DNA from: Rhodobacteraceae bacterium Water-Bin34
GTDB lineage: Bacteria; Pseudomonadota; Alphaproteobacteria; Rhodobacterales; Rhodobacteraceae
Direction of reading: 5' to 3'
DNA length: 64,000 nt
Assembly: GCA_900197625.1 (NCBI GenBank)
Contig: FZLS01000008.1
Coordinates: forward strand, 1-64,000
Shown here: positions 1-64,000 of the stretch, piece by piece
Numbering within the stretch: the stretch's first letter is position 1
How the letters are laid out: the number at the start of each line of letters is the position of its first letter
Translations under genes and position numbers: made by a program
Notes under the pieces: model-generated
Seen by the model: the letters and a program-made list of their open reading frames with translations, nothing else
Database searches by the model: none
What the model was told of the DNA's origin: nothing

Positions 1-440
1 ATAGACTTAATCAAAAGAATATAGATAGAGGTATTCGTCGTTGGAACTTTCCTTATGCTCAAATGATTGCTGATATTGCTACATACCACCCAGAATATGT
101 TGATCCAAATTCTAGTTTATATTGTGGTAATAACGCAAGACAAGCAATCGAGCAAATGTTTCGTAAACCAAAAGGAATGAGTCAAGTAGAATATCACGAT
201 TTAGCACTTGCAGATCTTACAGAAAAACTTGGTACAAGTGCTGTTGCGCACGAAGATACTTTATGTATTTACGTAAGATTTTTAAACAATCTTGATCGTT
301 CAGGTAGAGGTTTAAGAAACGCTTCTGGATATTACATGATGGATAAAGACGACAAGCCAATGTATCCAGATATTTGGAGGCCTGTTGCATTAGAAAAGAA
401 AGTAAATAGTTCACACTCAGTAATGGAGTTCCTAGCATGA
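1..440 (+). CDS. Unknown phage protein, 5' end cut by window
   Basis: The frame is open from position 3 to the TGA at 438-440 with no upstream stop, so the gene probably begins before the window. An internal ATG at 63 would give 125 residues, but sequence before it (ending NFPYAQ) reads as ordinary coding sequence. No signal peptide, membrane segment or motif was recognised. The protein is rich in charged and aromatic residues and looks soluble. Its stop overlaps the ATG of the next small frame (ATGA), which suggests co-translation. It precedes a nucleotide-metabolism cluster, but that does not define its role. Confidence 0.6.
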   Translation, partial: RLNQKNIDRGIRRWNFPYAQMIADIATYHPEYVDPNSSLYCGNNARQAIEQMFRKPKGMSQVEYHDLALADLTEKLGTSAVAHEDTLCIYVRFLNNLDRSGRGLRNASGYYMMDKDDKPMYPDIWRPVALEKKVNSSHSVMEFLA

Positions 441-526
441 AAACATTCGCACAAGTAGTGTTAGAATATAGACAGCATAGGCGTTATATTCTTGCAGCAT
501 TAAAAGCACAAAAAGAAAAAACTTAG
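437..526 (+). CDS. Possible 29-residue basic peptide
   Basis: A short frame begins with an ATG overlapping the preceding stop (ATGA at 437-440) and ends at TAG 524-526. The product (MKTFAQVVLEYRQHRRYIL then a Lys-rich tail) is strongly basic and probably helical. The overlap is typical of translational coupling in this phage, but there is no independent evidence of expression and no family was recognised. It could be a chance frame. Confidence 0.4.
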   Translation: MKTFAQVVLEYRQHRRYILAALKAQKEKT

Positions 527-555
527 TATACATTTGAAGAATTACATGATATAAT
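527..555 (+). promoter_or_regulatory. Possible sigma70-like promoter
   Basis: A perfect TATAAT lies at 550-555, 17 bases after TATACA at 527-532, which is a weak match to TTGACA. It sits in the gap before the MazZ-like gene, whose leader has the GGAGA...TATATAATG arrangement seen downstream of stronger promoters in this window. Confidence 0.4.
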
Positions 556-588
556 ATATTAATGTAATACACACGGAGACTTTATATA

Positions 589-897
589 ATGAAATACGAC
601 AATAACAAACCACCAATTCATCTTGTACCTACAGTAGCTATTGAAGCTGCAGCTAAGGTATTTGCTTTTGGTGCAGCTAAATATTCTGAAAACAATTGGC
701 GTGATGATATTAATACTACTGAGTGGGGTAGATCTTATTCTTCTCTTCAACGCCATCTCATGGCCTATTGGGATAAAGAAGATATTGATCCAGAGTCTGG
801 TCTTCTTCATTTAGATCATGCGTTAACTCAGCTAATGATCCTTCGTGTAGCTTATGATGAAGGCAAAGATATGGATGATAGATATGAAACAAAATAA
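589..897 (+). CDS. dATP/dGTP pyrophosphohydrolase-like protein (DUF5664, MazZ-like)
   Basis: The 102-residue protein matches the DUF5664 / dATP-dGTP diphosphohydrolase N-terminal family, all-alpha MazG-related enzymes that cleave purine dNTPs to dNMP and pyrophosphate. Visible family features are the N-terminal KPPIHLVPTVAIEAAAKVF, then FGAAKYSENNWR, and the C-terminal helix LLHLDHALTQLMILR with acidic and His residues for metal binding. The family includes MazZ of cyanophage S-2L, which supports 2-aminoadenine DNA, but no PurZ is present here. A role in biasing or sanitising the purine dNTP pool is therefore more cautious. The start follows CGGAGA at 574-579. The next gene begins inside its 3' end, so the two are coupled. 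Confidence 0.8.
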   Translation: MKYDNNKPPIHLVPTVAIEAAAKVFAFGAAKYSENNWRDDINTTEWGRSYSSLQRHLMAYWDKEDIDPESGLLHLDHALTQLMILRVAYDEGKDMDDRYETK

Positions 898-1579
898 TGT
901 AAGTAATATTCGTGAATACTTCTTTAACGAACTAAGCGATAAGAATTTTACCATCGACAAAACTGGTGCTAAAACAATTGAAATGTTAGGTGCAACATTT
1001 ATCGCTGATGAACCTGCAATCTTTGGTAATCCAGTGCAATCATACATTGATGCTGAATTAAAATGGTATGAAAGCGGTTCTACTAATATCAATGATATTC
1101 ATGGTGTAGATAAAGATCCACCAGCTGCTTGGCAATACGCTGCTAATGATAATGGTGAAATCAATTCTAATTATGGTCATCTCGTAAACTCAGCAAAATA
1201 CTTCAATCAATATAAAAATGCTTTTGGCGAGTTAATGAAAAACCCTGACAGTCGTCGTGCTCAAATGATTTACAATCGCCCATCTATTTGGGCTGAATAC
1301 AATGAAAACGGCAAATCTGATTTCATCTGTACAAATGCACAAACTTTCTATATTCGTGATTGTAAGTTGCACATGGTATCTCAAATGCGATCAAATGATG
1401 TAGTGTTTGGTTATAAAAACGATTATGCTTGGGCACAATCATTAATGGATAGATTTGTTAAAGATTGGAATGATTGTTCTGATGCGTACGGCAATCATGA
1501 TTATATTGAAAAGGGCATACTTACTTGGCAGGTAATGAACTTGCATGTGTATGAACGTCACTTTAATTTAGTGGAGTAA
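884..1579 (+). CDS. 42: dCMP hydroxymethylase (T4 gp42-like)
   Basis: The 231-residue protein belongs to the thymidylate-synthase family and closely follows T4 gp42: DKTGAKTIEMLGATFIADEP near the N-terminus, GEINSNYG at 91-98, the Arg pair SRR at 123-125, a catalytic Cys at about 149 (FICTNAQ), and MRSNDVVFG at 168-176. The NDYAW block keeps Asp 180, at the position where hydroxymethylases have Asp and thymidylate synthases have Asn; this favours dCMP over dUMP. It should convert dCMP to 5-hydroxymethyl-dCMP using methylene-tetrahydrofolate. The ATG at 884 is chosen over 854 because it aligns with the T4 start; it overlaps the preceding gene by 14 bases. The protein lacks roughly the last 15 residues of T4 gp42. 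Confidence 0.93.
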   Translation: MKQNNVSNIREYFFNELSDKNFTIDKTGAKTIEMLGATFIADEPAIFGNPVQSYIDAELKWYESGSTNINDIHGVDKDPPAAWQYAANDNGEINSNYGHLVNSAKYFNQYKNAFGELMKNPDSRRAQMIYNRPSIWAEYNENGKSDFICTNAQTFYIRDCKLHMVSQMRSNDVVFGYKNDYAWAQSLMDRFVKDWNDCSDAYGNHDYIEKGILTWQVMNLHVYERHFNLVE

Positions 1580-1581
1580 AC

Positions 1582-1800
1582 GTGAGCAAGCTAATAAAAA
1601 TTACAGACATACTAGAAACTAAACTTCGTAAAGAAAAAGAAATAGAATTTTACGAAGGTGAAATTAAAAAAATTCGACAAAAGATGATGTTCTTACAAAA
1701 GGACCTAGACTTAACAAAGCTCATAATATCTATTATTGAGAAAGAAAAAGTTTACGATATAAAAGAAGAAATGGAAACAAGGATGATATCCGATGATTGA
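1582..1800 (+). CDS. Small coiled-coil protein, unknown function
   Basis: This 72-residue protein starts at GTG 1582, two bases after the hydroxymethylase stop and behind GTGGAGTAA. Almost the whole length is charged heptad-like sequence (KEKEIEFYEGEIKKIRQKM), which predicts a parallel or antiparallel coiled coil. No catalytic motif is seen. Its end overlaps the dCMP deaminase start by 8 bases (ATGATTGA). The position between two deoxycytidylate enzymes could mean a structural role in a dNTP-synthesis complex, but that is only inference. Confidence 0.7.
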   Translation: MSKLIKITDILETKLRKEKEIEFYEGEIKKIRQKMMFLQKDLDLTKLIISIIEKEKVYDIKEEMETRMISDD

Positions 1801-2344
1801 TGATTATGAACCATACGATCAATATATGAAAAGAATGCACAGAGAAAATCCTGTAGATGTAGATAGTTTCTTAGATCCTCGTACAACTAAATGGCCAATT
1901 CGTTTCATGAATATGGCCAAAATGGTTTCTACGTGGAGTAAAGACCCTTCTAGTAAAATCGGTGCTGTAGCAGTAAATGACGAAAGAAACATTTTAGCAA
2001 CAGGATATAACGGTTTTCCAAAAGGTATCGCTGATACTGATGATAGATTAAATGATAGAGATGAGAAATATCCTCGTATTGTTCACGCAGAAATGAATGC
2101 TTTGATGAACGCTTTATATAATGGTGTATCATTAAAAGGTGCAACTCTTTATGTTTATGGATTACCGGTTTGTTCAGACTGCACTAAATGTGTTATTCAA
2201 GCAGGTGTAAAATCTCTTTGGATAATGTTACCTTCAGATTCTACTCCTGAAAAATGGACTGATATGTGGAATAGACAATCTATGCCGATGCTAATGGAAG
2301 CTGGTGTAGATATAAACGGCCTGAAAGAAGAAGAATTGGGTTAA
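1793..2344 (+). CDS. cd: Deoxycytidylate (dCMP) deaminase
   Basis: The 183-residue protein is a zinc-dependent dCMP deaminase producing dUMP. The zinc and catalytic signature is complete: HAE at 98-100 (catalytic Glu 100) and PVCSDC at 125-130 with Cys 127 and Cys 130. DPSSKIGAVAV at about 51-61 and ATGYNGFPKGI at about 69-79 are typical of phage and human dCMP deaminases. With the hydroxymethylase it competes for dCMP, feeding either dTMP or hydroxymethyl-dCMP. The TAA shares a base with the next ATG (TAATG). Confidence 0.93.
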   Translation: MIDDYEPYDQYMKRMHRENPVDVDSFLDPRTTKWPIRFMNMAKMVSTWSKDPSSKIGAVAVNDERNILATGYNGFPKGIADTDDRLNDRDEKYPRIVHAEMNALMNALYNGVSLKGATLYVYGLPVCSDCTKCVIQAGVKSLWIMLPSDSTPEKWTDMWNRQSMPMLMEAGVDINGLKEEELG

Positions 2345-2865
2345 TGCACCGAAATAGCGATGCTCAATGGGTAAAGATGAATTTCGATATTCCTTGTTAC
2401 GATATAGAGCAAGAATACATATCAGTTAAAAAAGAACTAGTAATTAATAGACCACAAGATGGTCATAAAGACTGGTTTGCAGCATCTTTATTCATTAAAG
2501 ATAATATTACAGAGGTAGGATTAAAATGTACTAAGACCGTAGAGTTCATCAAATCATTACCATATGATAGACTAGATGACGTTAGATTTTTAGTTATAAA
2601 ACCTGAGGGATATATTGCTGAACACAGCGATGTTCCAGAACACAATTGGCTCGATACTCTTAATATGTCAATTTCATATCCTAATGGAAGTAAGTTCATT
2701 CTGAATGGAGAAGAAGTACCATACCATAAAGGTGCAGCATTTGTTTTGAATGTACACTATTCTCATTGGGTCGAAAATAAATCTGACGAAGAAAGATTGC
2801 ATTTGATAATACACGGAAAAAAGAAGAAAGAGTTTTGGAATGACATTATCGAAATTAGAATGTAA
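2344..2865 (+). CDS. 2OG-Fe(II) oxygenase, Asp/Asn hydroxylase-like
   Basis: The 173-residue protein carries the iron-binding facial triad of the double-stranded beta-helix oxygenases: His-x-Asp at 94-96 (AEHSDVPEH), a distal His around 138-141 (NVHYSHWVEN) and Arg 151 in ERLHLIIHG as the likely 2-oxoglutarate ligand. The RLHLII ending is characteristic of the aspartyl/asparaginyl beta-hydroxylase branch rather than of the TET/JBP DNA dioxygenases. The substrate is unknown. Such enzymes are common in marine T4-like phages. Here it is embedded in a nucleotide and DNA modification cluster, so a base or nucleotide substrate cannot be excluded. Confidence 0.75.
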   Translation: MHRNSDAQWVKMNFDIPCYDIEQEYISVKKELVINRPQDGHKDWFAASLFIKDNITEVGLKCTKTVEFIKSLPYDRLDDVRFLVIKPEGYIAEHSDVPEHNWLDTLNMSISYPNGSKFILNGEEVPYHKGAAFVLNVHYSHWVENKSDEERLHLIIHGKKKKEFWNDIIEIRM

Positions 2866-2870
2866 TATCA

Positions 2871-3506
2871 ATGGCAACTAATTTAACTGATATTTACACT
2901 GGAGTAAAAAAAGACGATGCTAATAGAAGAGAGAACGATTTTTATCCAACACCTCCTTTAGCAACATTCGTTTTAGGAAAATATTGTAAACCGCCTAAAA
3001 ATATCGTTGAGCCGTGCGCAGGTCGTGGTAATATATCTAAGCAGCTTCAAAGAATGGGTCATAACGTAATTAGTTATGATTTAAACTCTTATGATAATTG
3101 TTTGACTGAAGTCCATACACCTTATGATGCTATGAAACTACAACCACAATTTGCAGATGGTGTTGTAACAAATCCTCCTTATCACAAAGATTTACCAAGA
3201 AAACTAGCAGAAAAATTCATATCTGAATATGAGTACACTGCTATGTTTTTGCGTATTACATTTTTAGAGGGTAAGAAGAGAAAAAAATTGTTTACAAACA
3301 ATCCTCCTAGTGATATAATCTTTTTATCTGATAGGGTTAAATTCAGTTCAGATCATATAGAACCTATCGAAAAAGAAGATCAGATAGGTGGTATGATCGC
3401 TTATATGTGGATAGTATGGGATAAAAGACATTCTTGGTCAGGCCTTACTAAAATGCAATGGGTTACTTTAGAAAATGAATACGAAGAATTTAGAAAAACT
3501 GTTTAG
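2871..3506 (+). CDS. DNA N6-adenine methyltransferase-like protein
   Basis: The 211-residue protein has the SAM-dependent amino-methyltransferase layout: YPTPP at 25-29, motif I IVEPCAGRGN at 45-54, and the catalytic motif IV NPPY at 101-104. NPPY is the amino-MTase signature, typical of adenine-N6 enzymes (N4-cytosine enzymes more often have SPPY). It is short and has no obvious separate target-recognition domain, as in solitary phage Dam-like enzymes. The likely role is methylation of phage DNA for protection from host restriction. It sits between the oxygenase and the SGNH-like gene in a same-strand run with short gaps. Confidence 0.8.
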   Translation: MATNLTDIYTGVKKDDANRRENDFYPTPPLATFVLGKYCKPPKNIVEPCAGRGNISKQLQRMGHNVISYDLNSYDNCLTEVHTPYDAMKLQPQFADGVVTNPPYHKDLPRKLAEKFISEYEYTAMFLRITFLEGKKRKKLFTNNPPSDIIFLSDRVKFSSDHIEPIEKEDQIGGMIAYMWIVWDKRHSWSGLTKMQWVTLENEYEEFRKTV

Positions 3507-3515
3507 GAGAATATT

Positions 3516-4622
3516 ATGAAATCAGCAATGGCATCGCCTTTTGTTCCTATATCTTTTCAATTGCCAAACCATAGAGCTGCGCAAGGTGTAATTTATGCGG
3601 ATATGATTAGCCATTATCTTGACGTTGGTGAAATGAAAATCATTATGTCTAAATCTTCTGTTCAAGGAGCGGCTGCAAAAGAAGCAGCTAAACAAGAAGA
3701 TTTTAACCAATACGACAATCTTTATATCTATCACGGTAACGATCGTAAAGAAGGTGCAACAGACATTAATTTTTTTGGAGGAACTAAAGGTTTTCCTCAC
3801 GCTTATAACATTCGCAATATTTCTAAATTTAAAGGTCAAGTCTACTCATTAGAATATGATATGCCAGATTATGCATCAATGCTAGAATACAAACTTAACG
3901 CAATGAAAGCAAAAGAAGGTAATCTTGATTCTGTAGTTCCAGAGTTTAGAGAGGTAGATTTAGATAATCTAAGAGAAATGCAGAAGAACGCTATTACTAT
4001 TAAACCGCAGCATCCTACTTGGGATCGAATGGTTATTGGAGATAGTCATGCTATTTCAATGTATAGACCAGGTTATAACGTTAATTCAGTTCAATTTAAA
4101 ACTTTATACGGTGCGTTAGAAATGGGCCTTGAAAGTTTCATAAATAGAGATAATGTTAAACATATCGAGTGTTACTTTGGTAATATCGATATTAGACACC
4201 ATCTTTGCAGACAAGACGATACTAAACAAGCGATAAGAACTCTTGTTGACCGTTATGTTGAAGCTGTAGACTCTTTGGATATGGAAAGTAAAGTGATTTG
4301 TGAGTTATTACCAATCGAAAATGAACGCCGCAACTTGCCAAAATCTGGCATGTATAAAGGTACAAAGTTCTTCGGATCTTGGTCAGAGCGTAATGATGCG
4401 CGTTTATATTTTAAAGAATATGCTATGAGTAAGGTTCAAGGAACAGATGTTCAATTTAAGGAATGGATTACACCTCATTTCTATAATGGTATAGGAGAAC
4501 TTGATTTTAAAGCAATGGAAAGCCCTAAGTCCGTGCATCTTTCAAGAGAATTTTATCCGCATTGGCAAGGTAAAGAATATAACGATATCGAAGAGAATAC
4601 TATAGAAGATTTCTTTTCGTGA
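3516..4622 (+). CDS. SGNH-hydrolase-like protein with C-terminal PIP-box-like peptide
   Basis: The 368-residue protein is preceded by AGGAG at 3506-3510. Its middle carries VIGDSHA at 173-179 (a GDSx block with the would-be nucleophile Ser), YFGNIDIRHHLCR at 220-232 (resembling the FGxxDxRxH block of polysaccharide-type SGNH hydrolases) and SVHLSREFYPHW at 339-350 (block V-like His, although the usual Asp three residues before it is not seen). An esterase or acyl-transferase fold is therefore likely, with uncertain activity. The extreme C-terminus (ENTIEDFFS) fits the core PIP-box pattern hydrophobic-x-x-aromatic-aromatic and resembles the end of the next protein. The neighbouring methyltransferases suggest action on DNA or modified bases. 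Its stop overlaps the next GTG (GTGA). Confidence 0.6.
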   Translation: MKSAMASPFVPISFQLPNHRAAQGVIYADMISHYLDVGEMKIIMSKSSVQGAAAKEAAKQEDFNQYDNLYIYHGNDRKEGATDINFFGGTKGFPHAYNIRNISKFKGQVYSLEYDMPDYASMLEYKLNAMKAKEGNLDSVVPEFREVDLDNLREMQKNAITIKPQHPTWDRMVIGDSHAISMYRPGYNVNSVQFKTLYGALEMGLESFINRDNVKHIECYFGNIDIRHHLCRQDDTKQAIRTLVDRYVEAVDSLDMESKVICELLPIENERRNLPKSGMYKGTKFFGSWSERNDARLYFKEYAMSKVQGTDVQFKEWITPHFYNGIGELDFKAMESPKSVHLSREFYPHWQGKEYNDIEENTIEDFFS

Positions 4623-5833
4623 AGCATGCCACTATTATACCTTTAATAGGCGGTGAAGCTTTAGCATCTACTGAAGTATTCGGTTCAAAACCAGAATATA
4701 TTTTATCGTATGAAGCATTCAAAGATAATGAACAACATTTATTAAATTATTGGGAAAATAAAGTTCCTTACTATGTTCTAGATAAGGGTCAATCTCCTGA
4801 TTTAAACCAGAAAATAGATGTCGTATCTAGTGTTTGTCCTTGTGCAGGTCTAAGTACTATGCATCATGCTCATGGCGAAACAAACGAGAATAACCAATGG
4901 ATGGAGCTAAGCGCAGAGTATATTCTTTCTAACGTAAAACCAAATGTATTTTGGGGAGAGAATGCTGCATCACTATCTGGAAAGATAGGTGAGTTTATGC
5001 TTAATAAGCTTAGACAAATTGGATTAGATAATGGTTATTCGATGTCTTTATATCTTACTAAAAATATTAAACATGGTGTTCCTCAGTTTAGAAAGCGCAC
5101 ATTTTATTTCTTTTGGAAGAAAGATATGTTCGGTGAAAAAACGCCTGTTCTGCACTTTTATAATAAACCGCACAAGAAAATAGAAGACATTATTAACGGT
5201 GTAACGTCAAATACTCAAATGGATGTGATCAATAAGAAAATTCCTTCTAAAGATGATCCTTATTATCGTTACCTTTTAGAAGAAGTTCATGGTGGGATTA
5301 CTCATAGAGAATATCATGATATAATGGTAACAAAAAATGTAAGGGCAAACGATGCAGAATGCGCGATTGAACGTGCAGGTCATGACTATAAAAGAATAGC
5401 TAAATGGATGAGTGATAACGGATATCATAGAGAAGTTCCAAAATGTGAACGTAAATATGAAAAGCTTCAGGCCGGAGGCAATCTTATGAGAAGAGGAACA
5501 ATGGTTCCTAAAGATTATATTGGAGCGTTTGTTGGTCATTATCCAAAAATGTTAACGCATCCATACGAAGATAGATATATAACTATTCGAGAAGCAATGA
5601 CTATTATGGGTTTGCCTCAAGACTTTGAGTTACTAGATCCTAAAAATTCTATTAATCATATCTGTCAAAACGTTCCTTACGAAACTGCGAAGGATATGGC
5701 CACTGAGATTAAACATGTATTCGAAGGAAATAGACCTTGGTCAGATACAGATTTTTTGTTTCAAACAAATATAGACGAAACAACAGAACAATGGAATGTA
5801 ACTGAAAATAACCTAGAAAGCTTTTTCGGTTGA
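4619..5833 (+). CDS. DNA C5-cytosine methyltransferase-like protein with PIP-box-like C-terminus
   Basis: The 404-residue protein has the ordered motifs of C5-cytosine methyltransferases: a motif I-like IIPLIGGEALAST at 6-17, motif IV VCPCAGLS at 72-79 with catalytic Cys 75, motif VI GENA at 113-116, motif VIII GVPQFRKRTF at 153-162, a variable region, then motif IX-like ITIREAMTIMGLPQDF and motif X-like ICQNVPYETAKDMA. All key residues seem intact. It starts at GTG 4619, overlapping the upstream stop by four bases. It ends ENNLESFFG, a PIP-box-like peptide. In a phage that should replace C with hydroxymethylC, the substrate is puzzling: it could act on residual C, on host DNA, or catalyse another C5 chemistry. 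Confidence 0.8.
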   Translation: MKHATIIPLIGGEALASTEVFGSKPEYILSYEAFKDNEQHLLNYWENKVPYYVLDKGQSPDLNQKIDVVSSVCPCAGLSTMHHAHGETNENNQWMELSAEYILSNVKPNVFWGENAASLSGKIGEFMLNKLRQIGLDNGYSMSLYLTKNIKHGVPQFRKRTFYFFWKKDMFGEKTPVLHFYNKPHKKIEDIINGVTSNTQMDVINKKIPSKDDPYYRYLLEEVHGGITHREYHDIMVTKNVRANDAECAIERAGHDYKRIAKWMSDNGYHREVPKCERKYEKLQAGGNLMRRGTMVPKDYIGAFVGHYPKMLTHPYEDRYITIREAMTIMGLPQDFELLDPKNSINHICQNVPYETAKDMATEIKHVFEGNRPWSDTDFLFQTNIDETTEQWNVTENNLESFFG

Positions 5834-5857
5834 CATTTTATCAATACAATATACAAT
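5830..5857 (+). promoter_or_regulatory. Sigma70-like promoter before dexA
   Basis: TTGACA at 5830-5835 is followed after 16 bases by TACAAT at 5852-5857. The -35 overlaps the stop codon of the methyltransferase. The TTGACATTTT start is shared with the promoters at 7380 and 13738. Confidence 0.75.
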
Positions 5858-5882
5858 ACGACTATGTAACGAAAGTGAGAAT

Positions 5883-6521
5883 ATGAGAAAAGATTTTATT
5901 TTAGATTTTGAAACCATAGGTAGTGATGCAAAGGTAATACCAGTTATTAATTGTGCTTATACTACATTTGAATGGGATAGGTTTGAATCCGATAACCCTT
6001 ACTCTTTTCAAGAGTTAGTAGCTACAATGCAGAAATCTAAACTCGATATTAAGGACCAGATGCATAATCATGGTTGTAAGTATACTAACGCAGATTTGCA
6101 ATGGTGGCTTGATAAGCCAGCTGAATTAAGAGCTGACTTAAAACCAAGTGAAGACGATTTAAAACCAAATCAATTCATTGCAAAATTACTCGACTACTTA
6201 TTAAGTTCTAATAAGATTTCTTATTGGTGGAGTAGATCAAACACATTCGATCCCATTATTCTCGATAGAATGGCAGAGATCTCAAACAAAAAGAACCAAT
6301 TAAGCGCTTACTTGCCTTATTGGAAAGTGAGAGATACAAGAACTTATATCGATGCAAAGTTTAATTTTCCAGGTAACAACGGATTTTGTCCGTTTCCTGA
6401 CGAAGAAAAATGGGAAATTACATTTAACGCTCACGATGCAAAACATGATGTAGCAGCTGATATCATGAGATTACAAGCAATCACTCGAGCAGAATTAGAT
6501 ATGGAGTTACCTAATGGCTAA
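5883..6521 (+). CDS. dexA: DexA-like 3'-5' exonuclease (DnaQ fold)
   Basis: The 212-residue protein matches T4 exonuclease A in length and motif order: ExoI ILDFETIGS with Asp 8 and Glu 10, an ExoII-like Asp in NTFDPIILDRM, and ExoIII AHDAKHDVAAD with conserved His and Asp. The central CKYTNADLQWWLDKPAELR corresponds to the DexA segment before the active-site Asp. These are metal-dependent 3'-5' exonucleases; in T4 DexA is non-essential and acts in nucleic acid turnover. It is first behind its own promoter. Its end overlaps the glycosyltransferase start by 8 bases (ATGGCTAA). Confidence 0.85.
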   Translation: MRKDFILDFETIGSDAKVIPVINCAYTTFEWDRFESDNPYSFQELVATMQKSKLDIKDQMHNHGCKYTNADLQWWLDKPAELRADLKPSEDDLKPNQFIAKLLDYLLSSNKISYWWSRSNTFDPIILDRMAEISNKKNQLSAYLPYWKVRDTRTYIDAKFNFPGNNGFCPFPDEEKWEITFNAHDAKHDVAADIMRLQAITRAELDMELPNG

Positions 6522-7383
6522 TTTACAAATTTCAGTGAAAGAACTTAGAAAATACAAGATATTTGTAGGTACTCCAATGTATGGTGGTAACTGTACTGGT
6601 TCCTATACTAAATCGTGTACAGACTTGGCGATGATATGCGCTGCTAACGGTATTACGATCAAATTTTATTATTTGTTCAATGAAAGCTTAATTCAAAGAG
6701 CAAGAAACTACGTTGTAGATGAATTTATGAGATCTGATTGTACGCATTTAGTATTCATAGATAGTGATATTGCTTTTGATCCGAGAGATGTTCTTGGCAT
6801 GCTTGCTATACAAGTAGCAGATCCTAAAAAATATAATATCGTTACTGGCCCTTATCCAAAGAAAACTATTGCTTGGGAAAAAGTAAAAGCCGCAGCAGAT
6901 CAAGGTAAAGCAGAAGAATCTCCGTTTGATCTTGATCAGTATACTGCTGATTATGTGTTTAATCCAGTTAATAAACTTAAAAGTTTTAACATGGCAGAAC
7001 CTTTAGAAATCGGCGAGGGCGGTACAGGATTTATGTGTATTCCAAGAGAAACATTTGAAACATACAAAAAAGCTTACCCAGAATATTCATATAAACCAGA
7101 TCATGCCCGCACTGAAAACTTTGACGGCACGAATGAGATTATGGCTTACTTCGATTGTATTATTGATCCAGGATCAAAAAGATATCTAAGCGAAGATTAC
7201 TTCTTCTGCAGACAATCTCGTAAAGCTGGAATGAGAGTTTGGATGTGCCCTTGGATGAAGATAAACCATATAGGTACATACATCTTCAAGGGAAATATGG
7301 GCGCTATAGGATCACTTGGCGTATCAGCGACAGCAGATAAGTCATCTTCTAAACGAAGCTACAAGAAAAACAAAAAAAGTTGA
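6514..7383 (+). CDS. GT-A family glycosyltransferase, possible DNA-base glycosyltransferase
   Basis: The 289-residue protein has a nucleotide-sugar binding GT-A domain: IFVGTPMYGG at 16-25, IQRARNYVVDEF at 60-71 and the metal-binding DSD at 83-85 within HLVFIDSDIAFDP. The C-terminal half has an SEDYFFCRQSRKAG block containing the catalytic-side acidic residues, followed by WMKINHIGTYIFKGN and a basic Lys/Ser tail. Being translationally coupled to dexA in a cluster with dCMP hydroxymethylase, it is a good candidate for glycosylating 5-hydroxymethylcytosine in DNA. It is not visibly related to T4 alpha- or beta-glucosyltransferases, and a lipid or protein acceptor remains possible. Confidence 0.7.
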   Translation: MANLQISVKELRKYKIFVGTPMYGGNCTGSYTKSCTDLAMICAANGITIKFYYLFNESLIQRARNYVVDEFMRSDCTHLVFIDSDIAFDPRDVLGMLAIQVADPKKYNIVTGPYPKKTIAWEKVKAAADQGKAEESPFDLDQYTADYVFNPVNKLKSFNMAEPLEIGEGGTGFMCIPRETFETYKKAYPEYSYKPDHARTENFDGTNEIMAYFDCIIDPGSKRYLSEDYFFCRQSRKAGMRVWMCPWMKINHIGTYIFKGNMGAIGSLGVSATADKSSSKRSYKKNKKS

Positions 7384-7408
7384 CATTTTCGCAATATTAA
7401 AGTAAGAT
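7380..7408 (+). promoter_or_regulatory. Sigma70-like promoter of the replication cassette
   Basis: TTGACA at 7380-7385, then TAAGAT at 7403-7408 with a 17-base spacer; TACAAT at 7408-7413 is an alternative but at 22 bases. The -35 overlaps the glycosyltransferase stop region. It is followed by AGGAGACTATATAATG at the clamp start. Confidence 0.75.
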
Positions 7409-7437
7409 ACAATCTATATACAATAGGAGACTATATA

Positions 7438-8100
7438 ATGAAATTTTCTGAAAATACTCTTACAATACTTAAGAGTTTCTCTACTATCAACAAGTCTATC
7501 TTGTTGAAACCAGGTAATACACTTAAAACAATCACACCTGAGAAAACATTAGTTGCTAAAGCAACTATCTCAGAAAGCTTACCTTCTGAAGCATGTGTTT
7601 ATGATTTATCAAGATTTCTTTCAATTTTAGGTCTTTATAAGGACCCAGACGTTGAGTTTCATGATAAATACTTCACTATTGCTGAAGGTAAACAACGTAC
7701 AAAATACGCGTTTGCCGATATTTCAATGATACATGCAGCCCCAGAAAAAGATATCGAATTACCGTCATCAGACGTTATTGTTGATGTTCTTTGGGATGAC
7801 ATGCAATCTGTAATCAAAGCTGCTGGTGTTCTTCAGTTTAATGAAGTTGCATTTGTTGGTAGCGAAGGTAAAGTGTACCTGAAAGCTATTAATAGCGCAG
7901 ATACAAGCGCTGATGATTACGGTGTTGAAATTGGCACAACACAAGACGAATTTAAGGTTATTATCAAAACTGATAATCTTAAGCTCCTACCTCAGAACTA
8001 CCATGTTACTCTTTGCGCAAAGGGTATCTCTGAGTTTAAAGGAGAAACAGCTACTTATTATGTAGCAATTGATACTAAGTCGACTTATCAGAAAGGATAA
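7438..8100 (+). CDS. 45: Sliding clamp (gp45-like)
   Basis: The 220-residue protein matches the T4 gp45 trimeric clamp family in length (T4 has 228) and context. Recognisable parts are MKFSENTLTILKSFSTINKS at the N-terminus, the YDLSRFLSIL helix and TDNLKLLPQNYHVTLCAKG near the C-terminus. It should encircle DNA, tether the polymerase and, by T4 analogy, activate late transcription at TATAAATA promoters. It may also bind the PIP-box-like tails at 4619 and 3516. The start follows AGGAGA, and its own promoter sits just upstream. Confidence 0.92.
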   Translation: MKFSENTLTILKSFSTINKSILLKPGNTLKTITPEKTLVAKATISESLPSEACVYDLSRFLSILGLYKDPDVEFHDKYFTIAEGKQRTKYAFADISMIHAAPEKDIELPSSDVIVDVLWDDMQSVIKAAGVLQFNEVAFVGSEGKVYLKAINSADTSADDYGVEIGTTQDEFKVIIKTDNLKLLPQNYHVTLCAKGISEFKGETATYYVAIDTKSTYQKG

Positions 8101-8103
8101 AAT

Positions 8104-8367
8104 ATGAGCGATCAAGAACAACCACAACAGGAGCCAGTAAATCTGTCTCTACAAGATATCGCAACCGTCGTGCAATTGATTGACGTAGTCAGTCGTCGCG
8201 GTGGTATTGAAGGCCGAGAACTTGCAGGCATTGGAATGCTTCGTAATAAATTCGAAGTTTTCTTAAATCAAAACGCACCACAAGGTGAAGCACCTGAAGG
8301 TAATATGCCGGTAGATGCACCAGCAGCTGTACCAGAAGATGCGCCGCTTGCTGACAAGGTTCAGTAA
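8104..8367 (+). CDS. Small acidic protein between gp45 and gp44
   Basis: The 87-residue protein begins three bases after the clamp gene. The N-terminal half holds a conserved-looking helical core (LSLQDIATVVQLIDVVSRRGG followed by ELAGIGMLRNKFEVFL) and the C-terminal third is a disordered Pro/Ala/acidic tail. Proteins of this kind lie between genes 45 and 44 in marine T4-like phages, but their function is not established. Partnership with the clamp or clamp loader is suggested only by position. Confidence 0.75.
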   Translation: MSDQEQPQQEPVNLSLQDIATVVQLIDVVSRRGGIEGRELAGIGMLRNKFEVFLNQNAPQGEAPEGNMPVDAPAAVPEDAPLADKVQ

Positions 8368-8429
8368 TACTAAACGACGCAGGCTCTCGTTATAAACCTG
8401 CAACTTATATATTATGAAATGGTGATTAT

Positions 8430-9383
8430 ATGTCTATTGATGCTAAAGCAAATGAAGTACTGTGGGTTGAAAAGTATCGACCACAAAAAATAAACGATAC
8501 AATACTACCTGAAAACACCAAAGCAATGTTTAAAAAGTTTGTAGCTGATGATAGCATTCCAAACTTATTGTTATCTGGTGGTCCAGGTGTAGGAAAAACA
8601 ACTATCGCAAAAGCTATGCTTCAAGAAATGGGGTGCGATTATATTGTTAAGAACGGTTCACTCAACGTAAATATCGATACATTGCGGTATGATATTTCTA
8701 CATACGCATCAGCTGTATCTCTTTCAGGCGGTCGTAAATATGTTATCTTTGATGAAGCTGATTACTTAAACGCTGCAAATGTTCAACCAGCTTTACGTAA
8801 CTTCATAGAAGAGTATTCATCAAATTGCGGTTTTATATTTACATGTAACTTTAAAAACCGCATTATAGCTCCATTACGATCTCGTCTTTCAGAAGTTGAT
8901 TTCACTATAGAAACAAGCGATAGACCATCTATGGCAGCACAATTCTATAAGCGCGTACTACAAATCCTTGAGTTAGAACAAGTAGATTTTGATAAGAAAG
9001 TAGTTGCTAAAGTTATTGAACGACACTTTCCAGATTTTAGACGTGTACTAACTGAGCTACAATCATATGCAGCTTCAGGTCGTATTGATGAAGGTATATT
9101 TGTTAATCTAAAACAAGATTCAATGGATGAAATATTCAGGCTACTTAAAGTTAAAGACTTTACTAATATGAGAAAATGGGTTGCAAACAATTCAGATCAA
9201 GACATGAATGAAATGTTTAGGCGCATATATGATATGGCTTCTGAAAAGATTGAATTGCGTTCATTACCAGGTTTTGTAGTTACTCTTGCTGATTATATGT
9301 ACAAAGCTAACTTCGTAGCTGACTTAGAAGTTAATATGGTTGCTTTCTTAACAGAAGTAATGATGGAAGCAGAGTATAAATGA
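8430..9383 (+). CDS. 44: Clamp loader ATPase large subunit (gp44-like)
   Basis: The 317-residue protein is a AAA+ clamp-loader ATPase of the T4 gp44/RFC-small type. It has Walker A GGPGVGKTT at 50-58, Walker B VIFDEAD near residue 110, a sensor-1 region GFIFTCNFKNR, and PLRSRLSEVDF, where the usual SRC arginine-finger block is SRL. T4 gp44 forms a tetramer with one gp62 and loads gp45. The 62-base gap before it contains an imperfectly explained GCAGG/CCTGC inverted repeat at 8379-8401. The end overlaps the next ATG (ATGA). Confidence 0.93.
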   Translation: MSIDAKANEVLWVEKYRPQKINDTILPENTKAMFKKFVADDSIPNLLLSGGPGVGKTTIAKAMLQEMGCDYIVKNGSLNVNIDTLRYDISTYASAVSLSGGRKYVIFDEADYLNAANVQPALRNFIEEYSSNCGFIFTCNFKNRIIAPLRSRLSEVDFTIETSDRPSMAAQFYKRVLQILELEQVDFDKKVVAKVIERHFPDFRRVLTELQSYAASGRIDEGIFVNLKQDSMDEIFRLLKVKDFTNMRKWVANNSDQDMNEMFRRIYDMASEKIELRSLPGFVVTLADYMYKANFVADLEVNMVAFLTEVMMEAEYK

Positions 9384-9589
9384 GTGATTGGGTTAAAAAG
9401 TTGATTGGCATGCAAGAGTGTTTTAATTGTAATAAGTATATCACAAAGAAGCAAGTTTATAGTGTAGACGTTGACACTCAGGACGGACCGTTGCATCTTA
9501 AGCTATGTCAAGATTGTTCAGGTGATTTTGACGATATGATGAAAGATTTAGAGGAGAACTTAAATGCCCAAAGAAATAACACCTTTTGA
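9380..9589 (+). CDS. Small zinc-ribbon protein
   Basis: The 69-residue protein has two CxxC pairs, CFNC near residue 14-17 and CQDC near 43-46, separated by about 25 residues. This is the layout of a single zinc ribbon, followed by an acidic helical tail. It starts inside the stop of gp44 (ATGA) and itself overlaps the gp62 start by 26 bases, so it is translated within the clamp-loader operon. A nucleic acid or protein contact role is plausible. No specific family was recognised. Confidence 0.7.
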   Translation: MSDWVKKLIGMQECFNCNKYITKKQVYSVDVDTQDGPLHLKLCQDCSGDFDDMMKDLEENLNAQRNNTF

Positions 9590-9968
9590 TTTTATGAACG
9601 CTGCCTCTTTCTCTAAAGAGGATATTATATCTAGTAATGATAATCCTGAAATCGCAGAGAACTTGTACTCAGCATATATCGTAAATAGAGGTTTTACAAA
9701 CTTTGAAGATACTATCCTACATGCCAACGAAATGAATATGAGATCTCACCTACCAGCTAAAGCACAGTTTGATTATTATAGAACAGCATTACGTAAACGC
9801 AAACGTTTTAGTAAATGGCCTAAGGCAGATAAGAGTAAAGATCTTGATGCAATACAAGAAGTTTATCAATGCAATAGAACAGTTGCTAAACAATATTTAA
9901 AAGCCTTGAGTGCAAATGACCTTAAATCAGTTCATTCGCGGCTTGAGATTGGAGGGTCTACCAGGTGA
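9564..9968 (+). CDS. 62: Clamp loader small subunit (gp62-like)
   Basis: The 134-residue protein fits the short gp62 of marine T4-like phages (T4 gp62 is 187). It has FIVNRG-type sequence (AYIVNRGFTNFEDTILHANE), then FDYYRTALRKRKRFSKWPK, where T4 has a comparable YGKW segment, and a helical C-terminus. With gp44 it should form the clamp loader. The ATG at 9564 follows GAGGAG at 9552-9557 inside the preceding gene. It lies immediately before RegA, as in T4. Confidence 0.85.
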   Translation: MPKEITPFDFMNAASFSKEDIISSNDNPEIAENLYSAYIVNRGFTNFEDTILHANEMNMRSHLPAKAQFDYYRTALRKRKRFSKWPKADKSKDLDAIQEVYQCNRTVAKQYLKALSANDLKSVHSRLEIGGSTR

Positions 9969-10055
9969 ATATTCACTTCTGATAAATAATTACAACGGTT
10001 GAACAGTTTGAAGCCGTACCATACATAATAATAATAAAAAGAAGGCGATGTGGTT
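9966..10055 (+). promoter_or_regulatory. regA leader with inverted repeats
   Basis: The 80-base gap holds a perfect palindrome TGAATATTCA at 9966-9975, GATAAATA at 9981-9988 (one base from the T4 late-promoter box) and a weak ACGG/CCGT stem around 9994-10018. Purine-rich GAAGG lies at 10041-10045 before the start. In T4 the regA leader is the autoregulated RegA binding site; that such a site exists here is inferred. Confidence 0.4.
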
Positions 10056-10463
10056 ATGAATTCAGAAGAAGATATTTTTAAAGGTGTAGGAGTAGAGATT
10101 GCTTTACCGACACCAGATAGTTTCCTTAAAGTAAAAGAAACACTTACTCGTATTGGTATTTCGTCTCGTAAAGAGAAAAAGCTTTACCAAACTTGTCATA
10201 TATTACATAAACAAGGTAAATATGCGATTTTGCATTTTAAAGAATTGTTTATTCTAGACGGCAAAAAAGATACGTTTGTAGAAGAAGACGAAGCAAGAAG
10301 AAATACGATAGTTAATTTACTAGAAGAATGGGATTTATTATCTGTCGTGAATACTGAAAAAGCACAATCTCCGATTGCTCAGCTTAATCAAATTAAAATT
10401 ATATCCCATAAAGAGAAACAAAACTGGATTCTGGAAGCAAAGTATAATATTGGAAAGAAGTGA
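10056..10463 (+). CDS. regA: RegA translational repressor
   Basis: The 135-residue protein closely follows T4 RegA (122 residues): DSFLKVKETLTRIGI, LYQTCHILHKQGKYAILHFKE, EEDEARRNTIVNLLEEW and a final AKYNIG ending match block by block. RegA binds AU-rich ribosome binding sites of early mRNAs, including its own, and represses their translation. Gene order after gp62 is as in T4. A GTG at 10050 in the same frame would add two residues. The ATG at 10056 is preferred because GAAGG at 10041-10045 is at better spacing and the extension has no counterpart. Confidence 0.93.
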   Translation: MNSEEDIFKGVGVEIALPTPDSFLKVKETLTRIGISSRKEKKLYQTCHILHKQGKYAILHFKELFILDGKKDTFVEEDEARRNTIVNLLEEWDLLSVVNTEKAQSPIAQLNQIKIISHKEKQNWILEAKYNIGKK

Positions 10464-10465
10464 AA

Positions 10466-10975
10466 ATGAAAATTTATAGAATGAACGAAAACGCCGAATT
10501 ACCAACTTACGCAACTGAAGGTTCAGCAGCATTTGATATTAAATCGTGTTTTAAAAACGGCGATAAACTAAGGGCATATAATAACTGGAATAAAGAAGTA
10601 TTCATCACAGTAAAAGGTGTGGGTGGAAATCCAAACTCTTTTCAGTTACCACCCGATACAAGAATACTTATTCCTACGGGATTAATTTTTGATGTACCGG
10701 ATAAGCACGTACTTAAAATGTTTATTAGGTCAAGCGTCGCATTAAAAAGAGGTTTGGTATTAGCAAATGGTACAGGAATCATAGATTCAGATTATGTAGA
10801 ACAAACTTATATTATGATAAACAACGAAACAGATTCGTTAGCAGTTATTTCAGATGGAGAACGTCTTGCACAATGTGTATTAGAAAAAACACAACAAGTA
10901 AAACTATCTGAAATAAAAACACAACCGAGCCAGAAAACCGATCGAGATGGAGGATTTGGTAGTACTGGGGAATAG
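10466..10975 (+). CDS. dut: dUTPase
   Basis: The 169-residue protein is a trimeric dUTP pyrophosphatase with its five motifs in order: GSAAFDI, a RSSVALKRGL block, GIIDSDYVEQ with the catalytic Asp and the base-contacting region, ERLAQCVLEK, and the C-terminal Gly-rich RDGGFGSTGE arm. It converts dUTP to dUMP, feeding dTMP synthesis and keeping uracil out of DNA. An insertion of about 25 residues lies between motifs 1 and 2. ATG 10466 is chosen over GTG 10460 because GGAAAGAAG at 10452-10460 then acts as the ribosome binding site. Confidence 0.93.
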   Translation: MKIYRMNENAELPTYATEGSAAFDIKSCFKNGDKLRAYNNWNKEVFITVKGVGGNPNSFQLPPDTRILIPTGLIFDVPDKHVLKMFIRSSVALKRGLVLANGTGIIDSDYVEQTYIMINNETDSLAVISDGERLAQCVLEKTQQVKLSEIKTQPSQKTDRDGGFGSTGE

Positions 10976-10984
10976 GACAATAAA

Positions 10985-11296
10985 ATGTTTAAATATCTAC
11001 TAGCACTATCATTAACAGCTGCACCTTTAGCTGCTCAAGAAGTACCGCCATTTCAAGCATCACAATCTTGCGGTACTTTTACCGTTATGGCAGAACAAAC
11101 TAAAAAGTATAACGAACAGATTTTGTTTAAAGGTGAAATCTTGCAACAGCACATAAGCGGCCAAATGATTAAAACTGAAATGGTTTTTATGACAAATCAA
11201 GATACAGGCTCATGGACGTTAGTTTCGCTGTTCCCAAATGGATGGGCTTGTATGGTAGCTAACGGAAGCAACTTCGAACCATACTTAGCCAAATAA
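10985..11296 (+). CDS. Small exported protein of unknown function
   Basis: The 103-residue protein starts with a clear signal peptide (MFKYLLALSLTAAPLAAQ) with a likely signal peptidase I site after AAA or AAQ. The mature part of about 85 residues has two Cys residues (SCGTF and WACMV) that could form a disulfide in the periplasm. It has no TM segment beyond the signal. It lies directly after dUTPase in the early region, so it may alter the host periplasm or envelope during infection. No family was recognised. Confidence 0.75.
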   Translation: MFKYLLALSLTAAPLAAQEVPPFQASQSCGTFTVMAEQTKKYNEQILFKGEILQQHISGQMIKTEMVFMTNQDTGSWTLVSLFPNGWACMVANGSNFEPYLAK

Positions 11297-11297
11297 A

Positions 11298-11328
11298 TTG
11301 ACATTATAACAAAAACGATGTATAAATA
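11298..11328 (+). promoter_or_regulatory. Hybrid sigma70-like / T4-late-like promoter before hsp20
   Basis: TTGACA at 11298-11303 and TATAAA at 11321-11326 are 17 bases apart. The -10 is also part of TATAAATA at 11321-11328, the exact T4 late promoter box. The gene could therefore be read early and late. Confidence 0.65.
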
Positions 11329-11387
11329 TAACGGGAATGCCATAATGGGTTCCTTACATTAATCTTGCTTATTTAAGGAGAAATAAA

Positions 11388-11831
11388 ATGAATACTCGCA
11401 GATTAGATACGACTATGCTTAACGATCCATTCTTCATCGGCTTTGACCGCATGGTAGATAGAATGAGAACAGCAACGCCTAACCAGGCAAATTACCCACC
11501 TTATAATATTATCAAAACAGGCGAAGACCAATACGAATTACAATTGGCTATCGCAGGTTTTAATTACGATGATTTAGATATTACTTTGAAAGATGGAACT
11601 TTGACTATTGAGGGTAACCAAAATACAGATGACGAGAAGAACTACATTCATAAAGGTATTTCAGCTCGCTCTTTCAATCGTACGTTTACTTTAATGGACA
11701 CTATCGTAGTAAACGGTGCTGATCTTGATGCAGGAATTCTCAGCGTGCATCTCGAGAATGTAATCCCAGACGAAAAGAAACCTCGTACAATTGAAATTAA
11801 CCGAAGAGAACCAGAACTTCTAAAAGGTTAA
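11388..11831 (+). CDS. Hsp20 / alpha-crystallin small heat shock protein
   Basis: The 147-residue protein has the IbpA-type layout: DPFFIGFDRMVDRM at the N-terminus, YNIIKTGEDQYELQLAIAGF entering the alpha-crystallin domain, an ISARSFNRTFTL strand, the GILSVHLENVIPDEKKPRTI strand pair and a C-terminal RTIEIN (I-x-I type) motif. Hsp20 proteins are ATP-independent holdases and are a frequent gene in marine T4-like phages, where they may protect phage proteins during assembly. It follows AAGGAG and a promoter that looks both early and late, and ends at a strong terminator. Confidence 0.92.
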   Translation: MNTRRLDTTMLNDPFFIGFDRMVDRMRTATPNQANYPPYNIIKTGEDQYELQLAIAGFNYDDLDITLKDGTLTIEGNQNTDDEKNYIHKGISARSFNRTFTLMDTIVVNGADLDAGILSVHLENVIPDEKKPRTIEINRREPELLKG

Positions 11832-11847
11832 CTATTTTACAGCGATA

Positions 11848-11874
11848 GGGAGGCTTTCTTGGCCTCCCTTTTTT
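11848..11874 (+). terminator. Rho-independent terminator after hsp20
   Basis: A perfect 7-bp stem, GGGAGGC at 11848-11854 and GCCTCCC at 11862-11868, with a 7-base loop is followed by six T. Confidence 0.9.
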
Positions 11875-11888
11875 ATAATGGAGACAAA

Positions 11889-12227
11889 ATGAAATATATA
11901 ATTGATATTGATGGAACTATATGCCAGGAAGTCTATTTAATGGATGGAAGTGGCAAAAAAGATTATGCTAATCATATTCCGATGTATGATCGAATTGCTA
12001 AAGTAAATGCTCTGTACGAAGCAGGTCATACTATTAAATACATGACTGCACGCGGATGCGTAAGCGGCATAGATTATTGGAGACTAACTAATAATCAACT
12101 CGTTGAATGGGGTGCGAAATACCACGAACTCAGCGTAGGTAAAAAAGAAAACTACGATATTTGGATTGATGATAAAGCTTTTTGGTCAGAAAATTTCTTT
12201 CGTGAAACAGGCGAAAGCTATGAGTAA
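11889..12227 (+). CDS. HAD-superfamily phosphatase
   Basis: The 112-residue protein has HAD motif I DIDGTIC at about residues 5-11 with nucleophile Asp 5 and acid Asp 7, motif II with Thr in KYMTARG, and a motif IV acidic pair in DIWIDDKAFW. A cap domain is absent. Close relatives occur beside polysaccharide and nucleotide-sugar genes in bacteria and in marine phages, but the substrate cannot be read here. ATG 11889 is used because an upstream TTG at 11859 lies inside the terminator; it follows GGAGACA. The 3' end overlaps the next gene by 8 bases. Confidence 0.8.
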   Translation: MKYIIDIDGTICQEVYLMDGSGKKDYANHIPMYDRIAKVNALYEAGHTIKYMTARGCVSGIDYWRLTNNQLVEWGAKYHELSVGKKENYDIWIDDKAFWSENFFRETGESYE

Positions 12228-12414
12228 ATGGCATTACCAATTAATGAAACATAATGAATATTATGCAGTACATGAATTTTATCCATCAGACGATGGAGGC
12301 TCTTGGACTAAAAATCCTGTTGACATTTCCGGTGATTCGGTTCAAGATATAAAAGAATCTATACAAATGATTCTTAACGATATTGATAAACACGGAGTAA
12401 AAGACTATGAATAA
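12220..12414 (+). CDS. Small conserved-type phage protein, unknown
   Basis: The 64-residue protein starts MSKWHYQLMKHNEYYAVHEF and reads like a small mixed alpha/beta domain, with an acidic segment SDDGGSWTKNP and a helical C-terminus. ATG 12220 overlaps the HAD gene (ATGAGTAA), in keeping with the coupling used elsewhere; an in-frame ATG at 12166 would overlap the HAD gene by 62 bases and is less likely. Its end overlaps the next start by 8 bases. Function unknown. Confidence 0.65.
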   Translation: MSKWHYQLMKHNEYYAVHEFYPSDDGGSWTKNPVDISGDSVQDIKESIQMILNDIDKHGVKDYE

Positions 12415-12703
12415 ATGGATTGTAGACTGTTGGAATGTAGTAATGGATCACGAAAAAAATCCACTAAGTAGCATTCCCGATTTTAGTACACGTCATATGA
12501 TTATGCAAGTTCTTGCTTGGATGTGGTGTATTGTATTCGCAATTATTGTAGGAAGTATGTGGGCCGGTGTTATTAGTATGATGCTACATACACTATTGCT
12601 AGGCGCAGTTGCAGTAACAGTAGTAACATTTGAAACAGCGAAGCGTAAACCAAATGTATTTGGCACATACAGTGGTCGTGGGGATGGTGGCGAACATGAG
12701 TGA
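12407..12703 (+). CDS. Small inner-membrane protein with two TM segments
   Basis: The 98-residue protein has a hydrophilic N-terminus of about 30 residues, two hydrophobic helices (roughly 31-53, MIMQVLAWMWCIVFAIIVGS, and 55-76, ISMMLHTLLLGAVAVTVV) and a short polar C-terminus ending GGEHE. It has no signal peptide. It lies in a run of tiny overlapping genes and is coupled to both neighbours. Possible roles, such as superinfection exclusion or lysis control, are speculation. Confidence 0.7.
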   Translation: MNKWIVDCWNVVMDHEKNPLSSIPDFSTRHMIMQVLAWMWCIVFAIIVGSMWAGVISMMLHTLLLGAVAVTVVTFETAKRKPNVFGTYSGRGDGGEHE

Positions 12704-12869
12704 ACAAACACAATATTGCACAACTAAAGGATTAGGCTGGGCTTTCTTGGTCATATTCTTTATTATTGCTGTTTTACCAGTATTAATGTTAATGGCAATG
12801 GTTGGTCTAGAAGATTACGGCCGTTATTGTAATCTGAATATCTTACCATGCTTTGGATTAGGTAAATGA
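12696..12869 (+). CDS. 57-residue single-TM protein
   Basis: Start ATG 12696 overlaps the upstream stop (ATGAGTGA). The protein MSEQTQYCTTKGLGWAF continues into one strongly hydrophobic helix (about 12-36) and ends with a Cys-containing tail. An ATG upstream at 12630 would lie mostly within the preceding gene. The end overlaps the aldolase start (ATGA). Function unknown. Confidence 0.6.
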   Translation: MSEQTQYCTTKGLGWAFLVIFFIIAVLPVLMLMAMVGLEDYGRYCNLNILPCFGLGK

Positions 12870-13729
12870 GCGATTTAAAATTCACAACAGCAGGTGATTT
12901 TTTAGAAAGCCAAACCCGTTATGATGCAAGATTCATAGCGGCAATGGACCACAGTGGTGGTTCGACTGGCGGTGTATTAGAACGTTATGGTCGTGAATAC
13001 ACCGAAGAAAACAAGATGGATCGTGTACACGAAATGAGAATGAGAATGGTTAATTCTCCTGATTTCAACGATACAAATGTTTGGGCCGCAATTCTTTATA
13101 AAGATACAGTTACTCGAGGAATGGTTAATGAACTCGCAGATAAAGGTATCGACTCCTTTTTAAAGATAGATGATGGCTGTGAAGAAAACGGGATGCTTAA
13201 ACAGTTTCCCGTAAAACAAATATTAGAATTTGCTACTGACGGATTAGGTGAACCTATATACGGAACTAAGATGCGAAGCATTATTAAAAGTATAGACATG
13301 GTTGAGCCTATTTTAAAACAGCAATTTACTTTGGCACATACAATCCAAGAATACGGACTTATGCCAATAGTAGAACCCGAAGTTCCTATTGATCACGAAG
13401 ATAAAGAATTAATAGAACACGAGTTATACGATGCGCTAGAAAAACATTTATTTGGAAAAGATTACCAAGTTATTTTAAAGCTAACGCCTCCAGAAGTACC
13501 CAACCTATATCACAATCTTACATCAAAACATAGTGTAAACCGTATTGTGTTTCTTAGTGGAGGATACGCAACAGCTGAAGCGTGTCGTAGATTATCAATG
13601 AATCATGATGTTACTGCAAGTTTTAGTAGAGCTTTAAGCGAAGGTTTGAATCATAATCAAACTGATGCTGAGTTTAACGCTAAAATATCTCAGAACATTA
13701 GAATGATTGTTGACGCAACGTCAAGATAA
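12866..13729 (+). CDS. fba: Class I fructose-bisphosphate aldolase (bacterial type)
   Basis: The 287-residue protein aligns along its full length with the bacterial class I aldolase family typified by the Staphylococcus enzyme. It has AAMDHSGGSTGGVLERYG at 25-42, FLKID at 98-102, GTKMRS at 133-138, PIVEPEVPI at 167-175, the Schiff-base Lys 205 in VILKLTPPE, LSGGYA at 230-235 and ASFSRAL at 251-257. Active-site residues look intact, so it should split or form fructose-1,6-bisphosphate at glyceraldehyde-3-phosphate and DHAP. It is a host-type metabolic gene. It ends just before the promoter of the NCS1 transporter. Confidence 0.92.
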   Translation: MSDLKFTTAGDFLESQTRYDARFIAAMDHSGGSTGGVLERYGREYTEENKMDRVHEMRMRMVNSPDFNDTNVWAAILYKDTVTRGMVNELADKGIDSFLKIDDGCEENGMLKQFPVKQILEFATDGLGEPIYGTKMRSIIKSIDMVEPILKQQFTLAHTIQEYGLMPIVEPEVPIDHEDKELIEHELYDALEKHLFGKDYQVILKLTPPEVPNLYHNLTSKHSVNRIVFLSGGYATAEACRRLSMNHDVTASFSRALSEGLNHNQTDAEFNAKISQNIRMIVDATSR

Positions 13730-13737
13730 TCAAAAGG

Positions 13738-13765
13738 TTGACATTTTGCCCAATTATGATAAGAT
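13738..13765 (+). promoter_or_regulatory. Sigma70-like promoter of the NCS1 transporter gene
   Basis: TTGACA at 13738-13743 and TAAGAT at 13760-13765, 16 bases apart. A 36-base leader ends in AGGAGTATATAATG at the start codon. Confidence 0.8.
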
Positions 13766-13801
13766 AGTAATTGGGTATTAACATATTAAAAGGAGTATAT
13801 A

Positions 13802-15211
13802 ATGTTAAAAAACAAAGACCCAAGTTTATATAATGAAGACTTGGCTCCCATTCCAGAAAAGAAACGTACTTGGGGTGCGTTTGAGATTTTTAACGTATGG
13901 TCTAACGACATTCAAAGTTTGTTTGGTTATACGCTAGCAGCATCTCTATTCATCTCATTTGGTTTAAACGGTTGGACAGTATTTGCTGCCATCATGTTGG
14001 CCGGTCTTTTTGTAATGTGGTTAGTCAATTTGATGGGTGAGCCAAGTGTTAAGTATGGTATCCCATTCCCTGTTATGGCTCGTTCGAGTATGGGGGTAAG
14101 AGGTGCTAACTTCCCGGCTGTGGCCCGCGGAATCGTGGCAATCTTTTGGTATGGTGCGCAAACTTATTTCGCATCAACCGCAGTATCACTATTAATTTCG
14201 GCATTAGCCGGAGGAAATGGTGAAGCAGTAATGCTAGGCATGAGTACAATCGATTGGGTATCGTTCCTATTCGTTTGGGCATTCCAAGTATATCTGTTCT
14301 GGAAAGGTATCCCTTGGATTACTAAATTCCTAAATTTCGCAGGTCCTTTTGTTTACGCAGTAATGATTGCTTTGGCTCTCACTATTTGGGTAAAAGCAGG
14401 TTCAGGACTTACTACAGAAATGGGTACAATCTTTGAAGGTACAGGCGAATACGCAGGTACATCTTTCTCAGCATTCGTAGCTATTGTAGGAACAATGATC
14501 GCTTATTTCGCAGCAGTTGTAATTAACTATGGTGATTTCTCACGTAACGTTAAATCACAGGCTGCAATGAAAAAAGGTAACTTGATTGGTTTGCCATTGA
14601 ATATCGCATTCTTTTCATTAATTACACTTATCGTTACTTCAGGTACTATTGCAATCTGGGGTGAAGCGGTCACAAGTCCAACTGATATTATTGCGATGGT
14701 AGATTCTTTACCATTGACTGTTGTTGCAGCGATTATGTTTTTCGTAGCAACTATCGGTATTAATATCGTTGCAAACTTTATCCCGCCAGCGTATGATATC
14801 GCTAATCTAATGCCTTCAAAAATCGATTTTAAACTCGGTGGTTTGATTACATCAGGTTTTGCTCTTATTATCGGTGGATTATGGGTATCAACTATTTCAC
14901 AGCTCGGTATCTTTGGGTTTGTTAATACTTTAGGAGCTGTACTTGCACCTATTTACGGTATTATGATGGTTGATTACTACATGCTTAAGAAAGGCAAATT
15001 AAACGTAGAACAACTATTCTCAGCTTCTGAAGATGGAGAATATTACTACGATAACGGTTGGAATAAAAAAGCTATGATCGCTTTTGTTGTACCAGCTATT
15101 TTCTCAGTAGCGACTGTCTGGGTAGGTTCATTGGCATTCTTGTCAGGTTTCTCTTGGGTAATCGGCGCTGCACTTGGTGGTTTAGTTTATTACGCAATTA
15201 CTAAAAAATAA
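13802..15211 (+). CDS. NCS1 family nucleobase:cation symporter
   Basis: The 469-residue protein has about 12 hydrophobic segments and is full length for the NCS1 (purine/pyrimidine permease, LeuT-fold) family. Family marks are LAPIPEKKRTWGAFEIFNVW at 14-33, FWYGAQTYF at 115-123 (Trp 116 and Gln 120 match the substrate-stacking Trp and the Gln of Mhp1-type transporters), NYGDFSR at 242-248 and NIVANFIPPAYDIANLMP at 321-338. It probably imports a nucleobase or related compound (uracil, cytosine, allantoin, hydantoin) with Na+ or H+; the substrate cannot be fixed. It is a single-gene unit with its own promoter, a strong AGGAG site and a terminator. A complete secondary transporter of this size is rare in a phage. 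Confidence 0.92.
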   Translation: MLKNKDPSLYNEDLAPIPEKKRTWGAFEIFNVWSNDIQSLFGYTLAASLFISFGLNGWTVFAAIMLAGLFVMWLVNLMGEPSVKYGIPFPVMARSSMGVRGANFPAVARGIVAIFWYGAQTYFASTAVSLLISALAGGNGEAVMLGMSTIDWVSFLFVWAFQVYLFWKGIPWITKFLNFAGPFVYAVMIALALTIWVKAGSGLTTEMGTIFEGTGEYAGTSFSAFVAIVGTMIAYFAAVVINYGDFSRNVKSQAAMKKGNLIGLPLNIAFFSLITLIVTSGTIAIWGEAVTSPTDIIAMVDSLPLTVVAAIMFFVATIGINIVANFIPPAYDIANLMPSKIDFKLGGLITSGFALIIGGLWVSTISQLGIFGFVNTLGAVLAPIYGIMMVDYYMLKKGKLNVEQLFSASEDGEYYYDNGWNKKAMIAFVVPAIFSVATVWVGSLAFLSGFSWVIGAALGGLVYYAITKK

Positions 15212-15219
15212 AAAAATAT

Positions 15220-15252
15220 GCGATAGCGAGTTAATTCTTGCTATCGCTTTTT
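15220..15252 (+). terminator. Rho-independent terminator after the transporter
   Basis: An 8-bp perfect stem (GCGATAGC at 15220-15227, GCTATCGC at 15240-15247) with a 12-base loop is followed by TTTTT. Confidence 0.9.
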
Positions 15253-15265
15253 AAGGATTTATGAC

Positions 15266-15484
15266 ATGATAAAACCAAATACAAAGTTTAATCTCGATAT
15301 AAGAGATATTGAAATCATTGAAGAAGCATTGAGAGCGAAAGCAGGTCGTAGAGGCATGTCTATTGCAAACGGTGAAACTTCAGCAAAATTAAAAGATGAA
15401 ATGCACGAGATACAAGAACTTCTTGGCAGAATACATCATCAAAAGAATTTTTATAAGCCAAAGGGATTTGTACCAGGCGGATAA
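15266..15484 (+). CDS. Small phage protein, unknown
   Basis: The 72-residue protein begins after AAGGATTTATGAC. It has an N-terminal motif FNLDIRDIEIIEEALRAKA that predicts a helix-turn arrangement, a central helix with KLKDEMHEIQELLGRIHHQ, and a basic Gly/Pro tail. The DIxIIEEALR pattern recurs in small proteins of marine T4-like phages, but no function is known. Its stop codon lies inside GATAAATA at 15480-15487, one base away from a T4 late box. Confidence 0.65.
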   Translation: MIKPNTKFNLDIRDIEIIEEALRAKAGRRGMSIANGETSAKLKDEMHEIQELLGRIHHQKNFYKPKGFVPGG

Positions 15485-15506
15485 ATATAACGTTACATTA
15501 AGTAAC
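15480..15506 (+). promoter_or_regulatory. Possible late-promoter variant and small hairpin
   Basis: GATAAATATAACG at 15480-15492 resembles TATAAATATAACG before hsp20. It is followed by a 5-bp inverted repeat GTTAC-ATTAA-GTAAC at 15492-15506. It could drive the gene at 15533. It differs from the T4 late box at the first base. Confidence 0.35.
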
Positions 15507-15532
15507 AACACACACAAACACAGGAGAATAAA

Positions 15533-15751
15533 ATGAGTAAAAACCCATTCGAAATTAGAGCTGAAATGCTACAGCTTGCTAAAGAATACATGGATCAACA
15601 ATACCATATGAATGTTCAATTTGCTGAAAGCATGATGGAACAGGGTAAGAAAACTATTGAAGATGTTAAGTCTTCTTACGAAATGTATTCAATGGATGAT
15701 CTAATGGAAAAAGCTAAAGAAATGTATAGCTTCGTTTCCAACAAAGATTAA
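15533..15751 (+). CDS. Small helical phage protein, unknown
   Basis: The 72-residue protein starts after CAGGAGAATAAA. The opening NPFEIRAEMLQLAKEYMDQQ is typical of a small protein conserved in marine T4-like phages, and the rest is predicted helical and Met-rich. It has no TM segment. It forms a short unit between a possible late promoter and a terminator, so it may be strongly and separately expressed. Its function is unknown; a virion-associated or scaffold-type role is only a guess. Confidence 0.7.
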   Translation: MSKNPFEIRAEMLQLAKEYMDQQYHMNVQFAESMMEQGKKTIEDVKSSYEMYSMDDLMEKAKEMYSFVSNKD

Positions 15752-15775
15752 TTCTAAATTAAATCAAACTAATTT

Positions 15776-15804
15776 AAAAGGGGGGTTTACAGCCCTCTTT
15801 TTTT
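15776..15804 (+). terminator. Rho-independent terminator overlapping a promoter
   Basis: AAAAGGGGG at 15776-15784 pairs with CCCTCTTTT at 15793-15801 (one G-U pair) around a short loop, followed by T residues. The loop carries TTTACA, which can act as a -35 for the promoter below. Confidence 0.75.
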
Positions 15805-15814
15805 ATGCTATAGT
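15786..15814 (+). promoter_or_regulatory. Sigma70-like promoter inside the terminator
   Basis: TTTACA at 15786-15791 and TATAGT at 15809-15814 are 17 bases apart. The gene at 15844 begins 30 bases downstream behind AAAGGAACGCGAA. Confidence 0.55.
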
Positions 15815-15843
15815 GATTCTAGTTAAAAACAAAGGAACGCGAA

Positions 15844-16059
15844 ATGTACAACGTTTTAAAAATCGAAAAGTTCTCAAGAGCAGCGATAGCAGAAGGTCGC
15901 ATCAACGGTGTTGATATTACAGTACCTAAAATTATTGCTACTTACGACGGTTATTTTTCGGCTAAAAAATTAGCTATGAAATTCAATAACATTCATAAAA
16001 CAGTTTGTGACGAGTACGGTTCAGATTATACTATTAGATATGAGGTAGAAGAATTTTAA
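15844..16059 (+). CDS. Small unknown protein
   Basis: The 71-residue protein follows AAAGGAA. It reads as a small alpha/beta domain (MYNVLKIEKFSRAAIAEGR, then VPKIIATYDGYFSAKKLAMKFN and a final YTIRYEVEEF strand), basic in the middle. It has no signal, membrane segment or metal motif. It is a single-gene unit between two promoters. No family was recognised. Confidence 0.6.
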   Translation: MYNVLKIEKFSRAAIAEGRINGVDITVPKIIATYDGYFSAKKLAMKFNNIHKTVCDEYGSDYTIRYEVEEF

Positions 16060-16068
16060 AAATAACGG

Positions 16069-16096
16069 TTGACATTTAGAATCAATACGGTATAAT
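16069..16096 (+). promoter_or_regulatory. Strong sigma70-like promoter
   Basis: TTGACA at 16069-16074 and a perfect TATAAT at 16091-16096, 16 bases apart: the only perfect -35/-10 pair seen in the window. The leader ends AAAGGACTATATTATG. Confidence 0.85.
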
Positions 16097-16127
16097 AGCT
16101 TTATAGTTAATTAGAAAGGACTATATT

Positions 16128-16466
16128 ATGAGTAATCAAATCCCATTCGGCATCAGCCTATCAGGCAAAGCAGAGTATACTTATTCTGAGTTGTGTAACT
16201 TCGTTGAATGTGCAGAGGGTATTGAGCCAAAATCTCTTGAAAAAGATTATGTTTCTTTTTTAGAGAACGTGCTAGCAGGTAAAGTTAAGCGCTCTACATT
16301 AGTAGATGTTGAAGTGCTAGAAACCTTTAGAGCTGATCTAGATAATCGAGCCGATATCGATTATAGAGAAGGACATTGGGACGACGAACCCGATATCGTA
16401 GCTGGTGGCAAATACTTTGCTAAAGTCGCAGAAAGACTTAAAGCTCATATAAAAAAATCAACATAA
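16128..16466 (+). CDS. Unknown soluble protein behind a consensus promoter
   Basis: The 112-residue protein is acidic and mostly helical. Segments include YTYSELCNFVECAEG, DYVSFLENVLAGKVKRSTL and an acidic stretch YREGHWDDEPDI before a basic C-terminal helix. It has the best sigma70-type promoter in the window and a UUCG-loop terminator, suggesting strong early expression as a single gene. Such isolated, strongly expressed small phage genes are often host-takeover factors, but nothing in the sequence shows this. Confidence 0.65.
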   Translation: MSNQIPFGISLSGKAEYTYSELCNFVECAEGIEPKSLEKDYVSFLENVLAGKVKRSTLVDVEVLETFRADLDNRADIDYREGHWDDEPDIVAGGKYFAKVAERLKAHIKKST

Positions 16467-16471
16467 AATTA

Positions 16472-16493
16472 GGGAGCTTCGGCTCCCTTTTTT
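16472..16493. terminator. Terminator between convergent units (UUCG loop)
   Basis: GGGAGC at 16472-16477, loop TTCG, GCTCCC at 16482-16487, then six T. It ends the rightward unit and lies against the 3' end of the leftward tape-measure gene, which could use it on the other strand with a weaker T tract (TAATTTT). Confidence 0.9.
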
Positions 16494-18495
16494 AGCTTAA
16501 CATGTGTGGCATACCAGTTATCGCAGGATCACCGCTAAAACCGCCACCTATATTTACAACATTAAGATCTGTCTTTGTTTTAGCACCTTGAACTGTTGTC
16601 ATTGTTGGCGACACGTTTGTTGGAGCATTAATACTTAAATGTAAAGGATGTGTACTACCAGCATCTTGTATAATTTTAAATGTATTCGGATCAATAGAAC
16701 CTGGACCGCCTGGTTTAAACGGTACTACGCCAAAGTTTTTCATAGCTCGTTTAGCGTTATAGTCATAACTACCCAAATCTCCTCCGCTAAACAGATGTCT
16801 TGTATCAGATATTGCATCTAACGCATTCATTTCGTGTCCAGTAGGAACATTACCTATCATGCCACGCAATCTACCAGAGCCATACGCTACAGGGTTAACA
16901 CTTCCTGTTAAAATTGTATCTACTGCAGCTTGACCACGTTGTTTATCTGCTGGACTTATTTCTTCTTGTAGTAACCATTTAACTACAATATAACCTAAAT
17001 AGTCTCCGCCGAAACCACCTAAAACAGAACCTACTAAACCACCTGCTGGAACAGTCAACCAAGCAAATGGTCCACCTAATAAACCAGCTGCGGCACCAGC
17101 TATCGCTCCACCACCTGCACCAATAATTCCACCAACATGACCGCCTATTAATGCTAATCTTTCATCTTCACTAACATCAGCCTCCATCATTGTCATTAAA
17201 ATAATTAGATCTGCGACTTTAAAAGCTACATTTAATTTAGCTAAGAAATCAAAAAGTCTAGTTAATAACTTTCTCATCCTTGGACTATTGAGTTTTTTAA
17301 GAGCTTCTTGAATATCAGAAGCTTTGACTTTTGCGTTAGGATCAGGAGCTTTGTTAGAGTTAGCAGCCATATAAGCTCCTCTATTTAATTCTCCAAATTT
17401 ACGTGGATCTCCTCTACCAATTACAGATGGAGTTCTATTAAAAGAATTTCCCATTCCGCCTTGCACTTTTTGATTTGCGTTAGGCCTATACGGTGATTCT
17501 GGTGATGTTGTATTAAAGTTAAATCTGTTAGGCCCCTGTGGTTGATTTAATTTAGGAGGTAATGACGTATCGACAGGCTTAGGAGTAACCGACCTAACAT
17601 CAAATCCAGAGTCCATATTGAATTTAGCGCCTGGGCCTAAATCATCGATGCTTGTAACAACCTTTGGTTTATTTAAATTGTCGAGTAACTTTTGGTTTGC
17701 TTTTACAATATCGGCTTGTTGTTTTAATATTTTCTTTTGATTATCAGACATCTTACTAGAGTCAATCTCATTCGCTTCAAGAAGAGTATTATTTCTTTTC
17801 ATAATTGCATTAGCAATTCTAATACTAGCCGCTGTAATAGCTAAACTAAAGGGAATTGATGCTACAGCAAGAAGTATTTTAGTAACAACACTATTACGAA
17901 CTTTATCAACGTCTTCTTTTAACGTTTTAAAAGTTGCATTCATATCTGCGATGTTTTCGTTCATTTTATCAAGGCTTGTCTTGAGTGATTTAGGATCAAA
18001 ACCTTTTAGAGATGTACCTATTTCACCGATCTTTGACTCTAGTGCAGAGAATGATCCGTTATGTCTTTCATCAATAAAACCTTTAAGAATGTTATAACCA
18101 GCTCCAGCAGCAAGCAAACCGCCACCCAATTTTGCAGCTCCGCCTAATATTCCTCGCATTGAAATCTTTTCAAGTCTATCACCCATCTTTTCGATGGCTT
18201 TATCTGTTCTATCACTAGTTTCTTTTACTACTGCAACTTTTTCTGATCTCTCTAAATCTGCGAAATCTGCTTCTTGCTTCATTCTCTCAGCATTTTGTTC
18301 TAACATATTAGTTTGTATTGCTAACATTTCTCTCTGTGCTGTAGAGTTTCTAGATATAGTATCAAATACTTTATCAAACTTTCTTAATTCTACCTTTACA
18401 GAACGAAGCGAATTCGTACCTGAGTTACGAATTAATTGACCTTCGGCTTTTAACCTGTCAATAATTGCTAATGTTTCTTCTGACATTTGAGCCAT
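16492..18495 (-). CDS. Tape-measure protein (tail length; gp29 role)
   Basis: The 667-residue protein has the build of a tape measure. It has a long charged helical N-terminal half (coiled coil about 1-100 and 160-280), a hydrophobic segment near 110-140, and a Pro/Asn-rich linker at about 290-390. A strongly hydrophobic glycine-rich stretch at roughly 460-530 (GGIIGAGGGAIAGAAAGLL) could insert into the host membrane for DNA entry. It lies directly downstream of a tail-chaperone pair with a frameshift site, the usual place of tape measures. It is shorter than many myovirus tape measures, which would predict a modest tail length. Direct homology to T4 gp29 is not obvious by eye. Confidence 0.7.
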   Translation of the reverse strand: MAQMSEETLAIIDRLKAEGQLIRNSGTNSLRSVKVELRKFDKVFDTISRNSTAQREMLAIQTNMLEQNAERMKQEADFADLERSEKVAVVKETSDRTDKAIEKMGDRLEKISMRGILGGAAKLGGGLLAAGAGYNILKGFIDERHNGSFSALESKIGEIGTSLKGFDPKSLKTSLDKMNENIADMNATFKTLKEDVDKVRNSVVTKILLAVASIPFSLAITAASIRIANAIMKRNNTLLEANEIDSSKMSDNQKKILKQQADIVKANQKLLDNLNKPKVVTSIDDLGPGAKFNMDSGFDVRSVTPKPVDTSLPPKLNQPQGPNRFNFNTTSPESPYRPNANQKVQGGMGNSFNRTPSVIGRGDPRKFGELNRGAYMAANSNKAPDPNAKVKASDIQEALKKLNSPRMRKLLTRLFDFLAKLNVAFKVADLIILMTMMEADVSEDERLALIGGHVGGIIGAGGGAIAGAAAGLLGGPFAWLTVPAGGLVGSVLGGFGGDYLGYIVVKWLLQEEISPADKQRGQAAVDTILTGSVNPVAYGSGRLRGMIGNVPTGHEMNALDAISDTRHLFSGGDLGSYDYNAKRAMKNFGVVPFKPGGPGSIDPNTFKIIQDAGSTHPLHLSINAPTNVSPTMTTVQGAKTKTDLNVVNIGGGFSGDPAITGMPHMLS

Positions 18496-18506
18496 GTTTT
18501 AAGCCT

Positions 18507-18668
18507 TTACTGTTCTTTTTGTTGTTCTACATAGTCAACTAACATTCCAAAATATAGGTCACGTTCATAAGGTATCATATTTTCTATTTCAGCTATTGAA
18601 TATTTATGGTGCTGCGCCAACATGAATATAACTTTGTAGTATTCAGAAAGAGTATTATGGAGCAGCAT
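18507..18668 (-). CDS. Tail-assembly chaperone extension (53-codon frame)
   Basis: The 53-residue frame (MLLHNTLSEYYKVIFMLAQH...) contains KYSIAEIENMIPYERDLYF, an IE-x-M-PyERD-type motif typical of short second frames of phage tail chaperones. Its ATG overlaps the stop of the gp26-like gene by one base (TAATG). It is also in the -1 frame behind a T_TTT_TTT heptamer, so it can be made as the C-terminal extension of that gene (fusion of about 287 residues), or by re-initiation. The start of the tape measure is 11 bases further on. Confidence 0.75.
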   Translation of the reverse strand: MLLHNTLSEYYKVIFMLAQHHKYSIAEIENMIPYERDLYFGMLVDYVEQQKEQ

Positions 18669-19369
18669 TACATAAAAAAAGTCTTCATACCCTCCATTAC
18701 GAAGGTTTGTTCTTTACCTTCTTTATTGGTATATTTCATTTCGTGTCTCATTATAGGCATTGTTTCAAAGAATTTTTGAATTCCAGCAACAACATCACTT
18801 GATACACCATCCATAAAGTTATCAATGTCTTTTTCGCTATAGTCTTTAAACCAATGTACTTCGTCTTCTGATGCGATACGTTCTAAACAAGAAGTCATAA
18901 CAAAGTAACTTGCCAATGGATCGTTTGGAGCTAATTCCTGAATTTTAATATACTCATCAATAGATGGATATTTTAAAAACAAAGTATACTCATCATTAAT
19001 CTGTATTTTATTAGTATGATTGTCGCCTTTTATAACTTCAACATCGTTCAAATCGAGTGTTAACTCTACTGCTTCTTCTGTATCAGGATCATTTATATTA
19101 AACTCAATTTGGTTATCAACAGAAACAGATCTAATCATCAGAATAATGTATTCTAAATCAAACATTGCTATCTGATCAACATCGATGTCAAGTAAGCAAT
19201 TGTTAACGACCTGTCTTGCAGCAATTATTTCTTGCATGCCATCATCAGATTCTTGTGCAACTAATAATATTTTTTCTTCTTTAACAGTAAATGGTCTATA
19301 CTTGATAGACTTTCCTGTAGAAGGAAGAATCATCTCTCGTATCGGTAATTCAATTTTTGGTAAACCCAT
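18668..19369 (-). CDS. 26: gp26-like baseplate hub / tail chaperone protein
   Basis: The 233-residue protein resembles the T4_baseplate (gp26) family. MGLPKIELPIREMILPSTG at the N-terminus is followed by a helical middle FDLEYIILMIRSVSVDNQIEF and an acidic C-terminal half. In phages of this type it acts before the tape measure in tail assembly. The 3' end reads ACT TTT TTT ATG TAA on the coding strand, a slippery heptamer directly before the stop, so a fraction of ribosomes should continue into the 53-codon frame. This gene is preceded by a 13-base gap from the tube-fold gene. Confidence 0.75.
   Translation of the reverse strand: MGLPKIELPIREMILPSTGKSIKYRPFTVKEEKILLVAQESDDGMQEIIAARQVVNNCLLDIDVDQIAMFDLEYIILMIRSVSVDNQIEFNINDPDTEEAVELTLDLNDVEVIKGDNHTNKIQINDEYTLFLKYPSIDEYIKIQELAPNDPLASYFVMTSCLERIASEDEVHWFKDYSEKDIDNFMDGVSSDVVAGIQKFFETMPIMRHEMKYTNKEGKEQTFVMEGMKTFFM
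18674..18680 (-). other. Programmed -1 frameshift site T_TTT_TTT
   Basis: Seven A on the plus strand give T_TTT_TTT on the coding strand, in the correct phase (ACT TTT TTT), three bases before the terminal ATG TAA. A -1 slip reads TAT GTA ATG CTG and enters the 53-codon frame without any stop. Confidence 0.75.
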
Positions 19370-19382
19370 AATCTATCATCCT

Positions 19383-20162
19383 TTAAAATATATTTTTTAT
19401 TTCATTAATTCTATTACTAATATTGTCGAAGTTATTAGTAACTTTCGTGTATTTGTTTACTGCGTCAGTAATTCCTCTAGGAACTAAATCCTGTCCTATC
19501 AACTGCCCAAAATCTCCAATTGCGTCAATAAGTCCAAGTATACCGTTTCCTCTACCGTATCTTGAAGTTGGACTACCAACTCTCTCACCACTAAATTGTA
19601 TTCTGTCGTATTGGAAACTGATAGGTAATGTGGAATAACTGTCATTCGCTTCCCAAGCTAAGTCAACATCTCCCAACATACCAGGAAATCCACCATCTAA
19701 AATAGTTTCGTAGTATTTTCCTGTAGTAAGGTAATCAGTAGAATAAGCTTTTATTATAATTCTACACGAGTATTCATTTTTATATCCGATTTCAAACGGT
19801 AACATACCATCTACTTCAGAAAAGTTTCCGCCTACAGTAGAATAGTTTACAACTCTTTGAGCCCAAGAATGAAAGAAACTTAAAATTTGATGATTTGAGT
19901 CTAACATAAAAATAGCTTGAACAGGCTCTGGATTAAGAGATGTTGGATACATTCTTCGTTGTTGACCTACTGCTTCGTAAGAATTTAAACCCATAGTAAT
20001 TCCTGGTATCGCTACGTTTTTACAAAAGAATGAAAGGTCTCTTGTTGTAACTGAAGAAGTGTTAACAGGAAAGTTAACAATTTGAACCTCGAATAACGAT
20101 TGCCGCATCGGACCACCGAGACGATCTATTTGTGATTTAAAATCTGATATTTTAAATGTCAT
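19383..20162 (-). CDS. Tail-tube-fold structural protein (gp19/gp54 family)
   Basis: The 259-residue protein has hallmarks of the T4 gp19 tube-protein fold: R-x-x-LFEVQIVNFP near residues 20-31, LSFFCKNVAIPGI around 43-55, then a beta-rich middle with VDLAWEANDSYSTLPISFQYDRIQF. The C-terminal 60 residues are extra and helical. It is longer than a plain tube protein (about 160 in T4), so a tube-initiator role at the baseplate (gp54-like) fits better. It follows GAGGATAAT as ribosome binding site and sits upstream of the chaperones and tape measure. Confidence 0.65.
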   Translation of the reverse strand: MTFKISDFKSQIDRLGGPMRQSLFEVQIVNFPVNTSSVTTRDLSFFCKNVAIPGITMGLNSYEAVGQQRRMYPTSLNPEPVQAIFMLDSNHQILSFFHSWAQRVVNYSTVGGNFSEVDGMLPFEIGYKNEYSCRIIIKAYSTDYLTTGKYYETILDGGFPGMLGDVDLAWEANDSYSTLPISFQYDRIQFSGERVGSPTSRYGRGNGILGLIDAIGDFGQLIGQDLVPRGITDAVNKYTKVTNNFDNISNRINEIKNIF

Positions 20163-20163
20163 A

Positions 20164-20769
20164 TTATCCTCTTATAATCTTTCTTGAGTCTTTAAAGACT
20201 TGAGCTTGAGTAGCACCAACAAAGCGTGCAGTTGGTAAGAATAATGCAACATCCCATTCTGTCGGATTGATGTACACTAAACGCGTTTTTAATTGTCCTG
20301 TCAAATAATGTTTAACGCACGGTTTAAACATTCTAAATTTAGATGCGCTATTCAGAATATCATAATTTAATTTTAGTTTCGTTGTTTCATTATAGTATTT
20401 GTTATTAGTGGTTTCATATAATGCATCCATTAACTTTGCTCTCAGAGGAGGAGGTAAATAGTGCATGTTTATACCAAGAAAACCACCCTTAGCTCTATTT
20501 ATTGGAAAAATCAGAGGAAAGCTGTCATAATATGGAAGAGTAGCTTTATGTTTTGGATCATACTGGAACATATACATATTCCCAAGCCTAAATCTATTTT
20601 CGTATCGATCTCTACCCATCTCTTTTATAATCCGTGTAGGATCTGCTTTAGACTTAGTTATGCCTTTAGCTTGTTCTCTGTACCATTCACGAGCCTCAGT
20701 AGTTCTAGCTGGCATTTGCCCAGAACGTACACCCTTTAAAAGAATATCATCAAATACTTTAGCTACCAT
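20164..20769 (-). CDS. Structural protein of unknown specific role
   Basis: The 201-residue basic protein is coupled to the gp4-like gene (TAATG overlap at 20769) and followed one base later by the tube-fold gene. Striking segments are FRLGNMYMFQYDPKHKATLP and FPLIFPINRAKGGFLGINMH followed by YLPPPLR, a pattern I associate with a conserved protein of marine T4-like phages without an assigned function. Operon position suggests a head-tail or baseplate part. No enzyme motif is visible. Confidence 0.6.
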   Translation of the reverse strand: MVAKVFDDILLKGVRSGQMPARTTEAREWYREQAKGITKSKADPTRIIKEMGRDRYENRFRLGNMYMFQYDPKHKATLPYYDSFPLIFPINRAKGGFLGINMHYLPPPLRAKLMDALYETTNNKYYNETTKLKLNYDILNSASKFRMFKPCVKHYLTGQLKTRLVYINPTEWDVALFLPTARFVGATQAQVFKDSRKIIRG

Positions 20770-21236
20770 TACTTCAAGCCCAATTCTGCTTCTGTGTAAA
20801 TATCAAACTGCCAATTTCTTTGAGCACAAAATGCTCTTGCAGCTTTCCATTTAGCTTCGTTAATTCCATACGTTTTTACCTCGTTGAGGTACCTTCTCGA
20901 TAATCTGCCAGTGGCAGTGTTTTTCTTACTTCTATCAGGCGGTTTGGTTTGTGCCTTAGGTTTAATTTCAATCATCAATGTCTTTTGTTCACCATTCGCA
21001 AGTTTTCTATGTAAAACTACATCAGGAAAATATCTATGCTTTCTTCCATCTATTGGAGAAACATAAGGAACCACGTATTCTTCACTTGCCCACCATATAA
21101 CGTCTGAATGTTCATCAACCCATCTAAAGAATTTAAATTCCCACATAGATCTATAAATTATCCGTGTAGGATCTCCCTTATACTTAGAAGGGTTCTTAGG
21201 TTTAAACCTACCACTATATGCCAAAACGTACTCCAT
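20769..21236 (-). CDS. 4: Head-completion nuclease-like protein (gp4-like, TnsA_N fold)
   Basis: The 155-residue protein matches T4 gp4 (150 residues) in size and motifs. SMWEFKFFRWVDEH is followed by IWWASEEYVVPYVSPIDGR, then HRYFPDVVLH and a MIEIKPKAQT block. The Glu in SMWEF, Asp in YFPD and E-x-K in IEIKPK form a restriction-endonuclease-like (TnsA N-terminal) active site. In T4, gp4 completes heads after packaging, presumably trimming DNA ends. It is first in the leftward late operon, 28 bases after a TATAAATA box. Confidence 0.85.
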   Translation of the reverse strand: MEYVLAYSGRFKPKNPSKYKGDPTRIIYRSMWEFKFFRWVDEHSDVIWWASEEYVVPYVSPIDGRKHRYFPDVVLHRKLANGEQKTLMIEIKPKAQTKPPDRSKKNTATGRLSRRYLNEVKTYGINEAKWKAARAFCAQRNWQFDIYTEAELGLK

Positions 21237-21243
21237 AATTTAG

Positions 21244-21251
21244 TATAAATA
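21244..21251 (+). promoter_or_regulatory. T4-type late promoter, rightward baseplate operon
   Basis: Exact TATAAATA (followed by G) 40 bases upstream of the gp48 ATG at 21291, which has AGAGATGGATTACC before it. Confidence 0.8.
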
Positions 21252-21263
21252 GAATTATACACC

Positions 21264-21271
21264 TATTTATA
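21264..21271 (-). promoter_or_regulatory. T4-type late promoter, leftward head/tape-measure operon
   Basis: TATTTATA on the plus strand is TATAAATA (followed by GG) on the minus strand, 28 bases before the gp4-like start at 21236. Confidence 0.8.
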
Positions 21272-21290
21272 AAGAAAGAGATGGATTACC

Positions 21291-22331
21291 ATGGCAAGTA
21301 GTAGAGTAGAGCTTTACAGACGCAGAAAAGAATCTAAGTTTGCAAACTCCTATCAGTGTTTTCCTGAACAACCGCACCCACATAGTTGTCTTTTAGTTTT
21401 TAAAGAATTTGATTATTCACCTATTAAACAGGGTTCTAACCCAACAGGATTGCGTACTATATTTCAAAGCGCTTTTGGAGAAAGATCATCTGGTGTTGGT
21501 CTAAGATCATCTATGGCAATTGAATTACCTTTTCCTAAAACTCTTGTTGATAACACAAACTTGAGAATTAACTCGTTTGAAAGAGATCCTTTTACTGAAA
21601 GTATTGCAGGAAAGATTAAAGCATTTATGGATGGAGAAACAGGCGGTACTACCACAGCAGATATACCAAAATTGTTACAAGGCATGGGCGCTTCTATGGG
21701 TGCAGCAATGGGAGGTAATAGTATAGGTCAAAACATTAACGATCTTGCAAGTAAATTCTTAGGGTCAGATGTTAAAGATGTTGCAACTGGTGCACAATAC
21801 CTTTTAAGAAAGGCAATTCCAGGAGATATTTCTAGATCTATTGATCTTGTTACTGGACAAACAATTAACCCGAGAGAAACATTATCATTTGAAGGTGTTA
21901 ATTTAAGAACACATCAATTGAATTGGGATTTATTTCCAAATTCAAAAGCAGACTCTCAGAGAATTAAAAACATTGTTGATATAATTAAAAGAAAATCCTT
22001 ACCAGAAGTTACTGATATTGATGGCGTTCCAAAAGCATTCTTACAGTATCCGTCAGTTGTAGATATTTATTTAATAGGTGTTAATAGCGAACACTTTATT
22101 AAGTATAAAACATCAATGATAACAGAATTTGCTGTCGATTATGGTGCAGCGGGCGGAGTTGCTATTATGAAAGGCGGCAAACCTAACGGAGTAAACATAG
22201 CATTAAATCTAACAGAACTAGAAATTGAAACAGCGCATGATTATGGTGCTGTTGGTAACGAGCCTTTTGTATCACAGGTTGACTTAGCAGACTTCGATCC
22301 GCCTGTTTCTGCCGGAGGAGGAGGAAAATAA
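21291..22331 (+). CDS. 48: Baseplate tail-tube cap (gp48-like)
   Basis: The 346-residue protein resembles T4 gp48 (364), the baseplate protein that caps the hub and starts the tail tube. The C-terminal half has the tube-like fold signature: FEGVNLRTHQLNWDLFPNSK, SQRIKNIVDIIKRKSLPEV and later a Gly-rich VDYGAAGG block followed by LNLTELEIETAHDYG, typical of the LxExE strand of tube-fold proteins. A Gly/Ala-rich helical segment fills residues 120-170. The start of the rightward operon places it before gp53. Its stop overlaps the next ATG (TAATG) behind GGAGGAGG. Confidence 0.8.
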   Translation: MASSRVELYRRRKESKFANSYQCFPEQPHPHSCLLVFKEFDYSPIKQGSNPTGLRTIFQSAFGERSSGVGLRSSMAIELPFPKTLVDNTNLRINSFERDPFTESIAGKIKAFMDGETGGTTTADIPKLLQGMGASMGAAMGGNSIGQNINDLASKFLGSDVKDVATGAQYLLRKAIPGDISRSIDLVTGQTINPRETLSFEGVNLRTHQLNWDLFPNSKADSQRIKNIVDIIKRKSLPEVTDIDGVPKAFLQYPSVVDIYLIGVNSEHFIKYKTSMITEFAVDYGAAGGVAIMKGGKPNGVNIALNLTELEIETAHDYGAVGNEPFVSQVDLADFDPPVSAGGGGK

Positions 22332-22705
22332 TGACAAAGTATTTTGAAGAATTTCCTTTAATAAATTATGAAGGTAAATTAGTAAGAGACATTACAAGAC
22401 GTACTAATTTTACTAAAGAAGTATCTAATAACCCTTTACTTTATATGCCTTATACAGTTAAAGAAGGCGAAAGACCAGAAGACATAGCAGAATTCTATTA
22501 CGGTAGTACGGATTTTACTTGGGTAGTATACTTTTCAAATCATATAATTGATCCATATCACGATTGGCCTAAATCAGAAGCCGATTTTAACAATTATTTA
22601 AAAGAAAAATACGGCGAGCAATCAGGACTTGTTGGTGACGATATCGTTGATTGGGCAAGAGATGATAACGATGAAAATATCCTGTACTATTATAAAGAGG
22701 TATAA
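22331..22705 (+). CDS. 53: Baseplate wedge protein gp53
   Basis: The 124-residue protein contains the LysM-like gp53 core: YMPYTVKEGERPEDIAEFYY, then GSTDFTWVVYFSNHIIDPYHDWP, matching the T4 gp53 segment where a G-x-P-x-x-x-W-V-x-x-x-x-N pattern precedes DPYYGW. T4 gp53 (196 residues) clamps the inner wedge units together; this version lacks part of the T4 C-terminus. It has a very strong ribosome binding site inside the end of gp48. Confidence 0.85.
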   Translation: MTKYFEEFPLINYEGKLVRDITRRTNFTKEVSNNPLLYMPYTVKEGERPEDIAEFYYGSTDFTWVVYFSNHIIDPYHDWPKSEADFNNYLKEKYGEQSGLVGDDIVDWARDDNDENILYYYKEV

Positions 22706-22707
22706 GC

Positions 22708-22965
22708 ATGGCAGTTGATATTGTTAAATTAGCACCAGAATCGTTTAGAACGATTTATCTTCGTAAAGAAGATCGTGTTATCTTGCGTACAGAGCAAGGT
22801 CGTAAAATTATTATTAAACGTATTATTCCTGATGAATGGAAACCTTGGAGAATTTACGATCAAGAACTCGTAGATAATAATAATAAAAAAGAAATATTCC
22901 TTATTGACCGCGCTTATTTACCACAAGTAACAGAGTCTTTTAAGAAAAGTGCAAGAAGCAAATAA
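22708..22965 (+). CDS. Small baseplate-operon protein, unknown
   Basis: The 85-residue basic protein lies between gp53 and gp27 with gaps of 2 and 0 bases, so it is surely translated with them. It is beta-rich at the start (VIYLRKEDRVILRTEQGRK-like strands) and has a WKPWRIYDQELVD segment. Its function is unknown; a small baseplate or assembly part is likely from context. Confidence 0.7.
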   Translation: MAVDIVKLAPESFRTIYLRKEDRVILRTEQGRKIIIKRIIPDEWKPWRIYDQELVDNNNKKEIFLIDRAYLPQVTESFKKSARSK

Positions 22966-24342
22966 ATGGCAGAGTTTAATCCAGGTTCAGCAGACATTGG
23001 TAAGGCACTTGTTACAGGCGCAAGTGGTAAGTCTAAAGATATAGCTTCTTTAATTGTTAGTTTTGAATTAGAACAATCGTTAGATCTTATGAGTTACTCT
23101 GGTAAACTAAAAGTTTTGGATGGCATAGGTTTTATGGAAACATTTCCTTTAAGAGGTGAAGAGAAATTAGATTTAAAAATAAGTAGCATGGATCTTGGTA
23201 CCGAAAAAAACCTAAAGGCTCAAGTATTTAGAATTGATAGTATTGTTCCTTCAGAATCTGGAGGCCAAGTATTATATACAATGCACTTTATCTCAAGAAT
23301 TAGTTATACTGCTTTTAAAAGAAAAGTTACTAAATCTTATAATAGAAAGAGTATGGATCAAATTGCAAGAATTTTATTCGATACTTATTTTTCTAAGCTT
23401 GGTGAAAAAGATTATTTAGATAAAAACGATAAAACTAAAACATTGAGTTATGCAGCATATAGAATGCCTGTCATAGACGAACCTGATAGAAGTTTTTATA
23501 TACAACCTACAGCTAATATATCTGATATAATTATTCCTGATTATATGCCAACTCAGGCTATGCAATTTATACAAAATCTTAGCTTTCAACCTGAAACACC
23601 TTCGGCTTCTTTTAAATTTTTTGAAACCTTAGATAACTTTTATTTCGTAACTGATGAATATCTAATCAAGTCTGCAAGAAGAAAGGATTTAATAAATTTA
23701 TTTTATAGTCCTGCATCTTCTATCGATCCAAAAAGACCTGACGATCAGATTAATAGAATCGAACATTTGGAAGTTTCTTCTAAAGGTTTAAATACCGCCT
23801 CTGATATTATTAATGGCGGTTATACCAGCAAAGTAACTGAAATAGATTTAATAAGAAAAAAGATTGTGAATAACAATTATAATTATGATAAGAATGCAAG
23901 CTTTATCGATATGTCTGGCAATCAAGTAGATTTAAAAGATGATCCTCATTCAGAATCGTTTAGAAAAGAAACATTTACTGAAGAAAATGCAAGAAACTTT
24001 TTTGTGTTTAAAAACTATAACCAGAATGGTGATATTCCAGGTTCATTACATGTTGATAGATTTATTCCAACTATTGTATCTAACAAGCTTTCTTACCAAC
24101 ATCACTTAAATCAAACAACGGTTGGTGCTACAATGAAGGGTAGGTTAGATATTGCTCCAGGAATGGTAGTTAATTTATCTATTAAAGCTTTGGATGGATT
24201 AGACACTCCTGAAGCTAATAAAACATTATCTGGTAAATATTTAGTACACACTGTAAAACATTCAAGAGATGACAGCGGTACTCTAGGTTGTGCTTTAAAA
24301 CTAATTAAATTCGGATGGAGTAAGGGTATTGTCAATGAGTGA
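22966..24342 (+). CDS. 27: Baseplate hub protein gp27-like
   Basis: The 458-residue protein occupies the gp27 position just before the gp5 spike. It has the tandem beta-barrel build of hub proteins: IVSFELEQSLDLMSYSGKLK and QVFRIDSIVPSESGG near the N-terminus, a DEPDRSFYIQPT linker, FFETLDNFYFVTDEYLI in the middle and a C-terminal LSGKYLVHTVKHSRDD strand pair common to gp27/gpD-like hubs. The trimer should adapt the six-fold tail to the three-fold spike. It is larger than T4 gp27 (391). Confidence 0.8.
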   Translation: MAEFNPGSADIGKALVTGASGKSKDIASLIVSFELEQSLDLMSYSGKLKVLDGIGFMETFPLRGEEKLDLKISSMDLGTEKNLKAQVFRIDSIVPSESGGQVLYTMHFISRISYTAFKRKVTKSYNRKSMDQIARILFDTYFSKLGEKDYLDKNDKTKTLSYAAYRMPVIDEPDRSFYIQPTANISDIIIPDYMPTQAMQFIQNLSFQPETPSASFKFFETLDNFYFVTDEYLIKSARRKDLINLFYSPASSIDPKRPDDQINRIEHLEVSSKGLNTASDIINGGYTSKVTEIDLIRKKIVNNNYNYDKNASFIDMSGNQVDLKDDPHSESFRKETFTEENARNFFVFKNYNQNGDIPGSLHVDRFIPTIVSNKLSYQHHLNQTTVGATMKGRLDIAPGMVVNLSIKALDGLDTPEANKTLSGKYLVHTVKHSRDDSGTLGCALKLIKFGWSKGIVNE

Positions 24343-26353
24343 TTATGGTGCAGGACTTAGAGACCCGTTATTTTTTATGGGCATTGTTGAGGATATAGTA
24401 GATCCTAGATTCGAAGGTAGAGCGAGAGTTCGTGCGTTTGGTATACATGGAACGAATAAAGATATACCTACAGATGAATTACCTTGGGCATTAATAGTTA
24501 AAGGTGACTATGATCCAAACGGTACGCCAGGTTTAGGCTTACCTGCTGTAAATTCGTGGGTATTCGGCGTGTTCTTAGACGGAAGAGGCGCACAACAACC
24601 CATGATTTTGGGTTTAATACCTACACAACCTACTCAAATTACAGATCCAGCAACAGATGGATATGGTAAAATTCCTAACAGAAACGGAGAATTGCTTTCA
24701 CGCGGAGCTGCACCTGAAGACTTTGGTCAACCACAAAATGATAGATTATCTCGTGGTGAAAATATAGATGAAACATATGTAGTAAATCAAGAGTCTAATA
24801 AAATTGAAGGCGTACAATTTGCAGGAGACGAAGAACGAACTTGGTCAGAGCCAACAGCAGCATATGACGCGCAATATCCTTTTAATAGAGTATTTAAATC
24901 GGGTAGACATAGCATAGAATTAGATGATACACCTGGTCACGAAAGAATTATGATATATCATAACGAAGGCTCTTATATTCAAATTGATTCAAGAGGTACT
25001 GTAACTAATAAAAGTACTTCAGATCAATTCGATGTCATAGATAAAAACTCTCATGTTGTTATCGGTGGAGCAGGATCTGGTTTTAGTACAGTAACTATTA
25101 ATGGTAATGCTTATGTAAAAGTAAATGGTAATAAAACAGAAGAAATTACTGGTGATTTACAGACATTAGTTCACGGAAATCATTTACACTCAGTTGGTAA
25201 TCAATATACGATGGTCGCTGGTGTACAAGCTCAAATGAGAGCAGCAGATCTTAAATTAGAAGCAAACGTTGGTACTATGTCTATTAAAGCTGGAAAAGAA
25301 ATGCAAGTTTCTTCTGGTGAAGGACTATACGTTAAATCTGATAAAGTTTGGTTAGAAGCATTGAGCACTTTAAATATATTAGGTGATCAAACATTTCTTA
25401 AAGGTACTTCTGAGATTGATATATTTGGTGCTGATATCGCAATCAAAGGAACAGAAGCATTTAATATTAAAGGAGATGCTGAGTTAATTTTAGGTTCTGA
25501 TGGGAATGTACATGTAAGAGGCCAAACAGTTTATATTGACGATTATGTTAGTATGGCTAATGGAGGAGCTTCTTCTCCAGACGATGCTGCCGAAGCTGAA
25601 GAGTCAAAAGAAGCATCAGCTATTGAAGCTCCAGAGCCAGTAGTACAAAATACAAGCATTATGCCAGTTACAGAAACCGGTTCTATGGATTCTAGTGGCC
25701 TTGCGTCTCAAGATGATGAATCTGAAACTCAAAGTTCAGCACAAATTTATGACTCTAAAACACCGCAAACCAGTGTTACTCAAACTGCGTTATCTCCATT
25801 GTTAGATCTAATTAATGAAGTAGAATCTAAAGTTTACGGTTATGATTCTATATACGGAGAAATACCAACAAGCTTGCATCCTGTTAAAGCTATTACTAAG
25901 ATGACTATACAGGAAATATTAGATTGGCAAGAGTCAATAGATGCTGTCGTTGGTTCTGAGGCAGTAGGAAGATATCAAATTATAGAAGATACATTAAGAA
26001 ATACAAATAATAATGATGCTAATTCTCCTAAAGGAACACCACTCTATACAAGAGCTGGTCTATCAGCTTCAGATTTATTTACCCCAGAAAATCAAGATAA
26101 GCTTGCTATTGCTTTAATTGAAGGCCGTGGATTAAATCGATATATGGAAAACAAATTGTCTTTAGAAAACTTTGCAAATAACCTTGCTCATGAATGGGCG
26201 GGTTTGCCGTTAGTTACTGGGCCTAATGCTGGTAAAAGTGCTTATGACGGTGATGGTTTAAACAAAGCAGCACCAAATATGGTTCAAAAATTCATTAGTG
26301 TACTAAACGATATAAAAATAAGACAAGCAATATCTAGCGGAGGATTAGAATGA
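24335..26353 (+). CDS. 5: Tail spike/hub protein gp5 with C-terminal lysozyme domain
   Basis: The 672-residue protein has an N-terminal OB-fold domain (about 10-110: FFMGIVEDIVDPRFEGRARV ... GVFLDGRGAQQPMILG). A beta-helix follows at about 190-405, built of alternating short strands (VTINGNAYVKVNGNKTEEIT, LKLEANVGTMSIKAGKEM), then an acidic Ser-rich linker. A lysozyme-like domain ends the protein at about 488-670, with INEVESK and SEAVGRYQIIEDT (the AVGRYQ block of transglycosylase/GH104-type lysozymes) and LAHEWAGLP. In T4 gp5 the lysozyme lies between the OB domain and the helix, so the order differs here. ATG 24335 overlaps the upstream stop (ATGAGTGA). Confidence 0.88.
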   Translation: MSDYGAGLRDPLFFMGIVEDIVDPRFEGRARVRAFGIHGTNKDIPTDELPWALIVKGDYDPNGTPGLGLPAVNSWVFGVFLDGRGAQQPMILGLIPTQPTQITDPATDGYGKIPNRNGELLSRGAAPEDFGQPQNDRLSRGENIDETYVVNQESNKIEGVQFAGDEERTWSEPTAAYDAQYPFNRVFKSGRHSIELDDTPGHERIMIYHNEGSYIQIDSRGTVTNKSTSDQFDVIDKNSHVVIGGAGSGFSTVTINGNAYVKVNGNKTEEITGDLQTLVHGNHLHSVGNQYTMVAGVQAQMRAADLKLEANVGTMSIKAGKEMQVSSGEGLYVKSDKVWLEALSTLNILGDQTFLKGTSEIDIFGADIAIKGTEAFNIKGDAELILGSDGNVHVRGQTVYIDDYVSMANGGASSPDDAAEAEESKEASAIEAPEPVVQNTSIMPVTETGSMDSSGLASQDDESETQSSAQIYDSKTPQTSVTQTALSPLLDLINEVESKVYGYDSIYGEIPTSLHPVKAITKMTIQEILDWQESIDAVVGSEAVGRYQIIEDTLRNTNNNDANSPKGTPLYTRAGLSASDLFTPENQDKLAIALIEGRGLNRYMENKLSLENFANNLAHEWAGLPLVTGPNAGKSAYDGDGLNKAAPNMVQKFISVLNDIKIRQAISSGGLE

Positions 26354-27912
26354 GTATCGATAATTGTTTAACGCCTGACCAAGAACGCGTTGAAATATCA
26401 TCTTCAACCCCTTCTTCTAATCAAAACGGAGAATTTACTCTTTCACAGATTGCTATATTCGAAGCAGGGTTTAAAGAAAACATTACAGTCACAGCAGAAG
26501 ATGATCCTATCTCTGCTGCTGTTAAAAAATATGGCTCATCTACTTTTTATGATAATCTTAATATCTTAAACAGTACATTAAGTAGTGCAGGGATTGTTTT
26601 ACAAGTACCTAATTATACAACTTTAAATGAAAGACTTAAGGTTGGACCTATAACACCATTCGAGTTTGCACAATATATTTCAGATTATAGTGCATCTCCT
26701 ATCGGTGCCAACTATCGTGCGAATACTCAAACACCTGAGTTTTTAAAATCGTTAGATGATTTTTATACAGAATCATTTGCAGACTCAGTCATGGGAGGTT
26801 TTTGTTCTTTAATGCCAAATGTATTTGGTGCAATAGGAGGTTTCTTCTTTTTAATTGGAGAAGTAGGAGGGTTAATCGGTGATGCTTTATCATTTATATC
26901 AAAGATTAGAAATATTAAAGATCCGCTTAAAGCTCTATTTGATGCGATTAAAGTTAAAGCTCTTATTGAGGCGATCAAAGAAAAAGTAACTAAAGCAGTT
27001 ATGGGTGCAGTTAATAAAATAAAAGATGCAATAAAAAACTTTGATGTAGCTGAAGCATTATCAGATGTAGTTACTTCAATACACAATAAAGCTGGTAAAA
27101 AGATAACCGAATTAAAAGAGTCAATCACAAAATTTTTCTCAAAAGAAAACATGGAAAAAATTGAAAACAAAATCAAAGGTATGATTGATTACGCAGTTTC
27201 ATTATTCGATAACCCATCTATTTCTGAAATACAATTTCTTATTGCAAGAATTTGTGGATTTGCAGCTGGGATTGAGTCAATTGTTAGTGGACTAAAAAAG
27301 CCAATAGATAACGCAGTAGATAGATTTATTAATACTGTTAATACTCTTAAAAACGCATCTGGCGTAGCTCAAGCAGAAACTTTAAGAGCCGGAGCTATAC
27401 GTTTTGATGAGACGGCTCGCATGATTCTAATAAATAGATCTAAGGAACTTTTTGTAGAAGCTGGTAATATTGAGACTGGTACTATACAAGAATATAAAAA
27501 TGTACCAAGCTGGGATGAAATAAAAGATAATACTCATGATAAGATAAGAATCGAAGGTGATTGGATTGATGTACTCAAAGAAGATGGCTGGAATAAAATG
27601 GATATAGATTTTAGAGTTTTACTTATGAGATTACACGCAAAAATGATAGAAAGAGAAATTACTAACGGACCAATGACTTTAAATAGCGGATGGAGAAGCC
27701 AACAGTATAATGCTGGTTTAAACGGTTCTGCAAAGAAAAGTATGCACCTAGAAGGTAAAGCTGCTGATTTAAAATGGCCTGGTTTTGTTAAAGTTAGTGA
27801 TAATACAAATAACTTTGTTAAGCTAGCAAGAGAGATGGGTTTTGGCGGTATTGGTTATTATAACAGATTTATACACGTAGACATTGGTCGACCCAGAAGC
27901 TGGGGTTTATAG
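26350..27912 (+). CDS. Baseplate hub-associated M15-type peptidase protein
   Basis: The 520-residue protein ends in a Peptidase_M15-like domain: NSGWRSQQYNAGLNGSAKKS near 445-464, then HLEGKAADLKWPG (zinc ligands His and Asp) and the final FIHVDIGRPRSWG (third zinc His about 511). This fold cuts peptide cross-links in peptidoglycan. The first 370 residues are unlike that: a helical N-terminus, a hydrophobic stretch about 145-180 (MGGFCSLMPNVFGAIGGFFF) and a long amphipathic Lys-rich helix region. The gene is translationally coupled to gp5, so lysozyme and endopeptidase probably sit together on the tail tip. Confidence 0.82.
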   Translation: MSIDNCLTPDQERVEISSSTPSSNQNGEFTLSQIAIFEAGFKENITVTAEDDPISAAVKKYGSSTFYDNLNILNSTLSSAGIVLQVPNYTTLNERLKVGPITPFEFAQYISDYSASPIGANYRANTQTPEFLKSLDDFYTESFADSVMGGFCSLMPNVFGAIGGFFFLIGEVGGLIGDALSFISKIRNIKDPLKALFDAIKVKALIEAIKEKVTKAVMGAVNKIKDAIKNFDVAEALSDVVTSIHNKAGKKITELKESITKFFSKENMEKIENKIKGMIDYAVSLFDNPSISEIQFLIARICGFAAGIESIVSGLKKPIDNAVDRFINTVNTLKNASGVAQAETLRAGAIRFDETARMILINRSKELFVEAGNIETGTIQEYKNVPSWDEIKDNTHDKIRIEGDWIDVLKEDGWNKMDIDFRVLLMRLHAKMIEREITNGPMTLNSGWRSQQYNAGLNGSAKKSMHLEGKAADLKWPGFVKVSDNTNNFVKLAREMGFGGIGYYNRFIHVDIGRPRSWGL

Positions 27913-27921
27913 GAAAAACAG

Positions 27922-28338
27922 ATGGTAGTAGCATTAGTTACAGCAAAAACAAAAAAGATTGCGATTTATTCTGACTTTAAGAAAAGTCTTGAGATAAGTC
28001 CTGTGTCAGATGATTTAACATTACATAAAGATGAAGACGCAGTAAGAGAATCTATTAAAAATTTATTACTCACCGATAGAGGCGAAAGACTTATGCAACC
28101 CAACTTGGGTGGTAATATAAGAGCTATGCTCTTTGAAAATATTTCGCCAGGTGTTTTAACAATGATCGAAGATCAAGTAAGAACTTGCATAAATTTATAC
28201 GAGCCAAGAGCAGAAATAATCGATGTAATAGTAACTTCTAATATTGATGATAATGTAGTTAAAATTGCGGTTCATTTTTATATAAGGAACAACCAACAAC
28301 CAATTTCTGTTGACGTATTTCTAGAGAGGACCAGATAA
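27922..28338 (+). CDS. 25: Baseplate wedge protein gp25
   Basis: The 138-residue protein is a gp25/GPW family wedge subunit (T4 gp25 has 132 residues). It shows IKNLLLTDRGERLMQPNLGG, then FENISPGVLTMIEDQVRTC and the conserved YEPRAEI motif (EPR), ending in a beta-strand pair. gp25 starts the sheath by offering strands to gp18. It follows AGGAAAAACAG and is one base from gp6. Confidence 0.93.
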   Translation: MVVALVTAKTKKIAIYSDFKKSLEISPVSDDLTLHKDEDAVRESIKNLLLTDRGERLMQPNLGGNIRAMLFENISPGVLTMIEDQVRTCINLYEPRAEIIDVIVTSNIDDNVVKIAVHFYIRNNQQPISVDVFLERTR

Positions 28339-28339
28339 G

Positions 28340-30130
28340 ATGGTTAAACTAAATATTTCAGAGCTTGACTTTGAAGCAGTAAAATCACAATTTAAAACAT
28401 ATCTGCAATCTCAGACGCAGTTTAAAGATTATAACTTCGAAGGTTCTAACATGTCTGTATTGTTAGATGTTTTGGCTTATAACACTTACCAGAATAACTT
28501 TTATTCTAATATGGCAATTAACGAAATGTTTCTTGACTCTGCGGTATTAAGAAACTCAATTGTTTCTCATGCTAAAGAATTAAACTATTTGCCTGGATCA
28601 AGAAAATCTGCTAAAGCTGTTGTTAAAGTAACTTTTACAGATAGCACAGTCACAGGCCAAACAATTACTATACCTCAATATTCACCATTTACTTCAAATT
28701 ATAATGGAGAGAACTTTGAGTTTGTTACTAACGAAACTTACGTAGCTAAGAAAACTGCACCTAATACTTTTGTGGCAGAAAATGTAGAAATTTTTGAAGG
28801 TCAAATGTTAGCAAGCTTTGAACGAGAAGGTTTCTTTGTTGATGAAGATGGCATATTAAGAGTTACTCTTTCAAACGAAAATGCAGATACTGATTCAATA
28901 GCGGTTTTTGTTGACGCTGAAGCTACTGAAGATGAAAACGTATTTGCAAGAAAAAATGATATTTTCGGAGTTGGAGCTACTGATAAAGTTTTCTATATAG
29001 AGCCTTATGTAGATGGTCGTTATACTGTTTATTTTGGTAACAATGTGTTCGGTTTCCAACCGCAAGAATTCGAAGATGTAAGAGTACGTTATAGAATTAC
29101 TTCTGGAACCGAAGGTAATGGAGCTTTTGCTTTCTCATTATCTACAAATTATGGCGCTGCTGTAGTAGAAACTATACAAAATGCTGCAGGTGGATCTGAA
29201 AGAGAAACGATGGAAAGCATTCGTTACTTTGCACCTAAGTCATTACAAATACAAGAAAGAGCAGTAACTACTTCAGATTACGAAATCTTATTAAAACAAA
29301 ACTATCCAGAAATTCAATCTGTAGCTGCTTACGGCGGTGAAGATTTAGAACCTCCTCAGTTTGGTAAGGTAGCTATTTCTGTTTATTTAGGTCAAGGTCA
29401 AGAAGCTTTATCGACTACTTTATCGAATACTTATATACAGTTTTTAAAAGAAAGATCTCCTTTAGCTATTGAGCCTGTTTTCGTAACTTCTGAATTTTTA
29501 TATGGTTGTACTACTGTTGATGTGTATTATAATCCTAAACTTACTCGTAAATCTTCTGGTGATATCGATACATTAGTAAGAAATGCAGTTAAGCTTTATT
29601 CCGATACTTATTTAGATGACTTTAATAAAACATTAAGAATATCTAAACTTGCTGCTGCAGTAGACGCGACAGACATTTCAGTTGCAAGTTCAAGTATAAC
29701 AGTAATGCCTTATATTGAATTTTCACCAAACTTAAATATATCTTTAAATCCTTCGTTTAAATTCGTAGCTGAGTTAATTAAGCCTTATCCTTTCGATGAA
29801 GAAGACGGATTTGATAATTATAAACCTGCAATTAAAAGCGGCGTATACTCTATGAATGGTTCTAATGTTTATTTGCAAGACGATGGTAGAGGGAACATGC
29901 AAGTTATCGCAGATGATATTGCAAATCCAAAAGTTGTTAAACCTAAAGTTGGTAGTGTAAATTATAAAACAGGAGAAGTTAATCTTGTTGGATTTATTAC
30001 AGATGGGTATGTTGGTTCTGGAATTAAATTTATGGCTACAACTTTAAAGAAAGATATTACTACACCTAACGGTAGAATATTTGCAATCAAAAATTCAGAT
30101 GTAACAATTAATTTAATAGAGTCTAAATAA
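28340..30130 (+). CDS. 6: Baseplate wedge protein gp6
   Basis: The 596-residue protein follows T4 gp6 (660) in plan: SELDFEAVKSQFKTYLQSQT, then DYNFEGSNMSVLLDVLAYNT and MAINEMFLDSAVLRNSIVSH at the N-terminus, a beta-rich middle, and the baseplate-J-like ETMESIRYFAPKSLQIQERA segment near 300. gp6 homodimers form the inner ring that joins the wedges. It lies directly after gp25, as in many myophage baseplate operons. Confidence 0.9.
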   Translation: MVKLNISELDFEAVKSQFKTYLQSQTQFKDYNFEGSNMSVLLDVLAYNTYQNNFYSNMAINEMFLDSAVLRNSIVSHAKELNYLPGSRKSAKAVVKVTFTDSTVTGQTITIPQYSPFTSNYNGENFEFVTNETYVAKKTAPNTFVAENVEIFEGQMLASFEREGFFVDEDGILRVTLSNENADTDSIAVFVDAEATEDENVFARKNDIFGVGATDKVFYIEPYVDGRYTVYFGNNVFGFQPQEFEDVRVRYRITSGTEGNGAFAFSLSTNYGAAVVETIQNAAGGSERETMESIRYFAPKSLQIQERAVTTSDYEILLKQNYPEIQSVAAYGGEDLEPPQFGKVAISVYLGQGQEALSTTLSNTYIQFLKERSPLAIEPVFVTSEFLYGCTTVDVYYNPKLTRKSSGDIDTLVRNAVKLYSDTYLDDFNKTLRISKLAAAVDATDISVASSSITVMPYIEFSPNLNISLNPSFKFVAELIKPYPFDEEDGFDNYKPAIKSGVYSMNGSNVYLQDDGRGNMQVIADDIANPKVVKPKVGSVNYKTGEVNLVGFITDGYVGSGIKFMATTLKKDITTPNGRIFAIKNSDVTINLIESK

Positions 30131-30131
30131 T

Positions 30132-32387
30132 ATGGCCTACGATGTAGAAAAGAATATTGCGTTTAAAATAGAGCAACAGTTTCCTGCTATATACAGAGAA
30201 GAACAAAATGAATTAGTAGCTTTAGTTACCGATTATTATAAGTTCATGGAGACTCAATCAAACCAAGCTGTTTATAATAGCAGAAGAATGTTTGAATACC
30301 GCGATATTACTACTACACTCCAATCTATGATTATATTCTTTCAGAAGAAATACTTAGTAGATTTACCGTTATTAGATGATGCAAGTGTTAGATTGTTAGT
30401 AAAGAATATTCTCGCTCTTTATAGAAGAAAGGGCTCAGAAAACGGCATTACGCTATTTTTTAGAATGTTCTATCAAGAAGATATTCAAATCTATAATCCT
30501 TCTAATAATATATTTAAACCGTCAGATTCTGATTGGCGTACAGGCGAATTCTTACAATTGATTCCAAACTCTGGTACTTTTTACGCAAGAGACGGTGTAA
30601 CGTATTACGATTACGGAGATTTATTAAATAAAAATATCGTTGGTTCAACTTCTCATGCAAAAGCTGCTGTAGATAAAATTAACCTTATTCTTTTAAATAA
30701 TACATTAACTCCTATTATCTACATAAACCAAGTTAAAGGTCAGTTTCAAAGGTATGACGATGTTGTCGCTAGAATAAACGGTCAAGATGTTTTATTCGGG
30801 ATTGTAAATGGTTCTGCTTCTGGTATAGAAATAGATTTAAACTACGGCGGAACTACTGGTAACGCTATAGGTGATATTTTTAATGTTACTTCTACTTACG
30901 GAAAAGGCGCTACGTGTATCGTAACTGATACTGAAGATGAATTTACAGGGATAGTTAACTATACATTAGAAGATGGAGGTTTTGGTTATACGATAGAAAA
31001 CACAAGACTTCTTGTTTCTAATCAGTCTTTAATATTACAAAATCCAGATTCTATTTTTGTTGAGTTAGAATATTTAGAAGATCAGTTCGGAAATAGAGGC
31101 AAAGTTATAGGCCAAAATGCTTCGTCAGTTGGTTTATTAATGGATGTTGGTGATGAATTCGTCGTGAATAGCATAATTAACACAGTAGATAGAACGAGTA
31201 ATATAACTGTTACACCTGTTTTAAAAATAGCAGCAAAAAATGACAGTTCTCCTGGTCCTTTATATCCAGATACTAACGATGTTAACGATGTTAAAGTAGA
31301 AGCGCTTTCAAACTCACAAACAATTAGTCTTATTACTGACGTTATTTCTGGGTTCTTAACAGTACCTTTAAACTCCTCTAATTTCAATACTGTTCCGCCT
31401 GCTACAGCGCCTATGAGTGGTACAGCGAATCCAGTAACTTTAGCTACGCCTCTCAACGCGGCTTTTGATTTAACACCGTTTACAATTGGTTCAATAGAAT
31501 CTTTCGAAAACATCAACCCTGGATCAGATTATATTAACGATGTGTTTACATTGGTTCGAGACGAAACTATGATATCGTTTGAAAGGTATGAACAAGTTCT
31601 TGTTGTTGATAATTTCAGCGCTTTATTCTCGGTTGGAGATCTTGTTGCTCAAGCTAGTTCTGGCGTGAGTGGTATTATTACAAGTATTAATCCCGATAAT
31701 AGTTATATTACTGTGAGACCTTATGCGTATTATGGATTTGACGAAACAAATATTGCACACAAGGGAACGACATACGATATTATTTCTACTGAAAGAGACT
31801 ACGGTTCAAATCAGTACGGTAAAAATGCTAAGATGACATCAAAAACATTATTTGCTACTGGTAGAGTCTCAAAAGTTAAAATTCTTAATTCAGGTTTCGG
31901 TTATCTTGACGGTGAAACAGTTTTCTTAACAGATGACAATGGTAATATAGTTGCTAAGGGTACTATGATAGCTGACGCTCAGGGCATTTCAGCTGGTTTC
32001 TGGGGTGGAGAAACATCACACTTGAACGGTTATAAAGCAGATGGAACTTATTATGATTCAAGAAATAAATTGCACGATTCAGATTTCTATCAAGAATATT
32101 CTTATGAAATTAGATCTACTGTAGATATAGAAACATATAGAGATACACTTAAACAAAACGTTCATCTGGCTGGTACAAGGTTATTTGGCAAGTTTACATA
32201 CAACAAAAAATCTGTGCTTGGTGTATCAGCGAGAATGTTTGTAGCTAAGAAAGAAGATCCTTTAATTGGCGGTGATCCTATAGTCGGACCAGGTCAACCA
32301 GGATTAGAAAGCGTAATTGTTTATAGCGCAGACAGAAATACAATTTCAGTAGACAGTACAAATTTGCGAGTAGATACCGCAGGATAA
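30132..32387 (+). CDS. Baseplate wedge protein, gp7-like position
   Basis: The 751-residue protein opens with EQQFPAIYREEQNELVALVT, then FFQKKYLVDLPLLDDASVRL and a LYRRKGSENGITLFFRMFY block, features of large wedge proteins of marine T4-like phages that start near the membrane-distal side of the wedge. Several beta domains follow, and the C-terminus has a HLNGYKADGTYYDSRNKLHD segment shared by this family. Gene position after gp6 suggests the gp7 role; sequence similarity to T4 gp7 itself is not obvious. Confidence 0.65.
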   Translation: MAYDVEKNIAFKIEQQFPAIYREEQNELVALVTDYYKFMETQSNQAVYNSRRMFEYRDITTTLQSMIIFFQKKYLVDLPLLDDASVRLLVKNILALYRRKGSENGITLFFRMFYQEDIQIYNPSNNIFKPSDSDWRTGEFLQLIPNSGTFYARDGVTYYDYGDLLNKNIVGSTSHAKAAVDKINLILLNNTLTPIIYINQVKGQFQRYDDVVARINGQDVLFGIVNGSASGIEIDLNYGGTTGNAIGDIFNVTSTYGKGATCIVTDTEDEFTGIVNYTLEDGGFGYTIENTRLLVSNQSLILQNPDSIFVELEYLEDQFGNRGKVIGQNASSVGLLMDVGDEFVVNSIINTVDRTSNITVTPVLKIAAKNDSSPGPLYPDTNDVNDVKVEALSNSQTISLITDVISGFLTVPLNSSNFNTVPPATAPMSGTANPVTLATPLNAAFDLTPFTIGSIESFENINPGSDYINDVFTLVRDETMISFERYEQVLVVDNFSALFSVGDLVAQASSGVSGIITSINPDNSYITVRPYAYYGFDETNIAHKGTTYDIISTERDYGSNQYGKNAKMTSKTLFATGRVSKVKILNSGFGYLDGETVFLTDDNGNIVAKGTMIADAQGISAGFWGGETSHLNGYKADGTYYDSRNKLHDSDFYQEYSYEIRSTVDIETYRDTLKQNVHLAGTRLFGKFTYNKKSVLGVSARMFVAKKEDPLIGGDPIVGPGQPGLESVIVYSADRNTISVDSTNLRVDTAG

Positions 32388-32390
32388 ATA
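32383..32390 (+). promoter_or_regulatory. Possible late-promoter variant GATAAATA
   Basis: GATAAATA overlaps the preceding stop codon and lies 25 bases before the next ATG, the same spacing as the exact TATAAATA box at 36005. The first base differs from the T4 late consensus. Confidence 0.35.
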
Positions 32391-32414
32391 GGTAAAATAC
32401 CTTAGGAGCAGAAA

Positions 32415-33401
32415 ATGGCAAAACAAATTATCGGAGTAGGCTCAACCGCCAATGACGGAACAGGAGATCCGTTACGTAATGCTATGGTTAAAGTTAATTC
32501 TAACTTTACCGAGTTATACGACGCATCATTCGATGGAGCATATGCTTCGTTAACTGGCGGACCTACAAGTTTATTATATTGGGTTAATGATGGTACTAAC
32601 GGACAAGTACTTACAACAAATGGTGCTGGAGTTATTACATTCCAGGATCAGGCAGCAGGCTATACCAACTCTGATGTTGACTTACATTTAAATACAAGTA
32701 CATCAGCAAATAATCAAATATTAAGTTGGACAGGCGCTGACTATGATTGGATTGATGCTCCATCAGGCGGTAGTGGTGGCGGTGGTTTATCTAACACAGA
32801 AGTTATAAATGTTGTAACTGGTTCAGACTTAGATATGGGCGGTAACAAAGTATTATTTAATAACGTATATTCTACAGAAGGTGACTTACCAAGTGCTTCA
32901 ACATATCACGGTATGTTTGCACACGTACATGGAACAGGAGCTGCATATTTTGCTCACTCTGGTGCTTGGGTAAGATTAGCAAATCAATCAGAAATTGGCG
33001 GAGGAGGCGGCGGTGGTACTTTAGAAACACGAGCTGAAGTATCTGGTACAACTGCATCGATTGCAAATGGTGTCTCAACCGATCTTGATATTGTTGGTCA
33101 CAAGACATACGCGTTAATGACTATTCAAACAAGCCATGCAGCTTGGGTAACTCTTTATACAAGTAACTCAGCTCGAACAGCAGATAATTCTAGACTTGAA
33201 ACAGAAGATCCTCAACCGTCTGATGGGATTATTGCCGAGGTAATTACTGCAGGTGCTGAAACTGTTATTATCGGTCCTGCTACTATCGGTTATAATTTAG
33301 AAACTACACCAACAACTAATATACCTGTTAAAGTAAGAAGTAAACATGGTTCATCAGTTGCTCATACAATAACTCTTAATGTTTTAAAATTAGAGGCATA
33401 A
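32415..33401 (+). CDS. Baseplate/tail appendage protein
   Basis: The 328-residue protein begins IGVGSTANDGTGDPLRNAMV then KVNSNFTELYDA, an N-terminal attachment motif widespread in tail proteins of marine T4-like phages. Two Ser/Gly-rich linkers (SGGSGGGG and GGGGGGG) separate three predicted beta domains. The central one has GDLPSASTYHGMFAHVHGTGAAYFAH, typical of a small trimeric fibre domain. No enzymatic motif is seen. It follows AGGAGC and lies between wedge genes and the subtilase, with two bases between them. Confidence 0.65.
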   Translation: MAKQIIGVGSTANDGTGDPLRNAMVKVNSNFTELYDASFDGAYASLTGGPTSLLYWVNDGTNGQVLTTNGAGVITFQDQAAGYTNSDVDLHLNTSTSANNQILSWTGADYDWIDAPSGGSGGGGLSNTEVINVVTGSDLDMGGNKVLFNNVYSTEGDLPSASTYHGMFAHVHGTGAAYFAHSGAWVRLANQSEIGGGGGGGTLETRAEVSGTTASIANGVSTDLDIVGHKTYALMTIQTSHAAWVTLYTSNSARTADNSRLETEDPQPSDGIIAEVITAGAETVIIGPATIGYNLETTPTTNIPVKVRSKHGSSVAHTITLNVLKLEA

Positions 33402-33402
33402 C

Positions 33403-35994
33403 ATGCAAAAGTTCGAATGGATTGTTACTCTACATAATAAAGAAGATCTAGATGATTTTTACGATGATATGGAAACACCTGGTGGTTCTATAACTATACC
33501 CGATCGTAAAGTAGAATTAGTAAACCGAAGAACGATTAGTCGCAATACTCATTATATGTTAACTTGGGAAGAAGCTGAAGAAGTAAGAGCAGACAAAAGA
33601 GTTGCTGGTCTTGATCTTGCTGCAGAATTAGAAGAAACAACAAAGCCAAATGGTTGGTCTATGACTGGAACTTTTTCAAAAGATTGGTTTACAGACGAAT
33701 CAGATAAAAACTGGGGATTATTAAGACATAACGAAGTAACAAATAGAAGTAATTGGGGTGCAAACGGTACTTCAAACGTAACAGATACAGTTACAGTGAC
33801 TGCCTCTGGGAAGAATGTTGATGTTGTACTTATTGATGGACACTTCGATCCAGGACATCCTGAATTCGCAGTAATTGGAACTGAGACAGATTATTCAGAT
33901 GGTGCACTTGTAAGTGACTCATCTAATGGAGCAGTATTTGATAGATCAATTACAGTTCGTGGAGTTAAATGTGTTATTGCAGGTGCAGTAGGTGGACAAA
34001 CCGCAGTACCAGATGCCTGGGCATATAAAACTGCAAAATTTATTACATTACTTATTAATCCGCAAGATCCTTTGATTAGTTTAGAACACCAAACCAATTT
34101 AATTAAAACATTAAAGGGCGATTCAGGAACTACCCATGCAGGCATACCTACGGCACAAAGAGTTGCTTATGGTGGCGGTAGTTCATATACACCAAACTTT
34201 TTAACAGACGCAGGTGCGGCACAATACGCAGGATATCAAACTTTTTTAGATAATAACGCTATGGATGATATGGTATGGTATAGAAATACATCAGGGCCAA
34301 ATCCTCCGACAAGTAATAGAGATATCGAAGAGTTGGCAGAACACTTGTTTCATACAATTCATAACTTTGGTATTCCAGGTGCAGTTCCTGGAAGTGCTAC
34401 AGAAGTTCCTATGCAATCTTTAGGACCGATACTCGAAGGCAATCCTAGTTTTGATTGGCAAAATACAGAATTACATCTTGCAATGAAAGAAGCAATTGAC
34501 GCCAGCCTATACGATCCCTCTGGTTATTCTACAGATTGGGCGACAGATTCTGATGCAGCTATGGTTGCATATAAAGAATATACTTATTTAGTTAATTGGT
34601 CAATGTGGGATATGAGTCAATTCTGGGATGGAGGAAGTCTTTCTCCAGAATGGTCTGATACACTAAAAACACCGGCAGGTATGTTAGCAAATAACCCGTT
34701 GGGTCATGCTATGTTTAAAAAATACTTTGAACCAGTATTAAGTAAACCTAATTTTGCTCAAATACAAAATATGCTTCAGGATAACGATGTAGGTGAACAT
34801 TACTACGAAGAGTCTGCAAACGGAGCTTCAAGAGTTGTTCAATATAATTGGTTTCAAAATAATATAGGACTCGGAACTGGAACTTACGTTTATACACCTT
34901 ATGTAGATGCAAATGATCCTGATTATACATTAGATCAAAACCACGGCTGTCATTGTGCCGGAACAGTAGCAGGTAATACTCAAGGTTGGGCGCGTCAAGC
35001 AAATATCTATAACATTAGTCCTTACAGTTCTAATCCAAATTGGGGTGATTTCGGTCTAAGTTCTACTACATTTTGGGATTATATTAGAGCATGGCATAAC
35101 TCAAAGCCAATCAATCCCGCAACAGGTAGGCGAAATCCTACTATAACTAATAATAGTTACGGAAGTTCTAGAAGAGTAAACTACGGAAATTACGGACCGG
35201 TGACAGAAGTATTTTATAGAGGTGTTACATTCGCACCTGGTAGAGACTTAACTTCAGCAGAGTTAAATGCACGAGGTTTTTGGGCTGGTGATTCAATTGC
35301 TGATTTATCAATCCCAGCTTATTTTAACTCAAGAGAAGCAGATATGCAAGATGCTATCGATGATGGTATTATTATTGTTGCTTCTGCTGGAAACGATTCT
35401 TGGAAAACTGTAAATTCTTCTGATCAAGATTTTAATAACACATTTAAATGCACATATTATGGTTTTACACAAACTAATTGGTTACATAAAGGTACAGGTG
35501 CAGCTGCAGGATATGCACCAGTCATCAACGTAGGTGCACAATCAAACGATGTCAACGAAGATAAAGCTAACTTTAGTAATTGCGGTAATCAAGTAGATAT
35601 ATTTGCTGCTGGCGAAGGTATTCAAAGTAGTTTGCACACAGGTGGTATTACCGACACAAGAAATAGTTCATATGATCTGGGTAAGTATCAAGGAACAAGT
35701 ATGTCAGGTCCACAAGTGACAGGAGTTGTCGCATTGCTTGCAGAGTCTTGGCCAAGCATAACTCAAGCTCAAGCTCAACAATGGTTAATTGATAACGCTA
35801 ATTCAGATTTAATGGCTGACACTGGAACAGACGATGCAACAGATAGAAATAGTTTGCAAGGTGCTCCAAACAAAATGTTAAGATGGATAAATCAGAGACC
35901 ATTAACGGGATCAGCGTTTCCTAAGAAAAATTTCGCAAATAGACCTACATCAGGTAAAACTTATCCTAGAACTCGTGTAAGAGCAAGAGGATAA
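33403..35994 (+). CDS. Virion-associated subtilisin-like serine protease with large insertion
   Basis: The 863-residue protein carries an S8 (subtilase) catalytic set: Asp 145 in VVLIDGHFDPGHPEF, His 514 in NHGCHCAGTVAG, the oxyanion Asn 664 in ASAGNDSW and Ser 766 in GTSMSGPQVTG. The Asp and His are 369 residues apart; in subtilisin BPN' the gap is 32. The insert (about 160-500) has no subtilase motif, is rich in Trp/Asp/Asn, and contains EELAEHLFHTIHNFG. The first 110 residues could be a pro-domain or attachment part. It lies inside the baseplate operon between an appendage gene and gp8, so it probably rides on the virion and cuts a surface protein or takes part in maturation. Confidence 0.85.
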   Translation: MQKFEWIVTLHNKEDLDDFYDDMETPGGSITIPDRKVELVNRRTISRNTHYMLTWEEAEEVRADKRVAGLDLAAELEETTKPNGWSMTGTFSKDWFTDESDKNWGLLRHNEVTNRSNWGANGTSNVTDTVTVTASGKNVDVVLIDGHFDPGHPEFAVIGTETDYSDGALVSDSSNGAVFDRSITVRGVKCVIAGAVGGQTAVPDAWAYKTAKFITLLINPQDPLISLEHQTNLIKTLKGDSGTTHAGIPTAQRVAYGGGSSYTPNFLTDAGAAQYAGYQTFLDNNAMDDMVWYRNTSGPNPPTSNRDIEELAEHLFHTIHNFGIPGAVPGSATEVPMQSLGPILEGNPSFDWQNTELHLAMKEAIDASLYDPSGYSTDWATDSDAAMVAYKEYTYLVNWSMWDMSQFWDGGSLSPEWSDTLKTPAGMLANNPLGHAMFKKYFEPVLSKPNFAQIQNMLQDNDVGEHYYEESANGASRVVQYNWFQNNIGLGTGTYVYTPYVDANDPDYTLDQNHGCHCAGTVAGNTQGWARQANIYNISPYSSNPNWGDFGLSSTTFWDYIRAWHNSKPINPATGRRNPTITNNSYGSSRRVNYGNYGPVTEVFYRGVTFAPGRDLTSAELNARGFWAGDSIADLSIPAYFNSREADMQDAIDDGIIIVASAGNDSWKTVNSSDQDFNNTFKCTYYGFTQTNWLHKGTGAAAGYAPVINVGAQSNDVNEDKANFSNCGNQVDIFAAGEGIQSSLHTGGITDTRNSSYDLGKYQGTSMSGPQVTGVVALLAESWPSITQAQAQQWLIDNANSDLMADTGTDDATDRNSLQGAPNKMLRWINQRPLTGSAFPKKNFANRPTSGKTYPRTRVRARG

Positions 35995-36004
35995 TAGAAA
36001 TGTT

Positions 36005-36012
36005 TATAAATA
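36005..36012 (+). promoter_or_regulatory. T4-type late promoter before gp8
   Basis: Exact TATAAATA, 25 bases before the ATG at 36037. Confidence 0.75.
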
Positions 36013-36036
36013 TTACAAAAGAGCAGGTTAGGTGAA

Positions 36037-37665
36037 ATGACTGAGATATTAACTTCGAAAATGAAGAACGATACAACTAGAATGTTTTTTGATGACGTTC
36101 AACTTAATAACTATTATGTATTCGTATCTTCAATTACTAGCGGAACAGAGCGCCAAAGTGCTGTGAACGCTCAGTATTATACAAACGAATTGTTAGAAAA
36201 CACTTTGTTTGGTAAAAAAGTCTTGAGCTCAGATACAAAATTTATGATTAAGTTTTATGATTGGCAAAAAGATGCGATTTACGTTCAATACGATGATAGA
36301 GAAGATATGGAAGGTAAAAGATTTTATGCCATAGTAAGTCCAAACAATAACGATACTGGTGATTATAGAGTATTCAAATGCTTATCAAATAATAACGGTT
36401 CTCCATCTACCGCTCCTCCAAATTGGAACCCAGAAAATAGTAGTCAAGTTTATAGAACTGCTGACGGTTATGTTTGGAAGTTCTTATATGTTATATCTTC
36501 TGCAGAGTTTGAAGCATACAACGCAATAGGTTATGTTCCCTTAATTGGTTCTGATTTTGTACAAAACCCAGATCCTAATGCTGATGCTAACAATGTAGTT
36601 TATGGTTCTGAGATTTCTGATATTTTCGTATCTAACCCTATCGATAATAACGGTTATAAAACTCAATCTGGTTCGTTAACAGCTGCACCAGGTAATGACG
36701 GAACTCTTACTTTAAGATCAGATGGCATTAACCAAATAACAAATTATTATAATGGGATGTCAATATATTTAACTAACTCTGACGGTAGATCGTTCTTGTA
36801 CGTAATTAATTCTTATGTCTTTGAGGCAGCGACAGGGTACGGTAAAGCAAAAGTATCAGGAGATCCTTTGGGTGACCAAGTATCTAATATTGCAACTTTC
36901 ACTATCTCACCAACATGCGTTATTGAAGGTGATGGAACTGGTGCTATTGCTGTATCTAACGTTGTTGAAGGGAATATATCTTCACTACTTATTTTGAATG
37001 CTGGCTCTGGTTATACAAACGCCACTGCAAAAATTGTAGATCCGATATTTGATTTTGATCCAGAAGATCCCAACTCTATTGATATTAGAGCAAATTTAAG
37101 ACCAATCTTATCTCCTGTAGGTGGACATGGTTATAATCTCATAGATGAGTTACATTGTAAACATATATTGTTCTATGGTTATATTACAGAAACAGATAAC
37201 AATCAAATCGGAAAAACTGGTTCGTATTCTCATATTGCTGTTGTAAAAAATCCATCATTTACAGGTGGAACGTATCCAGATGTATTTGATAATAGAATTG
37301 AGATAGAAACTGACGATATAGCATACGCTGTTAATGGTGATACACTTCAACAGTTTAACGAAGATAACGAAGTTATTTTTAAAGCTAAAATTCAAGAGGT
37401 TGACGCCAACTCAAATACAGTGTTCTTATCTAATTATATGGGACCTTATCAAAATGCTGCTAATAACGACGTTTCGATAGATCAAACTAAAGCATTAGTG
37501 AATTCTACAGGACAGAGAATGTTCATAAATACACCTACAGCAAATAATATTATAGAGTCTGACTACATTCAGCGCACAGGGCAAGTATACTTCATGGAAG
37601 ACTTTGTTCCTCTTGCTAGAACGTTTATGTCTAGAGAAGAATACAAGTTAGTATTAGAATTTTAA
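36037..37665 (+). CDS. 8: Baseplate wedge protein gp8-like
   Basis: The 542-residue protein has the N-terminal gp8 pattern seen in marine T4-like phages: YYVFVSSITSG, DYRVFKCLSNNNGSPSTAPP, then DGYVWKFLYVISSAEFEAY and a late DEVIFKAKIQEVD-type strand. It is longer than T4 gp8 (334) through beta insertions in the middle. gp8 joins gp7 in the wedge and links to the fibre connectors. It starts a new late transcript. Confidence 0.78.
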   Translation: MTEILTSKMKNDTTRMFFDDVQLNNYYVFVSSITSGTERQSAVNAQYYTNELLENTLFGKKVLSSDTKFMIKFYDWQKDAIYVQYDDREDMEGKRFYAIVSPNNNDTGDYRVFKCLSNNNGSPSTAPPNWNPENSSQVYRTADGYVWKFLYVISSAEFEAYNAIGYVPLIGSDFVQNPDPNADANNVVYGSEISDIFVSNPIDNNGYKTQSGSLTAAPGNDGTLTLRSDGINQITNYYNGMSIYLTNSDGRSFLYVINSYVFEAATGYGKAKVSGDPLGDQVSNIATFTISPTCVIEGDGTGAIAVSNVVEGNISSLLILNAGSGYTNATAKIVDPIFDFDPEDPNSIDIRANLRPILSPVGGHGYNLIDELHCKHILFYGYITETDNNQIGKTGSYSHIAVVKNPSFTGGTYPDVFDNRIEIETDDIAYAVNGDTLQQFNEDNEVIFKAKIQEVDANSNTVFLSNYMGPYQNAANNDVSIDQTKALVNSTGQRMFINTPTANNIIESDYIQRTGQVYFMEDFVPLARTFMSREEYKLVLEF

Positions 37666-37677
37666 GGAAAACAATAG

Positions 37678-40600
37678 ATGCCTATTAACACCAATCTAAA
37701 TATTGCTCCCTACTTCGATGATTTTAATCTTGAAAAGCAATTTTATAAAATCCTGTTTAAACCTGCATACGCGGTTCAAGCTAGAGAGCTTACCCAACTT
37801 CAGACTATACTTCAAAACCAAGTTGAACAATTTGGAGATAATATCTATAAAGAAGGTAGTATTGTTAAAGGCTGTAACTTTACTACTCTCGATGATTTAG
37901 AATTTGTAAAGTTAACTGATAAAACCGGATTTGATCCTGAAAGTTATATCGGAGGAGTAGCAGATGAGTTGGTTAGTGGTGTAACTGTTTCTGTTGATAC
38001 AAAGTACGAAATCGTTGGTCAAAATTCTCAGCTAAAAGCATCAATCATTACAGCATCCCGCGGTTTTGAAACTCGTCCTCCAGATCTTAATACATTTTAT
38101 ATTAACTATCTTAATACGACTCCAGGAAGGACACGATTTATTGGCGGTGAAAACCTTACAATTAACAAATATCGTTATAATGGTTCAGTATTAATCGAAA
38201 CATCTCTTAATGTAGCATCGATCAACGTTACTAACTTAGAACCTTCGACAGGAAGTTCTTACGGTATACAAGCTGCTGATGGTGTTGTATTTCAAAAAGG
38301 TCACTTCTTATTTGCTAATTCTCAAACTTTAATTGTTTCTAAGTATACAAATCAACCTAACGATCTTTCTGTTGGTTACGAAGTTGTTGAAAGTTTAGTT
38401 TCATCTTTGCAAGATCCATCATTATTTGATAACGCAAACGGATCAAACAACGAAAATGCACCTGGCGCAGATAGACTTAAAATGGTTCCGACACTTACTG
38501 TTAAAACTACTTCAGTTGCAGATGTCGACTCAGGTTTCTTTACGTTAATTCGTTATCAAAACGGATTTCCAGTTACAATTCGCGACGTTACTCAGTTTAA
38601 CTCTATTAGCGAAGAAATGGCTAAGAGAACATACGAAGAATCTGGAGATTATGTTATCTCTGATTTTAAATCTACCACTGAAAGACGAGGTACTGATCTA
38701 AAAGTTTTAGTCGGTAAAGGTACTGCGTACGTTAAAGGATATAGAGTAGAAAACAGAGGTAACCAAGATGTTACTATTGACCCAATTAGTGCTACAGAAA
38801 TTCAAGAAAACCAATCTACTTCATTAGAATATGGTTCTTATGTTGACATTACTGCAATTCAGGGTACAGTAGATGTTGATTACTCAGCTGTAACTTTACA
38901 AAGATCTACTGGTCAATCAATTGGTCAAGCCTTCGTTACGAATATCACACCTTCTAAATTATACTTATTTGGTGTTTCGATCTCTGTATCAAGTTACACA
39001 TTTGCAGACGTCACACGTATCGTAGGTACTGCTGGCGTTATTACGATTGCCGCTGGATCAAAACTTAAACAGACAAACAAATCTCCTTTAGTATTTAATA
39101 CTGGAACTAAAAGCTTAAAAGAATTAACTGATATTTCTTTGCCTGTAAGAGCTCAGGATAATTCAGTAAGTGTAACAAATGATGTACTCACAATTGGACC
39201 TCTAGTTGGAGCAGACTTCGGTGTTGATAACTCAGATATGGTATTTGTTGATGCTTCTAATACGGTTATTCCTGTTTTAAGTTATACGACATCTGTTAAT
39301 AACTCAGTTTTAACTGTTAATTTAGATCCTGCAGCTAACTCAGATCCTGCTGGAACTCTTTATTATAATAAAAGAGAATTAAATGTAACACCTTACAATA
39401 AACAATCTGTTGAAGCATGGGTTAAATTTATTTGGAATAACGGCACAACTCAATATAATCTTGGATTTCCAGATGTGTATGAAATTCTTGCTATCGAAGA
39501 TAACTTAAATGTTGACTATAAAGATAGCTTTAGATTAGTTACAAACCAAAAAGATAACTTTTATGATCATTCATATTTAGAAGTTATTCCTGGTAGACCT
39601 TTGCCTACAGCAGGTACAATATCTGTTAAGCTAAAAGTGTTTAAGCCAAGTAACGCGACTGGAAAATACTTCTTTGCAATTAACTCTTATCCGGTAGATG
39701 ATGTATCAACTAATCTTCCTTCTGGTTATGTTCGTTCAACACAAATACCGGTTTATACGGCAGACACTGGAAGAGAATATAGATTAAGAGAATGTGTTGA
39801 TTTTAGACCTTATAGAGATTTAGACGGCGGGGCAAGTTATACAGCTTCAACCGAAGCTTCAGCTTCAGTAGTTTCAAACGCAGTAGGTGATCAACAACCA
39901 GCATTCACAACTTATACTTTTGAAGTTCCAGCATTAAACGGAAGTTTAACTTCTGATATAGAACATTACTTGTCAAGAATTGATATGGTTACAATCGATT
40001 CGTTTGGTAAAGTAGCTACGATTAAGGGTACAGAAGCAGCATCAGCTATTCCACCCAAAGTCGGTGCTGACCAATTAGTTATAACACAAGTATCAATACC
40101 AGGTTTTCCTGCACTATCGCCTAAAGAAGCTATAGATCAAAATAAAGATTATTATGCTGTAAAGACTAAAGCTTCAGGTGTTAGAAATTATACTATGAAA
40201 GATATTTCAGGTTTTGATAAGCGTATTAAAAACTTAGAATACTATGTAAGTTTAAACCAATTAGAACAGAGCACACAAAATATGGTTGTGACTGATGAAA
40301 ACGGTTTAACAAGATTTAAAAACGGGTTCTTGGTAGATCCTTTCAATGATACGAATATTTCTAACTTACAAGATGCAACGTTCTCTGCTGCTATTCAAAA
40401 AGACGATAGTATTTTATCACCAAGCTTAACTACATTTCCTTTGGATTTAAAATACAAATCTGCGACAGGATCTAGTGTTTTCCCATCAACTGCTGATGCC
40501 GAAATAGCTACGTTAGGTAGAAATGATCATGCAAAAATCGTAGGACAACCATATGGTACTAACTTTAGAAACTTAGTAAGTAACTACTGGTCTTATAACG

Positions 40601-43029
40601 GAACTGGTCAATTATCACCTAACCATGATATGGCGCACGATACTACATCAAATCCCGTTACTCTAGATATAGATTTAGTAACACCGTTCACAGATTTTAT
40701 AGAAAACTTACAAACTTTTATTCCTTTGACTCAAACTACAACCGTAAATAACGGTTCAGTTACGAATAATATTGGAGGAAGAACTTGGCAAACAGTAACT
40801 GATTTCACAGATACTACTACTAGCTTAGGTATTGATCCTAACTCTGTTCCAGTTAATAACACGGTAGGCGACTTTGTATCTGATTTCCAATTCTCACCGT
40901 TTATGAGAGCAAGAGATGTTAAAATATTTATTGCTGGTTTAAGACCTGATACGCCTCATTATTTCTATTTTGACGGAGTTGCTGTTACAGATAAAGTAAG
41001 AGCGGGCGATCCTGACTCTACAACAGCACGTGATGTTCAACCATTCGGTGCCTTGAATAGTACTGAAATTAATACAGATTCAAACGGAGTTTTAAGAGCT
41101 GTATTCGAATTACCAGGTAATACGTTCTTCGTAGGAGAAAGAACACTAACAGTTGCTGATAGTAGTACATTCGCAGACATAGAATCTGCATCTACTTCTC
41201 GAGCATCTATGGATTATCATGCATATAACATCTCTATAGAAAAGAGTAGTTTAACAACTTCTACTAGAGTACCTGATATCGATGTTACATCGACAGTAAC
41301 TACAAGAAGTGTTGCTGGTCGACCATTTAATATTGATCCTTTAGCTCAAACATTTTTTGTTAAAAGCGGTATGGGTAGAGGAGCAAACTCAATCTTTGCT
41401 TCAAAAATAGATTTATATTTTAAACGTAAATCAGAGATCAATGGTATTACTGTAATGTTAAGAGAAGTAGTAAATGGTTATCCATCATCTGCAATCTTAC
41501 CTTTCTCTAAAATACATTTACAAGCAAGTTCAGTTAATGTTTCAGATGATGCTAGTGCTGTAACAACCGTAGATTTCGATGCGCCTGTAAGATTAGATAT
41601 AGAAAAAGAATATGCTATTGTTATTATGCCAGATGCTAACGATCCAAACTATCTAACATTTACATCAAAAGTTGGAGGTACAGACTTAACGCCTGGTGCA
41701 ACGCAAGGACAAGCTGTTGTTCAAGACTGGGGTGACGGAGTTCTATTCTCATCAACAAATAACATGGCTTGGAAATCATACCAAGACGAAGATCTTAAGT
41801 TCACAATTTATAGACATAAATTTAACTCTGGAACCGGCGCAGTTACGATGACAAACGACGATCACGAATTCTTTACGTTATCTGATTGGACAGGAAGATT
41901 TAGTGATGGAGAAGAAATATATACTTCTCTTGCTCTTTCTGGTTCTACAAGTTCATCCGTAACAATGGTTTCAGGAACTAACGTTATAAGCGGTACAGCT
42001 CTTGGAGACACTTATGCTGCTGGTGATAGAATTCTTATCGCTGCTGGAATAAATAAAGAAATATTTGAAATCGCGAGTGTTGATAGTTCGACAGAAATGA
42101 CTGCGACTAAGAAAATATCTTATCAAGCTGGCGCTGGTTCTACAGGTACACCAGTTGTAACTGGTACTATATCGCATTACAATCCTTTAGAAAGAGGTAC
42201 AATGCATCTTGTAAGAAGTTCTGCTACTAATTCTAAAAAATTCTTAGCTGGTCAAACTATTACAGGTTTAAGAAGTACTATAACAGGAACAATCGGTTCA
42301 GTAGATAATATCAATTTAAGTTATGTGCAGCCTTTAATCATGAAAACAAATGATTCTGCTACAAGCACAGAATTAAGTGGTGTTATGACTGACCCTGCTA
42401 ATACCTCAACTAATTATACGATGCCAATGCAATTCGGTGCTAAGAATACCTTTAACAAAAAGGGTGTTACAGTATTTTCAAGATCAAACGATATTGCTTT
42501 ATCAAAACCATTCGAAGTTATTGTAAATATGACGAACGGATCTTCTGAAACTACTTCTCCGGTCGTTGATTTGGAAACAGCTTCTTTACTTGCGTATCAG
42601 TATAGAGTTACAAATAGTGCAGATACTACTTCTAAATATATTAGTAAAACAATTGAATTAGCAGAAGACTTAGATGCCGAAGATATGGAAGTTGTTGTAA
42701 CTGCATATAAACCATCTGGCTCTGATATTAAAATTTATATTAAACCCCAAAACGTATATGACTCAGCATCATTTGCAAGTATACCTTGGATGGAGTTAGA
42801 AGCATTTGAAGGCGGAAGTTCATTTAGTTCAGATCTTAATTTACAAGATTATAGAGAAATAAAATATAGAGTTAAAGCTGCAAACCAAAATGGCGGTGTT
42901 TTAGAATATACAAGTAGTGGTGGAACTTTCTTAGGATATAGAAAATTTGCTATACGTATAGACATGATTTCAGAAGATATTGCAAAAGTACCAACTCTTA
43001 GAGATATGAGGGCTTTGGCTTTGACATGA
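37678..43029 (+). CDS. Giant baseplate/fibre protein with DUF4815 domain (gp10-like position)
   Basis: The 1783-residue protein begins with the DUF4815 pattern: APYFDDFNLEKQFYKILFKP, AYAVQARELTQLQTILQNQV and QFGDNIYKEGSIVKG, a family of large tail proteins in marine T4-like phages. The N-terminal half is an array of beta domains, around residue 855 is a helical linker (KRIKNLEYYVSLNQLE), and the C-terminal third again has beta domains, ending FAIRIDMISEDIAKVPTLRD. It follows gp8, where T4 has gp9 and gp10, and may connect fibres to the wedge. Its stop overlaps the next ATG (ATGA). Confidence 0.75.
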   Translation: MPINTNLNIAPYFDDFNLEKQFYKILFKPAYAVQARELTQLQTILQNQVEQFGDNIYKEGSIVKGCNFTTLDDLEFVKLTDKTGFDPESYIGGVADELVSGVTVSVDTKYEIVGQNSQLKASIITASRGFETRPPDLNTFYINYLNTTPGRTRFIGGENLTINKYRYNGSVLIETSLNVASINVTNLEPSTGSSYGIQAADGVVFQKGHFLFANSQTLIVSKYTNQPNDLSVGYEVVESLVSSLQDPSLFDNANGSNNENAPGADRLKMVPTLTVKTTSVADVDSGFFTLIRYQNGFPVTIRDVTQFNSISEEMAKRTYEESGDYVISDFKSTTERRGTDLKVLVGKGTAYVKGYRVENRGNQDVTIDPISATEIQENQSTSLEYGSYVDITAIQGTVDVDYSAVTLQRSTGQSIGQAFVTNITPSKLYLFGVSISVSSYTFADVTRIVGTAGVITIAAGSKLKQTNKSPLVFNTGTKSLKELTDISLPVRAQDNSVSVTNDVLTIGPLVGADFGVDNSDMVFVDASNTVIPVLSYTTSVNNSVLTVNLDPAANSDPAGTLYYNKRELNVTPYNKQSVEAWVKFIWNNGTTQYNLGFPDVYEILAIEDNLNVDYKDSFRLVTNQKDNFYDHSYLEVIPGRPLPTAGTISVKLKVFKPSNATGKYFFAINSYPVDDVSTNLPSGYVRSTQIPVYTADTGREYRLRECVDFRPYRDLDGGASYTASTEASASVVSNAVGDQQPAFTTYTFEVPALNGSLTSDIEHYLSRIDMVTIDSFGKVATIKGTEAASAIPPKVGADQLVITQVSIPGFPALSPKEAIDQNKDYYAVKTKASGVRNYTMKDISGFDKRIKNLEYYVSLNQLEQSTQNMVVTDENGLTRFKNGFLVDPFNDTNISNLQDATFSAAIQKDDSILSPSLTTFPLDLKYKSATGSSVFPSTADAEIATLGRNDHAKIVGQPYGTNFRNLVSNYWSYNGTGQLSPNHDMAHDTTSNPVTLDIDLVTPFTDFIENLQTFIPLTQTTTVNNGSVTNNIGGRTWQTVTDFTDTTTSLGIDPNSVPVNNTVGDFVSDFQFSPFMRARDVKIFIAGLRPDTPHYFYFDGVAVTDKVRAGDPDSTTARDVQPFGALNSTEINTDSNGVLRAVFELPGNTFFVGERTLTVADSSTFADIESASTSRASMDYHAYNISIEKSSLTTSTRVPDIDVTSTVTTRSVAGRPFNIDPLAQTFFVKSGMGRGANSIFASKIDLYFKRKSEINGITVMLREVVNGYPSSAILPFSKIHLQASSVNVSDDASAVTTVDFDAPVRLDIEKEYAIVIMPDANDPNYLTFTSKVGGTDLTPGATQGQAVVQDWGDGVLFSSTNNMAWKSYQDEDLKFTIYRHKFNSGTGAVTMTNDDHEFFTLSDWTGRFSDGEEIYTSLALSGSTSSSVTMVSGTNVISGTALGDTYAAGDRILIAAGINKEIFEIASVDSSTEMTATKKISYQAGAGSTGTPVVTGTISHYNPLERGTMHLVRSSATNSKKFLAGQTITGLRSTITGTIGSVDNINLSYVQPLIMKTNDSATSTELSGVMTDPANTSTNYTMPMQFGAKNTFNKKGVTVFSRSNDIALSKPFEVIVNMTNGSSETTSPVVDLETASLLAYQYRVTNSADTTSKYISKTIELAEDLDAEDMEVVVTAYKPSGSDIKIYIKPQNVYDSASFASIPWMELEAFEGGSSFSSDLNLQDYREIKYRVKAANQNGGVLEYTSSGGTFLGYRKFAIRIDMISEDIAKVPTLRDMRALALT

Positions 43030-43211
43030 TAAATCAGGGGTTAATTAGGGATAAAACGCGAGCAATTTTAAATACTGATGCTGCGGCTTTAAATAAATAT
43101 AAGCAAGAACGAGCATTGCATAGAAAAGTAAATAATCTAAGCAAAGAAATTGATGATATTAAAAGTCTATTGTTACAAGTTACAGATAGACTAGATAAGA
43201 TAGAGAAGTAG
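43026..43211 (+). CDS. Small coiled-coil protein between fibre genes
   Basis: The 61-residue protein overlaps the preceding stop (ATGA) and ends two bases before the S74 fibre gene. The sequence from residue 25 on (RALHRKVNNLSKEIDDIKSL then LLQVTDRLDKIEK) is a heptad-repeat coiled coil, likely a trimer. A connector or assembly factor for the adjacent fibre is plausible from context. Confidence 0.65.
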   Translation: MINQGLIRDKTRAILNTDAAALNKYKQERALHRKVNNLSKEIDDIKSLLLQVTDRLDKIEK

Positions 43212-43213
43212 AG

Positions 43214-44413
43214 ATGGCAAAACCTAATATTCAAAACATTACCACTACACAAACATTTCAAAATTGGTTTGATAAAACCAACGAGATGGTAGATCTTATG
43301 CGATCATCGGTTATAACAGCGACAGCCTTAGGGGATTCTACGACAGGAGATGCTTCATTAGCAGGTGACTTTACAGCTAATAATATATTTGCCGATACTT
43401 TGTTAAAATCAGATACCATAGAATCTTTTTCTAGCAATAACAGAATTGACTTAAACTCACCTATAAAAATAAATGGTAGTGCTAAACAAGTTGCTATATT
43501 TAATTTTAATACTGGAGCACAAACTAGATATACAGATGGAACATTATCTTGGGATATGGGTATCGATAATTCTAGTGATGGTAATTTCGTTATCGACACA
43601 GGTTCTGGTGATGTAAAATTAAAATTATCACCAGCAGGTACTTTAGATATTATTAATTTGAATGTATCTGGAGATACGAATATAACAGGAGATATTGAAC
43701 TTGACGGTACTTTTACAGGCGATGTAAATGCAAATAACATAACATTTTCTACTGCAACTGGCGGAACATTTAGTGGTAACCATATTGGTGATATTTACGC
43801 TTCTAACGGTACAAGTAAAGTATTCGAAAATGGTAATGGTACTCCAGCTGGTACTGCTCAGTTTACTGGTAACGTACAAGGCACAGTTTCAAGTTTAACA
43901 AACCACTACACAGATGCCCTTGATGAAAAACCCATAAACTTAGGTGGTCCAGTTAATAAATGGTACACTGATACTAGAGCTAGGGGCGCGGTTTCAGCAG
44001 GAACTGGTATGTCTTACGACTCATCGACAGGAGAGTTTTCTATTGGTCAAACAGTAGCTACGACTTCAGACGTCACATTCGGTGGTGTTAGTGTTGATGG
44101 TTCGATTGTTGCATCTGGTAATATTACAGCTTACGGTACTGTATCAGACATAACAATGAAAGAGAATATTACACCAATTGATAATGCTTTAGAAAAAGTA
44201 CAACAATTAGGTGGTTACTTATTTAACTATAAAGGTGATGATACACAAATGAGCGGTGTTATGGCTCAAGAAATTAAAGATGTAGTTCCAGGTATTGTCT
44301 ACGAAGTAGAAGACCCAAATACAAAAGAAACAGTTTATGCTGTAAGGCACGGAAATCTGGTTGGTTTACTAATCGAAGCCATTAAGGAATTAACTGAAAA
44401 AGTAGGCAAATAA
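43214..44413 (+). CDS. Tail fibre with S74 self-cleaving chaperone domain
   Basis: The 399-residue protein has an N-terminal attachment helix (TFQNWFDKTNEMVDLMRSS), a beta-rich repetitive shaft, then at about 311-399 a Peptidase_S74 intramolecular chaperone. SDITMKENI holds the Ser-Asp-x-x-x-Lys autocleavage dyad, followed by GVMAQEIKDVVPGIV and GNLVGLLIEAIKEL. The chaperone trimerises the fibre and is cut off at the Ser. The mature fibre would be about 310 residues. It precedes the adhesin-like gene by one base. Confidence 0.88.
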   Translation: MAKPNIQNITTTQTFQNWFDKTNEMVDLMRSSVITATALGDSTTGDASLAGDFTANNIFADTLLKSDTIESFSSNNRIDLNSPIKINGSAKQVAIFNFNTGAQTRYTDGTLSWDMGIDNSSDGNFVIDTGSGDVKLKLSPAGTLDIINLNVSGDTNITGDIELDGTFTGDVNANNITFSTATGGTFSGNHIGDIYASNGTSKVFENGNGTPAGTAQFTGNVQGTVSSLTNHYTDALDEKPINLGGPVNKWYTDTRARGAVSAGTGMSYDSSTGEFSIGQTVATTSDVTFGGVSVDGSIVASGNITAYGTVSDITMKENITPIDNALEKVQQLGGYLFNYKGDDTQMSGVMAQEIKDVVPGIVYEVEDPNTKETVYAVRHGNLVGLLIEAIKELTEKVGK

Positions 44414-44414
44414 T

Positions 44415-45335
44415 ATGGCTATTAAGCTTTCAGGCGAGATATCAATACAAGATATCGTCGATGAATTCGGGGGTATACCTCCTCACGGTATAGATGATTA
44501 CTATCGCGGTGGAAATAAGGTATCTAACAATTCATACAATCAAAACATTCCTATTAGCGGTGCAATATCTCTAGGAGATTTTTACGGCGCAAGAGCCTCA
44601 GTGCAATTTAGTGCGTTAGTGTACGGTGGCGGAGGCGGTGGAGGTAACGGTTTTGCAGACGGGTCAGGAACTGGAAGAACTTATCAAGGGAAAAGCTCTG
44701 GTATTATGTCAGAAGCAACATATAACGAATATGTTGCTAATGGCACTATAGGAACTGTAAACGTTCCAGCTGAAAAATATCTTGCTTCGGTAAGGGCACC
44801 AGGCGGACTTGGTGGTTTTATAGCAAACAGTAACACGACTTCTGGTGGATTTCCAGGTGCAGGTACTCCTTTCGGAGAAGGAGGAGCTGGCGGTGTTGTT
44901 AACAATATCGGTGGTGATGCACCATGGGGACATTGGGGTGCAGGAGGCGGTGGAGCTGGTGGAGACAACGGTTCTGGTTCGTATCTTGGTTATAACAACG
45001 ATAGTCCTGGTGAAGCTGGTACTGGAGGAACCGCGGGTAGTAACATTACAATAACATATGAGTTAGTTGCTGGCATAAGATATTATGTAATGCTAGGAGC
45101 CGGAGGTCAAAACGGTATAGGTGGAAACTATGCAGGCGGAGACGGAAATCCTGGCGCATTATTATATAGGATTAATAGTGACGAAATGCCTCAATTTGTA
45201 GGAGCGGGTAACAACGCTGAAGGTATAATCATTCCAGAAGAAACATCTGGAACTGAAGCACTTAGAATAAAAAATCATGTTTTTGAAATTGTATTAACAA
45301 ATAGTGGTGAGATCCAAACCACAAAAGTATTTTGA
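44415..45335 (+). CDS. Glycine-rich fibre-tip adhesin (gp38-like design)
   Basis: The 306-residue protein has a short N-terminal domain ending ISGAISLGDFYGARA, a motif frequent in marine phage fibre proteins. Glycine-rich blocks follow (YGGGGGGGNGFADGSG, GAGGGGAGGDNGSGS and others) separated by short variable loops. This is the layout of polyglycine-II sandwich adhesins such as T-even gp38, in which the loops bind the receptor. The C-terminus is a small beta domain. With the S74 fibre just before it, it could be the host-recognition tip. Homology to gp38 itself is by design, not by sequence. Confidence 0.65.
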   Translation: MAIKLSGEISIQDIVDEFGGIPPHGIDDYYRGGNKVSNNSYNQNIPISGAISLGDFYGARASVQFSALVYGGGGGGGNGFADGSGTGRTYQGKSSGIMSEATYNEYVANGTIGTVNVPAEKYLASVRAPGGLGGFIANSNTTSGGFPGAGTPFGEGGAGGVVNNIGGDAPWGHWGAGGGGAGGDNGSGSYLGYNNDSPGEAGTGGTAGSNITITYELVAGIRYYVMLGAGGQNGIGGNYAGGDGNPGALLYRINSDEMPQFVGAGNNAEGIIIPEETSGTEALRIKNHVFEIVLTNSGEIQTTKVF

Positions 45336-45345
45336 GGAATAAGAT

Positions 45346-45960
45346 ATGGATATGAAAAAATTCAAAGGCTTTTATCCATCTTTAGATAGAGCTTTAGATA
45401 TTGTTCCAAATCATATGATACATTCTCTTGTTTTTACAAGAAGAGAAAAGTCATTCACTGCTGCTCTTATCATGCATTACAGAGGTAATGAATACAGAGA
45501 AAAGTTTGAAGAACTAATTAATTATGATCTTGGGGCAGATTGGTATAAAGCAGCTTATAGAATTAATGTTGCATTTATGTGTGTAGACTTAGAAAGTATT
45601 AACACAGAATCATTAAGAGTTTATAAAAACCAGCCGCAGAATATCCCTAAAGGAATTGAAGCTGCGGATGACGTAGAAGATTGGCATGAAAATTTAGGCT
45701 ATTATATTAACACTAAAACTAATGAAGTTTTAGGAACTAAGCACTATATAAGAAGTTCGCGAGATCGCTGTTACAAAATTGATTATTATGACAAATCTGG
45801 AAATAAAATAAAAGAAGATCAAAGAGAAGTTATAGGCGAATACGAAGACTGGAACGGTCCTAGAGAAATCTATAATATTGCTATCGAAGCTGGGGTTTCA
45901 ACCGGTTTTGCTAAGAAAGTAAACAAAGATCAAGGCTATTTTATTGTTCACCAGGACTAA
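45346..45960 (+). CDS. Unknown protein between adhesin and giant fibre genes
   Basis: The 204-residue protein is mixed alpha/beta and rich in Tyr, Lys and Asp (HYRGNEYREKFEELINYD, EDWHENLGYYINTK, RDRCYKIDYYDKSGNKIKED). It has no signal, TM segment or known active-site motif. It follows the adhesin by ten bases and is the last gene before a late promoter. It might be an adhesin chaperone or a hydroxylase-adjacent factor, but no family was recognised. Confidence 0.6.
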   Translation: MDMKKFKGFYPSLDRALDIVPNHMIHSLVFTRREKSFTAALIMHYRGNEYREKFEELINYDLGADWYKAAYRINVAFMCVDLESINTESLRVYKNQPQNIPKGIEAADDVEDWHENLGYYINTKTNEVLGTKHYIRSSRDRCYKIDYYDKSGNKIKEDQREVIGEYEDWNGPREIYNIAIEAGVSTGFAKKVNKDQGYFIVHQD

Positions 45961-45978
45961 CATCCTCAGCCAGATTTA

Positions 45979-45986
45979 TATAAATA
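45979..45986 (+). promoter_or_regulatory. T4-type late promoter before the giant repeat protein
   Basis: Exact TATAAATA, 32 bases before the ATG at 46018. Confidence 0.75.
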
Positions 45987-46017
45987 AAAGAAATTAGATT
46001 TAAAAAGGTACTCGAGA

Positions 46018-49000
46018 ATGTCGTTGATTTCAGAACTAGGTCCGATAAAAGGCGCTAATACAAGATCCGAGGACTTGTTTGTCATTGTTAACTTGATCCA
46101 AGGTGATGACGGAACGAAAAACATCACACGAAAAGAGATGGTCCAAGCTCTTCAGTATGAAATATTCAATAGAATAACTATTACTGGTGGGACTATATCA
46201 AATGTTACGATGTCTTCTTCGACTCTTAACACAGTTATTATCAATGACTCAGCATATAATAACGGAACGATTTTAGGTTCAGCGTTAAGCTCTGTATCTA
46301 TTATTAATTCTACTGCAAATAACCTTACTATTACGAGCTCAGATTTCTCTGATGGAACTGGTAATAATAATATCTTTACCAATACTACTTTAATTGACTC
46401 AGACATCAATGATTCTGACGCCAACAATATGTTAATTGATAACTCTGATTTCTCTAATGGAACAGGCAATAACAACGTATTTACAAATTCACGTATCGAT
46501 AATTCTGATTTTGCGAATGTTGCAATTGAAGGTGGTACTGCCAATAACCTAACTCTTACAAATGTTATTATTGACGAAATCGTTCTTGAAGACGCATTAA
46601 TGTCAAACTCAGTAATCATTACTACTGACTTTAGTAATGGTACAATCAGAGATACAGCAATCTCAGGTAATACAACTATCGTTGATACAGATATTTCTAA
46701 CTCTGATATACGAGATACAGATCTAGATAATGTTGATATAACAAATTCTCGTTTTTCAAATGGACAAATTTGGGATACGACAGTAAGTAACTCAACTATT
46801 ATCGACACGACTGCAAACAACATTGTAATGACATCTTCAGTTATTTCAAGTTCTGCACTTAACGATAGTACTGCTAACAATGTTAACATTACAAACTCAG
46901 ACTTCTCTGATGGAACTGGTAACAATAATATCTTTACCAATACTACTATTCAAGATGGTACACTTGCTAATAACGTTATTACCAACTCATCATTCCAAGG
47001 TACACTTGATAATGTAACTGCTCAGAATATGACTATCACAAGTTCATCTACTGAAGGCCTTGGTCAACAAAAATCTATAATTGAAAATTCTGAATTTAAA
47101 GATGGTGTCGTATCTAATTCATCAATCGAGGAAAGCACTCTTGTTGATTTTGATATGGATATTACTAGAACATTCGAGCCGATGCTCGATGAAGACAGTT
47201 ACTTTGCTCTGAAAAACGTTAAAACTGGCGATACAGAGAAAATGACTTATCGTCAACTTTACAACGAATTCTCTAAGAAAACAGAAAAATCTCTTAAAGT
47301 ACACGTTGCTTCAGACGGTAATGATGATTATCCAGGAACTATTCTACAACCAGTTCGTACGCTAAAACGCGCTGAGAAAATTGCTTTAGAAAAAGCTGGC
47401 GGATCATATGATCGTAACGCAATTAATGATGCTGTTCACATTTCAGTAGGTCCAGGTACTTATTATGTAGATGAGCCTGTTATGTTGCCAGATGATTGTT
47501 CTATGACATCAACTGCCGGTCAGTATGCAACTGTTATTCAAAAGAAAAAAGGTTGGGAAAGAACAAACGGTATCTTAGTTGGATCTGGTTGTTATGTTCA
47601 AGGCTTCTCTTATATGAACTTTGAAGTTGATAACTTTGACCAACCTGAAGGTGGTTTTGCTATCGCTTATAGACCAGGTGCTCTACTAAGACGTTCACCA
47701 TATCTTCGTGACTCTACTCAGCTTTCAAACTTTAATAGACTTGATGTTGAACCTCCGTTAAATCCATTTAACTCAAAAGGTACCATCCTTGATTTAGGTC
47801 AAGAATTCTATTTAGTTGCAGGTCACTCTGCTCAAGCACAATTTGAAGTTGACGATGAAGTAACATTCTCATCTGGTGCAACAGGTTATGTATCATATAT
47901 CGATGATATTGACGCAAACAGACAAATTTATGTTCGTAACCTAAAAGGTAACGTTGAAGTTGGAGATATTCTATATGCTCAACGCGGTGGTACTGGTACT
48001 ATCGAGTCAATTGGTATTGATGATTTCCCTAACAGATTAGTTGGTCGAGGCGGCGGTTGTCTATTAGCAGACAGAGCACAACTTGATACCGACTCGTTAT
48101 ATACATACGTACTTTGTTTTGGTTTCACACCTCGTACTCAAAACGGTACAGGTTATGTTGCTAAAAACGGTGCTGGTGTTAACGGTATTGGTTCATTATC
48201 AATCTTTACACGTCAAGCATTCTTCGCATTAGACGGTGGTCAAATGACTTTGAACAACTCAGGTTCTCAGTTCGGTGACATCTCAATGAGAGCAAGAGGC
48301 AGCACGGTTATTATTAGACCTGCAGAAGCTACTGTATCCAACTTAACAGCAAACTCTGCATTTGCTGACGTAATCGAAGAAAATAAACAAGAAATAGTAG
48401 ATGATATGGTTTATCATCTCACAACTCCTGTTGCAAGTGGTGGTTTAGGTTATCAAGGTTACAACGCTGATAAATGCTTTAGAGATACTGGTATTATTGT
48501 TGATAATACAGGTTATGACATTGCAACAAACGGAAACTATTGGGGAAGATTAAATGGTATATCTTACCGTTCTCCAATTTCATATCTTGTTGTTGATGAA
48601 CAATTAACAGAAACTACAGGTTCTATAGAACATCTTAAAGACTCAATGACTAGCTCAGATGGCGGTATCTTCGGGTATGCAAGTTCTACAGTTAAAACAA
48701 GAATTGATACTTCTTTAAATGAAACTCTTAATATTTTACAAAATGGAGAAGAAGCTGCTAATCCTATTATCTTCGCTGATACAGGAAAATCGGATCAAAC
48801 TGCGGCTCGTGAAGTAGTACAAGTAAACAGAGATTTAATCATTAACGAATTCGTAGATTGGATCGATAACAACGATGAGTTTTATGCTTACGACAGTGTA
48901 AAATGCGAACGCGATGTTCAAGAGTATATCTTACCAGCAGTAAAATATGATATGATGCTTGATACTAACTATAACGCTGTAACATCTGGTTTAGCTTATT

Positions 49001-52000
49001 ACGTTAATACTGCAAGAACAAGTTTAGAAAATCAAAGAAATGAAACAGTTGCTTCATTCAAAAGATTACGTAAAACTACCGATGAATTAATTCAAGCTAA
49101 TTCTGCTCCTGCTGCTCAAGATGCTTATGATGCGTTTAGCGTAATCATTGATGCGATTTCCAATGTTGGTGATAAGTACACACCAACTAAAGCGACATAC
49201 GATCCTACAACTGGAATGATGGTTATTACTATTGGTACTCATGACTTAACAGTTGGACGTTATGTTAATTTAGCAGAAGAATCATTCACATTCACATGTT
49301 CAAGTGATAACTTTAAAACAAAAATTAGCCATCCACGCAAATCAGAAAAAGCTTACTTGGCTGCATTACCGATCGTTGCTGTTTCAGCTAAAACAATTAC
49401 TGTTAACCCAGGATTAACAGCCGCTAACTTCGAACATAGATTTGTAGAAGCTGAAGATAACGCAGTATCTGTTATTGGTGAAGCTATTACATTCAGTGAT
49501 AATGCTGCAATCTCTGCAGATAAACGCAATGCTCGTAAACATCTTCAAGCTAATAAAGAATATGTACAAGATTATATGATGCAATGGGCTGACGATGAAT
49601 TCTATTTTTATGATAGCAAAAAATGTCATAGAGATACAGAAGAATATATTTTACCAGCTGTTCAAAGAGATATGATCCTTGGTACAAACTATAATGCAAT
49701 TCAAACTGGTGCTGCATATCGTACTAAATCAGGTGAAGTTAGTGTTACAGATCAGTTAGTAGAAACAGTAGGATCTATTGATTATTTAAAATCAAGAGCT
49801 GCTATGTTTATTGGTGATAACTCAATTGCTGTTGATAGATCTAATGACTCATTCGATGAAATGAAAAGATTACTCAATAACAATGGTAAGAAATACACAC
49901 CGACTAACGCATCTTACGATCCTGCAACAGGTTCTATGGACTTAACTATTGGTTTACACGATTTCTATATCGGTGATGAAATTTATATCGAACCTCATAG
50001 TTTAGTATTTACATGTGCTCTTGATGGAAATGCAACTAAGCACGCTTATCCTGCTACTCAATTCTTAAACTTTACTCCAACTGATGCTTCATACAATGTT
50101 GCTAGCGGAGAGTTTAGCGCAACTATTGGAACTCATGCTCTTAAAGTTGGAGATAAAGTTGAATTTAAACCAAATTCAATCGTATTCACTTGCGAGCTTG
50201 ATAACGACATAACAAACCACCCTGCACCCGAATCACATCATCCTTTCTATAAGAAACAGATTACTATCACAAAAGTAGATGCTACTAAAATCTATATGAA
50301 TGTAGGTGGAATTGTTGACGGTGGAGGTGTTCATACTTTTGTATCTGCCGCAGATAACGCAATACAAGCTGAGAAAATACATCCTATATACAAAAAACCA
50401 GTTACAATTTCAGCAAGAACTGGTACAACTATTACTATTAATGTTGGTGAGTCAAGCGATACATCAGTACACACATTTGTATCTGCAACAACTAACGCAA
50501 TTCGTGAAGCAGGAATGTGGACAGGAACGTTTACTCCACAAACAGCAACATACGATCCTATCTCAGGCGATATGGTACTTACAATTGGTAAGCATGATTT
50601 ACCAGTTGGTAAATGGATACAAATCGCACCTGAGTCGATAGTATTTAGTTGTGATGTTGGTGGTGTAACAGGAACAGATGCTGCTCCATTATACGATCAT
50701 CCAGCATATAAAGAACCAGTTAGAGTAAAAGATGTTACTACTGATACTATTACAGTAAATGTAGGTAATGCAAATGGACACGCAAATAACCACACGTTTG
50801 TAAGTGCAACTGCAGACTGTATCGATGCTAACGCATTATATTTCTCAGATCCTGCTAAAGTATTAAAAGCATATACTCCAACAACTGCTACATACGATCC
50901 GGTAACTGGTGATTTTGTAGTTACTATTCCAGCACACGATCTTACTACTTCAGATCATATCGAATTACAACCACAAAGCTTCGTATTTAGTTGTGCTGCA
51001 AACGGTGGAGGAAATGATTACTCACCTCGTATTGGAGACTTTGCATATAAATTACCATTGGCGATTAGCGCAACGACTACTAATACAGTAACAGTTAATG
51101 TTGGAAACGCAGGAACAAACACAGACGTACATACATTCGTAAGTGCTGACGAAGGAGCAGTTATTAAAGTTGCAGGTTCTCAGCAAGGTGTATACGCATC
51201 TAGAAAATTACAGAAAAACAAAGCATATTTGCAAGCAGAAGTTGCAGCTTACTTGGATACAAACTATTTCATCTACGATAAAGATAAATGTTCAAGAGAT
51301 ACGGGTTTAATTTTAGATGCGGTTGCTAGAGATATTCTAACAGACTCAACTGTTAATGCTTACTATGTAGGTAAAGGTTATACAATTGGTACTGTTGGTG
51401 CTAATGCTGTAATTAACGAACAATTAACTCAAACTGTTGGTGCTATCACTTGGCTCAAAGGTAAAATCGCAACTGACGTATTAACTGATGCAACAGCGAT
51501 CACACGATCTAATGCTGCTTTTGATACTGTTATTGATATTATGTCAAATGGTATTGGATCAGCTGCGGCACCGATCTACGGTGACTTAACAATATCACCA
51601 GAACATCGTCAAGCAGGTAAAGCAATATTTACTAACAAAGCATTTATCCAAAAAGAAATCATTGCATGGATTACAGCCAACTATCCAAACTTTGTATATA
51701 ACACTGTTGCATGCGAAAGAGATATGGGTATCTTTGTTGACCTCATCGCTTGGGATGTACAAAACGGTTCAAACGCGTTAAGCGCAACAAACTCTAAACT
51801 ATATTTTGAAAATGCTATCCCAGTATTAGATGATGAAGAAGTTGTTCCAACATCAGAGGCATTCTTCTTTGCATCAGATTTAGTTGGTCAAATTGTTAGA
51901 AACGAAGTTGTTACTCCACTTCAAGGTGCTGTAACTCAAACTATTGTTGAAACAACAACATACACACCAACAACTGCATCTTACGATCCTGCTAATGGCG

Positions 52001-55000
52001 ATTTCGTAATGACTATGCCTGGACACAGTGTTTCTCTTAATGACAGAGTTACATTGGAACCAAATAGCTTTACGTTTACATGTACAATGGATGGCGACGA
52101 TGCCGCGAAAACATATCCTCGAGCAGGCCTTGACCCATACGCATTAAAGACATATCTTGTTAAAGAAGTTACAACAAACACAGTTACATTAGACGCTGCA
52201 GCTTCAGGCCCTAACAAATACTTTACACCAACATCTGCTAACTATGATGCTGCAACTGGTGTAATGACTGTTGATGTTGGTCAACATGGTTTAAGAGTTG
52301 GAAACGGTGTTGTTCTAGAAAATAACTCGTTTACATTCACATGCGACCAAGATGGTGACGCAACTCAGCATACATATCCAAGAGTTGGCGATCCATTAAC
52401 TGGTAAATCATTATCAATTACTGCAGTAGGTGAAACACAACATACACCAACAAATGCAGTTCATAGCCCAGCAAGTGGAGATACAACAATCACACTAGCT
52501 GCCCACGGATTTAGTAATGGCGATTATGTAATGATTGCTGATTATGGATTAGTATATACTTGCATACTTGATGGTAACACAGTTGAAAAAGGTTATCCAA
52601 GAGCTACTGATTTTGCATCTAACCGTTGGTTAGAAATCTCAGATGTTACAACTGATACATTCAAATTAAATGTTGGACCATCTCCATATAACGGTGCTCA
52701 TACATTCGTAAGCGCAACTGCTAATTCGATCAGACGTCAAACTGGTACAATGACATTCAATGTTGGTAATGCAGGAAGCGCAAGTGCTTCAGTACATACA
52801 TTCGTAAGTGCAACTGCTAACGCAATCAAACATGAGCCACAAACTGTACATACATTTGTATCGGTTACTGCTGATGCAGTGAATGTGGCTAATATGGCTG
52901 AAGCTTATACACCGACAGATGTAGCATACGATCATATATCAGGTGTTATGACAATGACATTGGGTACACACTCATTTACTGAAAAAGACTACGTAATTTT
53001 TGCTGAAAATGCAATTACATTAAGTTGTGCAAGTAATGGTGGTGGTAACTTATCTCATCCACGTCCTTCAGATCCGATATTCAATAAACCAGTTAGAATT
53101 GATTCTACTACTCCAACAACAATCACAATGCAAGTTGGACCAGCTAATGTTAATGCTGCTCATACATTCGTAAGTGCGTTAACAGATGGTGTAAGAAGAT
53201 CTATTAAACCTGCTATTGCTCAACATGCTGAAAAATTATTCGCAGATGTTGGCGGTGTTATTAGAGAAAATGACGGTACAATTCCTGCTATCGTAGAACC
53301 TGCATTTGATACTTTAACTGCAAACTATACATTGAGCAGTGAGTTTGAGGCAATTAAAGGTCAAGCAATCAAATATCAAACTGAAATCAATGAGTATATC
53401 ACAGAAACATATAATGGTTTAGCTTACAACATAGCAAAATGTCCAAGAGACGTTGGTTACATTGTTGACGCTATTTCAGAAGATTTAGAATATGGCGGAG
53501 ACTCTGCTACAATATTTAACGCAAGATATTATTTTGAAGGTGCTATCAACGTACTTCCGATGTATCAAAGAAAACCTACAAGATTAGCGTTCACACACAT
53601 TGCAAACGTAATCGAGAAAGTGATAACTAATACTGTTAATGAGCCAGTTTTTGGAACAAGATTTACACCAACAACAGCTACATATGATCCTGCTACAGGT
53701 ATTATGGAAGCCACAATTGGTACACATACATTAACAACTAGTGATTATGTTTGGTTCAAAGAAGGTGCGATTACATTCTCTTGTGATAACGGATCTGGCC
53801 CTCAAAACCACGCAAGCCCAGAAGCACATCATAGGTTCTTCAACAAAGCATGCCCAATCATCGGAGTAACAGCTACAACTATCACAATGTGGGTTGGAAA
53901 TGCTGGAGCATATAGCGGAGCTCATACTTTTGTAAGTGCTTTAACTGATGCTATCTCTCAAATAAACGGCAACATCGTATATCAAGAAGTTGCAATGCAA
54001 GCTGCTGATGCCGCAACAGGTACTGAAGCGAAAAGACTTGCAAATATTATTTCGAATATTGTTGACGATAGATTGGTTATTCCTGATTATCAAGGTTCGT
54101 TGGATATAACACAACAAACACCAGAATCTCTTCCTACAGAGAACTTGTTGACTAAACCTAAAATGGATCCAGCTAGAACATTCGCACGTAAATCTCTACA
54201 ATGGAATAGAACCTTTATTCAAGAAGAGATTATTCAATTCGTACGCGATAATAACTATACATTTGATGAAGCGAAATGTGCAAGAGATGCAGGCTTTATC
54301 ATTGACGCTGTTAGAAGAGATGTTCAAACAGGTTCAACTTATAATGGTAAGTACATTGGTAAATCTTACAGAATTGGTACTGTAGGAGCCGATAAGGTTA
54401 TTCAAGACCAACTTGCCGAAACAATTGAAGGAATTCAATATGTACAAAAAGACATCGAAGCACAACTTTCCGGTGTAGCACTATCTAGAGCTCAGAATTC
54501 CTTCAGTAATATTATCAATGCGATGGTCAATGACTATACTCCAGACGGAACAAATTATAGTTACGGTGCTGGTAAAGTTTCAGAAAATCACGAGTTTGCT
54601 CGTACAGGTTTACAATTAAATAGAGCATTCTTACAAGCAGAAGCTACTGCTTGGGTTAACGTGAACTACCCTGGATTATCGTATGATGTTGCTAAATGCC
54701 AAAGAGATACTGGTATCATGGTTGATGCTGTATCTTATGACGTACAACACGAGTCAAACTCAGCAATGTTGGATGTTGCTAAACTATACTTTGAAAACGG
54801 ACTGTCAACACTTTCTGCAGATCAACGTGCACCTACAGCAGCATTATATACACATTTAAGTTCTGTTGCTTCGCAAATCGTTCTTAAACAAACAGTTTCA
54901 AGATCTGCTGGAAACGCTCAATTACAAAATACTTCTTTCGGAGTTGTAACTGCACCAGTAGCGCAACACATTACATCTCTATGGAATATAGTTGGAGATT

Positions 55001-58000
55001 TAATTGCTGACGACTCATTAATCAATATGCCACAACTTGTTGAAGCAAAAACAACAACTTCTGGTGCTGATGGTTATTTGTACGAAACAGAAGCTGCACT
55101 TGTAGGATCTCGTAAAGATAATCTACAAGCTACAATTACAAATTACTTAAGAGAAAACTTTGGTTATCTTGAGTATGATGAAGATCGTTGTAGAAGAGAT
55201 ACAGGTTATATTGTTGATGCGATATCACACGATATTCAATATGGTGGTAACTCTGCAATGCATGGTACTGCTGAACTTTATTTCAAAAATGCGGTTAATA
55301 TTTTACCTGCAGATCAAAGAGATTCAACAAGAGAAGCATTTGAATATCTTGGTAAAGTAGTTCGTTGGGTAACACGTAACGAAACAGTACCTCGCAAAGA
55401 AGGTCGTAAGTTTACACCATCAACAGCTACATATGATCCTGATACAGGTATCTTTACAGCTACTATGGCAAATCACAATCTTAAAGTTGGCGATTATGTT
55501 ATGATTGCACCAAACAGTATTGTGTTTACATGTGCATTAGACGGTGGTGTACACGAACACCCTGCTCCTGAAGCACATCATCCATACTATAATGCACCGA
55601 TGAAAATCACTGCAAGAACTGGAACAACTATTACTATGAATGTTGGTAAAGTTCCATATGGTAAAGGTGGCGGTGCTCATACATTCGTAAGCGCAACAAT
55701 GAATGCAATTACTCACTTGACTGGTAATACAGTTAAGCAAGAAATGAGTAATATGACTGCAAGAAGATCTATCGCGAATGAAGCGATGGATTTAGCAACT
55801 ATGTTGGCAAAAGTTGCAGACGATAATAGCCCTGCAAATATTCCATCAAGAATTGATCCTGATACAAGTTGGATTGAAACTAACCTAATAACTGCTAAAG
55901 CTGCAATAGATAACAACTCTATTCAGATGGCTAAAGACTTGCAAGTTTATATTTCAGAAACATATAACGGTATTAGTTACTCTAAAGAAAAATGTCGTAG
56001 AGATGTTGGTGTGATGATAGACTCTATTTCACACGATGTTAACTATACAACTAACTATGCAATGTTGATGACAGCAGGCCTATACTTTGAAGGTGCTCAC
56101 TCAATCTTACCTGCAGATCAAAGACAACAAACCGCTAAATTCTTTACTGAAATGGCAAGAGTTGTTGAAGCAATTGTACAAGGTCAGACAGCATATCAAA
56201 CAGGATTTACTGCCACAAACGCAACATATGATGCTGATACAGGTTACTTTACAGCTACACTTCCTGCAGATCACGGATTTAAGATTGGTGATTATGTATC
56301 ATTCGATCCTGAAAGTTTCACATTCGCTTGTGATACTGGTTCTGGTGTAACTAACCATGCTGTACCTGAAGCACATCATCCATATTACGATGTACCATGC
56401 CCAATCTTATATGTTGAAGGTAGTGTCATTACAATGTGGGTTGGAGCTGCAGCTACATACTCAGGTGTTCACACATTCGTAAGTGCAACTGAAGAAGGTC
56501 TTAAGAAAGCAGTAAGAACTTGGACTGCACAAGATAAAACAAATACAAACGCGACAGCGGTTGAAGGTGAAGAAGTTGCAGATCTAGTAAGAATTGTTGA
56601 AGACGCAATCAGAAGAGATAACATAGATGGTTTACCTGATATTATCGAACCTAATACAAGTTGGGTTAATGCTTCTAAAGTTGAAGCAGGTAAAATTATC
56701 GATGATAACCTCGACGAATTAGCTGATGATATTACTAAGTTCTTAAAAGATACATTTACAATTATCGATTATTCTAAAGCTAAGTGTCGTAGAGATGCTG
56801 GTTACATTGTAGATGCTATGAGTTGGGACCTTAACTATGGTGGTAACTTGGCAACAAGATGGAATGCTGATTTCTATTATTGGAATAACGAATTACGCAT
56901 TCCTGAAGATACAAGAGTGGCTACAGCTAAAGCTTATCGTCAACTTGGTAAAATAGTAAGTCAAGTAGTTATAGGAAAACTTGCTGGTCAAGCTGTTCGT
57001 TCAGAATTAGGTACAACAACACAAGAAGCTCAAGCAATTAAACTTGGTGATATATTACATAACGTAATGTTCTATGATACACCTCAAGCGCTTGGTCCTG
57101 TAACAGAACCTAACTTTGATTGGGAAACAAATAAAGAATATGGTTTCGCAAAAGAAATTCTTACCAACAACAAAGTTAAACTACAGAGAGAAGTACAAAG
57201 ATTTATTACTTCAGAATATAAGTTTATCGACTTACCTAAAACATATCGAGATGGCGGCAACTTCCTTAAAGTTCTACAAAACGACTTTAATGGCCGCGTA
57301 GCCGATCCAGACGTTGGTACAGTTGGTTCTGATAAAGCTTCAAGATCGTTTGTTGGAGCATTGTTCAATATCGATGCACAACACGTATTCCCAGTATTTA
57401 ATCCACCTGCAACATATGCAAATTGGCGTAGGTTGAGATTTAAAGGTACAGTTGACAACGTTCCTGCATTAACACCTTTGAACGCAACTTCTAAGAAATG
57501 GGATGCTCGTATTGTTCCAACAGATCCAAATGCTAATCGCTATATAGGTGATATTTACGTATATAACGGAGCAGGTACTTGGAGCAATGCTGGTGCTAAC
57601 AACACTGATTTATTACTTGCCTTCACTGAAGCGTGGTCACGCATGAAAACTTATATAAATACAAATATCGCTCCTGATGTAACACACCAAACGACGGTAA
57701 CTGAATTGATTGATAACGTAATTATAGACAGTGTTATTAGACCAGACTTCTTGACCTTTGGGTCGTTAGTTGAATCTATCGCGCACCAGTTTAACGGTGC
57801 TTCAGCTGGTGTTAACAGAAATGCGTTGCCGCTTAACTTCAGAAACGTTGGTGCTGCTATCGGTGCTAATGCTTCGGTATTATCAGAAAATGGTGGTCGT
57901 ATTAGATGGTCAGGATCAGACGAATTAAACAACCAGTACTTCGCAAGAGGTCTTAAGATTAATGGTAGAACAGGTCGAATTGAAGGTAGACCGTTTACCT

Positions 58001-58053
58001 CATCTGTTAGAAAACTTGCCCGAAGGGCATCAAATAGTAGGGCAACTCTATAA
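46018..58053 (+). CDS. 4011-residue modular virion protein with two interleaved repeat families
   Basis: An unbroken frame of 12 kb. The N-terminus (about 1-50) has ELGPIKGANTRSEDLFVIVN, an attachment motif. Residues 55-375 are degenerate pentapeptide-like repeats (N-x-T-I/D-S-D-F-S), likely a beta-helix. Residues 420-760 hold a pectin-lyase-like beta-helix beginning VHVASDGNDDYPGTILQPV. From about 815 to 3610, eleven helical KCxRDxGxIVDA units alternate with twelve beta units of about 95 residues. The C-terminus is a unique domain from about 3690. It is probably a long, flexible virion appendage. Enzymatic motifs were not seen. The stop overlaps the next ATG (TAATG). Confidence 0.88.
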   Translation: MSLISELGPIKGANTRSEDLFVIVNLIQGDDGTKNITRKEMVQALQYEIFNRITITGGTISNVTMSSSTLNTVIINDSAYNNGTILGSALSSVSIINSTANNLTITSSDFSDGTGNNNIFTNTTLIDSDINDSDANNMLIDNSDFSNGTGNNNVFTNSRIDNSDFANVAIEGGTANNLTLTNVIIDEIVLEDALMSNSVIITTDFSNGTIRDTAISGNTTIVDTDISNSDIRDTDLDNVDITNSRFSNGQIWDTTVSNSTIIDTTANNIVMTSSVISSSALNDSTANNVNITNSDFSDGTGNNNIFTNTTIQDGTLANNVITNSSFQGTLDNVTAQNMTITSSSTEGLGQQKSIIENSEFKDGVVSNSSIEESTLVDFDMDITRTFEPMLDEDSYFALKNVKTGDTEKMTYRQLYNEFSKKTEKSLKVHVASDGNDDYPGTILQPVRTLKRAEKIALEKAGGSYDRNAINDAVHISVGPGTYYVDEPVMLPDDCSMTSTAGQYATVIQKKKGWERTNGILVGSGCYVQGFSYMNFEVDNFDQPEGGFAIAYRPGALLRRSPYLRDSTQLSNFNRLDVEPPLNPFNSKGTILDLGQEFYLVAGHSAQAQFEVDDEVTFSSGATGYVSYIDDIDANRQIYVRNLKGNVEVGDILYAQRGGTGTIESIGIDDFPNRLVGRGGGCLLADRAQLDTDSLYTYVLCFGFTPRTQNGTGYVAKNGAGVNGIGSLSIFTRQAFFALDGGQMTLNNSGSQFGDISMRARGSTVIIRPAEATVSNLTANSAFADVIEENKQEIVDDMVYHLTTPVASGGLGYQGYNADKCFRDTGIIVDNTGYDIATNGNYWGRLNGISYRSPISYLVVDEQLTETTGSIEHLKDSMTSSDGGIFGYASSTVKTRIDTSLNETLNILQNGEEAANPIIFADTGKSDQTAAREVVQVNRDLIINEFVDWIDNNDEFYAYDSVKCERDVQEYILPAVKYDMMLDTNYNAVTSGLAYYVNTARTSLENQRNETVASFKRLRKTTDELIQANSAPAAQDAYDAFSVIIDAISNVGDKYTPTKATYDPTTGMMVITIGTHDLTVGRYVNLAEESFTFTCSSDNFKTKISHPRKSEKAYLAALPIVAVSAKTITVNPGLTAANFEHRFVEAEDNAVSVIGEAITFSDNAAISADKRNARKHLQANKEYVQDYMMQWADDEFYFYDSKKCHRDTEEYILPAVQRDMILGTNYNAIQTGAAYRTKSGEVSVTDQLVETVGSIDYLKSRAAMFIGDNSIAVDRSNDSFDEMKRLLNNNGKKYTPTNASYDPATGSMDLTIGLHDFYIGDEIYIEPHSLVFTCALDGNATKHAYPATQFLNFTPTDASYNVASGEFSATIGTHALKVGDKVEFKPNSIVFTCELDNDITNHPAPESHHPFYKKQITITKVDATKIYMNVGGIVDGGGVHTFVSAADNAIQAEKIHPIYKKPVTISARTGTTITINVGESSDTSVHTFVSATTNAIREAGMWTGTFTPQTATYDPISGDMVLTIGKHDLPVGKWIQIAPESIVFSCDVGGVTGTDAAPLYDHPAYKEPVRVKDVTTDTITVNVGNANGHANNHTFVSATADCIDANALYFSDPAKVLKAYTPTTATYDPVTGDFVVTIPAHDLTTSDHIELQPQSFVFSCAANGGGNDYSPRIGDFAYKLPLAISATTTNTVTVNVGNAGTNTDVHTFVSADEGAVIKVAGSQQGVYASRKLQKNKAYLQAEVAAYLDTNYFIYDKDKCSRDTGLILDAVARDILTDSTVNAYYVGKGYTIGTVGANAVINEQLTQTVGAITWLKGKIATDVLTDATAITRSNAAFDTVIDIMSNGIGSAAAPIYGDLTISPEHRQAGKAIFTNKAFIQKEIIAWITANYPNFVYNTVACERDMGIFVDLIAWDVQNGSNALSATNSKLYFENAIPVLDDEEVVPTSEAFFFASDLVGQIVRNEVVTPLQGAVTQTIVETTTYTPTTASYDPANGDFVMTMPGHSVSLNDRVTLEPNSFTFTCTMDGDDAAKTYPRAGLDPYALKTYLVKEVTTNTVTLDAAASGPNKYFTPTSANYDAATGVMTVDVGQHGLRVGNGVVLENNSFTFTCDQDGDATQHTYPRVGDPLTGKSLSITAVGETQHTPTNAVHSPASGDTTITLAAHGFSNGDYVMIADYGLVYTCILDGNTVEKGYPRATDFASNRWLEISDVTTDTFKLNVGPSPYNGAHTFVSATANSIRRQTGTMTFNVGNAGSASASVHTFVSATANAIKHEPQTVHTFVSVTADAVNVANMAEAYTPTDVAYDHISGVMTMTLGTHSFTEKDYVIFAENAITLSCASNGGGNLSHPRPSDPIFNKPVRIDSTTPTTITMQVGPANVNAAHTFVSALTDGVRRSIKPAIAQHAEKLFADVGGVIRENDGTIPAIVEPAFDTLTANYTLSSEFEAIKGQAIKYQTEINEYITETYNGLAYNIAKCPRDVGYIVDAISEDLEYGGDSATIFNARYYFEGAINVLPMYQRKPTRLAFTHIANVIEKVITNTVNEPVFGTRFTPTTATYDPATGIMEATIGTHTLTTSDYVWFKEGAITFSCDNGSGPQNHASPEAHHRFFNKACPIIGVTATTITMWVGNAGAYSGAHTFVSALTDAISQINGNIVYQEVAMQAADAATGTEAKRLANIISNIVDDRLVIPDYQGSLDITQQTPESLPTENLLTKPKMDPARTFARKSLQWNRTFIQEEIIQFVRDNNYTFDEAKCARDAGFIIDAVRRDVQTGSTYNGKYIGKSYRIGTVGADKVIQDQLAETIEGIQYVQKDIEAQLSGVALSRAQNSFSNIINAMVNDYTPDGTNYSYGAGKVSENHEFARTGLQLNRAFLQAEATAWVNVNYPGLSYDVAKCQRDTGIMVDAVSYDVQHESNSAMLDVAKLYFENGLSTLSADQRAPTAALYTHLSSVASQIVLKQTVSRSAGNAQLQNTSFGVVTAPVAQHITSLWNIVGDLIADDSLINMPQLVEAKTTTSGADGYLYETEAALVGSRKDNLQATITNYLRENFGYLEYDEDRCRRDTGYIVDAISHDIQYGGNSAMHGTAELYFKNAVNILPADQRDSTREAFEYLGKVVRWVTRNETVPRKEGRKFTPSTATYDPDTGIFTATMANHNLKVGDYVMIAPNSIVFTCALDGGVHEHPAPEAHHPYYNAPMKITARTGTTITMNVGKVPYGKGGGAHTFVSATMNAITHLTGNTVKQEMSNMTARRSIANEAMDLATMLAKVADDNSPANIPSRIDPDTSWIETNLITAKAAIDNNSIQMAKDLQVYISETYNGISYSKEKCRRDVGVMIDSISHDVNYTTNYAMLMTAGLYFEGAHSILPADQRQQTAKFFTEMARVVEAIVQGQTAYQTGFTATNATYDADTGYFTATLPADHGFKIGDYVSFDPESFTFACDTGSGVTNHAVPEAHHPYYDVPCPILYVEGSVITMWVGAAATYSGVHTFVSATEEGLKKAVRTWTAQDKTNTNATAVEGEEVADLVRIVEDAIRRDNIDGLPDIIEPNTSWVNASKVEAGKIIDDNLDELADDITKFLKDTFTIIDYSKAKCRRDAGYIVDAMSWDLNYGGNLATRWNADFYYWNNELRIPEDTRVATAKAYRQLGKIVSQVVIGKLAGQAVRSELGTTTQEAQAIKLGDILHNVMFYDTPQALGPVTEPNFDWETNKEYGFAKEILTNNKVKLQREVQRFITSEYKFIDLPKTYRDGGNFLKVLQNDFNGRVADPDVGTVGSDKASRSFVGALFNIDAQHVFPVFNPPATYANWRRLRFKGTVDNVPALTPLNATSKKWDARIVPTDPNANRYIGDIYVYNGAGTWSNAGANNTDLLLAFTEAWSRMKTYINTNIAPDVTHQTTVTELIDNVIIDSVIRPDFLTFGSLVESIAHQFNGASAGVNRNALPLNFRNVGAAIGANASVLSENGGRIRWSGSDELNNQYFARGLKINGRTGRIEGRPFTSSVRKLARRASNSRATL
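46165..47130 (+). repeat. Pentapeptide-like repeat region in the giant protein
   Basis: The coding sequence repeats short units translating as DFSDGTGNNNIFTNT and N-x-T-I-x-D-S-x-x-N. The identical run SSDFSDGTGNNNIFTN-type occurs near 46340 and again near 46900. Confidence 0.7.
48469..56840 (+). repeat. Eleven KCxRDxGxIVDA helical units
   Basis: The Cys of each unit is encoded at 48475, 48904, 49624, 51289, 51712, 53440, 54277, 54697, 55189, 55993 and 56785. The best conserved form is K/R-C-x-R-D-x-G-x-I-V-D-A-x-x-x-D, usually followed 6-10 residues later by G-x-N or G-x-S. Each unit follows a helix of the type N-x-x-F-I-Q-x-E. Confidence 0.85.
49177..56500 (+). repeat. Twelve beta units (FTPTTATYDP ... 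HTFVSA)
   Basis: Units begin at about 49177, 49894, 50071, 50530, 50872, 51961, 52222, 52441, 52906, 53662, 55411 and 56206. Each reads TPTxAxYDPxTGxM, TIGxHxLxVGDYV, a SFTFTC strand, a His/Pro-rich turn, then TITVNVG and HTFVSAxxxAI. Units 2, 6 and 7 are truncated and units 3 and 8 carry an extra half unit. Confidence 0.85.
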
Positions 58054-58475
58054 TGGCAATTTACACAATAGCAACATCACAGGCGCCTGATGCAAAACCG
58101 GTCGCCAAATCTTTCACATTGACTACCAACTGGTTGCCAATGATAGAAGTACCAAACTATGAAGTACCGGAACTTGTTTTCGGTGGTTCAACAACAACAG
58201 AACCTGGAGTTGGTGAAGTTATTTCACCTCTTATTTTATGTAATATTACAGCAAATACAGTAGCGGTTGATGTAGAAGTACATAGAGAAGACATTAATGC
58301 AGAATTTTATCTAGTCAGGAATTTACAAATTCCAGCTTATGAAACTATTCCATTACCTCTTAACGGGCAATTTTTTAAATCTGGTGATTTATTAAATCTG
58401 AAGGCTGATACAAATTTAGCAATTCATGCTACCTTATCGTATACACTGGGCCAAGCCGAAGAGGATGACGTCTAA
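58053..58475 (+). CDS. Small beta-rich virion protein, unknown
   Basis: The 140-residue protein is coupled to both giant neighbours (TAATG overlaps at 58053 and 58475). It appears all-beta: [20 protein letters not shown] at the start, [20 protein letters not shown] and [20 protein letters not shown] in the middle, a Greek-key-like small virion domain, with an acidic tail. Similar small proteins accompany fibre genes in marine T4-like phages. Its role could be a connector or tip protein. Confidence 0.65.
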
Positions 58476-61400
58476 TGGCATTTAATTCAATAAGCGGAAG
58501 TAGAATAATTGGTCAGGGTACGCCGCAAGCTGTACCCATCCAATTAGATCCTGCCCCGTATACTGGAGCCGTTGCTTACGGATCCGACGGTTTAATATAT
58601 GTTTCTAATGGTACAGCTTGGACTGCGGTTGGTGCAGGAACGCAAGGTACAACTGGTCTTCAAGGAGATGACGGATTACAGGGTACACAAGGTACGTATG
58701 GTCCAGGATTTGATGTTATTGGTTCTGTTACAGATGTTGATACTGGCGGAGATCAGCAAGCAACTCTTAATACTGCATTCCCATCAGCTACAACTGGTCA
58801 AGGCGTTATCGATAATGCAGATGACGAACTTTGGGTTTATGACGGAGCAGTTTGGGTAAATGTAGGATCTTTCAGAGGTGTACAAGGTTTTGTAGGTAAT
58901 CAAGGAACGCAGGGTTTTCAGGGTACAATCGGCCAAGAAGGTATCCAAGGTTCTCGTGGTTACAGAGGATTTCAGGGCTTTCAAGGAATTCAGGGTACAA
59001 CCGGTATCCAAGGTATGCAAGGTATTCAAGGGCCGCAAGGTACGCAAGGAATTCAAGGCGTTCAAGGGGTTCAGGGAACACAAGGTGTCCAAGGGTTATT
59101 AGGTAACCAAGGTACACAGGGACCACAATCTATTCAAGGTACTACAGGTATCCAAGGGGATATTGGTTTTCAAGGTTTCTCTGGTGATGATGCAGGTCAT
59201 GTAGTAGAATTTAGAATTAAAGATGAAATAGTACAAGCCGATCCAACTACCGGTGAAATGATTATGAATGGCGCTGCTAATCCAGCAGACGATTTTTCCG
59301 GTGTTACAAGAATTTGGATTGATGACGAAGCATTCTATAGTGTAAACCTTGAAGGTTTATACACAGCAATCGCCGCATCATCTTCTACAAACAAAGCTTA
59401 TATGAAGATTACTCTTCGCAACAGCCCTGATGATTATGTTATATTCTCAGTTCAGGGAGCTACTGACCAAACAGGTTATTGGCAATTAGATGTTACTTAT
59501 GTAGCAGGCGATGGTATTAAGAGTGATTTCGTTCAATTAGATACACCAACTCCTGGTACAACAACACGTTTACCGGTATTAGTTGCGTTTAGTATGTCTG
59601 GCGACAGAGGTTTCCAAGGTATTCAAGGACCGCAGGGAACTCAAGGAATTCAAGGTGTACAAGGATTAATAGGTAGTCAGGGTGTTCAAGGACCACAGTC
59701 AATCCAAGGTATTCAAGGTTTACAAGGTCCGCAGGGTATTAAAGGTATTCAGGGTAATCAAGGAACGCAAGGTCTACAAGGAATTCAAGGTACTCAATCT
59801 GTCCAAGGTATACAAGGTATACAAGGCGGAACTGGTACGCAAGGTGTGCAGGGTATTCAAGGAAATCAAGGGGTTCAAGGTCTTCAGGGTACGCAAGGTT
59901 TTCAAGGAACTACCGGTATTCAAGGCGATACGGGTACTCAAGGATTATTAGGTAATCAAGGTATTCAGGGTGTTGGTGGTAATCACGGTGGATTAACATT
60001 TGAATGGAACTTTAACTCTAATGTTACTCCAACAACAGATCCTGGTACAAGTAATTGGAAAATTAACAACGCTGACGTTACTTTAGCCACGAAATTAACT
60101 ATTGACGATTTACCTTTAGATAACTACTCTTCTACAATAGACGATATTTTTGATTACTTAGACTCAAATCAATCAGCAGTTAAAGGTCAAATCTTTATCG
60201 AAAGCGAACACGATGATAACGGACCTCCAGGACATCACTTCGTTGTTTATGAATTTACTAATTGGACATGGGATTCTTCTGGATCAAAACTATGGGGTGA
60301 ATTTGATGTTACACACGTAGAGTCTTCGTCTGTCGCAAGTAATGATTGGAATAACGTAGTAGCAGATCACGGATCTAAAGCTATTATCAACTTTATTCCA
60401 GCTGGTATACGAGGAACGCAGGGTGTCCAAGGACATCAAGGCGTTCAAGGAGTTCAGGGTAATCAGGGTACGCAAGGACCGCAATCTATTCAAGGTACTA
60501 CTGGTATTCAGGGCATGCAAGGCATGCAAGGTATCGAAGGCGCAAGAACATTTAACGTAACTAGCTCTGGAAGTTCAGATTATATAATCGATACTGTTGC
60601 AGATCCAGTCTTACATTTAATTAGAGGATTTACATACTTATTTGATGTAGATGCTCCTGGTCACCCATTCGATATCAGAGTTTCAAACGGTGGAGCTCAA
60701 TATAATACTGGCGTTACAAATAACGGCGCATCATCTGGAATTATCACATTCAGAGTTCCTTTTAACGCACCAGCAAATTTATATTATCAATGTCAATTAC
60801 ACGCTGGCATGGGTAATACTATTGTTACTTCAGATCTTGGTCCTCAGGGTACTCAAGGTGTTCAAGCTTTACAAGGTATTCAGGGTACTCTGGGTTTACA
60901 AGGTGACACAGGTGCGGGTAATCAGGGTGTTCAAGGCTTTATCGGTATTCAGGGTGATACGGGCTTCCAAGGGGTTCAAGGTTTCCCTGGTCCTATCGGA
61001 CCGCAAGGTACTCAAGGAACATCGGGATTACAAGGTGGACCCGGACAACAAGGTACGACTGGTAGTTTTGGCGGTGTAACATTTGATTATACATTCAGCA
61101 CAAATACTGCGGCTTCAGATCCAGGCGTTGGTATACTTAAGTTTGATAACGCTAGTTTAAGCGGCGCTACTACCTTGTATATGGATGATAGAGATGATAA
61201 CTTTACAGATATCCAACCTTTCTTAAGAACTATAGATGACTCGACAAGTCCTATTAAAGGTCATTTTAAAGTATCTGAAAACGGTTCTCCTGAAAACTTC
61301 GCAGTATTTACAATTTCAGCTGTAACAGAAAATTCTGGATATTTTGGAATTACTTGTAGTTACATAAATGGATCGATTGGTGGAACTTTTGCAGACGCAG

Positions 61401-63166
61401 GAGATGTTGTTATCACATTCGCAAGAACCGGTGATATTGGTGCAAGCGGTCCTCAGGGTACAACTGGTATTCAAGGTGATGTCGGTACTCAAGGTACGGC
61501 AGGATTTATAGGTGGAGTTGGTTCTCAAGGTGTACAAGGTTTTCAGGGTACGCAGGGTTTCCAAGGCTTCCAAGGTACTGAAGGAATTGGTACGCAAGGT
61601 GCTACTGGTATTCAAGGTCCTGAAGGACAACAAGGCGATGAGGGTGAAGTCGGTGGAGACGGTCCTCAAGGTGTACAAGGCTCTTTGGGTTTCCAAGGTG
61701 CAGATGGTTTCCAAGGCATGCAAGGGATGCAAGGTACGCAAGGCGTGGGAGCGCCTGGTGCTTCTGGTGTACAAGGTAATGACGGTTTCCAGGGTATACA
61801 AGGTATGCAAGCTGCTCAGGGTATTCAGGGTAATGTTGGACCGATTGGATTTGGTACGCAAGGTGTACAAGGTATTCAAGGTTTCCAAGGTGAAAGCGGC
61901 TTCCAAGGTGCTGGCGGTTTCCAAGGTATATCTGGTTCGGGTAACCAAGGTGTTCAGGGCTTCAACGGTTTCCAAGGCTTCCAAGGTGATAACGGTTTCC
62001 AAGGACCATCTGGTGCTGGTAATCAAGGTACGCAAGGTTTTCAGGGTGCGATTGGTATCGGTGATGTAGGTTTCCAAGGTACTCAAGGGTTATTAGGTCC
62101 TCAAGGTATCAGCGGTGAAGAGGGAACTGGCGGTGTACAAGGTATTCAGGGTTACTTCGGTTTCCAGGGTATGCAAGGTATTAGTGGTGCTTTAGGTAAT
62201 ACTGGTTTACAAGGTTTCCAAGGTATATCTGGTACAGGAATTCAAGGTGTTCAGGGTGCAACTGGATCTGGTGTACAAGGTATGCAAGGTGTGCAGGGTT
62301 TACAAGGTATGTTGGGTTTCCAAGGTGCTATTGGTGGCGGTGTGCAAGGTTTCCAAGGTACAGCTGGTTTCCAAGGAGATTACGGTTTCCAAGGTACTCA
62401 GGGTGTTCAGGGTCCAGGTAATGAAGGCGGTGTCGGTAACTTACAGAACGTTCATACATCTGCGCTACAAGGTACTCCACTCTTTATTCCAATGTTTGAA
62501 GCTGGAGCAGATCAAAGACAGTTGCTTGCTACGACTGGTCCAAATCCAAATGGAGAAAGTAACTTCTTCTATACTTCTAATATTGACGAACTTAGTGTTG
62601 AAAACATCGAACTTGGTGGTAATATTAATATTGGTGGTTCATTAACAGCCTCAGCTTTAAGTGGTCTTACTTCAGATCTTAACTTACCTAACAACGTTTA
62701 TATAGGGTACGGAACAAACGCAGCTGTTAAAACAGGGTTTGATTCAACTGGATCTGGTGTTTGGAATATAGATTTAGATACAACTACCGCAACAGCCGTA
62801 GTTATGGAAAGAAGATCAGACGGAGTTGCGTTGTTTACATTCGATACATCAACTGGCGCGTTTACAGCATCTGGCGATGTAGTAACAAACTCAGATGAAA
62901 GACTTAAAATGAATATTGAAACTCTTTCTGAAGCATTACCGAAAGTAATGGAATTAAGAGGTGTATCATTTAATATGAAAGATAATCCTGATTTAGATAA
63001 AATTGGACTTATCGCTCAAGAAGTTGAAAAAGTAATACCTGAAGTAGTTCTTACTGATAAATCATCACAACAAATAAAGTCAGTAGCTTACAGTTCTCTG
63101 GTTGGTCTCTTGGTTGAAGCCATTAAAGATTTAAAAGCTGAGGTCGACGAAATAAAAGTGCAATAA
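58475..63166 (+). CDS. Collagen-like fibre with cupredoxin domain and S74 chaperone
   Basis: The 1563-residue protein consists of collagen-like G-x-Q/G-x-y blocks (about 53-77, 134-237, 376-505, 646-689, 789-866 and 988-1320) separated by beta domains. Residues 691-788 form a cupredoxin-like domain with His 730, Cys 773, His 776 and Met 779. The C-terminus has a Peptidase_S74 chaperone: [12 protein letters not shown] with the Ser/Lys dyad, [15 protein letters not shown] and [14 protein letters not shown]. The G-x-Q bias, with Gln instead of Pro at the Y position, is typical of phage collagen-like fibres. A trimeric fibre that self-cleaves is expected. Confidence 0.9.
58650..62435 (+). repeat. 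Collagen-coding tandem repeats
   Basis: Gly-x-Gln blocks are encoded by near-tandem 9-base units of the kind CAAGGTATT with many variants. The densest runs are about 58876-59185, 59602-59990 and 61438-62435. Confidence 0.85.
60545..60838 (+). other. Cupredoxin-like domain within the collagen fibre
   Basis: Domain of about 98 residues with GHPFDIRVS (His 730), [15 protein letters not shown] (Cys 773, His 776, Met 779) and a RVPFNAP strand before it. The C-x2-H-x2-M spacing is that of amicyanin-type blue copper proteins. Confidence 0.75.
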
Positions 63167-63195
63167 GATTTTGTAGACACTATGGTTTAAATCGA

Positions 63196-63226
63196 GGGGG
63201 TCTATTCTTAGTACCCCCTTATTTTT
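63196..63226 (+). terminator. Rho-independent terminator after the collagen fibre
   Basis: GGGGGT at 63196-63201 pairs with ACCCCC at 63213-63218 around an 11-base loop, followed by TTATTTTTT. Confidence 0.85.
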
Positions 63227-63234
63227 TATAAATA
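63227..63234 (+). promoter_or_regulatory. T4-type late promoter abutting the terminator
   Basis: Exact TATAAATA directly after the terminator T tract and 27 bases before the ATG at 63261. Confidence 0.75.
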
Positions 63235-63260
63235 GAATAAACGAATAAAGAGATGAAGAC

Positions 63261-63587
63261 ATGGGATCCAAAGCAAATATCTATATAGATCAAGGTACTG
63301 ATTTTCGCATCACGTTGGAAATGTTCGACGGGGATGATGATGATTTGGTGATCGGCACTTTTAGTTTCTTCGCAGATTTAAGAAAAATGTACTCTTCAAA
63401 AAGAGCTGCAGAGTTTGTTGTAGAAAAGAACGAAAACGACATAACACTAGTTTTAGAAGCTGATATCACGGCTAATCTAAAACCTGGGAAATATGAATAT
63501 GATGTTTTAATGAGAAAATCCAGCGGTGAGATGTCCAAGATAGTTGAAGGACTAGCTATTGTTATTCCTACTATCACGGAGGTATAA
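63261..63587 (+). CDS. Small structural protein, unknown
   Basis: The 108-residue protein begins MGSKANIYIDQGTDFRITLEM and appears to be a compact beta-sandwich (strands IYIDQG, FFADLRKMYS, ITLVLEADI, KYEYDVLMR, SKIVEGLAIV). This pattern, with DQGxDF and PGKYEYDV, recalls small beta-sandwich virion proteins of marine T4-like phages. It follows a late promoter and precedes another fibre-type gene by three bases, so a fibre accessory role is likely. Confidence 0.65.
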   Translation: MGSKANIYIDQGTDFRITLEMFDGDDDDLVIGTFSFFADLRKMYSSKRAAEFVVEKNENDITLVLEADITANLKPGKYEYDVLMRKSSGEMSKIVEGLAIVIPTITEV

Positions 63588-63590
63588 CTG

Positions 63591-64000
63591 GTGAGCATTA
63601 AAGTTAAAGTAGGTCAATCCCAGAAGATAAGGATTGTCGCTTCTGCAGAGAAGAAACCGTTAATTACACCTGATTCGATAACTTTAGGAATCGATACGGT
63701 AGGCCAGTATGTAGCTAAAATTGACGCAGGTTCCGGTATTATAGTTACACCAGAGCTTAACGTTGAAAACGCAAATCTAGTAATATCTCACGCCGCAACT
63801 TCTACAGAATTAAGTTCTAATAATGCTGGTTTAGAATTTGCTGGTAATATTGACATAGACCAATATGGTCACATTACACAGTTTAATAATAGATCATTTT
63901 CTGATGATAATTTTTCATACGCAAACTCTGTTATTAGTACTAATGATATTACTCTTGGTACAACAGCTTTAACTCTTGGTGAGACTTCAAATAATATAAT
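63591..64000 (+). CDS. Fibre-like protein, 3' end cut by window
   Basis: The frame starts at GTG 63591 behind ACGGAGGTATAACTG and stays open to the window end (136 codons). The N-terminus (MSIKVKVGQSQKIRIVASAE) is a beta domain, and the following sequence (LEFAGNIDIDQYGHITQFNN) has the D-x-x-G-x-I-T pattern of repetitive fibre shafts. It is likely the beginning of a large tail fibre gene. Confidence 0.65.
   Translation, partial: MSIKVKVGQSQKIRIVASAEKKPLITPDSITLGIDTVGQYVAKIDAGSGIIVTPELNVENANLVISHAATSTELSSNNAGLEFAGNIDIDQYGHITQFNNRSFSDDNFSYANSVISTNDITLGTTALTLGETSNNI

Follow-up and report, generated by a model that had tools for sequence, protein, structure and literature searches.

Phages are known to carry uptake genes as auxiliary metabolic genes, for example genes for phosphate or ammonium uptake. 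The transporter considered here resembles them in being a host-derived uptake gene in a phage genome, and differs from them in substrate class. It belongs to the NCS1 superfamily, whose members of solved structure include the hydantoin transporter Mhp1 and the cytosine transporter CodB, and for which allantoin permeases of the PucI and AllW types are described. In the part of PMC11698098 drawn on here, a SAR11 gene set comprising an annotated allantoin NCS1 permease, allantoicase, ureidoglycolate lyase and PuuE is presented and allantoin cross-feeding is proposed; the allantoin role of the permease itself is based on this gene context. Excerpts from PMC11633122 describe PA0476 as the apparent sole allantoin transporter of P. 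aeruginosa and as not close to PucI or AllW.

The locus lies in a stretch of 64,000 nucleotides (the window) at the beginning of a 69.5-kb contig, itself part of a 3.6-Mb genome bin. The relevant features are the following.

854-1579, forward strand: thymidylate-synthase-like gene (phrog_160, PF00303), of the kind that precedes the transporter in a second group of phage copies (clade C, below)
1793-2344, forward strand: dCMP deaminase gene (phrog_174), of the kind found directly after the transporter in clade C
12866-13729, forward strand: class-I fructose-bisphosphate aldolase-like gene (PF00274 and PRK05377 matches)
13738-13765, forward strand: sigma70-like promoter, TTGACA-16-TAAGAT (TAGAAT in the related phage loci L003 and L006)
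13790-13795, forward strand: ribosome binding site AAGGAG, seen directly in the letters
13802-15211, forward strand: NCS1-type (PF02133) transporter coding sequence, 469 aa, ATG to TAA, 12 transmembrane (TM) helices
15220-15247, tail to 15252, forward strand: intrinsic terminator, a hairpin of 11 pairs followed by a T run

The transporter gene and its expression signals

The first-pass annotation had described a full-length NCS1-family transporter of about 12 TM helices, over an interval (13738-15252) that runs from the start of the promoter-like site to the end of the terminator tail. This description holds. Translation of the 469-codon frame gave zero internal stops, so that the disrupted frame named there as grounds for doubt is not present and 13802-15211 is open throughout. 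Residues 16-455 match Pfam PF02133 (E = 1.9e-83, 281 bits against a gathering cut-off of 23.5), which places the protein in the broad NCS1 superfamily defined by that model. An AlphaFold2 model built from 40 aligned sequences had a mean pLDDT of 87.2, and 12 TM helices were counted in it by eye. Mhp1 and CodB entries were its top four structural matches (Z 39.7, 39.4, 39.0 and 30.6); the best alignments extended over 422 residues for Mhp1 (Z 39.7) and 396 for CodB (Z 39.4), and other LeuT-fold proteins reached 25.4 or less. As modelled, the protein would therefore share the LeuT-type 12-TM fold with these two transporters, to which it is 23% (Mhp1) and 15% (CodB) identical over the structural alignment.

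With the NCS1 subfamily model TIGR00800 the protein scored 255.4 bits, below the 353.1-bit cut-off, and six scanned relatives also fell under it (245-266 bits). Three NCBIfam models match the transporter, all below their cut-offs, and two of the three describe allantoin permeases: the PucI/AllW equivalogs PRK11375 and NF047713 gave 265.9 and 241.8 bits, well short of the 620 and 800 required for assignment. Since PA0476 is also remote from both, according to the excerpts from PMC11633122, these missed cut-offs are no strong argument against allantoin. Searches of PHROGs at E 0.001 returned no family for either the transporter or the aldolase.

The promoter-like site, originally called consensus-like, is conserved upstream of the transporter in L003 and L006, where it reads TTGACA-16-TAGAAT and is nearer consensus; it is absent upstream of the phage copy L007 and of the clade-C copies. 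As a class, looser promoter matches were not above chance (75 found, 82.5 expected), and exact TTGACA with TANNNT was found seven times against 5.7 expected. Three copies of the extended word TTGACATTTT are present in the window (5830, 7380 and 13738), every one at a gene boundary, and a count of at least three was seen in one of 100 shuffles; perhaps it represents a phage early/middle promoter class. Downstream, the 11-pair hairpin with its T run ranks first among the terminator-like sites of the first 20 kb (19 found, 9.3 expected), in keeping with the strong terminator proposed. A hairpin lies 3' of the transporter in all seven phage copies folded, with a T run after it in the window, L003 and L007 and none in L006 and three clade-C copies. 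The stem is held with different paired letters in L006 and L007, and the clade-C copies have an unlike hairpin. The list of terminator-like sites has no entry from the aldolase stop (13729) to the promoter. Transcription of the aldolase is therefore likely to run on into the transporter, which is probably transcribed in this way as well. The unit earlier termed ‘self-contained’ thus has its own promoter-like site and hairpin but is uninsulated on its upstream side.

Phage contexts and at least two captures

The window is T4-like phage DNA. Matches to its baseplate-wedge-like protein were obtained in 2,359 phage records, Sinorhizobium phages phiN3 and phiM12 (39%) being among the top ones, and PHROGs identified phage genes as neighbours of the transporter in the window, L007 and the clade-C locus L012. 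The sole INPHARED DNA match of 11388-17000 was a 288-base piece present in four records of Methylophilales phage Melnitz. The named relatives suggest that the phage is marine.

Carriage of the transporter is as rare in phages as had been supposed. Among the 2.9 million contigs of IMG/VR, 14 loci encode it, and these fall into three phage gene contexts; an alignment-based second scan recovered 13 of the same 14, and viral scans with SAR11 and Rhodospirillaceae relatives as queries gave no contig beyond the first scan. In INPHARED, matches (30-39% identical) were confined to 5 of 50,697 records. The first context is that of the window: L003, L004, L005 (99.6%), the partial L015 and L006 (95%) have the aldolase upstream in all cases. 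L007 (91%), which belongs with these in clade A, comes from a different phage, in which the transporter is flanked by an exonuclease-family gene and a protease-family gene (phrog_1827) and has genes for ribonucleotide reductase and PhoH in its vicinity. The third context is clade C (L008-L014 and L016), whose proteins are 71-74% identical to the window protein. Here a dCMP deaminase homologue directly follows the transporter in 8/8 loci, and a thymidylate-synthase-like gene directly precedes it in the 7/7 that have upstream sequence. The window contains the dUTPase and dCMP deaminase reported previously (the latter recognized by phrog_174); the dCMP hydroxymethylase named with them may be the gene at 854-1579, which is thymidylate-synthase-like. 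Its thymidylate-synthase-like and dCMP deaminase genes lie about 11 kb from the transporter; the gap between these two genes (1580-1792) holds no transporter. The 69-kb record of L012 shares the nucleotide cassette with the window lineage (two proteins at 82-87%, two transporter-flanking proteins at 53-61%), while the rest of it is distant from the window, with the family-B DNA polymerase at 48%, four structural-region proteins at 24-47% and most others matchless.

The window contig is part of a metagenome-assembled bacterial genome bin, as might be expected if a bacterial gene had been joined to a phage contig during assembly. Against such a chimera, the same aldolase–transporter junction recurs in L003, L004, L005, L015 and the diverged L006, which carry other metagenome ids (these ids differ, although some may come from one site). 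In addition, the copies differ at silent sites (dS 0.11 to 0.67) and the transporter is flanked by phage genes. We therefore rejected this explanation, to which we attach almost no credence, and the arrangement is not peculiar to a single assembly.

Phage copies of the transporter are under strong purifying selection. The NG86 estimates of dN/dS were 0.017-0.063 in 9/9 phage pairs computed, and 0.017-0.050 for the window transporter against L003, L006 and L007, the values for L007 pairs being rough since dS there exceeds 1. A maximum-likelihood tree was built from 80 of 100 collected sequences, 20 having been removed as near-copies (14 Pseudomonas/Stutzerimonas, 6 phage); rows below 40% identity or with fewer than 300 aligned residues had been excluded beforehand (the partial L015 and L016, and distant NCS1-like paralogues). 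The phage copies fell into two clades. Clade C and the bacterial L033 are sisters (100/100), whereas clade A is placed among copies from Rhodospirillaceae, Paracoccaceae, Veronia, Hoeflea, Roseibium and the Roseobacter group, its exact sister being weakly supported. Forcing all seven phage rows together cost 65.8 log-likelihood units, and a single viral origin of the transporter was rejected by the AU test (p-AU 0.00065). From the tree and this test against a single phage clade, there have been at least two separate phage captures; that is, phages have gained the transporter at least twice. The GC content of the phage copies (0.38-0.41) is near that of their phages (0.36-0.38). Among bacterial copies L033 and L021 have 0.52-0.53, but because the SAR11 copy L049 is also low, at 0.36, GC is no guide to the date of capture. 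As a host-derived, intact and selected gene in a bona fide phage, the transporter has the genomic hallmarks of an auxiliary metabolic gene.

Relatives of the aldolase were found in 112 viral stretches. Only 5 of the best 80 of these 112 loci carry the transporter, all of the window lineage, and coupling of the two genes was therefore rejected. At 68 of the same best 80 of 112 loci, upstream of the aldolase there is a homologue of the 11859-12227 gene, so that the aldolase resembles an accessory module widespread among phages. The gene directly after the aldolase is a homologue of the downstream gene w15533 in L210 and of w15266 in L203; the transporter thus has the appearance of an insertion into a plastic region. 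Elsewhere in the window, an 863-aa ORF of the tail region (33403-35994) has a subtilase domain (PF00082, residues 495-806, E = 3.1e-24). A 4011-aa ORF with recurring blocks (46018-58053) and a nearby 1563-aa ORF rich in GxQG collagen-like repeats (58475-63166) are, as judged by eye, perhaps tail fibres.

Bacterial relatives, substrate and coupling ion

To place the protein among bacterial homologues, we used the best 80 of 572 confirmed loci from a genome-contig search, which are 61-81% identical to the window protein and to which all neighbour counts refer. Flanks of up to 8 kb were fetched, some shortened by contig ends. Five ureide markers (AllA, PuuE, Alc, UraD and PuuD) were counted by tblastn on DNA, since in some GC-rich loci the true ORFs were masked by longer overlapping frames; the query proteins were named by Pfam, except that PuuE was recognized from its polysaccharide-deacetylase domain and context. 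At least one marker was nearby at 27 of these best 80 of 572 loci, and none of the five was found in the remaining 53, some of which have short flanks. PuuE, UraD and AllA lie near the transporter at L033, which is sister to clade C, and L029, from the same larger clade as the window protein, also has a ureide-linked neighbourhood.

Seven SAR11-type copies are 63-65% identical to the window protein, and AllA, Alc and PuuE are neighbours in 5/7 of their loci (L049, L050, L052, L057 and L067; 63-64%), which match the gene set containing the ‘allantoin NCS1 permease’ (gene l) in the part of PMC11698098 considered. The window protein and the SAR11-type copies lie in one 75-row group (100/100), separate from the L017/L018 group; although this clade is wide, sequence would thus assign the window protein to the same clade as the SAR11-type permease. 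In the two SAR11 proteins aligned, L049 and L057, the pocket and Na2-position residues are identical to those of the window protein. The two systems differ in setting: the SAR11 permease gene is chromosomal and stands beside those for allantoicase, ureidoglycolate lyase and PuuE (PMC11698098, same part), whereas tblastn found no ureide genes in seven phage sequences (the window, L003, L006, L007, L009, L011 and L012). A viral scan with SAR11 PuuE, which reaches close relatives only, likewise found none.

These neighbourhoods bear on the earlier proposal that the phage imports nucleobases for DNA synthesis. Uptake of pyrimidine or purine nucleobases such as uracil or cytosine would suit the position of the clade-C gene between the thymidylate-synthase-like gene (7/7) and dCMP deaminase (8/8). 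The family name itself spans cytosine, uracil and purine permeases, and sequence is a poor guide to NCS1 specificity, as stated in the excerpts from PMC11633122. However, the relatives with telling neighbours, among them the sister of clade C and the five SAR11-type loci, sit in ureide/urate clusters (in a search for the five ureide markers), and the window phage has the clade-C nucleotide cassette without the transporter in it. As stated, the nucleobase proposal is not supported and is probably wrong; we consider it unlikely, though still to be reckoned with. Allantoin, by comparison, yields urea, ammonia and glyoxylate and is no substrate for nucleotide salvage.

Excerpts from PMC4195764 list W117, Q121, N318 and W220 in the binding site of Mhp1, and in a profile alignment these correspond to W116, Q120, N325 and F236 of the window protein, all invariant in 40 aligned sequences; the TM6 aromatic residue of CodB is also Phe (PMC9379551, in the part cited). 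The putative pocket would thus retain the NCS1 aromatic sandwich (TM3 Trp, TM6 Trp/Phe) together with the TM8 Asn, sharing the stacking Trp and this Asn with Mhp1. Where Mhp1 has G219, its glycine at the TM6 break, the window protein has Tyr235, so that its pocket is unlike that of Mhp1. Phage membrane proteins can cause superinfection exclusion or a proton leak, and the transporter might alter the membrane in such a way rather than serve nutrition. Yet W116, Q120, N321, N325 and F236 are kept in the phage copies at a dN/dS of about 0.05, and we regard a role of this kind as very improbable.

With regard to coupling, the positions of S312/T313 in Mhp1, which we take to be its Na2 ligands, are occupied in the profile alignment by G319/I320, again invariant in 40 sequences. 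The corresponding sodium-site residues of CodB are given as T278/T279 in the part of PMC9379551 used. The TM8 hydroxyls of sodium-coupled NCS1 proteins therefore appear to be missing from the window protein. Since these positions read Gly-Ile, and since PucI and AAN are proton-driven according to the sections of PMC13390362 consulted, H+ symport is favoured, protons being the more probable driving ion for the transporter than sodium. An N35-D36 pair in TM1 near the break is invariant in the 40 aligned sequences, and D36 is a candidate coupling residue.

The bacterial genes nearest to clade A raise a different alternative. They come from Rhodospirillaceae BH24, Veronia, Hoeflea, Roseibium and the Roseobacter group (69-81% identical), and the flanks of the 12 closest loci (L021-L028, L030-L032 and L047, within the best 80 of 572) contain none of the five ureide genes, so that the substrate of clade A has to be read from the wider family. 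What they have instead is a small resolvase-like gene, of the serine-recombinase type, divergent from the NCS1 gene and just upstream of it. It was found on the opposite strand at about 7.1-7.9 kb in 13/13 loci (the 12 and L037, from the same best 80); the phage loci checked showed no such gene. One example scanned has resolvase and HTH domains. By eye, the L023 protein has Ala where the catalytic serine would be expected; the gene may therefore encode not a recombinase but a dedicated regulator that reuses the recombinase fold. In the Roseobacter-group loci L030, L031 and L032 the first NCS1 gene is directly followed, at about 9.5-11 kb, by a second paralogue in tandem, whose product has 54-56% identity with the window protein.

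It is conceivable, then, that the window clade shifted its substrate to a different nitrogen compound, either ring-opened or resembling hydantoin (hydantoin, dihydrouracil or a guanidine-type compound). Besides the ureide-free, resolvase-linked loci, this would accord with the more distant homologue L018, which adjoins an Asp/Glu/hydantoin racemase gene, with racemase homologues near 23 of the best 80 of 572 loci, and with Tyr235, which alters the pocket. NCS1 proteins can also change to unrelated substrates, MetT for metformin being an example in the sections of PMC13390362 consulted. The clade A proteins are nevertheless 69-81% identical to bacterial copies in the clade of the ureide-linked L029 and L033, and the pocket positions checked are invariant in 40 sequences; we judge such a shift rather unlikely.

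A possible role in infection

We favour, at roughly even odds, a reading that sequence comparison suggests: a phage-borne and probably H+-coupled importer of allantoin or a closely related ureide, which would supply the ureide catabolism of the host during infection. The gene for this host-derived secondary importer of the NCS1 superfamily, carried by a T4-like marine phage, would have a host-type promoter of its own, would probably receive aldolase read-through as well, and would have its transcript ended by the hairpin. The infected cell would then take up more ureide through the phage importer, and the host's own ureide enzymes would release urea or ammonia, together with glyoxylate, from the imported allantoin to support phage production.

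By co-binning, the genome bin may be that of the phage host. A 4.7-kb contig of the bin (L102, C241) encodes a PuuD-type urate oxidase, HIUase, a polysaccharide-deacetylase/OHCU-decarboxylase (PuuE-UraD) fusion and ureidoglycolate lyase; its GC content of 0.37 is like that of other sampled bin contigs (0.34-0.43). By eye, this compact purine-to-ureide cluster also contains a LysR-type regulator. A second NCS1 copy in the bin, on a 5.6-kb contig, is 61% identical and groups with the SAR11 copies in the tree. An allantoicase search of the bin gave no match, but control genomes were equally silent, so that this result carries no weight.

In the open-access literature we found no report of an allantoin or NCS1 gene in a phage, which is weak evidence of novelty; the gene would be a phage uptake gene with a new substrate class, probably ureides. 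At least two captures, at different sites and in different phage lineages, indicate that it pays for phages to carry it. A wider claim, that marine T4-like phages acquired a ureide (allantoin) permease on repeated, independent occasions and that infected bacteria thereby tap the purine-waste pool of others, falls somewhat short of an even chance in our estimation. Allantoin contains one nitrogen per carbon, and if phages do carry an allantoin importer, infection would redirect the flow of this compound. Among SAR11 and other marine bacteria it may serve as an overlooked currency of cross-feeding, as suggested in the part of PMC11698098 used here. The family label ‘nucleobase symporter’ can mislead, in that the neighbourhoods of relatives indicate scavenging of nitrogen and carbon over base salvage. 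The transporter is well suited to direct tests of the factors that limit the growth of phages in the sea and, if the wider claim is true, viral infection would be a player in the proposed purine/allantoin/urea cross-feeding cycle of the ocean.
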